Below are positions 1 to 21,242 of a stretch of DNA of 21,242 nucleotides, piece after piece. The notes beneath the pieces are model-generated. The model searched no databases, had not been told where the DNA came from, and saw nothing but the letters and a program-made list of their open reading frames with translations. The DNA is taken from the IMG/VR virus record IMGVR_UViG_3300037237_000474, positions 1 through 21,242 of that record; one strand, 5' to 3'. The stretch is from a virus. A program made the translations under genes and the position numbers. How positions within the stretch are numbered: the first letter of the stretch is position 1; each line of letters opens with the position of its first letter.

Positions 1-481
1 GCACATAAAGAAGCGGCTACGTCGCTAAGATCGAAGCAATCGGTTAGTTCACTCCAAGGCAGATCGGCTGGTCCCGGTCAAGCAGATGAAGGATCGCTTT
101 TCGGACTGGTCTCTCGCTCCGCGAATGACGCGCATGTGCACCAAAGGGCCTCAGAGTGCCCTGTTGCGTCGTTGTTCCATCGGCAACGACCTCGATGAGG
201 AAATCGTCGCACCACGTTCTTAAGCTCGGTTGATTTCTCGGTCCCAACGCTCCGATAAAAATGCGCGCTGAAGCAGTTCCTCGGTTGAGATTGTCGCTAA
301 TTCGTCATTCGGCGCCAAGAAGGACTGGCCTTCCGCTGGAAACGGAGCATTGGTGTGTTGCCGGACGGTTGAGAACGTCCGCCCGAAAAGACCCGTCGCC
401 TCGTTGATCGCTCCGATCCGAGGCTCGCCTCAGTGAGGTGCCTGGAATGACCGGGCGCCAACAGCGAGAAGGGTGAATACG
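1..481. other. Left-edge region without a recognisable gene
   Basis: I see no intact gene here. On the minus strand two short open stretches read like coding remnants: roughly 420 down to 232, containing the peptide ELATISTEELLQRAFLSERW and closing with a TAA, and 247 down to 44. Neither has a convincing start or ribosome binding site and I recognise no family. They may be the decayed end of a gene interrupted by the arrival of the recombinase cassette to the right. The last bases hold the ribosome binding site (AGAAGGG) of the first real gene. Confidence 0.4.
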
Positions 482-1219
482 ATGTCGATCAAACTTACGG
501 ATGCACAGCTGGCGATGCTGACCGTAGCGTCGCTGCGAGACGATCGCTGCCTTACTTTGCAGAAGAATCTCAGAGGAAGCGCTGCCCAGAAGGTCTTCGC
601 AAAGTTGTCGGCGGAAGGCCTCGTGAAAGAGGTCCTTGCGAAGGCGGGCGCCCCTGTCTGGCGCCGCGACGAGGAAGCCGGGCGGTCCTATTCGCTCAAG
701 CTGACGGCGGCAGGGCTTAGGGAAGCTTCCGCCGAAAGCGGCAGCCCGCGCCAGGTTGCGGCCACAGATGAAACACCGGCCGCCAGCAACTTGGCGGAGG
801 ATCCGGTTGTCGCCCCGGGCACGATTCCGGCGGTCCGGATCTCCGTGGCTGCGACTCCTGCGGCCACGACCGCAGCTGACGCAAACCCGCCCCGCGAGGG
901 AACGAAGATCGCCAAAGTGCTCGGCCTTCTTCGACGCAATGAGGGCGCCACGCTGGCCGAGATGATCGCGGCAACCGGCTGGCTGCCGCACACGACTCGC
1001 GCGGCGCTGACGGGCCTGCGAAAGCGTGGGTGTGTCCTAGGGATCGACCGATCCGACAAAGAGCGGGGCTCGATCTACCGCGTCGCAGGAGATGCGAGCG
1101 CTGGAGACACGATAGGAGACCCCGGGATCGCGGTCCCGGACAATGCCGTCTCAGCGCCTCCGCGCCGCTCGAAGAGGGCAGGGGCAGCCACCGCAGCTCA
1201 AGCGCGCAAAGCGGCGTGA
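482..1219 (+). CDS. DUF3489 domain protein
   Basis: 245 aa protein of unknown biochemical role, recognised by its C-terminal DUF3489 winged-helix-like segment at about residues 138-200 (KIAKVLGLLRRNEGATLAEM, then GWLPHTTRAALTGLRKRG, then a SIYRV ending). The N-terminal third (SIKLTDAQLAMLTVAS) has the usual family opening. It is linked to the C-terminal part by an Ala/Pro-rich stretch, and the tail is basic and Ala-rich (RRSKRAGAATAAQARKAA). I chose ATG 482 over the in-frame GTG at 473 because AGAAGGG lies about 8 bases upstream and the family normally begins at this point. It is followed after 15 bp by the DUF2924 gene and then the recombinase, the standard order in alphaproteobacterial recombinase cassettes. 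A DNA-binding or accessory role in recombination is inferred from that linkage and is not shown. Confidence 0.88.
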   Translation: MSIKLTDAQLAMLTVASLRDDRCLTLQKNLRGSAAQKVFAKLSAEGLVKEVLAKAGAPVWRRDEEAGRSYSLKLTAAGLREASAESGSPRQVAATDETPAASNLAEDPVVAPGTIPAVRISVAATPAATTAADANPPREGTKIAKVLGLLRRNEGATLAEMIAATGWLPHTTRAALTGLRKRGCVLGIDRSDKERGSIYRVAGDASAGDTIGDPGIAVPDNAVSAPPRRSKRAGAATAAQARKAA

Positions 1220-1234
1220 TGGCCGCGAAAAGGA

Positions 1235-1816
1235 GTGCGGAGGGCATGGGACGCAATGGCGCCCATCGGCCCTCCCCAAGGCGGGGCAGGGACTCTGGAC
1301 GTCGCAATCAGCAGCCTTGGCGATCGCGACGCCGATCAGCTCCGCCTCCAATGGCGAAACCACCTGGGCGGGGCCGCGCCCGCCCATCTGCCGCGCTGGC
1401 TGCTGGTGCGCCTGCTTGCCTATCGCTTGCAGGTCGCAGCGCTCGGCGATCTCGACAAGGCGACGCTACGGACCCTTCGCCTACCCAAAGGCGAAGGCGA
1501 CGGGGCCTCCGACTGCCGCCCGTTCGAGATCCGAGGGCCGACGACCCGCGCCGGGGTCGGCCTTAAGCCAGGTTCGCTACTCGTTCGTGAATGGAACGGC
1601 AGGCGGGAGCGAGTGATGATCCTTGAAAAAGGCTTCGCCTGGAACGGGGCGACCTATCGCAGCCTCTCGCAAATTGCCAAAGCGATGACCGGCACCAGTT
1701 GGAACGGTCATCGCTTCTTCGGATTGCGGCCGGGGAAGGGTCAAGGCGTTGCAGCTAAAGGGAGCCGCTCCTCCGACGAGAACCGGAATCATGATGCGGG
1801 TGTGGCGGCGTCATGA
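1235..1816 (+). CDS. DUF2924 domain protein
   Basis: 193 aa (GTG start) or 186 aa if the in-frame ATG at 1256 is used; AAAAGGA lies close to the GTG and GGAGGG lies before the ATG. The family is recognised by the N-terminal helix with LQWRNHLGG and LLVRLLAYRLQ (about residues 41-66) and the C-terminal block (about residues 113-165) with LKPGSLLVREWNGR, GFAWNGATYRSLSQIA and TGTSWNGHRFFGL, the hallmark of DUF2924. Its TGA overlaps the ATG of the recombinase (ATGA), so translation is probably coupled. The function is unknown; it is nearly always found just before a large serine recombinase, which suggests an accessory role in site-specific recombination or its control. Confidence 0.9.
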   Translation: MRRAWDAMAPIGPPQGGAGTLDVAISSLGDRDADQLRLQWRNHLGGAAPAHLPRWLLVRLLAYRLQVAALGDLDKATLRTLRLPKGEGDGASDCRPFEIRGPTTRAGVGLKPGSLLVREWNGRRERVMILEKGFAWNGATYRSLSQIAKAMTGTSWNGHRFFGLRPGKGQGVAAKGSRSSDENRNHDAGVAAS

Positions 1817-3489
1817 AACGACAGGACCGCAAGACCGAGCTCCGCCGCTGCGCCATCTATACCCGCGTCTCGACGGAATACGGCCTGGAGCAAGAGTTCA
1901 ACTCGCTGGACAACCAGCGAGAGGCTTCGGAGGCCTATGTCAAGAGTCAGGCGCACGAGGGCTGGAAGCTGATCCGGGATCGTTACGACGATGGCGGCTT
2001 CTCAGGCGGCTCCATGGAGCGGCCAGCGCTGAAGAAGCTTCTGAATGATGTGAGGGCGCGAAGGATCGACGTCATCGTCGTCTACAAGGTCGACCGGTTG
2101 ACGAGGTCGCTAGCGGACTTCGCCAAGCTGGTCGAACTGTTCGACGAGCATGAAGTCTCCTTTATATCGGTAACCCAGTCCTTCAACACCACCACGAGCA
2201 TGGGACGCCTCACGCTGAATATGCTGCTGTCCTTCGCTCAGTTCGAGCGCGAGATAACCGGGGAGCGTATTCGCGACAAGGTCGCCGCATCGAAGAAGAA
2301 GGGCATCTGGATGGGAGGCGCCGTTCCGATCGGCTATCGCGTCGAGAATCGCGCGCTCCATATCGTGGAGGAGCAAGCCGACTTCGTCCGCGATCTCTTT
2401 CGACGTTATTTGGAGGTCGGTAGTGTCGTGCGGTTGAAAATCGCCCTCGATGCGGAAAATGTTCGTTTGCCCATTCGGACAGTTGGGACGGGAGGGACGA
2501 CGGGCGGGGGATTGATCAGCCGAGGCCACATCTACCACATCCTTTCGAATCCTATCTATGCCGGCCGGCTTCGCCACAAGGAGCAGATCCACGAGGGGCA
2601 GCATGCGGCAATCGTCGATGAAGACATCTGGAACCGCGTCCAGTTCTTGCTTGCCGACCAGACGCAGACGAGGAAACCTGCAAGTCGGGATGTTCATTCC
2701 TTTCTCGCCGGCAAGCTGTTCGACGATCGCGGCCATCGCATGGGCCCGAGCCATGCGGCGAAGGGTGGCCGGCGATGGCGCTATTACATCTCACGCGCGG
2801 TGCTGAAGGGTCGCAAGCAGGATGCGGGTTCCGTCGCACGTGTACCAGCGGCCGAGATCGAGAAGCAGGTGCTGGCAGCGGTCAAGAGTCTATTGCCTCC
2901 TCTCGAGCACGCAGTAGATGGATCCAGAGGGTCGGTCGGTCATTCCATCTCCAGGTCCTCGAACAGCACGCTGGCCGCAAACAGCTCATCATTGACAGAC
3001 CCATCCAACTTCGAGGACCGGGCTCGCAGCGCCATCGATCGCGTCACGATCGGCAAGGCGGGAATCGAGATCCAGCTTTGTGACGCCGCGGCGCGGGAGG
3101 GCGATCGCATCGCCACCATTCCCTGGACCTTGCCATCGCCCCACCGGCGGCGCGAAATCTTCCAGGGCGAAGGCGAGCCGTCATCCACGGTGCGTCCGAT
3201 GCGAGTCAGGGACCGGGCTGTTTTTGTCGAAGCGCTTGGCGACGCCCATCGCTGGCTTGATGAATTGACGCGCAACGCCGATCATACCGCGGCGACTATC
3301 GCCGCCCGCGAGGGCAAGACCGAGCGTTCGATCCGCATGACGCTGTCTCTTGCCTTCGTCGCGCCGCCCATTGTCGCGGCGGCGATCGAGGGACGGCTTC
3401 CGCGCGGTTTTGGCGTCAAGCGCCTGATGGATCTGCCGATGGTCTGGTCCGAGCAATGGACCGCGCTCGGGCTCGCGCCGCCTGCGTAA
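1813..3489 (+). CDS. Large serine recombinase (resolvase/invertase family)
   Basis: 558 aa site-specific recombinase. The N-terminal resolvase domain (about residues 12-155) carries the YTRVST motif with the nucleophilic Ser20 and neighbouring Arg18, then SLDNQREA, DDGGFSGGSMERPAL, IDVIVVYKVDRLTRS and LLSFAQFEREITGERIRDK, all typical of catalytically competent members. A Recombinase domain follows (GAVPIGYRVENRALHIVEEQ, then ISRGHIYHILSNPIYAGRLR at about residues 236-255). After it comes a region in the position of the zinc-ribbon (AGKLFDDRGHRMGP) that shows no clear Cys pairs. The C-terminal half ends in a helical tail with an HTH-like SIRMTLSLAFVAPPIVAAAI stretch. It is the third gene of a tight operon with DUF3489 and DUF2924 genes. 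No attP/attB pair for it is recognisable. It acts in the cytoplasm on DNA, and could drive integration or excision of the material around it. Confidence 0.95.
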   Translation: MKRQDRKTELRRCAIYTRVSTEYGLEQEFNSLDNQREASEAYVKSQAHEGWKLIRDRYDDGGFSGGSMERPALKKLLNDVRARRIDVIVVYKVDRLTRSLADFAKLVELFDEHEVSFISVTQSFNTTTSMGRLTLNMLLSFAQFEREITGERIRDKVAASKKKGIWMGGAVPIGYRVENRALHIVEEQADFVRDLFRRYLEVGSVVRLKIALDAENVRLPIRTVGTGGTTGGGLISRGHIYHILSNPIYAGRLRHKEQIHEGQHAAIVDEDIWNRVQFLLADQTQTRKPASRDVHSFLAGKLFDDRGHRMGPSHAAKGGRRWRYYISRAVLKGRKQDAGSVARVPAAEIEKQVLAAVKSLLPPLEHAVDGSRGSVGHSISRSSNSTLAANSSSLTDPSNFEDRARSAIDRVTIGKAGIEIQLCDAAAREGDRIATIPWTLPSPHRRREIFQGEGEPSSTVRPMRVRDRAVFVEALGDAHRWLDELTRNADHTAATIAAREGKTERSIRMTLSLAFVAPPIVAAAIEGRLPRGFGVKRLMDLPMVWSEQWTALGLAPPA

Positions 3490-3771
3490 ACGCGCCGGGT
3501 AGCTGCAGGCCTCGCCCGCCGCCCGACCGGCATATCATCGATCAATCGCGATCTTCGCCGCGACGCTCACTCCACATCAATTGAATGGGGGCGCGCTTCC
3601 GGCCTTTTAGGAAACGGAATTTTGCGGGCAGAGACTTTGGGCCCATTTGGGCGGCCCAACGCGCCACAGAGCGTGAAATCGCTCCCGCAGACCGCGCTAT
3701 GCCCGGGTAACCCACGGTAATGTCGACTGATTTACGGGACCGCCGAATCGTCGTCGCTCGTGCGGACTGGG
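3490..3771. other. Intergenic region between recombinase and tRNA fragment
   Basis: No gene seen. It contains a 7 bp inverted repeat (TTGGGCC 3637-3643, GGCCCAA 3653-3659) without a T-run. By the orientation of the tRNA fragment at 3772, this stretch should be the original DNA downstream of the tRNA-Val gene. Confidence 0.4.
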
Positions 3772-3816
3772 TGGTGGGCGATGCAGGGATCGAACCTGCG
3801 ACCCCTCCCGTGTGAA
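3772..3816 (-). tRNA. Partial tRNA-Val(CAC), 3' half only (attachment-site footprint)
   Basis: Read on the minus strand, this gives anticodon loop TTCACAC (anticodon CAC), the 3' anticodon strand GGGAG, a 5-base variable loop, a perfect T-arm GCAGG-TTCGATC-CCTGC, the 3' acceptor strand ATCGCCC, discriminator A and an encoded CCA. The bases 5' to the loop (above 3816) do not pair with GGGAG, and no D-arm or matching 5' acceptor strand (GGGCGAT) follows, so the gene is cut at the anticodon loop. Tyrosine recombinases of islands and prophages commonly leave exactly such a 3' tRNA piece at the far end of the integrated element. Because the host flank lies below 3772, the element should extend to the right. 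An intact tRNA-Val(CAC) is expected elsewhere. Confidence 0.85.
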
Positions 3817-3932
3817 CAGTGTTCCTCTATTGGAATATAAGGGATTTTTGCGGAAACACCGTCCAAATGAGCGCCGTTTGTAGTCGCTATGTTCCCTCTC
3901 TGGCCCGATTTGTGGTTCATGTGAACCAAAGA

Positions 3933-4286
3933 TCACTCTTTATGCAAACCGCCGCGCCCTTCAGGAAGGCCGCCGCGCTCGCCGGCCATGACGGTAGCGG
4001 CCACAGTCGCCAATGCCGTCCAGCGGCTTGCGTAAGGGGCTTGGCCGGCCCTCGCGCTGACTTTCTCGCCAGCCTTAGCGCCAGTGAAGCCCATCACGAT
4101 AGCCGTGAAGCCGTCTATGGTCATATCGAAGCTACGGACGATTGTGTCACCTAAACTATTGATATTGCTGTCCGACACAAAATTGTGTTGGCGGAAATCG
4201 GCGGAGCAATGGGCGTTTGCGATCGAACGAAGCACGTGCTGATGCTGCTTCCCGAAATACGCGGCCACGTCGAGAAGGCGAGCCAC
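3933..4286 (-). pseudogene. Rha family phage regulatory protein, decayed
   Basis: The minus-strand frame from GTG 4286 reads LLDVAAYFGKQHQHVLRSIA at its start and SFDMTIDGFTAIVMGFTGAKA at about residues 52-72, the two diagnostic blocks of the Rha (pRha, phage regulatory protein) family. A TAG lies four codons upstream of the GTG, so the normal N-terminal residues before this block are lost. After about residue 72 (near 4071) the sequence no longer resembles the family, and the frame runs on as unrelated codons to 3933. It is therefore probably damaged at both ends. Rha proteins are phage-borne regulators, often linked to antirepressor functions. Its position just inside the tRNA-Val fragment fits a decayed prophage end. 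The homology is clear by eye; the non-functionality is inferred. Confidence 0.7.
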
Positions 4287-4486
4287 GGGGGCTGCCTACG
4301 GGCTCGATCGGCGCGTGTTGTGCCTTATGGGCGAACCGGCCGCAGGGCCGAAATGTCGCTAACCCTCTATCTGCTTCACGATGTGTTGCTCTACATCGGG
4401 GCTCGTTATTGCAACCCTCCAACGGGGGGCGTCGTTAACGGCTTGAGTTCGGCATGGTTCCGAGCACGCAGAGTAAGGAGTCCAAA

Positions 4487-4852
4487 ATGGTTTCGACCCT
4501 TCGACATGCGGCTATTGCCTCAATCGCCTCGTTGGCGCTCGGCTTAGCCGTGTTAACCCCCGGCGCGCCGGGATTGGCCGCAACATGGCACGGGGGCGGC
4601 GGCGGTGGATTTCATGGCGGCGGCGGCGGCTTTCACGGGGGCGGCGGAAACTGGCACGGGGGCGGACGTGGCGGCGGTGGATACGGCGGCTACGGCGGCT
4701 ACGGCTTGGGACTAGGCTTGGGCCTCGGCGCGCTCGGCTACGGCGCCTACTATGGCGATGGTTATGGATACGATTCCGGTTGTCTGACTTATCGCCCGGT
4801 GTATGACAGATATGGACGTTATTTGGGCCGGCAGCCTGTGAACGTGTGCTGA
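4487..4852 (+). CDS. Secreted glycine-rich protein
   Basis: 121 aa. The start is ATG 4487, preceded by AAGGAG seven bases upstream; an in-frame start at 4454 lacks such a site. The first ~32 residues form a Sec signal peptide (STLRHAAIASIASLALGLAV hydrophobic core, likely cleavage near APGLAA). The mature part has short repeats of the type GGGGFHGG, WHGGG and YGGYGGYG, then a run of GLGLGLG, and ends in a better-ordered block with two Cys (SGCLTYRPVYDRYGRYLGR, ending VNVC). Similar Gly/His/Tyr-rich exported proteins are common in Hyphomicrobiales and are sometimes annotated as sulfur-globule-like. No function is established, and a cell-envelope or metal-binding role is only a possibility. It stands alone and is followed by a hairpin. 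Confidence 0.8.
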   Translation: MVSTLRHAAIASIASLALGLAVLTPGAPGLAATWHGGGGGGFHGGGGGFHGGGGNWHGGGRGGGGYGGYGGYGLGLGLGLGALGYGAYYGDGYGYDSGCLTYRPVYDRYGRYLGRQPVNVC

Positions 4853-4874
4853 TCGGATCGTTCAATCTCCGATA

Positions 4875-4896
4875 GTCGGCGCCCATTGGCGCCGAC
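4875..4896. terminator. Hairpin after the Gly-rich gene
   Basis: Perfect 9 bp inverted repeat (GTCGGCGCC / GGCGCCGAC) with a 4-base loop, 22 bp after the stop of the Gly-rich gene. There is no T-run, so it is only a possible terminator. The right arm merges into the HTH fragment that follows. Confidence 0.45.
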
Positions 4897-4980
4897 CGTG
4901 AAAACATCGGCAAAAGCAAAGAAAAGGCCGCCAAGAAATTCGGCGTCGGGACACGCACCGTGGATCGCGCCGTATCGGTC
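4894..4980 (+). pseudogene. Fragment of an HTH-containing replication/partition-type protein
   Basis: The plus-strand frame reads RENIGKSKEKAAKKFGV followed by GTRTVDRAVSV, the pattern of a helix-turn-helix with the recognition-helix TVDRA seen in plasmid/phage ParB-like and methylase-associated proteins. No start or remaining body of the gene is present, and the frame soon enters the ~260 bp tandem repeat. It is best read as a stranded fragment. The family assignment is tentative. Confidence 0.4.
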
Positions 4981-5220
4981 CCCAAGCACGCCCCGGTGTC
5001 GCGCGCTGTTCACTCTCATCGTTCCCATTGTCGCCGAATTGGCCAGCCAATAGCGACATTCTACAAGCGAAAAGATAAGGCGCTTTCGCTAATAGCTTCT
5101 AGGCTCAACGTCGATCGCTGGCCGTTGTTCTAATGTTGCACCCCTACGGTGACGCAGCGCGGGCGGTTTGCTATTCGGGAAAAAAAACGAACTATATGGG
5201 GGTGGCGAGAGAACCACCGT
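4978..5220. repeat. Tandem repeat, unit 1
   Basis: First of three related units. Anchors shared with unit 2 are GTCCCCAAGC (4978 versus 5237), CGACATTCTACAAGCGAAAA (5054 versus 5311), the stretch around GCTCAACGTCGATCGCTGGC, then ACCCCTACGGTGACGCAGCG and the two-box core (GGGCGGTTTGCTATTCGGG and TATATGGGGG with TGGCGAGAGAACCA). The offset to unit 2 is 257-259 bp. In this copy the CGCAGCGC / GGGCGG junction (5160/5161) is intact, so it records the target site before the IS1 insertion. Confidence 0.85.
5168..5198 (+). promoter_or_regulatory. Promoter-like two-box core, repeat unit 1
   Basis: TTGCTA (5168-5173) and TATATG (5193-5198), 19 bp apart. The same boxes and the same spacing recur in units 2 and 3. 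The boxes are conserved while the spacer differs, which is what a recognised site would show. Only a reading frame of ten codons (GTG GCG AGA GAA...) follows. Confidence 0.4.
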
Positions 5221-5236
5221 TGCCCTGCCGGTAGCC

Positions 5237-5417
5237 GTCCCCAAGCGCGCCCCGGCACGCGCTGCCAAGCGGGTGTTCACCCGCTCTCAGCCGAATTGGC
5301 CTGCCTATTGCGACATTCTACAAGCGAAAAGATAAGGCGCTTTCGCTAATAGCTTCTTGGCTCAACGTCGATCGCTGGCCGTTGTTCTAATGGCGCACCC
5401 CTACGGTGACGCAGCGC
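5237..5417. repeat. Tandem repeat, unit 2, left part (cut by IS1 element)
   Basis: Second unit, nearly identical to unit 1 across the CGACATTCTACAAGCGAAAA and ACCCCTACGGTGACGCAGCG anchors. It is interrupted after CGCAGCGC by the IS1-family element and resumes at 8455. Differences from unit 1 cluster in the first ~70 bp. Confidence 0.85.
5410..5417. repeat. Target site duplication, left copy
   Basis: CGCAGCGC directly before the left inverted repeat; the same 8 bases stand at 8447-8454. Repeat unit 1 has this octamer only once (5153-5160), so it is a true duplication. Eight or nine bp is normal for IS1-family elements. Confidence 0.9.
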
Positions 5418-5437
5418 GGTAGTGGGTCCATTTGAAT

Positions 5438-5794
5438 TTAGCGAGAAAGATCGAAGGCGAGAGCGTTAGCCGCTTGGGCTACCGAGCTTAAGGGGTGAGC
5501 GCTACACCAGTTATCAATCCAGCCATCAATTCCTGCGGAGTCAGTTTGGTGGAGAGCCGCGTTTATTTTCTCGTGCTCCGCCGCCATGGCGCTCATATAT
5601 CCGTGGACCCATCCTTGAACGGCGCCGAACTTGGCAATGGATGCGATGTCCTCACCATGTCTCCACTGGCCCCAAGATCCGCACGAGGCGTTCCCCGCTC
5701 CCATAGTGCCCACAGAATGGCTCTCCTGCGCCAGGCAGGTGGAGAAGCTAAGCGAGGCGGCGCACGCGACGACAAAGATATCGATGCGCCTCAT
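5438..5794 (-). CDS. Secreted small Cys-containing protein (IS1 passenger)
   Basis: 118 aa from ATG 5794 (a GTG at 5800, overlapping the transposase stop, is an alternative; GGGGGTG precedes the ATG). The N-terminus is a Sec signal peptide (RRIDIFVVACAASLSFSTCL, cleavage likely near LAQES). The mature part has SCGSWGQWRHG, FGAVQGWVHGYMSA and IDGWIDNWCSAHPLSSVAQA, i.e. two Cys that could form a disulfide around a helical domain. Small exported proteins with this CGxW...GW.xGY...WI.NYC.xxP pattern are frequent in Hyphomicrobiales, distantly like Rap1a/Tai-type periplasmic proteins; I know of no proven function for them. The stop codon lies two bases inside the element's left inverted repeat, so the gene belongs to the transposon and is probably read from the transposase transcript. 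Confidence 0.75.
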   Translation of the reverse strand: MRRIDIFVVACAASLSFSTCLAQESHSVGTMGAGNASCGSWGQWRHGEDIASIAKFGAVQGWVHGYMSAMAAEHEKINAALHQTDSAGIDGWIDNWCSAHPLSSVAQAANALAFDLSR

Positions 5795-5796
5795 GA

Positions 5797-6672
5797 TCAC
5801 CCCCGCTTTTTGTAAGCCCCGCGTTTTGCGGGCTTCGCTTCAGCCGCCTCGGCAAGCCCCACAATATCCGACACTTCCCACAGCTTGTCACTAACGCCGG
5901 CCTGCATCGCGGGAGTGACGCGCAGCGTTTTGTGTATGCGGCAGAAATTATAGAAAAAGCTGAAAAGAGCTACTGAGTAAGCATGATTTTCGAGCTTCTT
6001 TGAGAAGCCGTTTGTAAGACGCGTGAAGCGACGATTTTGCATGCGGATCGTCAGATTGCTGCGCTCCACATACGACGTTGATACGTGCGCCTTGTCTGGC
6101 TTCCCTTCAATCGGCGTCTTGATCGCGCCAGTGCATTCAGCGGGGCTGTAGCGGCCCTTGGCGCTCTCTGGCGAGGCTCCATAAATCTTGACGAGCATCG
6201 CATAGTCAACGTCGCCACCGAACGCGCCTTCAACGGCTTCTAGGTAGGCCTTGTGGCCATCGGTCGTGAGTTGGACGCGGTTAGCGAGGCGCCCGCGAAG
6301 ATCGTCCATCAAAGCGATTGCGGACTGCCCAGAGCGGTCGCCGACGAAGTATGACAGGATCATTTTGCTGTCGGCGCAAAGCGCGGTCCAAGTCCAGCAA
6401 TCGCCTGCGCCGTCGACCGGGGATTTCATCGCGGCAACGTTTTTCTGTTTAGCCGCGACGAAGCTCCAGATTTCGTCGCACTGGACGCGCTTCGATTTGA
6501 CGTTGCGGACATGCTCGTCGTGGTAGACGGCGCAGGCCTCGCCAGCGTCAAGCATCAACCGAATGACGGTGTTTTTGCCGACGCTGAGCATGCGCGTAAT
6601 CGCGCGGATCGAATTTCCTTCACAGAGCATATGAAGGATTTTGGCGCGATCGGACGTGGAGAGCTTGTTCAT
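5797..6672 (-). CDS. IS1-family DDE transposase
   Basis: 291 aa, uninterrupted, without the programmed frameshift of classical IS1. The N-terminus has an HTH-type segment (NSIRAITRMLSVGKNTVIRL, about residues 20-39). The catalytic domain shows Asp66 in VQCDEIWSFV, Asp138 in LTTDGHKAYLEA and Glu203 in SYVERSNLTIRM, with the downstream FFYNFCRIHKTLRVTP typical of single-frame IS1-like enzymes. AGGAGG lies just before the ATG. It should act on the 19 bp ends at 5418 and 8446. The gene starts 19 bp after the stop of the 67 aa passenger gene, and its stop abuts the secreted-protein gene, so it sits inside the passenger operon and not at an end. Nothing looks broken, so the element may still be active. 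Confidence 0.93.
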   Translation of the reverse strand: MNKLSTSDRAKILHMLCEGNSIRAITRMLSVGKNTVIRLMLDAGEACAVYHDEHVRNVKSKRVQCDEIWSFVAAKQKNVAAMKSPVDGAGDCWTWTALCADSKMILSYFVGDRSGQSAIALMDDLRGRLANRVQLTTDGHKAYLEAVEGAFGGDVDYAMLVKIYGASPESAKGRYSPAECTGAIKTPIEGKPDKAHVSTSYVERSNLTIRMQNRRFTRLTNGFSKKLENHAYSVALFSFFYNFCRIHKTLRVTPAMQAGVSDKLWEVSDIVGLAEAAEAKPAKRGAYKKRG

Positions 6673-6691
6673 GCCCTCCTAAATAGACACT

Positions 6692-6895
6692 TCATGCCTG
6701 AGCGTCAAGCATTTTTTCTATATTTGAATTTTCTCCGGCTCTCTTTTTCACGGCCGTCCAAATGCGTGAAACAGATTTCTCAGCTTCTTTCTCGGGGGTT
6801 AAGAGGTCATGATGCGAGCCGCCGCTTCTGATCATCGCCAAAATGTCATCGATTCTATCATCTAGATCTTCCGGCATCTCTTTAGGACCTTTCAT
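6692..6895 (-). CDS. 67 aa acidic/helical protein of unknown function (IS1 passenger)
   Basis: ATG 6895 overlaps the TGA of the hydrolase-like gene (ATGA), so translation is probably coupled. An in-frame ATG a few codons later (MPEDLDDRIDDILAM) is an alternative start. The protein is charged and predicted helical (EDLDDRIDDILAMIRSG, then EKEAEKSVSRIWTAVKKRAG), without signal peptide or membrane segment. I do not recognise the family. The overlap suggests that it works with, or controls, the preceding Ntn-hydrolase-like protein. Base composition is AT-richer than the neighbouring chromosome, as in that gene. Confidence 0.7.
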   Translation of the reverse strand: MKGPKEMPEDLDDRIDDILAMIRSGGSHHDLLTPEKEAEKSVSRIWTAVKKRAGENSNIEKMLDAQA

Positions 6896-8154
6896 GGCGA
6901 TACTCCTTTCGTCGCGAGATTCTTTCGGATAGAAAAATCCAAATTGGTCTCAGCCTTGAAATAGTGCTTTCTTTTGATCCAAATAAATCCGTCGCCTTTC
7001 GAAATAATCGCCACGTCAACTGGACCGCCCACCGATTCCAAAGTGGGGCCAAGCTTCCGGCGTAGCGCCGTCAATTCAACAAGCGCTTCGGCCATTGCGG
7101 CCATTTCCTCTTTTGGAAGAGAGTTTACGGTCTTAAGCGTTTGCTCAATAAGGCTCTTGTTGCGATATTTGCTGAACTCGGCGAAAAGCTCGTCGTTTAT
7201 AACCTTGTTCTCTGCTTCCTGTTTTGTCTTCTCGGCAGGCCTAGCCTTTACGTCAGATACGAAAGCGTCGACCATAGCTTCCGATTTTTTCTTTAGTAGT
7301 TCACGTATAGCTTTTCTCAAATATCTAAGATAATTGCCAGAAATTCCCTCCATAAATAGCTGAAGCATATCGCTCTGAGCGAAGGGTATGATTGCGCCGC
7401 CCGTGTCTGCCTGGCGCCCGGGGACCAGATTATAATTTAGGCTCTGCCGTTCCCAAACCCTCACACACGCGAGGGCGCGCCCGTCTACCTCGTATCTCAG
7501 AACGGCGGGCAGAAATTCTTCTCGGCCGTATCCCGCGAAAACAATACCGGAAGAAAACTCCGAGATTTTTTTCCTAGAAATCCATTCAAACATATATTCA
7601 CATAACTTGGTGTTAAGTTGTTCGTTAGGCTTATGCTTGAAAGCCTCTTTACAGATTCCTTTCACGGCCTGCTTAAATGTACTAACAAAAGTTCCTCTAT
7701 CAAAAGAAAAATCTGCAGGAGTTTTAGTTATAGCAGCCATGGCGTCCGTTATATATTTTTCCAGATTAGTGTTGAATTCTTTATATGTCTTAAACTTGAC
7801 GGCACTTTCTATTTCGTAGGTAATGTTCACGATCAGCCTTGCGAAACTTTCGAATTCTTCTTTGTCATTTTTGAATCTGTTCGATTTTATAAAATCAATG
7901 AAATGGACTGCCGCATCGCTTACCGTGATAAAATGAGTATCAGCGCAATGGCGTCTAAATTCCTTAACTATTGTTTCCCATGGAATGCCTACGAAATCAG
8001 CGGAATTATAGATCATAACTCCGATGTCATTGTGAGGACCGAGGGAGAATAGCTTATTGGCGTACTTCCAAACGCGCTCGCGGCCGACAGTTACAGCACT
8101 GTCGGCCGCGAGCGCGATGGCATGTCTATTTACGATTGCGACTTCAGCCGTCAT
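6892..8154 (-). CDS. Proteasome-fold (Ntn-hydrolase-like) protein, IS1 passenger
   Basis: 420 aa from ATG 8154; the frame stays open to 8391, but the longer N-terminus overlaps the upstream gene and is not protein-like. The start MTAEVAIVNRHAIALAADSA, then NKLFSLGPHNDIGVMIYNSA, matches the opening of proteasome beta/HslV-type Ntn hydrolases. If Met1 is removed, the catalytic trio falls in register: Thr1, Asp17 (AADSA) and Lys33 (NKLF). A later strand block SSGIVFAGYGREEFLPAVLR (about residues 212-231) fits the second half of such a fold. Residues about 65-205 form a mainly helical insertion, a Lys/Glu-rich helical stretch follows at about 285-370, and the end VDVAIISKGDGFIWIKRKHY looks conserved. 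Self-processing is unnecessary, since Thr2 is adjacent to Met1. Substrate and role are unknown. It is cotranscribed with the KGG-type and 67 aa genes. The N-terminal match is seen; peptidase activity is inferred. Confidence 0.78.
   Translation of the reverse strand: MTAEVAIVNRHAIALAADSAVTVGRERVWKYANKLFSLGPHNDIGVMIYNSADFVGIPWETIVKEFRRHCADTHFITVSDAAVHFIDFIKSNRFKNDKEEFESFARLIVNITYEIESAVKFKTYKEFNTNLEKYITDAMAAITKTPADFSFDRGTFVSTFKQAVKGICKEAFKHKPNEQLNTKLCEYMFEWISRKKISEFSSGIVFAGYGREEFLPAVLRYEVDGRALACVRVWERQSLNYNLVPGRQADTGGAIIPFAQSDMLQLFMEGISGNYLRYLRKAIRELLKKKSEAMVDAFVSDVKARPAEKTKQEAENKVINDELFAEFSKYRNKSLIEQTLKTVNSLPKEEMAAMAEALVELTALRRKLGPTLESVGGPVDVAIISKGDGFIWIKRKHYFKAETNLDFSIRKNLATKGVSP
8073..8116. 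repeat. Perfect 18 bp inverted repeat inside the hydrolase gene
   Basis: CGCGCTCGCGGCCGACAG (8073-8090) and its exact complement (8099-8116) are separated by 8 bases. The repeat lies about 38-81 bases into the coding sequence, over the codons for the ALAADSAVTVGRER part that contains the catalytic Asp. In the mRNA this would be a very stable hairpin close to the start codon. Confidence 0.9.
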
Positions 8155-8380
8155 CCTTACGCCACCGCGCTGCGGCGGCTTGACGTGCGATCTCCGAGCG
8201 CCGCTCTTCTGGCAGCTTATCCGCTCGCGCGCGACCGCCCCGTAAGCCGCCCGCTCTCCCAAGAGCTGACATCGGACCCTTGTCCGATTCGGCGGCATCA
8301 TGCGCGTCACCTGTCGCGATGTCCACAATAAGCTTGGCCAATTGTGCGGGATCGCGCGGGCGCTTTGGGTGCTTTGGCAT
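8144..8380 (-). CDS. KGG-type small basic protein (IS1 passenger)
   Basis: 78 aa from ATG 8380. The opening PKRPRDPAQLAKLIVDIATG and the end ALGRAGGLRGGRARADKL with SEIARQAAAARWRKDDG match a small protein very common in alphaproteobacteria, built of a conserved N-terminal box and a KGG-like Gly/Arg/Lys motif (GLRGGRARA). A TTG at 8416 with AGGA upstream is a possible earlier start. Its stop overlaps the start of the hydrolase-like gene by 11 bp, so the two are translationally coupled. Members are often labelled histone- or RNA-binding-like, but I know of no firm function. It is the first gene of the passenger operon, so the promoter must lie between it and the element's right inverted repeat at 8428. 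Confidence 0.82.
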   Translation of the reverse strand: MPKHPKRPRDPAQLAKLIVDIATGDAHDAAESDKGPMSALGRAGGLRGGRARADKLPEERRSEIARQAAAARWRKDDG

Positions 8381-8446
8381 GAGGGTATCATGTGGCAGAA
8401 CGGTTCGCGCGGTCAACGGTTCCTGATTTCAAATGGACCCACTACC

Positions 8447-8454
8447 CGCAGCGC
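8447..8454. repeat. Target site duplication, right copy
   Basis: CGCAGCGC directly after the right inverted repeat of the IS1 element, identical to 5410-5417. Confidence 0.9.
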
Positions 8455-8513
8455 GGGCGGTTTGCTATTCGGGAAAAAAAACGAACTATATGGGGGTGGC
8501 GAGAGAACCACCG
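8455..8513. repeat. Tandem repeat, unit 2, right part
   Basis: Continuation of unit 2 after the insertion: the two-box core and TGGCGAGAGAACCACCG, identical to 5161-5219 of unit 1. Joining 5417 to 8455 restores the repeat exactly, which proves the insertion boundaries. Confidence 0.9.
8462..8492 (+). promoter_or_regulatory. Promoter-like two-box core, repeat unit 2
   Basis: TTGCTA (8462-8467), 19 bp spacer, TATATG (8487-8492), identical to unit 1. It points rightward. A frame of 15 codons opening GTG GCG AGA GAA follows at once. Confidence 0.4.
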
Positions 8514-8790
8514 CCCAAGAGGTTCCGCCAAGCGGTTTCCTGACCGGCGCGTCAATCGCGCCCTCCGCTGTTCACCGCTGTTGCGTCGCATCGCGCGCAT
8601 TGTCGCCGGATTGGGATGGAAGTTACCACTTTCATACGCCGCAAGGATCGCGCGCTTTCCCTAGTATCATCTAAGCTCAACGCCGATTGCGTGCCAGTGT
8701 TCTAAATTGGCACCCCCCGATGTTTCGTCGAGGGCGGTTTGCTATTCGGGATTGGAATCGCTTTATATGGGGCATGGCGAGAGAACCAAC
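8514..8790. repeat. Tandem repeat, unit 3 (diverged)
   Basis: A diverged third unit with recognisable ATTGTCGCCG-ATTGGG, CTAAGCTCAACGCCGATTGC and TGTTCTAA-TTGGCACCCC, then GGGCGGTTTGCTATTCGGG and TATATGGGG with TGGCGAGAGAACCA. The two boxes are perfectly kept although the spacer between them (ATTGGAATCGCTT in place of AAAAAAAACGAAC) is different. Confidence 0.75.
8739..8769 (+). promoter_or_regulatory. Promoter-like two-box core, repeat unit 3
   Basis: TTGCTA (8739-8744), 19 bp, TATATG (8764-8769). Spacing equals units 1 and 2 despite a different spacer sequence. The ATG of a 34-codon frame lies five bases after the second box. The core may also drive the small-gene operon that starts at 9018. 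Confidence 0.45.
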
Positions 8791-8878
8791 GCCGAAGCGC
8801 CCTGAAGGCCGAAAGCCATCCGGGCCATTTTTTTTGCTCTCTCGCCATTCGTTCGCGCGCACGCTGACGGCCGCCTAA
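8774..8878 (+). CDS. Possible 34 aa basic peptide
   Basis: ATG directly after the unit 3 promoter-like core, starting MAREPTPKRPEGRKPSGP and ending LSRHSFARTLTAA. It is rich in Arg/Lys/Pro. The first five residues are shared with the truncated frames that follow the cores of units 1 and 2, because the DNA is the same. No Shine-Dalgarno sequence is present, so it would be a leaderless or near-leaderless product. It could equally be non-coding sequence attached to the promoter. Confidence 0.25.
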   Translation: MAREPTPKRPEGRKPSGPFFLLSRHSFARTLTAA

Positions 8879-9017
8879 GCACACGGCCCACAGACCGTAG
8901 CGGCGCCTGACCATCGAATTTGAATCGGCTTACGGCTGGCCTTGGGCGCGGCCGTTCGCATCCGCGCGCCTATCGGCGTGCGAAGCCCATGAAACCTAAC
9001 CCCGAAAGGACAGACCC

Positions 9018-9191
9018 ATGATGCTTGAACGAATGCTGCTCGTCATCGACGAGATTCACGACACGACTGGCGTATCGCGAACGAAAATCTATGAGGCGAT
9101 GCGGAGCGGCCGGCTGCGCTTCAAAACCGTGGCCGGGCGCAGGCGCGTTACGCCCGCCGATCTGCGCGCATGGCTCGGATTGGACGCTTGA
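9018..9191 (+). CDS. Excisionase-like HTH protein
   Basis: 57 aa with ribosome binding site AAAGGA. The pattern LLVIDEIHDTTGVSRTKIYE, AMRSGRLRFKTVAGRRRVTP and ADLRAWLGL is the classical MerR/excisionase-type DNA-binding fold: HTH with SRTKIYEAM recognition helix, a GRL turn, an RRRVT wing and a final ADLRAWL helix. Such proteins direct phage and island excision or regulate early genes. It is the first gene of a plus-strand cluster of small genes, and its TGA overlaps the next ATG (TGATG). Confidence 0.8.
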   Translation: MMLERMLLVIDEIHDTTGVSRTKIYEAMRSGRLRFKTVAGRRRVTPADLRAWLGLDA

Positions 9192-9376
9192 TGGCGGCCG
9201 CGCAGGCCGATGTATCGGTCTACAGCGGCCGTGTTTGTCTCGGCGCCGTGACGATGCGCGCTGGCAAGCACGCCGCCACCGACGCGGCTGGCCGCAAGCT
9301 CGGCGCGTTCACGACTCGCAAGAGCGCGCTCGCCGCCGTGAGCGATGCGGCGTCGAAAGAAAGGACCGTGCATTGA
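9191..9376 (+). CDS. 61 aa phage-type protein of unknown function
   Basis: Starts with an ATG that overlaps the stop of the excisionase-like gene. The sequence QADVSVYSGRVCLGAVTMRA, then HAATDAAGRKLGAFTTRKSA, is a short beta-rich pattern frequent among phage accessory proteins (a strand pair followed by a GRxLGxFxTxxxA turn). It is basic and soluble, with no membrane segment. I cannot assign a function. Confidence 0.65.
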   Translation: MAAAQADVSVYSGRVCLGAVTMRAGKHAATDAAGRKLGAFTTRKSALAAVSDAASKERTVH

Positions 9377-9579
9377 GAGACAACAGCAAGCCGCAGAGGT
9401 TTTTGCCGCCTGCGGCATACAGAAAATTCCGCCAGAATCAGCGGAGCCGTCAACGCCCCGATGCGCTCGCGTCGAATTTCGTCGAGCGCGGGGACGCGGC
9501 AAGCATCGTGCGCGAGCATGAGCCGTTGCGGGACTGGCAACGGCCCCACGTTATCGAGAATATTTCACAAACCAACTGA
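9373..9579 (+). CDS. 68 aa basic protein of unknown function
   Basis: Proposed start TTG 9373, overlapping the preceding stop (TTGA). The frame reads RDNSKPQRFLPPAAYRKFRQ at its start and ENISQTN at its end. It is rich in Arg, Gln and Pro, and low-complexity in the middle. The start choice rests on the operon-like overlap only; no good Shine-Dalgarno is present. No family recognised. Confidence 0.45.
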   Translation: MRDNSKPQRFLPPAAYRKFRQNQRSRQRPDALASNFVERGDAASIVREHEPLRDWQRPHVIENISQTN

Positions 9580-9593
9580 GGTTTTTTTCATCA

Positions 9594-9803
9594 ATGATTA
9601 TTCAAGACAGGTGCCAAGCGGGAAAGCCCGCGTTGAGCATTGGAGATTGCGCCGGAATAGCTGGCGTGAAGCGTGACGAAATTCACTTTGCCATGATGAG
9701 CGGCCGGCTCCCTTGGCGCCGCATCGATGACAAGAGAGTCGTCGACCCGCCTGACCTTCGCAATTGGATGTTGCGCAGGCAGGGGACCGGACGTGTCAAC
9801 TAG
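9594..9803 (+). CDS. Second excisionase-like HTH protein
   Basis: 69 aa, ATG 9594 with GAGG twelve bases upstream. LSIGDCAGIAGVKRDEIHFA, MMSGRLPWRRIDDKRVVDP and PDLRNWMLRRQ follow the same plan as the 9018 protein (HTH, SGRLPW turn, KRVV wing, final DLRNWM helix), but the two are not close in sequence. Likely a DNA-binding regulator or recombination directionality factor. Its stop lies 11 bp inside the next gene. Confidence 0.7.
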   Translation: MIIQDRCQAGKPALSIGDCAGIAGVKRDEIHFAMMSGRLPWRRIDDKRVVDPPDLRNWMLRRQGTGRVN

Positions 9804-10149
9804 CACCGCCATCCCGCCAAATCAGCGCCCGCCGCCAGAAGTGGCCGCCGCGCTGAAACGAATCGCCCGCCTAAATTACAAACTGCCATTTACCGGAGCG
9901 GCCGACATAAGGCGCCGGGAAGCCCTATGGCTGCTAAGGGGTCGCGGCGCATCGGACGGCGAAGTCAAAGCGCGGATCGGCCAGATCTCCGCTGAGGTAG
10001 GCTTCAGCAGTTCAAAGCAACTCGGCGAGCATCTTAGGCTGCTCGGCGCCGAGAAGCCAGTTTGGCATTCGACAACTGCGCCCGATCGATCGGACGCCCA
10101 AACAGCAAGCCGAAATCAATCAATCTCGCCGAAACGAGCGCAAGCGTGA
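9793..10149 (+). CDS. 118 aa protein, possible HTH regulator
   Basis: Starts at GTG 9793, overlapping the previous gene by 11 bp. The central segment DIRRREALWLLRGRGASDGE and VKARIGQISAEVGFSSSKQL, then GEHLRLLGAEKPV, could be a helical or winged-helix-like fold. The N-terminus is Pro-rich and the C-terminus is polar and likely disordered. No family recognised. Position among HTH genes suggests an early or regulatory phage function. Confidence 0.55.
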   Translation: MSTSTAIPPNQRPPPEVAAALKRIARLNYKLPFTGAADIRRREALWLLRGRGASDGEVKARIGQISAEVGFSSSKQLGEHLRLLGAEKPVWHSTTAPDRSDAQTASRNQSISPKRAQA

Positions 10150-10186
10150 GAAGCGCGCCGCCGCCAAGGCCATGAAGGAAGCACAC

Positions 10187-10447
10187 ATGACAATCAAATC
10201 GCGGCTCGACGAAATCGTCGAAGCGCTGGATATATCGACGTGGCGCAGCGCGCGCGAAGTTGGCGACGCCGTGGCCGCGAGTCCAGCCTTTAGCGGACTG
10301 GCATCGGTCCTATCCCGGCAGGCAATCATCCGGCGATCCATAGGCAGGCTCGTCGCGCTCGGCGCGGTCGAAACCGAGGAACGGATGACGCCTTATGGTC
10401 TGGCCGTCTATGTCCGCCGTTTATCGGGCTCGGCCACTGTTCATTGA
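10187..10447 (+). CDS. Winged-helix-like DNA-binding protein
   Basis: 86 aa from ATG 10187; AAGGA lies seven bases upstream, which favours it over the in-frame ATG 10172. Sequence TIKSRLDEIVEALDISTWRS, AREVGDAV and SRQAIIRRSIGRLVALGAVE, then a YGLAVYVRRL strand, fits a short winged helix (helix, HTH, RRSIGRL recognition helix, wing). Probably a phage regulator; the target is unknown. Last gene of the first small-gene cluster. Confidence 0.65.
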   Translation: MTIKSRLDEIVEALDISTWRSAREVGDAVAASPAFSGLASVLSRQAIIRRSIGRLVALGAVETEERMTPYGLAVYVRRLSGSATVH

Positions 10448-10573
10448 GTGCTGTTCGCAATGTGCCGTTTTCTGTTCGGGTTGGTTTTGCTGGCCAAAGG
10501 CGAGCCAGCGAAGGATTTGAGCAGCCCGCCAGCAATCAATCGTTCGCCCGCAGCCTCGATTGGCAATCCTACC

Positions 10574-10786
10574 CTAGGCAAGCGCATGACGGCCTCGACC
10601 TTGCCGAGCAGCAACCATAGCCGAGGCGTCGACCAAAGCCGCCAGCGCGGCCCGCAAGCCCGATATGGCCCCAATCATCACGTCCGCCTCGGCTGGCGTC
10701 AGCGCAGCGACTTCGGCGTGATGAGAGAACGTTAGATTGTCCCGCCGGCGGGACAGTTCAAACCTAACCGCCGTCGGGCCGGCGCC
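10574..10786 (-). CDS. Possible minus-strand small protein
   Basis: 70 aa from GTG 10786, TAG stop at 10574. Reads VKSPGAGPTAVRFELSRRRD, then AALTPAEADVMIGAISGLRA and ALAALV, which looks like a plausible strand followed by a long helix. Codon third positions are mostly G or C, as in real genes here. It runs against the direction of the surrounding cluster, lacks a Shine-Dalgarno sequence and includes the palindrome at 10738, so it may be a shadow. Confidence 0.3.
   Translation of the reverse strand, partial: GAGPTAVRFELSRRRDNLTFSHHAEVAALTPAEADVMIGAISGLRAALAALVDASAMVAARQGRGRHALA
10738..10755. promoter_or_regulatory. Perfect 18 bp palindrome (operator candidate)
   Basis: TGTCCCGCCGGCGGGACA is a complete dyad without a loop, 63 bp before the ATG at 10819. 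That is the size and symmetry of a dimeric repressor site. No T-run follows, so a terminator is less likely. Confidence 0.45.
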
Positions 10787-10818
10787 GGGACTTTTCACCT
10801 GATAGAGGAGAACACCAA

Positions 10819-10974
10819 ATGTCACGACCAACAGATGCCGCCCGCACGAAGACGCCCGCAGGCAAAGCCGAAATCCGAGCCGCCGCTCGCGCCCTCGGCG
10901 CCGATGTCGAGCGTATCGAGCGCGAATCCGCCAAAGCCAAGCGCCGGGCCGAGCGCAAAGGCCAAGCTGACTGA
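10819..10974 (+). CDS. 51 aa charged helical protein
   Basis: ATG 10819 with AGAGGAG ten bases upstream, one of the best ribosome binding sites in the cluster. Sequence SRPTDAARTKTPAGKAEIRA, then ALGADVERIERESAKAKRRA, is strongly charged and almost certainly helical throughout. No family recognised. It opens the second small-gene cluster behind the palindrome. Confidence 0.6.
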   Translation: MSRPTDAARTKTPAGKAEIRAAARALGADVERIERESAKAKRRAERKGQAD

Positions 10975-11013
10975 CGCGGCGTTACGACATTTTGCCCGAG
11001 CCAGATCTCCTCG

Positions 11014-11367
11014 ATGGCTAGAGAGCCCGTAAGGGCGAACTGCCAGATAGGCCAGAGCGCCACGGTAACAGGAATGGCTCTTGGCCCCCCATCGGGAACG
11101 CCAAGGCAACGCCTGCGCGCCGTCCTGCAACGGATATGCTCGCAAAACGACCCGATAACGGCCTGTTTCGCCCGTGACAAACAGGACATTCCGTTGCGCG
11201 CATGGCTCGCAAAGCCCGTTTCCTCGCCCTCGCCAGCCCCGCGAAGCCCGATTCCTCGACAGACACACTACCCAACCAGAAAAGAGAAAATCCACCATGA
11301 CAGCCCCTCACGTCCCGACCGAAAGATCGCGCGGGATGGTTTTGGCCCTAACCGGCTTCGGAATTGA
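11014..11367 (+). CDS. Doubtful basic ORF
   Basis: The frame starting MAREPVRANCQIGQSATVTG has one plausible helical part (RQRLRAVLQRICSQNDPITA), but its last 70 bases overlap the well-supported gene at 11297 in another frame and there is no Shine-Dalgarno sequence. It may be a gene that ends badly or a chance frame in a ~320 bp gap that otherwise holds nothing I can name. Confidence 0.2.
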   Translation: MAREPVRANCQIGQSATVTGMALGPPSGTPRQRLRAVLQRICSQNDPITACFARDKQDIPLRAWLAKPVSSPSPAPRSPIPRQTHYPTRKEKIHHDSPSRPDRKIARDGFGPNRLRN

Positions 11368-11740
11368 ACAGCCGGCCATTGCCGCAGAGCTTGGAATTAA
11401 CGTCCGAACCCTTAGCAAACATTACAAAAACGAGATACTGGTCGGAACGCCACGGCTCATCGCCAAGCTGGCCGCCAGCCTGACGCGCCGGGCTCTGGAC
11501 CCGAAAGGCGGAATGCCAAGCACCGTCGCGAACATTTTCATGCTCAAGACGCGCGGCCGTTGGCGCGAAAGCCAGCTAATCCAGCACGAAGGGCGCGATG
11601 GCGAGGCGCTGCAGAACAACGGCACCGTTAATTTTGTCACAGTTTCGTTGCCCGATAATGGCACGGCGCCACCGATGAAGACGATCGAGGGCCGCGCGCT
11701 GAAGACGATTGCGCATATCAAGGCCAAAGCCGCACCATGA
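11297..11740 (+). CDS. Small-terminase-like HTH protein
   Basis: 147 aa. The block MVLALTGFGIEQPAIAAELG, INVRTLSKHYKNEILVG, then AKLAASLTRRAL and FMLKTRGRWRE (about residues 12-95) matches the pattern of short HTH proteins of alphaproteobacterial prophages (GxGxxQxxIAxxLGIxxxTLxKHYxxEL, and a later helix ending in LKTRxGWxE) that are usually compared with terminase small subunits of the Nu1 type. The second half (GTVNFVTVSLPDNGTAPPMK) is a strand plus tail. If so, it recognises phage DNA for packaging; an alternative is a transcription factor. No large terminase is found next to it. The stop overlaps the next start (ATGA). Confidence 0.65.
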   Translation: MTAPHVPTERSRGMVLALTGFGIEQPAIAAELGINVRTLSKHYKNEILVGTPRLIAKLAASLTRRALDPKGGMPSTVANIFMLKTRGRWRESQLIQHEGRDGEALQNNGTVNFVTVSLPDNGTAPPMKTIEGRALKTIAHIKAKAAP

Positions 11741-12003
11741 TCCGCTTTGTCGATGCTGGCCCCGCCAAGCCCAAGGCCGCCACGGCGAGGGCCGCGCTTG
11801 CCGCCGCTGAGGCCGCGCTTGGCGTGAAGCCTGTTAGCACCCCGCCTGCTAACAAGCGCCCTGTTAGCACCCCGACGCCTGCTAACAGGCCGACGCCTGT
11901 TAGCACCCCGGCCGAGCCGGTTCGCACCGATCGAAAGACCTATCAGCGCGACCTTATGCGGGCGCGTCGAGCAGCGGCCAAATTGGCGTCGAAGGCCGCG
12001 TAA
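11737..12003 (+). CDS. 88 aa protein with PVSTP/PAN repeats
   Basis: Coupled by ATGA to the preceding gene. The N-terminus is Ala-rich and helical (KAATARAALAAAEAALGVKP). The centre repeats PVSTP three times, interleaved with PANKRP and PANRPTP, and the C-terminus is basic and helical (RTDRKTYQRDLMRARRAAAK). The Pro/Thr/Ser linker joins two helical ends. At DNA level the linker is made of CCTGTTAGC and its complement GCTAACAGG, so it is also an array of inverted repeats. Function unknown. Confidence 0.6.
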   Translation: MIRFVDAGPAKPKAATARAALAAAEAALGVKPVSTPPANKRPVSTPTPANRPTPVSTPAEPVRTDRKTYQRDLMRARRAAAKLASKAA

Positions 12004-12205
12004 GTTGTCCGCCAAGGGCGGCCGAAAGCGGCTCGATTGTTGTCCATGCGTTGTCCAGACGCTCGGCCCGCACGGCTGGCTCGTTCGCAACGCCTAGAAA
12101 AGCATGGTCGCAAGCGGATTAGAGCATGTGATACTAAATCGCACGCTCGCTAATGGTGCGCCGTGGACCACCATTTAAGTCCGGGCAGTGGAACGGACTT
12201 TGCCA

Positions 12206-12233
12206 CAACTTGTGTTCCGTGGACCACAAGTTG
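12206..12233. repeat. Inverted repeat CAACTTGTG / CACAAGTTG
   Basis: Perfect 9 bp arms (12206-12214, 12225-12233) around a 10-base loop. The loop includes part of CCGTGGACCAC, also found at 12161-12171. Possible protein binding site. Confidence 0.6.
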
Positions 12234-12471
12234 CGCCATTCTAATCTACTAGAGAAGCGAGGCCCGCAATCGCCCGGTTTTGCTGGCTTTTCTATACCGC
12301 GGCGGCTTTCGGGGTAGCCGATAGGGTGGCGAACACCCCTCTGAAATCGTTGCTCGACCCTCTGAAACCGTTCGCCATGCGAGCGCGCATTGACTTGCTT
12401 GGCCCTCATGAACCGGCTGACATGGCCTCGACGTCGAGCGTCGAGCACTGGTTGCTCACGGAGGCCAGCAC

Positions 12472-12495
12472 GTCGGCCCTAGCGAGGCCGTGGGC
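12472..12495. repeat. 24 bp direct repeat, copy 1
   Basis: GTCGGCCCTAGCGAGGCCGTGGGC, identical at 17331-17354. It contains a small dyad CGGCC-CTAGCGA-GGCCG. The two copies bracket the block from 12828 to 17270. Confidence 0.85.
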
Positions 12496-12754
12496 GGCAG
12501 TTGCGAGGCGTCCGCTACACCTACGGCCGCGACGATTGCCTGCCGTGTGTGAGGCCCTTATCGAGCCCGTCAATCCGCCCTCGACGATGATGCTCGCCGC
12601 CCTGTCGCTGGCGATCGGAAAGGACGAGGCAGGACGATTTGCGAAGCGGCCCGCGCCGGGGCCAGCGCCGCCCCCGGTCTGGATTTTTCAAAAAATCAAA
12701 GGGGCCATGCCCCGCGCAAATTTTTTCGCCTCTAAAAACGGGGCCAATCCAATT

Positions 12755-12783
12755 CATGCAACGGCGAAATCCGCCATTGCATG
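12755..12783. promoter_or_regulatory. Hairpin upstream of the 12828 gene
   Basis: CATGCAACGGCG / CGCCATTGCATG with one mismatch and a 5-base loop, ending 44 bp before the ATG at 12828. Operator or terminator candidate. Confidence 0.45.
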
Positions 12784-12827
12784 TTTCACCCGCCGCCATG
12801 CGCGGCAACAAGAGAGAACGAGAACCA

Positions 12828-13052
12828 ATGTCAATTGAAAATCCTGCCCCCTCGCCCGTCTACATCGACAATAGCGCCGCGCCGATTCATCCCGCGATGG
12901 TCGACTCCAAAGGCTCCGTCACCAATGCCGGCCCTCACAATCAGGGCTCGATTCACGCGGCCAATGGCCCGGAAACTTCCTACGCCATCGGCTCCGTCGA
13001 ACATGCTGCAGCGGTTCTTGCTGCGGCCGGTAACGTCGAAATCGTCCGATAA
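12828..13052 (+). CDS. 74 aa phage-cluster protein of unknown function
   Basis: ATG 12828 with the purine-rich AGAGAGAACGAGAA upstream. Sequence SIENPAPSPVYIDNSAAPIH, then DSKGSVTNAGPHNQGS and SVEHAAAVLAAAGNVEIVR. Polar, Gly/Ser/Asn-rich and without membrane segment; it looks like a small virion-associated or decoration-type protein, but this is only an impression. First gene of the third cluster. Confidence 0.6.
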   Translation: MSIENPAPSPVYIDNSAAPIHPAMVDSKGSVTNAGPHNQGSIHAANGPETSYAIGSVEHAAAVLAAAGNVEIVR

Positions 13053-13114
13053 ATCTCAAAACGGCGCGGCTGGACAGTCCAGCCCGTCGCTCAAAATCCA
13101 AAAGGTGAAATGAA

Positions 13115-13951
13115 GTGAAATTCCCTAGAATTGTATCCAAATCCAAAATCAAGACGCCCGTTATCGAGGCCAAAGCCAAGCCGCCGGTGTCTGAAGCGCG
13201 CCGCCAACTCGCTGAATTGATCGAGGCCCGCGCCGCCTTGGTCGCAAAGGCCGAGGGCCTTCATGCCGCCGCGATGGCGCTCGAGTCCAAACGAGGCGAG
13301 GCCGCGCCATTCGAGGGCGAGCTTCAAAAACTCGACGCGACCGAGCGTGAATCGATTGCCAGATGGGCCAAAGCTGGCGGCGAAGGCCGCGCGCCTAGGC
13401 CGGATGCCGCCAGGCGCGCCAGGCTCGACCGGGCTCTTGCTGAAGCACGCGCATCCGCCAATGCCTCGACGACCGCTCAGACCGCCATCTTGGCCGACCA
13501 TGCCGCAGTTTCGCAAGAGATTCATCGCCTCGCCGCGCCTGTCGACATCGCCATAGCGGCGATTATTGCGGAAAGCTGCGATTCGCTGATTTCTGAATTC
13601 GACGCGGACAATCGCAAGCTCGCTGCGAAGATGATGAAGCTCAATCAGGCCCTCGAAATGGTTCTTGCCACGCTCGACAACGTTCGCGGAACGGAACCGG
13701 GCCGGGCCGTATCGTTCGACCTTGAGCGCCTGCACGGCAAACTGAAGACGACATTTGCCATGCCGCCGACCGACCTAGACGCGGCCTCACAGAGCCGACT
13801 AGCTTGGCGGGCGTTTTCTGACGGCTTGAGGGTCGACTCAAACCTGAAATTGGACGCGGCGGCCGTCGAGAACGTCGAGCCAGCGCGTGAGCCCGACATG
13901 GCCTCGATCATAACCAAACGAAACGCATCCATCGCCAAATTGGCGGCATGA
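13115..13951 (+). CDS. 278 aa helical/coiled-coil protein
   Basis: GTG 13115 preceded by AAAGGTG. After a basic opening (KFPRIVSKSKIKTPVIEAKA) the protein is nearly all helix with heptad-like spacing (ARRQLAELIEARAALVAKAE at about residues 28-47; ARLDRALAEARASANASTTA further on). It ends in PDMASIITKRNASIAKLAA. No catalytic motif, signal or membrane segment. Size and composition would suit a scaffold, a head-tail accessory or another structural helper of the neighbouring tape-measure gene. I do not recognise the family. Confidence 0.7.
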   Translation: MKFPRIVSKSKIKTPVIEAKAKPPVSEARRQLAELIEARAALVAKAEGLHAAAMALESKRGEAAPFEGELQKLDATERESIARWAKAGGEGRAPRPDAARRARLDRALAEARASANASTTAQTAILADHAAVSQEIHRLAAPVDIAIAAIIAESCDSLISEFDADNRKLAAKMMKLNQALEMVLATLDNVRGTEPGRAVSFDLERLHGKLKTTFAMPPTDLDAASQSRLAWRAFSDGLRVDSNLKLDAAAVENVEPAREPDMASIITKRNASIAKLAA

Positions 13952-13965
13952 AAGGACAACGAATC

Positions 13966-14286
13966 ATGGCACTCAAAGGCAACATTTATCTCGGCCTAGA
14001 TGGCGTCGCGCCAAGCGCCGCATACGTCCGGGAGATTCAGGAAAAATTCGGCACGGGCGGCGCGCTCGGCAAGACAGCGGCGGCCGACCCCTTCCTCGCT
14101 CAGGCCAACGATCTTTTAGCCAAGATCGCGGCGGCGCTTGACCCGAAGGCCGAACCGCTCGCTAAAGTGGCGGCTCCTCTCTCGCCTCTTGAAAGGGTAG
14201 AAGCGGCGTTCGACGCGCTCGCCAAGGCCGTAGCGGGCTTCGATGACTTGGGGCATCGGCTTGCGGCCGTGGAGGCGGACAGATGA
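13966..14286 (+). CDS. 106 aa phage-cluster protein
   Basis: ATG 13966 with AAAGGA nine bases upstream; an earlier in-frame ATG at 13948 overlaps the previous gene. Opens ALKGNIYLGLDGVAPSAAYV and continues with a helical Ala-rich part (PLSPLERVEAAFDALAKAVA). No family recognised. Its stop is fused to the next start (ATGA). Confidence 0.65.
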   Translation: MALKGNIYLGLDGVAPSAAYVREIQEKFGTGGALGKTAAADPFLAQANDLLAKIAAALDPKAEPLAKVAAPLSPLERVEAAFDALAKAVAGFDDLGHRLAAVEADR

Positions 14287-14474
14287 GCGATCGTGTTTTC
14301 GCTCCCACGCGCGGGGTCAGCTACATATACGGCGATCTACTTCGCCGCTCCAAAGAGATGGGGAACATCGGCGAGCAACGGATTCTTCTCGCCGAACTGG
14401 CGCTCATGCGCGAAACGCTGCGGGCCTTGGAGGCGCGGTTTTTGCCGCCCTACAACCCGGGAACTCGCCAATGA
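14283..14474 (+). CDS. 63 aa phage-cluster protein
   Basis: ATGA-coupled to both neighbours. Sequence SDRVFAPTRGVSYIYGDLLR, then EQRILLAELALMRETLRALE, is a short N-terminal arm followed by one long amphipathic helix. Function unknown; possibly a tail chaperone-sized helper, which is only a size argument. Confidence 0.6.
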   Translation: MSDRVFAPTRGVSYIYGDLLRRSKEMGNIGEQRILLAELALMRETLRALEARFLPPYNPGTRQ

Positions 14475-14698
14475 GTCGGCATGTCAAATACGGTGAAACT
14501 ATCTCTGGCGCGTCTACCGCGCGGCGATTGTTGAGTGACGTTGTGGCTGAAATCGGCGAGGCGTTTCGCGAAATGCCTGACGGTCCCGAAAAGCGCGTGG
14601 CCAAGGCCATGTTGAGCGAAATCCGAGAGCGCGTTCGCGAACTTTCGGCAAGGCTTTTGGGGCCGCACGGTTGCGTGAGAGCAGGGGTGTCAGCATGA
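14471..14698 (+). CDS. 75 aa phage-cluster protein
   Basis: ATGA-coupled start. SRHVKYGETISGASTARRLL, then SDVVAEIGEAFREMPDGPEK and AMLSEIRERVRELSARLLG form a charged helical protein. No family recognised. Confidence 0.6.
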   Translation: MSRHVKYGETISGASTARRLLSDVVAEIGEAFREMPDGPEKRVAKAMLSEIRERVRELSARLLGPHGCVRAGVSA

Positions 14699-14955
14699 CG
14701 ATGGTAAAGATGTTCGGCCCGCCGGGCACAGACGAATGCAACCACGGCGAGATGAAGTTTTCACGTCATGAGGACGGGAGCTTTTGGGTGATTCCTGAAG
14801 CCGTGGAACCGCTTTGCCGCGTGGGAGGCTTTATCGTGGCCGTCGACCAATCGCCCCCTATCACCGCCGCTCACATCGCCGAGCTTGTGGCCGAGGAAGC
14901 AGCGCTGTTGCTCGCGCCGAAGCCCTCGCCGATGCGCTTGACGATCCCGGCATAA
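14695..14955 (+). CDS. 86 aa phage-cluster protein
   Basis: ATG 14695 overlaps the preceding stop. TMVKMFGPPGTDECNHGEMK, then GSFWVIPEAVEPLCRVGGFI give a compact beta-rich start with two Cys, followed by an ITAAHIAELVAEEAALLL helix. Short strand-rich phage proteins of this kind can be virion accessory proteins; the function here is unknown. A hairpin follows 6 bp after its stop. Confidence 0.6.
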   Translation: MTMVKMFGPPGTDECNHGEMKFSRHEDGSFWVIPEAVEPLCRVGGFIVAVDQSPPITAAHIAELVAEEAALLLAPKPSPMRLTIPA

Positions 14956-14961
14956 AGAATC

Positions 14962-14996
14962 CTCTCGCCGCGCCATCATGCGCGGGGCGGCGAGAG
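14962..14996 (+). terminator. Hairpin after the 14695 gene
   Basis: CTCTCGCCG (14962-14970) and CGGCGAGAG (14988-14996), 9 bp perfect arms, a few bases after the TAA. A second dyad, GCGGCCCGG / CCGGGCCGC (15005-15013 and 15034-15042), follows. No T-run, so termination is uncertain. Confidence 0.45.
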
Positions 14997-15140
14997 TAGA
15001 TCAGGCGGCCCGGTATGGGCTTCTCCGGCGCGGCCGGGCCGCTACTGATTTCCATTTCCAAATTGCCAACTTGAACGGCGTCGGGAAGGTTCCTCCTCCC
15101 GACGAAAACGGCTCCGTGTCCCGTTCTCAGTGTCGGCAAC

Positions 15141-15272
15141 GTGGTGCAGACCGATTCATACCGGGGTTGCACCATCTGCGGCGGCGCGTGCCATTTCGCG
15201 CCGCCGCTTTTCAATGAATTCGTCAGACGGGCGCGCTCGCCCGCCGCATTTTCGCAGGAACCATTTCAATGA
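15141..15272 (+). CDS. Possible 43 aa Cys-cluster protein
   Basis: Starting at GTG 15141, the frame reads VVQTDSYRGCTICGGACHFA, then PPLFNEFVRRARSPAAF. The CxxCGGxCH motif could bind a metal. The stop overlaps the next gene's start (ATGA), as in the rest of the cluster, which argues for a real gene. Against it: no Shine-Dalgarno sequence, and the CGGxCHFAPP codons are the same bases that form a terminator-like hairpin (15178-15207). Confidence 0.35.
   Translation: MVQTDSYRGCTICGGACHFAPPLFNEFVRRARSPAAFSQEPFQ
15178..15207 (+). terminator. Strong GC hairpin with short T-run
   Basis: GCGGCGGCGCG (15178-15188) and CGCGCCGCCGC (15197-15207), 11 bp perfect, 8-base loop, followed by TTTT. This has the form of an intrinsic terminator, but it lies within the possible 43 aa gene and upstream of the tail genes. 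It could serve as an attenuator. Confidence 0.5.
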
Positions 15273-15430
15273 ATCCAATCGACCCTAACACCATCCCCTC
15301 GCCCGCCTTTGTCGCCGCGCTCGCCGATGCTATCGCCGCCTACGCACGCAACGATGCCGTAGCGTTGCTCAGAGCCCGCGCCGACGTTCTGGAGATACTC
15401 CAAAGGGAGGCTCTCGACCCATGCCCGTAA
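15269..15430 (+). CDS. 53 aa helical phage-cluster protein
   Basis: ATG 15269 overlaps the stop of the preceding frame. NPIDPNTIPSPAFVAALADA, then RNDAVALLRARADVLEILQR form a single helical unit. It overlaps the next gene by 10 bp. No family recognised. Confidence 0.55.
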   Translation: MNPIDPNTIPSPAFVAALADAIAAYARNDAVALLRARADVLEILQREALDPCP

Positions 15431-15531
15431 TCCCCGACGACGACACTGGCGAGCCCCTTCGCAAAACCGTTTTTCGGCCGCCGCAGCCCTATCCCGTTCC
15501 GCCATTTGAATTTGAAATTAGGAAAATCTGA
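15421..15531 (+). CDS. 36 aa Pro-rich protein
   Basis: Starts at ATG 15421 inside the previous gene (GGGAGG lies eleven bases upstream) and stops two bases before the tape-measure start. PVIPDDDTGEPLRKTVFRPP, then PYPVPPFEFEIRKI. Too small to classify. Placement directly before a tape-measure gene is where tail assembly chaperones usually lie, but it is much shorter than those. Confidence 0.45.
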   Translation: MPVIPDDDTGEPLRKTVFRPPQPYPVPPFEFEIRKI

Positions 15532-15533
15532 CC

Positions 15534-17270
15534 GTGGCAAACCCGTATGAAATCGCAATCCATATCTCCATGCAGAACGCCGTTTCGCCGGTTCTCGCGC
15601 TGATTGCCAAGGACATGCTTGGCCTGCAAATGGGCGCGAAGAAACTTGAGGAAGCGTTCGGCGCCGTTGGCACAAAGCTGAAGCTCGCTGTTGGCGGCGC
15701 GGCGGCTGCGGTCGCGGTCGGCGCGCTGCGCGTGACGAATGAAATGCGCTCCGTCTTGGGCGACATAAACAAAGCCGCCGCCGCAGCGCCGATGGCGCTG
15801 AAGGTCGAGGCGATGGTTTCCAACGCCACCGGCAAGGATGCGGAAGGCGAAGGCTTCAAGCTTTGGCGAGCGATGGAAATGAAGGGCATCACGACTTCAA
15901 ACCCGGCCTTGACGAACAAGCTCATGGACGCCTTGATGCAAGACATCATCGGCTCTGGCGGTAAGCTCGACGCCGGAACCTATCAGCAAATCGCCCGGCG
16001 CGGCGGCGCGGCGTGGATTCACGCGACGCCAGAATTTGCGGCCGGCCCGCTGTCCGTCCTCGCGGCCGATCTTGGCGGCGAGGGCGCCGGAACCGCGATC
16101 ATGACGCTACGCAACTTGCTGACCGGCGCAACGGTTATGTCGAAGCAGCAATACGGCGTCCTGTCCGACGCTGGGTTGATCGACAAGTCGAAGGTGAGCT
16201 TCAACGCGAACCATACAATCAACGCCGCGCCGGGCGCGATTGCCGGCAGTCTCCAATATGGCGACGATCCGTATGCTTGGGCGCAGTTCATCAAAGGCCC
16301 CCTGATGAATCTCGCCAAGGGCGATCCCAAGGTTTTCGACAGCCTGCTCGCCAAGCTTGGTCGCAATCGTAACGCGATCAAAATGCTGACCATGTTTACC
16401 GATCCCGGCTTTGGCGATCAGATCGCCAAGGATATTTCGCTTTGGTCGCAGGCGATGGGAATCGATCAGGGCTATGACGCCATGATCGGCCGTCGCAGCC
16501 GCCCCATGTCGCCGACCGAGGCCGCCGATATGGCCGGCCCCGGAGCCTACGCCAAGCAAGTCGATAGCGCGCAACAGATGGCCGATTACACGGCCGTCAT
16601 GAAAGCGTTCCAAGCGCAATGGGGATCGATGACGATGGCCGTGGGGAGCCAAGCAACCCTTGCAATGATTCCGATTTTGCAGAATTTGACCGGGGCGTTC
16701 ACCACGATGGGGGCCTTCGCCAGCGCCCACGGAACCGCGATGGCGGCTATCGTCCAGTTATCCATCGCGCTAACCGCCGCGCTAGCCGCGATGGGAGTTG
16801 TTGCTGTCGGCGCCGCCGCTGGCATCCCCGGCTTGATTGCCGCTCTCGCCGTGGCCCTTGGCGCATTGGCGGTCATAAATTGGGGCGCCATAAGCGGCGG
16901 GCTAACGAAGTTCGTCGACACGATCAATGCGTTCTTTGCATTCCTCGACGAAAGGCTCGGCATAACTGGCGGCCCGGCCTCGCCGTTCCATATCGACAAG
17001 ATCATCAGCGCCGCGTCGCCGTTCAATCCGCTCGCGCCGGCCATGCACTATGGCGCCGACTACGGCCGTGAGGCCGCTAACGGCCGAGCCTTGATGAGCC
17101 TTCCCGTTCCCGTCACGAACGTAAGCGTGAGGGTGACGAACACCCTTGATAGCCGGGCTATCGCCTCGGAAGTGTCGACTCTCATCACGCGGGACAATCG
17201 CACCGTGAATTCGTCGAGCGGCTATGACGGCAGCGCGGGCGAGGTCTATCCCGATTACGGAAGGCACTAA
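15534..17270 (+). CDS. Phage tail tape-measure-like protein
   Basis: 578 aa from GTG 15534, with AGGAAA upstream. The N-terminus (ANPYEIAIHISMQNAVSPVL, then a helical LQMGAKKLEEAFGAVGTKLK and a hydrophobic Ala/Val segment at about residues 51-65) is typical of tape-measure proteins. The middle part, AADLGGEGAGTAIMTLRNLL, LLSDAGLIDKSKV-like turns (here GVLSDAGLIDKSKV) and YGDDPYAWAQFIKGPLMNLA at about residues 180-265, matches a tape-measure family of Hyphomicrobiales prophages as I recall it. Residues ~405-455 are strongly hydrophobic, suited to membrane passage during ejection. It is short for the family, so it would give a short tail. In phage it sets tail length and acts inside the tail tube. 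No tail tube, baseplate or tail tip genes follow. Confidence 0.8.
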   Translation: MANPYEIAIHISMQNAVSPVLALIAKDMLGLQMGAKKLEEAFGAVGTKLKLAVGGAAAAVAVGALRVTNEMRSVLGDINKAAAAAPMALKVEAMVSNATGKDAEGEGFKLWRAMEMKGITTSNPALTNKLMDALMQDIIGSGGKLDAGTYQQIARRGGAAWIHATPEFAAGPLSVLAADLGGEGAGTAIMTLRNLLTGATVMSKQQYGVLSDAGLIDKSKVSFNANHTINAAPGAIAGSLQYGDDPYAWAQFIKGPLMNLAKGDPKVFDSLLAKLGRNRNAIKMLTMFTDPGFGDQIAKDISLWSQAMGIDQGYDAMIGRRSRPMSPTEAADMAGPGAYAKQVDSAQQMADYTAVMKAFQAQWGSMTMAVGSQATLAMIPILQNLTGAFTTMGAFASAHGTAMAAIVQLSIALTAALAAMGVVAVGAAAGIPGLIAALAVALGALAVINWGAISGGLTKFVDTINAFFAFLDERLGITGGPASPFHIDKIISAASPFNPLAPAMHYGADYGREAANGRALMSLPVPVTNVSVRVTNTLDSRAIASEVSTLITRDNRTVNSSSGYDGSAGEVYPDYGRH

Positions 17271-17281
17271 AGCAAGCGCAA

Positions 17282-17307
17282 CGGCCCGGCATGGAATCGC
17301 CGGGCCG
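17282..17307 (+). terminator. Hairpin after the tape-measure gene
   Basis: CGGCCCGGC (17282-17290) and GCCGGGCCG (17299-17307), 9 bp perfect arms and an 8-base loop, 11 bp after the stop codon. No T-run. Its position suggests the end of the cluster. Confidence 0.5.
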
Positions 17308-17330
17308 CCAAGGCGAGCAGCACGGCCCAT

Positions 17331-17354
17331 GTCGGCCCTAGCGAGGCCGTGGGC
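17331..17354. repeat. 24 bp direct repeat, copy 2
   Basis: Identical to 12472-12495. Here CCCA before and TGGG after extend the internal dyad. The copy stands 60 bp after the tape-measure stop. Confidence 0.85.
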
Positions 17355-17921
17355 TGGCCTCGGCGAACCTTGGCGGGGCAAACCCGTGGCAGGGCGTCGT
17401 GCCGGGCGCGCTGGAGGTCGACGCCGAGCGACTCGGCTGGCGGCGGGCTCGGTCGGTCGGCGGACCATTCCTCTTCCGTGCAGCTGGGCCCACCCGCGCA
17501 TTTAACTACTACTTCTTTCTGTTCTTAAAAGAGTTCTATCGAAGGAGGATTACTTACTCTTTCTTTCTGTAATTACTTCTCTTGGCTAGGTTTCCCCCGC
17601 GCTCAAATAGGTCAATAATACGGACCTGATTTATGATAGCAAGTTCATTGACTTAATCCTATCGAATTATTGATGGGACAGCCATACTGACCTAATAATT
17701 GGATATTTGGTAAGCCATGCTGACTAATTAATCATCAATTAAACCAACGGCTTAGGACGCAGATCAATCTAAAGAATGGAAAACCCCGGAGTCGCCCGGT
17801 TTCATTGACATTTGGAAAACATTGATTGTAGCCAAGGCTACGTCCAATGCCTTTGTGATATGCGTCGCCCGCAGATGACGGGAAAGCGGGACATTTACGG
17901 AAAAGAGATGCCCGGAGTCCC
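17355..17921. other. Intergenic region with AT-rich core
   Basis: No gene recognised. From about 17504 to 17790 the DNA is clearly AT-rich, in contrast to everything around it. It has repeated TTCTTTCTGT (two copies), an inverted pair TCAATAAT (17612) / ATTATTGA (17666), AGGTC / GACCT around 17609-17627, and several TAATTA-type words. Further right is a small hairpin GTAGC-CAAG-GCTAC (17828-17841). It may be a control region, a transcription barrier or an origin-like site. Confidence 0.5.
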
Positions 17922-17950
17922 TTGACAATTATGCGACTCATGTGTAGAAC
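17922..17950 (+). promoter_or_regulatory. Sigma70-type promoter
   Basis: TTGACA (17922-17927), 17 bp spacer, TAGAAC (17945-17950). This is a consensus -35 box at ideal spacing. Transcription would start near 17957, about 23 bases before the ATG at 17980. Confidence 0.65.
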
Positions 17951-17979
17951 AAACCATCAACATTTGGGAGCGTTTTTCG

Positions 17980-18117
17980 ATGACTTATACCAGATTAAGC
18001 GCCTCGGCCCGCGCAGGCCAAGATCGCTATGCAGCCATGCGAGAGGCTCCCCGCCATCGTCCAGAGGCCGCCCGTAGAACGCGAATCAGGCGCGAACCGG
18101 CAAAGGCGGCGGCCTAG
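17980..18117 (+). CDS. 45 aa strongly basic protein
   Basis: ATG 17980, ribosome binding site GGGAG nine bases upstream and a good promoter at 17922. Sequence TYTRLSASARAGQDRYAAMR, then RRTRIRREPAKAAA. About a quarter of the residues are Arg or Lys. Nucleic-acid binding is possible. No family recognised. The combination of promoter and ribosome binding site argues that it is expressed. Confidence 0.5.
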   Translation: MTYTRLSASARAGQDRYAAMREAPRHRPEAARRTRIRREPAKAAA

Positions 18118-18176
18118 GCGCTGGCGTGATTATTGGCCTGGCCGGCGCCGCGCAAATCCCCGGCGAAGTAGGCTCG

Positions 18177-18662
18177 TTAACGTCCAAGCATTCTGGTCGG
18201 GTCGACAGCGCCTGCCCGCACGAAGACGTCACGTAGCATCCGGGCGCGCCAAGTAACCCCGGCCCGCAGCCCGCTTTGTCTTGCAAGCCATGCTTTAAAG
18301 AATCCAGCGGAGCGAAAGCCCGCGTCCGCCTGAACGTGGAGAGCGGCTCCTGCTACAGGAATGGAACCATGCAGCGAGAACCCCTCATATCGCAGACTTC
18401 CCAGAAAAGAAAACTGAAAGGCGTCATCGTCGACTTCAAAAGCGCATTCGAAACCAGCAAGCGGCGGCCCCACAAACTCTAAACTAAAGCGAGGCTCGCC
18501 ACGAGGCGTTTTCGTTTCGGTCAGGATGCTAATTTCGTTGTGCATTTGCCTGATGACATTCAGCGCGTGAGCCCGGCCGCCGATTGCTGCCGCGCGGTCC
18601 ACCCATTGAAGAAGCTGACTGATGGCGTCTGCGATTGCCGCCACCTCTCTGTGCCCCAACAA
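18177..18662 (-). CDS. 161 aa protein of unknown function
   Basis: Starts at TTG 18662 with GGGAGAG seven bases upstream. The N-terminal half is helical and regular (REVAAIADAISQLLQWVDRA, then ALNVIRQMHNEISILTETKT). The middle has strand-like FECAFEVDDDAFQFSFLGSL, and the C-terminal third (AWLARQSGLRAGVTWRARML) looks less protein-like and could be read-through of a frameshifted end. No signal peptide. First of a minus-strand group, though far enough from the others to be separate. Confidence 0.5.
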   Translation of the reverse strand: MLGHREVAAIADAISQLLQWVDRAAAIGGRAHALNVIRQMHNEISILTETKTPRGEPRFSLEFVGPPLAGFECAFEVDDDAFQFSFLGSLRYEGFSLHGSIPVAGAALHVQADAGFRSAGFFKAWLARQSGLRAGVTWRARMLRDVFVRAGAVDPTRMLGR

Positions 18663-18745
18663 AGCGCACTCTCCCGTGCATTTCGCCGCGTCTCACGGTC
18701 GTAACCGGGAAATCGTCTGCGGGCTGACATCATAGCCGCACACGA

Positions 18746-19036
18746 TCAATCCGGCCACGGCCGCAAACCGGCTTCGGCCTCGCGTTCGATACGGTCGCGT
18801 TCCCTTATGCCTTCCGAAGCTGGCGAGCTTCCCTTGTCCCAAAAGTAGGTTTCCCTGCCGATCAAGAGCGCCGCGAGGGCGTCGATCGCGGTTATGACCA
18901 TGCTTAGGCCGTGATACATTGTCCCCATAGGCTTGACGTGCGTTGACGCCTCAATCATCGCCCGCCGACACGCCCGCAGGGAGCCGAGCAACGGGCCGGG
19001 ATTGGCGATCTTGTCGGGCAGTTTGTGGTAGACCAT
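18746..19036 (-). CDS. 96 aa protein of unknown function, with a truncated second copy nearby
   Basis: ATG 19036 with GGAG eight to nine bases upstream. PGPLLGSLRACRRAMIEAST, then GTMYHGLSMVITAIDALAAL and YFWDKGSSPASEG, followed by a Glu/Arg helix and a C-terminal GLRPWPD. The central hydrophobic helix may touch membrane or form a core. The tail is repeated in the 19890-20024 fragment with several substitutions, mostly in the charged helix. Conservation of the reading frame between two copies shows that this is a true gene. Family not recognised. Confidence 0.7.
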   Translation of the reverse strand: MVYHKLPDKIANPGPLLGSLRACRRAMIEASTHVKPMGTMYHGLSMVITAIDALAALLIGRETYFWDKGSSPASEGIRERDRIEREAEAGLRPWPD

Positions 19037-19136
19037 CGCCGGGCTCCGCCATCTTGTTCCCTATTTGTTCTCACGGACAAAGACAGGAGTCAAGAAGTCG
19101 CGGCGAGCTACCCCACGATGCCGAGCGGCGCGAAGC

Positions 19137-19301
19137 TCACTTCAAATTATTGGCCACTTCGTTGAACACGGTCTTCACCTTGCCCCCAAGGGTGGTGACG
19201 GTGCCGATGATCGCAACGGCGATCAGCGAGGCGATCAGAGCGTATTCGATGGCGGTCGCGCCGGACTCGTTGGCTAGAAACGCCTTGATTCGATCGGTCA
19301 T
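19137..19301 (-). CDS. flp: Flp family type IVb pilin
   Basis: 54 aa, ATG 19301, GGAG six to seven bases upstream. TDRIKAFLANESGATAIEYA, then LIASLIAVAIIGTVTTLGGK and VFNEVANNLK. The class IVb prepilin site is plain: the leader ends at Gly before ATAIEY, with Glu at position 5 of the mature protein, followed by the hydrophobic pilin helix. The product would be cut by a TadV-type prepilin peptidase and assembled in the inner membrane by a Tad secretion system into adhesive Flp pili. No tad/cpa genes are in the window, so this is an orphan copy or depends on a tad locus elsewhere. Length is normal for the family. Confidence 0.9.
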   Translation of the reverse strand: MTDRIKAFLANESGATAIEYALIASLIAVAIIGTVTTLGGKVKTVFNEVANNLK

Positions 19302-19474
19302 GATGTCTCCGAAGCCCTTGTCGTCAGCATGACGCCTTTCATTGGGCGGCCGGAATGTATGGGATAAAGATTGTCGACGGATTAAGCGCCAACAGCTTTC
19401 CCGAGGCCGCCGTTAACCAATTGCGGCCCCTTTCGCAGCCCCGTTCTAGGGTCGAAATTCCCTGTTCCATGTCG

Positions 19475-19693
19475 CTAGGCTTTGGAACGCTTTGAATCAA
19501 ACCAGCGGCGCACTTCCTTGCCATCGTTATCGACAACAATGAAGCCGTCCGGCGGCGCCGCAATGTGCCGTAGCCTCATTCCTTCGAGTCCCGCTTGGGC
19601 TGAAGAAACCACCCTCTCTAAGTCTGTGAGAATGCTATTTTCGACCTCGACCGGCTCGGTTTTGCCGTGCGACATCCACTTCACGGTGAACAT
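19475..19693 (-). CDS. 72 aa protein of unknown function
   Basis: ATG 19693 with AGGGGCAGGAA directly upstream. FTVKWMSHGKTEPVEVENSI, then LTDLERVVSSAQAGLEGMRL, and a strand-rich PPDGFIVVDNDGKEVRRWF end: a strand, helix, strand arrangement of a small soluble domain. Composition and spacing look like a real gene. Family not recognised. Confidence 0.6.
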   Translation of the reverse strand: MFTVKWMSHGKTEPVEVENSILTDLERVVSSAQAGLEGMRLRHIAAPPDGFIVVDNDGKEVRRWFDSKRSKA

Positions 19694-19889
19694 TTTCCTG
19701 CCCCTGCGACTGAATTGAGCGGACCGCCCGAAGGGGCTGATTTCTCAAGGCGGCCCTAACCGCGACAAACGGAGGGCCGATCGCGGCTGCGCAACGATAC
19801 CAGAAAGGCAGACGCCGTTACAATTTGGCGAAAATTCTCGGCAATGTGACGGCTGGTTTGACGGTGCGGTGCGGCGCGGCTTTTCAGGA
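19694..19889. other. Short gap without a gene
   Basis: I see no gene, hairpin or convincing promoter here. Confidence 0.4.
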
Positions 19890-20024
19890 TCATCCGCCAT
19901 CTGGCCACGGCCGCAGACCGGCTTCCGCTTCGCGCTCGATACGCTCACGCTCCCTTCTTTCTTCTGAGGCCGGCGACGATCCCTTGTCCCAAAAATAGTC
20001 GGGGCGCCGGATCACAAGCTCCCC
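19890..20024 (-). pseudogene. 3' part of a second copy of the 18746-19036 gene, cut by an ISAs1 insertion
   Basis: Minus-strand frame: ELVIRRPDYFWDKGSSPASE, then REAEAGLRPWPDGG-type end (actual: EREAEAGLRPWPDGG) and a TGA. It aligns with ALLIGRETYFWDKGSSPASE and the GLRPWPD end of the gene at 18746. Homology runs right up to base 20024, where the ISAs1 inverted repeat starts, so the insertion has removed the front of the gene. The missing N-terminal part should continue just past 21242. Confidence 0.85.
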
Positions 20025-21242
20025 CAGGGGAATCGCATTTGGAATTCTGTTGATGTGCACATGAGAGCTTGCGCCGGGGGAAGGTGATGGATTCTACCAG
20101 ATGGCGTTGGGAACACGCCCTGGGAGGATGTCTTGGAACAGTTTTCTGCGTGCTGGGAGGGTCTGGAAGACCCGCGAACCGGCAATGCCGGGCTGCATGA
20201 CTTCCATGAGCTTCTAGTGATCGGCCTGTGCGCGGTCCTGTGCGGTGGTCAGGGCGCGGTCGACATGGCGCTGTTTGCGAAGGCAAAAGAGTCCTTCCTG
20301 CGCGGCTTTCTCAAGCTGGAGAATGGCGTGCCCAGCCACGATACGTTCAGCCGGCTATTCCGCCAGCTTGATCCGACGCAGTTTCAGGCGGCTTTTCAGC
20401 GTTTCATGGAGAGTTTCTCCGAACAATGTCAGGGTGTGGTGGCGATAGATGGCAAAGTGCTGCGCCGATCGTTCGATCGCGCCAACGGCAAGTCGCCCCT
20501 GCACATGGTCAGCGCCTGGGGCTGCGAGCAACGCATGGTGCTGGCGCAGATCGCCACGGACGCCAAGTCCAACGAGATCACCGCCGTGCCGACGTTGCTG
20601 AAGATGCTGTCGTTGAAGGGCGCGATCGTGACCGCCGACGCGCTGAACTGCCAGCGTGCGATCGCTCAGCAGATCGTCGATCAGGGTGGCGACTATGCGC
20701 TGGCTCTGAAGGGCAATCAGAGCACGCTCCACGATGATGTCCGCACTTATCTCGACGATCCCGCAAGCAAGACCATCACGGCCAAGCCGGATGTCGAGGC
20801 CGATCACGGCCGCATCGAGACACGCACGGCGACGGTTTCGACCGATATCGACTGGTTGCAGAAAGACCATCAATGGCCCGGCCTGACCGCCATCGGCAAA
20901 GTGGTCCGCATCCGTGAAACGCTGGCCACGACCACGACCGAAACCGCTTATTACCTACTCAGTGCGGCCTTATCAGCCGAACGCCTCAACGAAGTTGTCC
21001 GCTCCCATTGGGGTATCGAGAACCGGCTGCATTGGCGGCTCGATGTCGTGATGAACGAAGACCAGGACAGAACCCGCCTGGGCAACGGCCCACATAATCT
21101 GGCCGTTCTGCGCCACATGGCGTTGAACGTCATGCAAAAAGACGCAACCAAAGGCTCCTTGCGCGGCAAGCTCAAGCGAGCCGGCTGGGACGATGGCTAC
21201 CTTGCAACCCTGCTGGCGCTCTTTTGAAATGCGATTGCCCTG
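20025..21242 (+). mobile_element. ISAs1-family insertion sequence, complete (1,218 bp)
   Basis: Left end CAGGGGAATCGCATTT (20025-20040) and right end, inverted, CAGGGCAATCGCATTT (21227-21242): 16 bp with one mismatch, with the CAGGG start typical of ISAs1. The single transposase gene fills the interior, and its stop codon touches the right repeat. The element ends exactly at the last base of the window, so the target duplication (8-10 bp in this family) cannot be checked; the left flank ends AAGCTCCCC. Confidence 0.9.
20133..21227 (+). CDS. ISAs1-family DDE transposase
   Basis: 364 aa from TTG 20133 with GGGAGG five bases upstream. The N-terminal region FSACWEGLEDPRTGNAGLHD, then FHELLVIGLCAVLCGGQG, is the usual ISAs1/H-repeat opening (DUF4338-like, 'DDE_Tnp_1-assoc'). 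The catalytic residues are Asp106 (VVAIDGKVLRRS), Asp169 (VTADALNCQ) and Glu296 (SHWGIENRLHWRLDVV), with NEDQDRTRLGNGPHNLAVLR after it. Length is full for the family and there is no frameshift, so it is probably active. It acts on the ends at 20025 and 21242. Confidence 0.95.
   Translation: MEQFSACWEGLEDPRTGNAGLHDFHELLVIGLCAVLCGGQGAVDMALFAKAKESFLRGFLKLENGVPSHDTFSRLFRQLDPTQFQAAFQRFMESFSEQCQGVVAIDGKVLRRSFDRANGKSPLHMVSAWGCEQRMVLAQIATDAKSNEITAVPTLLKMLSLKGAIVTADALNCQRAIAQQIVDQGGDYALALKGNQSTLHDDVRTYLDDPASKTITAKPDVEADHGRIETRTATVSTDIDWLQKDHQWPGLTAIGKVVRIRETLATTTTETAYYLLSAALSAERLNEVVRSHWGIENRLHWRLDVVMNEDQDRTRLGNGPHNLAVLRHMALNVMQKDATKGSLRGKLKRAGWDDGYLATLLALF

Follow-up and report, generated by a model that had tools for sequence, protein, structure and literature searches.

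Among the 22 proteasome homologs described by Fuchs, Alva and Lupas in 2021 (PMC8665760), PMI-4 is a proteasome homolog with multiple insertions, for which HDY66466.1 serves as the reference sequence. According to the sections of that paper drawn on here, a long insertion after H1/H2 is found only in PHI, PMI-3 and PMI-4 and an insertion between H3 and H4 in PMI-2 to PMI-6, while both together are found in PMI-3 and PMI-4. A steric argument against ring packing is given there for such an insertion layout, and those sections report nothing on the genomic context of PMI-4 that points to function.

The window analysed here is the whole of a virus record of 21,242 bases. An open reading frame (ORF) on its minus strand (6892–8154) encodes a 420 aa protein, whose start is MTAEVAIVNRHAIALAADSAVTVGRERVWKYANKLF and begins with MT. 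A sequence-only reading of the window had placed Thr1, Asp17 and Lys33 of this protein in the register of the proteasome beta subunits, and this is borne out: counted from Thr2, the Asp is residue 17 and the Lys residue 33, corresponding to Thr2/Asp18/Lys34 of the unprocessed protein. Searches with the single 420 aa sequence gave the Pfam Proteasome family at E 0.12, below the model cut-off, and no proteasome match in the PDB. The protein is matched over residues 1–409 by phrog_5990 (E 3.9e-91), and a profile of 28 relatives matches the Thermoplasma 20S beta subunit (E 1.3e-4), aligning Thr2/Asp18/Lys34 onto Thr1/Asp17/Lys33 and the strand GGPVDVAII (also written GGPIDVAVI) with GGMIDVAVI. Conservation of the three residues among homologues was also found. 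Every row of alignments A1 (28 of 28) and A2 (85 of 85) has Asp18 and Lys34. Among the 126 loci (a redundant set) whose tblastn match starts at query residue 1, position 2 is occupied by Thr in 124 and by Ser in two. Asn50 of the window protein aligns with the oxyanion residue Gly47; the relatives have Gly at this position in 62 and Asn in 17 of 85 rows, and a backbone NH may suffice here.

The AlphaFold model of the protein, obtained with the 85-sequence alignment, has a pLDDT of 91.3 and a pTM of 0.89. Its comparison with the 20S beta subunit gives a Z score of 17.9 over 181 residues at 2.7 Å, with model residue 2 placed on chain residue 1, and that with Anbu a Z score of 17.4; the best Foldseek match is at 2.1e-5. 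The proteasome fold, for which the earlier reading had proposed exactly such a prediction and comparison, is thereby confirmed. The sequences GVMIYNSA and GIVFAGYG, which it had picked out, lie on strands 43–50 and 202–209 of the model, and the large helical insertion and long helical later part that it had noticed appear as helices within residues 97–193 and 273–345. The first insertion consists of helices 97–118, 124–142, 153–171 and 178–193 and follows helices 59–69 and 78–90, while the second (helices 273–298 and 302–345) lies between helices 262–269 and 348–368. We regard the proteasome fold with conserved Thr, Asp and Lys as established and infer the function, including protease activity, the mechanism of which follows from the superfamily.

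Both insertions of the published scheme are thus present in the model, one after H1/H2 and one between H3 and H4 (assigned by strand order). Compared with the published Table 1 (PMC8665760), as far as it is drawn on here, the taxonomic spread, which includes phages and Firmicutes, points to PMI-4 and not PMI-3. The 420 aa protein therefore fits PMI-4, in which it is placed by the published description of insertions and taxonomic spread. What the window protein shares with PMI-4 in that account (PMC8665760, same sections) is Thr/Asp/Lys, the beta-subunit fold, both insertion sites, the lack of a propeptide and the spread over bacteria, Euryarchaeota and phages. It does not represent a new family, as PMI-4 is already described; new here are a small partner and a cargo slot in a transposon, both of which are absent from the same sections. 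The core fold and the catalytic triad are also common to the 20S beta subunit, HslV and Anbu. However, the window protein differs from these in its length of 420 aa, two long helical insertions, the lack of a propeptide and the paired small gene. In contrast to the 20S and HslV subunits, which are compact, stack into closed rings and have an ATPase partner, the modelled subunit does not appear compact, and neighbour clustering found no recurrent ATPase family near PMI-4. Two loci (L048 and L049) encode a 280 aa relative, perhaps PMI-1 or PMI-2, which keeps WIKRKHYF and is without the first helical insertion. One PMI-4 copy (L147) has one in-frame TGA, which would indicate a broken gene or another code.

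The enzyme gene and its partner are carried by a complete 3,029-bp transposon of the IS1/IS1595 superfamily (5418–8446). Its terminal inverted repeats (TIRs), at 5418–5441 (left, plus strand, starting with GGTAGTGGGTCCATTTGAA) and 8423–8446 (right, minus strand), form an inverted pair of 24 nt with 92% complementarity, the first 19 nt being identical in both arms. They are flanked by the 8-bp target duplication CGCAGCGC at 5410–5417 and 8447–8454, located from the sequence with a script. Insertion took place in the second of a pair of near-identical repeats (5033–5162 and 5290–5419, 95%); the first is unoccupied, and an unoccupied target copy is present at 5153–5219 (plus), its 67 nt being identical to 8447–8513. 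The inverted ends, the target duplication and the unoccupied copy bear out the earlier description of the enzyme gene as transposon cargo. All on the minus strand, the genes of the element follow in the order of a 78 aa KGG-type protein (8144–8380), the PMI-4-like protein, a 67 aa protein (6692–6895), a 291 aa transposase (5797–6672) and a 120 aa ORF (5438–5800) between the transposase and the left end. The transposase is named at superfamily level only, because PF03400 is above its cut-off (27.1 against 24.1 bits) and the NCBIfam models for IS1 (72.4 bits, cut-off 100) and IS1595 (23.3 bits, cut-off 75) are below theirs. The 120 aa ORF has no Pfam match and no relatives in the loci searched; by eye, its hydrophobic N-terminus resembles a signal peptide.

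Several other features of the window lie outside the element. A third, diverged copy (8729–8772, 80%) of the AT-rich repeat at 5158 and 8452 is present. The plus strand encodes a DUF3489 protein which also matches phrog_10315 (473–1219), a large serine recombinase with Resolvase and Recombinase domains (1813–3489) and, at the end of the record, a second transposase with DDE_Tnp_1 and an associated domain (20133–21227). A 100-nt direct repeat, 82% identical, is found at 18749–18848 and 19899–19998. The end of the record may be host DNA, since a 54 aa ORF (19137–19301, minus) resembles a Flp-type pilin.

The transposase has relatives in 28 of the 385 genomes of one class sample, at 76 viral loci and on plasmids. 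A TIR pair was detected in 66 of 107 transposase loci, and a TIR pair together with a target duplication (at most one mismatch) in 46, leaving 43 elements after three duplicates were removed. Elements of this type measure about 1.4 to 5.6 kb and combine a single transposase gene with one for the KGG protein. The KGG protein is part of the transposon: 35 of the 43 elements have it, irrespective of the cargo they carry, and where the transposase identity is at least 55% it occurs in 29 of 29. It was accordingly rejected as a general partner or substrate of the enzyme. The sequence-only reading had coupled the enzyme gene to both of its neighbours, and both overlaps are real, the KGG gene sharing 11 nt with the start of the PMI-4-like gene and the start of the 67 aa gene overlapping its stop (ATGA). 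Of these two, the 67 aa protein stands as a general partner, whereas the KGG protein is a component of the transposon. The KGG gene also overlaps the enzyme gene in a Rhizobiales chromosome (L053) and a viral contig (L042), in which KGG, PMI-4 and transposase genes are ordered as in the window, and in L080 the end of a KGG-like stretch closely precedes the enzyme gene. A 65 aa partner occupies the matching position in L053, and the PMI-4 reading frame of L042 is interrupted.

The pairing of PMI-4 with a small gene extends well beyond this transposon. Of the non-redundant PMI-4 genes, 101 have 300 nt or more of downstream sequence, and 94 of these 101 are directly followed by a same-strand ORF of 45–85 aa starting between −35 and +30 nt relative to the stop, compared with 87 of 573 control genes (Fisher p 1e-54); when an ATG and a Shine-Dalgarno-like site are included, the counts are 68/101 and 20/573. 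PMI-4 and its neighbour are thus two coupled genes in the manner of toxin-antitoxin pairs. The same rule finds no partner in the remaining seven of the 101 loci, and two of 11 further annotated loci (L270 and L277) have no downstream ORF of 35–110 aa. The full set of 107 non-redundant PMI-4 loci rests on gene calls by our own script and includes a few short or broken copies. A slightly wider scan yielded 96 small ORFs, of which 43 form one profile group, approximately VYRSMEEFEKKFFPKS...GTxLAxESLxxIRxxL, that none of the 87 control ORFs reaches at E 0.01; the other 53, including the 67 aa protein of the window, lie outside this main profile and are more divergent. The partner is under purifying selection, with dN/dS well below 1 in the most closely related independent pairs (0.047/0.30, 0.097/0.964, 0.125/1.68 and 0.137/1.10), and it is annotated by the depositors in phages of Providencia and Porphyromonas and in an Enterococcus plasmid. 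It has a basic or disordered start and a C-terminal helix. The 67 aa protein is, by this gene pairing, the partner of the PMI-4 enzyme. A fused AlphaFold model of PMI-4 and partner from L085, in which both genes were joined as one chain with the stop read as Gly, shows no confident docking and lends no support for binding, because the pLDDT of the partner is only about 40–71. A literature search, mostly at abstract level and with few subscription journals, found no report of a partner of PMI-4.

Transposons with defence or toxin-antitoxin cargo are known from the Tn7-like and Tn3 groups (PMC8649781, PMC7157771; the parts of these reports used here). Exchangeable cargo of this kind is shared with the KGG transposons, although the IS1/IS1595-type element is much smaller, at about 1.4–5.6 kb. 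The slot holding PMI-4 in the window is occupied in sister elements by a series of other genes. One element (L155) carries RmrA/RmrT (E 3e-191 and 1e-97), and PD-Lambda-2_B-like proteins are carried by L154 and L156 (4e-40 and 2e-49), the former having TIRs and standing outside the 43 elements. ClpP-like SDH proteases are the cargo of L157, L192 and L195, with an adjoining ORF of 63–68 aa in the first two. Two proteasome-like proteins of other kinds are also KGG-transposon cargo (L216:1890–2837 and L219:4855–5766, both minus); their Pfam matches are weak (16.7 and 21.8 bits, cut-off 22.4) and their best PDB matches are proteasome subunits (E 0.027 and 0.011).

The cargo of elements with TIRs and target duplication was scanned as 72 of 76 listed ORFs, none of them from the window, leaving out three PMI-4 pieces (L042 and L053) and one transposase fragment (L194). 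The control was 72 ORFs drawn randomly from 199 flanking ORFs, the cargo set being somewhat larger (16,887 against 14,520 residues). PADLOC identified PD-Lambda-2_B in six, RmrA in four to five and RmrT in one of the cargo proteins, besides others. At 1e-4, 218 PADLOC models match the cargo and 16 the control, with one protein for each of the 16, a contrast of kind more than of number because many models overlap on one protein. The Pfam families in the same 72 proteins are M78 (7), SocA_Panacea (4), SDH_protease (4), P63C (4), nSTAND1 (2) and Abi_2 (1); some cargo was assigned to its element by eye, since the family tallies are without protein identity. The slot is not purely defensive, as GNAT acetyltransferases and genes of no known function are also among its cargo. 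The P63C-type cargo of L202, L210, L230 and L239 has a KGG-like N-terminal segment resembling the KGG protein of the transposon. RosmerTA is described as a phage defence system (PMC10440598, in the part used here). Like the PMI-4 pair, the RosmerTA, PD-Lambda-2 and Panacea modules are made up of two genes, and sister transposons carry them in the slot that PMI-4 takes here. However, their proteins are unrelated to the pair, having M78/HTH or Panacea antitoxins and no proteasome fold. Genes of the M78/HTH type also act as phage regulators. In the literature search mentioned above, with the same coverage, no defence cargo of IS1/IS1595-type KGG transposons was found reported.

At least 506 relatives of PMI-4 occur in species genomes, ranging over bacteria and archaea and including methane-cycling archaea. 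Matching records comprise 13 phages and 10 plasmids, of which 12 of the 23 were viewed. PMI-4 is the last gene, after the lysin, in a Streptococcus prophage, adjoins lysis genes in Providencia and Stenotrophomonas phages, lies near RelBE in a satellite phage and is found among structural genes in a Porphyromonas phage. A lysin or holin family lies at most five genes away in 15 of the 107 non-redundant loci and in 11 of the 33 viral ones. Cellular loci make up 74 of the 107, most of them without a demonstrated mobile-element setting. The distribution is patchy: two phylum samples of 398 genomes each have matches in 10 and 8 of them, with weak partial matches and seed genomes counted. A match over a short stretch is found in 22 of 5,426 E. 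coli genomes. All three E. coli loci viewed lie in prophages: two have PMI-4 between Q and holin genes, and in the third, a recE/recT prophage, a helix-turn-helix gene of the same orientation precedes it by 42 nt. The prophage copy of E. coli strain H3 (WP_000123148.1) is followed by an ORF of 49 aa. Four Rhizobiales plasmids (L269, L273, L275 and L270) have genes for multiubiquitin, ThiF and DUF6527 within a few kb of PMI-4, in two different arrangements (L270 standing apart), and three of them also have a ClpP-like protease. Multiubiquitin and DUF6527 are confined to these four among 275 loci (not all of which contain PMI-4), and ThiF has a weak match also in L095. A ubiquitin-proteasome-like link was therefore dropped as a general feature and is kept as a lead.

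A function in defence, toxin-antitoxin action or maintenance, as the sequence-only reading had supposed, is suggested by the sister cargo and the prophage positions. We tentatively favour, with confidence a little short of even, a two-gene defence or toxin-antitoxin-like module, in which a Thr-dependent hydrolase is controlled or targeted by its partner. The argument for such a role comes from mobility, patchiness, prophage positions and the exchange with defence and toxin-antitoxin genes in one slot. Methionine aminopeptidase removes Met1 when Thr is at position 2; this processing would expose Thr as the nucleophile, and activity would not have to await the removal of a propeptide. As the two helical insertions lie where the 20S rings pack, the enzyme would probably act on a narrow target, as a single subunit or a small oligomer, and not as a general degradation barrel. 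The partner, with translation initiating on or close to the stop codon of the enzyme gene, would bind the enzyme and either restrain it or select its target. Entry of a phage or plasmid could then shift the balance, and the enzyme would cleave a host or invader protein such that replication stops. Points against a defence reading are the seven of 101 loci without partner, the low confidence of the partner in the fused model, the large share of cellular loci, the mixed cargo of the slot, the phage-regulator role that M78/HTH genes can also have and the lack of informative context in the sections of Fuchs et al. used here (PMC8665760). PADLOC 2.0.0 gave no credible match for the enzyme. PDC-S02 was rejected as a defence label, since it matches at E 4.5e-4 over 58 residues in one of 28 relatives, likely by chance. 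It is possible, and we hold this with more doubt, that PMI-4 and its partner constitute an undescribed two-gene anti-phage class with a proteasome-fold effector, and that a single lineage of small KGG transposons has repeatedly taken up proteases of the proteasome-like and ClpP-like kinds for defence, together with a small partner gene in each case.

The two overlapping genes would also suit a toxin-antitoxin-like pair which only stabilises its transposon, prophage or plasmid and does not act on phages. Such pure maintenance would fit the Panacea, RosmerTA-type and RES-Xre genes that sister elements carry or adjoin, as well as RelBE adjoining PMI-4 in the satellite phage; however, toxicity and neutralisation are predictions, and because toxin-antitoxin and defence functions overlap, it is not cleanly separable from the favoured module. 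We consider maintenance alone rather unlikely. ImmA is a protease that cleaves a regulator, and a PMI-4 enzyme which cleaves a repressor or other regulator could likewise control induction or transposition of its element. M78/ImmA-type proteases among the sister cargo and the helix-turn-helix gene 42 nt upstream of PMI-4 in one E. coli prophage are in line with this, yet PMI-4 occurs in very different element types and at many cellular loci without a shared adjoining regulator, neighbour clustering having found no shared regulator family beside it, which leaves the idea distinctly unlikely.

Proteasome relatives often serve protein quality control, and the wide occurrence of PMI-4 in bacteria and archaea, including the methane-cycling ones, would agree with a general or stress-related role of this kind, PMI-4 being a fitness gene that mobile elements disseminate. 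The patchiness within phyla and the frequency on phages, satellites, plasmids and transposons argue against it, so that we give it an equally small, if not slightly smaller, chance. The least probable of the readings is a connectase-like protein ligase or processing enzyme, for which the small partner would be substrate or tag. Connectase belongs to the same superfamily, the insertions alter access to the site, and a partner with a basic or disordered start and a C-terminal helix is kept at the same place; but the insertion of connectase lies at a different site, S3/S4, in the published scheme (PMC8665760, sections used here), and no recognition motif is common to all partner groups, more than half of the small ORFs being outside the main profile.

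PMI-4 is one of the larger uncharacterised groups of proteasome homologs. Its paired small gene offers a concrete handle on the group, and an enzyme expressed without this partner may mislead. KGG transposons are a new place to seek defence genes, in which they are useful because their ends can be located exactly, and the E. coli prophage copies bring the defence idea within reach of a laboratory test. Should the pair prove to protect against phage, bacterial immunity would gain the proteasome fold as an effector.

What the first reader, a model, noticed from the sequence alone, without database searches (positions are those of the whole stretch)
9018..17270. Phage-like cluster with small-terminase and tape-measure features but no large particle genes
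About 17 mostly tiny, overlapping plus-strand genes include two excisionase-like proteins, a Nu1-like HTH protein and a 578 aa tape-measure-like protein. Portal, major capsid, large terminase, tail tube and lysis genes are not seen. This composition fits a phage satellite that re-directs packaging and tail length, or a strongly reduced prophage or domesticated tail remnant.
Basis: inference. Interest (0 to 1): 0.65.

Follow-up and report, generated by a model that had tools for sequence, protein, structure and literature searches.

The report
Phage island: orphan packaging, tape-measure genes
A small stretch of virus-derived DNA beside bacterial-type genes keeps one DNA-packaging gene and one tail-length gene while the genes they normally work with are gone, which looks most like a worn-down prophage but could be a parasite that once borrowed another virus's particles.

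Summary
Window 9018-17270 carries about 17-18 mostly tiny plus-strand genes: two paralogous excisionase-type HTH proteins, a small terminase (TerS, 11297-11740; 'Nu1-like' is imprecise) and a full-length tape-measure protein (TMP, 15534-17270). Large terminase, portal, capsid, sheath, tube, baseplate and lysis genes were not found. TerS relatives in viral contigs almost always precede a large terminase (47 of 51 loci); TMP relatives sit in contractile-tail modules. Here both are orphans. The TMP evolved under constraint (dN/dS about 0.2) but lost a conserved 55-residue segment and changed about twice as fast as its relative. Accepted genes cover only 76% of the interval, with gaps where missing modules would lie. 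No integrase, replication gene or flanking att repeat was found. I favour a reduced, probably immobile remnant (0.5) over a working satellite (0.25). The satellite reading is live: a 2026 Nature paper shows PLE satellites encode their own shorter TMP and build chimeric tails. No other genome with the block was found, so the question stays open. Added: a 24-bp perfect direct repeat bracketing the TMP half, iterons beside terS, and a cargo-like gene related to genes of streptococcal satellites.

The parts
9018..9191 (+). a: 57-aa HTH_17 excisionase-type protein
   Evidence: Pfam E 4e-8, PHROG 66 E 7e-7
9191..9376 (+). b: 61-aa unknown, overlaps a (TGATG)
   Evidence: codon statistics
9594..9803 (+). 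d: second HTH, paralogue of a
   Evidence: 41% identity to a, E 4e-11
9793..10149 (+). e: 118-aa unknown, possibly a DNA-binding regulator by eye
   Evidence: no family hit; best own frame
10187..10447 (+). f: 86-aa unknown, winged-HTH-like by eye
   Evidence: no family hit; best own frame
10819..10974 (+). h: 51-aa charged protein
   Evidence: ribosome-binding site and frame
11297..11740 (+). j: small terminase (TerS), orphan of its large subunit
   Evidence: PHROG 309 E 1.6e-10; tblastn to 20 phages; relatives precede TerL
11737..12003 (+). k: 88-aa protein coupled to TerS (ATGA overlap)
11830..11904 (.). five alternating CCTGTTAGC copies (one with a mismatch) inside k: candidate packaging or replication site
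12472..12495 (+). 24-bp direct repeat, copy 1
   Evidence: perfect, 0 expected
12828..13052 (+). l: 74-aa unknown
   Evidence: read there from 12828; no family
13115..13951 (+). m: 278-aa long helical hairpin protein, unknown
   Evidence: AlphaFold2 single-sequence model, mean pLDDT 69, two long helices
13966..14286 (+). n: 106-aa unknown
   Evidence: codon statistics; no relatives
14283..14955 (+). o, p, q: three small genes chained by ATGA overlaps
15269..15531 (+). s, t: two small overlapping genes before TMP
15534..17270 (+). u: tape-measure protein, 578 aa, orphan of its tail module
17283..17306 (+). strong hairpin just after the TMP stop
17331..17354 (+). 24-bp direct repeat, copy 2
6692..8154 (-). 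possible cargo: proteasome-like Ntn protein (PHROG 5990) plus a 67-aa ORF; membership of the island uncertain

Best explanation
An 8.3-kb phage-derived island (perhaps 10.6 kb with its left cargo-like genes) beside bacterial-type genes. It is most likely what remains of a temperate contractile-tailed phage, or of a satellite of such a phage, and has no integrase, replication, large-terminase, head, tube/sheath, baseplate or lysis genes in this contig. It cannot make a particle by itself. Shown: TerS and TMP homology, absence of their usual partners here, low gene density, no att-like repeat above chance. Inferred: that the empty stretches are deletion scars; that the island no longer moves; and that any leftover activity would be TerS binding DNA near the iterons and recruiting a co-resident phage's large terminase, and the TMP competing for that phage's tail assembly.
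For: TerS is an orphan of a family that precedes TerL in 47 of 51 loci within about 3 kb. TMP is an orphan of contractile-tail modules. Gaps of 824 and 313 bp lie after TerS-k and before s-t-TMP, where TerL/head and sheath/tube genes normally sit; coding 76% by the accepted ORFs. No integrase, replication protein or att-like repeat. TMP lost a 55-residue segment present in L002, L003 and L010 and shows about twice as many lineage-specific changes as L002 (19 v 9, chi2 3.6; 20 v 8, chi2 5.1). An IS1-type gene abuts the left cargo; ISAs1 and Flp pilin lie to the right.
Against: No truncated structural gene was recognised in the gaps. The remaining genes are intact and coupled. TMP dN/dS is about 0.22 and its two deletions relative to L002 are in frame. 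The genes between TerS and TMP do not resemble known phage head or tail genes, as a simple deletion series would predict.
Confidence: 0.5

Rival explanations
1. A helper-dependent phage satellite. On helper entry or induction the excisionase-type proteins act, TerS marks the satellite DNA (iterons beside terS) for the helper's large terminase, and the shorter TMP replaces the helper's in tail assembly, giving chimeric particles.
For: TerS without TerL as in SaPIs (PMC8494744). PLE satellites encode their own TMP, make tails about 10 nm shorter and need it for transduction; some cf-PICIs carry putative tmp genes (PMC12987554). Compact coupled small genes, no structural fragments. TMP under purifying selection over most of its divergence. 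Neighbouring cargo-like gene has relatives in streptococcal satellites.
Against: No integrase, att repeats, replication gene, tail chaperone or baseplate hub recognised. Low gene density. No second copy of the block found anywhere searched.
Confidence: 0.25
2. A piece of a complete prophage or phage whose other modules lie elsewhere in the same genome beyond the contig ends, displaced by IS activity.
For: Short linear contig that ends in an ISAs1 transposase gene; IS1-type gene on the left.
Against: The block is followed by an Flp pilin gene and other non-phage genes on the right, and TerS and TMP each lack their immediate neighbours on both sides.
Confidence: 0.15
3. Retained (domesticated) genes that interfere with related phages, for example by the orphan TMP poisoning tail assembly.
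For: Intact TMP with conserved ends under past purifying selection; tail assembly is a known defence target (Tai, PMC11364771; Rta, PMC12987554).
Against: No conservation of the block between genomes seen; no known defence-family match in the block beyond a generic HTH.
Confidence: 0.07

Closest known systems
PLE satellites of Vibrio cholerae (PMC12987554)
   Same: Element without a full set of particle genes that carries its own tape-measure gene, shorter than the related phage's
   Different: PLEs have integrase, tail chaperone and baseplate hub and are shown to be mobilised; none of these was recognised here, and here a TerS is present
SaPI/PICI satellites
   Same: Orphan TerS without large terminase, excisionase-type regulator, similar size
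   Different: No integrase, att sites or replication gene; PICI-defining set not met
Temperate contractile-tail phages of the AP3/Mana (P2-like) and L002/L003/L010 type
   Same: Source family of the TMP: 70% of aligned residues identical to L002, 24% to AP3
   Different: All other tail genes are missing and the TMP lacks a conserved 55-aa segment
Phages with PHROG 309-like TerS (Vibrio phage Vaitephage, Bradyrhizobium phage ppBeUSDA76-1, IMG/VR contigs)
   Same: TerS 30-48% identity
   Different: There TerS is followed by TerL and portal

Membership tests
PICI/SaPI-type phage satellite | TerS without TerL | tested here: met
PICI/SaPI-type phage satellite | Integrase at one end | tested here: not met
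   none in the block; the serine recombinase at 1813-3489 belongs to a DUF3489-DUF2924-recombinase module found in unrelated contexts
PICI/SaPI-type phage satellite | attL/attR repeats around the element | tested here: not met
   longest shared direct repeat between the flanks 13 bp, as in shuffles; a short core would be missed
PICI/SaPI-type phage satellite | Replication module (primase/initiator) | tested here: not met
   no family hit
PICI/SaPI-type phage satellite | Mobilised by a helper phage | not testable with these tools
   needs induction and sequencing of particles
PLE-type satellite with chimeric tails | Own TMP gene distinct from the helper's | tested here: inconclusive
   TMP present; helper unknown
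PLE-type satellite with chimeric tails | Tail assembly chaperone and baseplate hub next to TMP | tested here: not met
   no hit; a very diverged small chaperone could be missed
Defective prophage | Phage genes with an incomplete set for a virion | tested here: met
Defective prophage | Truncated or frameshifted phage genes | tested here: inconclusive
   no recognisable fragment in the gaps; the TMP carries an in-frame loss of 55 codons
Tailocin / domesticated tail | Tube and baseplate genes | tested here: not met
   sheath, tube and chaperone-position proteins of L002, L010 and AP3 find no match in the window

The most novel reading that the evidence does not exclude
A phage satellite type that carries exactly two recognisable particle genes, a small terminase and a shortened tape-measure protein, so that one helper's packaging motor and tail length are both re-specified by the satellite; the bracketing 24-bp repeats suggest the TMP half is an exchangeable cassette.
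Probability: 0.18. Interest if true: 0.75.

Novelty: new member of a known kind. Interest (0 to 1): 0.38.

Why it matters
If it is a remnant, it is ordinary. If it is a satellite, it would extend the 2026 finding that satellites replace the helper's tape measure to another bacterial group and combine it with TerS-based packaging theft, a two-gene hijack that is simple to test (tail length by electron microscopy, DNA content by sequencing particles).

Tried and rejected
Relatives of the block: TMP and an alignment of it in genome contigs (none); TerS, m, q, n and TMP in viral contigs (only TMP and distant TerS relatives); concatenated small proteins by tblastn in phages and plasmids (none); gap ORFs (none); distant blastn in phages (none). 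Host genomes could not be sampled because the window is a virus record and no genome handle was obtainable. att repeats between the flanks: chance level only. The serine recombinase (1813-3489) as the element's integrase: thought unlikely, because its module occurs in unrelated contexts and lies 5.5 kb away. m as capsid: rejected, all-helical model; its Foldseek matches are weak and uninformative. q structure: too poor to use. HlyE hit for the TMP (E 0.012, below cut-off) taken as a chance match of helical protein. mad1 hit for the HTH taken as a generic HTH match. Small ORFs after the Ntn gene: shared position only, not sequence.

Full report
What was checked. The window is a 21,242-bp linear IMG/VR record, so claims of absence hold for this contig only. 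ORFs were listed in six frames, scored by codon statistics and compared with Pfam, PHROGs, NCBIfam and PADLOC. No tRNA or Rfam family was found.

The gene block. From 9018 to 17270 the plus strand carries about 17-18 credible genes, mostly under 120 codons, with start-stop overlaps a-b, j-k, n-o, o-p and p-q. The 18 accepted ORFs cover 76% of the interval; the larger uncovered stretches are 10448-10818, 10975-11296, 12004-12827 and 14956-15268. A minus-strand ORF at 10574-10831 could fill part of the first. Translations from the gaps match nothing in 50,697 phage records and no PHROG or Pfam family convincingly.

HTH proteins. 9018-9191 is an HTH_17 protein close to excisionases. 9594-9803 has no family hit but is a paralogue of it (41% identity, E 4e-11).

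Small terminase. The 147-aa product of 11297-11740 matches PHROG 309 (terminase small subunit, E 1.6e-10), and tblastn finds 20 phage records; in the three inspected the relative lies close upstream of the large terminase gene. A profile search of IMG/VR gave 80 loci. Of 51 with at least 2 kb downstream, 34 have a BLAST-recognised large terminase within 3 kb. In 13 more the next large ORF is a large terminase judged by its Walker-type motif; the six or seven of these put to PHROGs were confirmed (L013, L019, L025, L039, L044, L061, L077). In L011, L023 and L028 it is 3.3-5 kb away (PHROGs-confirmed for L011 and L023). L056 has none recognised nearby. In the window no large terminase follows.

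Tape measure. The 578-aa product of 15534-17270 has no tape-measure profile hit, but tblastn finds TMPs of the P2-like phages AP3 and Mana (24%, E 3e-7). Viral contigs L002 (52% over the tblastn segment with gaps; 70% of aligned residues), L003 and L010 have it downstream of a sheath (PHROG 23/279), a tube-position protein (PHROG 12993) and, in L002 and L003, a tail-completion protein; the L003 and L010 TMPs hit PHROG 28 TMP. The N- and C-terminal motifs are kept. Compared with L002 it lacks 55 codons after residue 57 and 11 codons further on; the 55-codon segment is present in L003 and L010, so its loss is derived. Over the aligned codons dN is 0.23 and dS 1.05 (NG86). With L003 or L010 as outgroup the window lineage has 19 against 9, or 20 against 8, unique changes (chi2 3.6 and 5.1). 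So the gene evolved mainly under constraint but about twice as fast as its relative; this fits relaxed constraint or adaptation, and it does not date the loss of its neighbours.

Sites. A 24-bp perfect direct repeat, GTCGGCCCTAGCGAGGCCGTGGGC, lies at 12472-12495 and 17331-17354, bracketing l to TMP (0 expected). Five alternating CCTGTTAGC copies, one with a mismatch, lie at 11830-11904 in gene k directly after terS, a position where phage packaging sites are often found (general knowledge, not tested). Strong hairpins lie at 15178-15207 and just after the TMP stop. Between the outer flanks the longest shared direct repeat is 13 bp, as in shuffles.

Surroundings. To the left lies a minus-strand gene for a proteasome-like Ntn protein (PHROG 5990; the fold assignment is by motif, from general knowledge), whose relatives in the phage collection are in Streptococcus satellite phages, two streptococcal prophages and a few other phages. 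It may be cargo of the same element; an IS1-type transposase gene ends next to it. To the right lie an Flp pilin gene and an ISAs1-type transposase.

Interpretation. The block cannot build a particle. A remnant explains the missing integrase, replication and att features, the low density, the gaps where modules belong, and the TMP changes. A satellite explains why only TerS and a shorter TMP are kept among intact coupled small genes with no recognisable structural fragments. It has precedents: SaPIs encode their own TerS (PMC8494744), and PLEs encode their own TMP and make shorter chimeric tails (PMC12987554). Several satellite-defining features were tested and not met, so it is not filed as a satellite. 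Confidence: remnant 0.5, satellite 0.25, displaced prophage 0.15, domesticated genes 0.07.

Noticed in passing
window 6892-8154 (minus), with 6692-6895: Proteasome-like Ntn protein (starts MTAEV...AADSAVTV) found in accessory positions of streptococcal satellites and of Providencia, Stenotrophomonas, Porphyromonas and streptococcal phages; in the window, Javan160, Javan421 and Providencia a small ORF of about 55-67 codons follows that is not similar in sequence. Possible phage-borne defence or exclusion cassette.
   Followed up: partly
window 473-3489 (plus): DUF3489 - DUF2924 - serine recombinase module; DUF3489-DUF2924 beside a recombinase remnant occurs in a Bradyrhizobium plasmid, and DUF2924-recombinase in an Eleftheria plasmid, outside phage contexts.
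   Followed up: partly
window 5033-5419, 8447-8513, 8729-8772: Intergenic repeats: a 130-nt direct repeat (95%), a 67-nt stretch identical at 5153 and 8447, and a diverged copy at 8729; REP- or MITE-like.
   Followed up: no
window 18749-18848 and 19899-19998: 100-nt direct repeat, 82% identical, on either side of the Flp pilin gene.
   Followed up: no
window 10574-10831 (minus): Plausible 85-aa minus-strand ORF inside the otherwise plus-strand block, no relatives.
   Followed up: no
L056 8001-10857: TerS relative followed by a large ORF without a PHROG hit and no large terminase recognised nearby; a second candidate orphan TerS.
   Followed up: no
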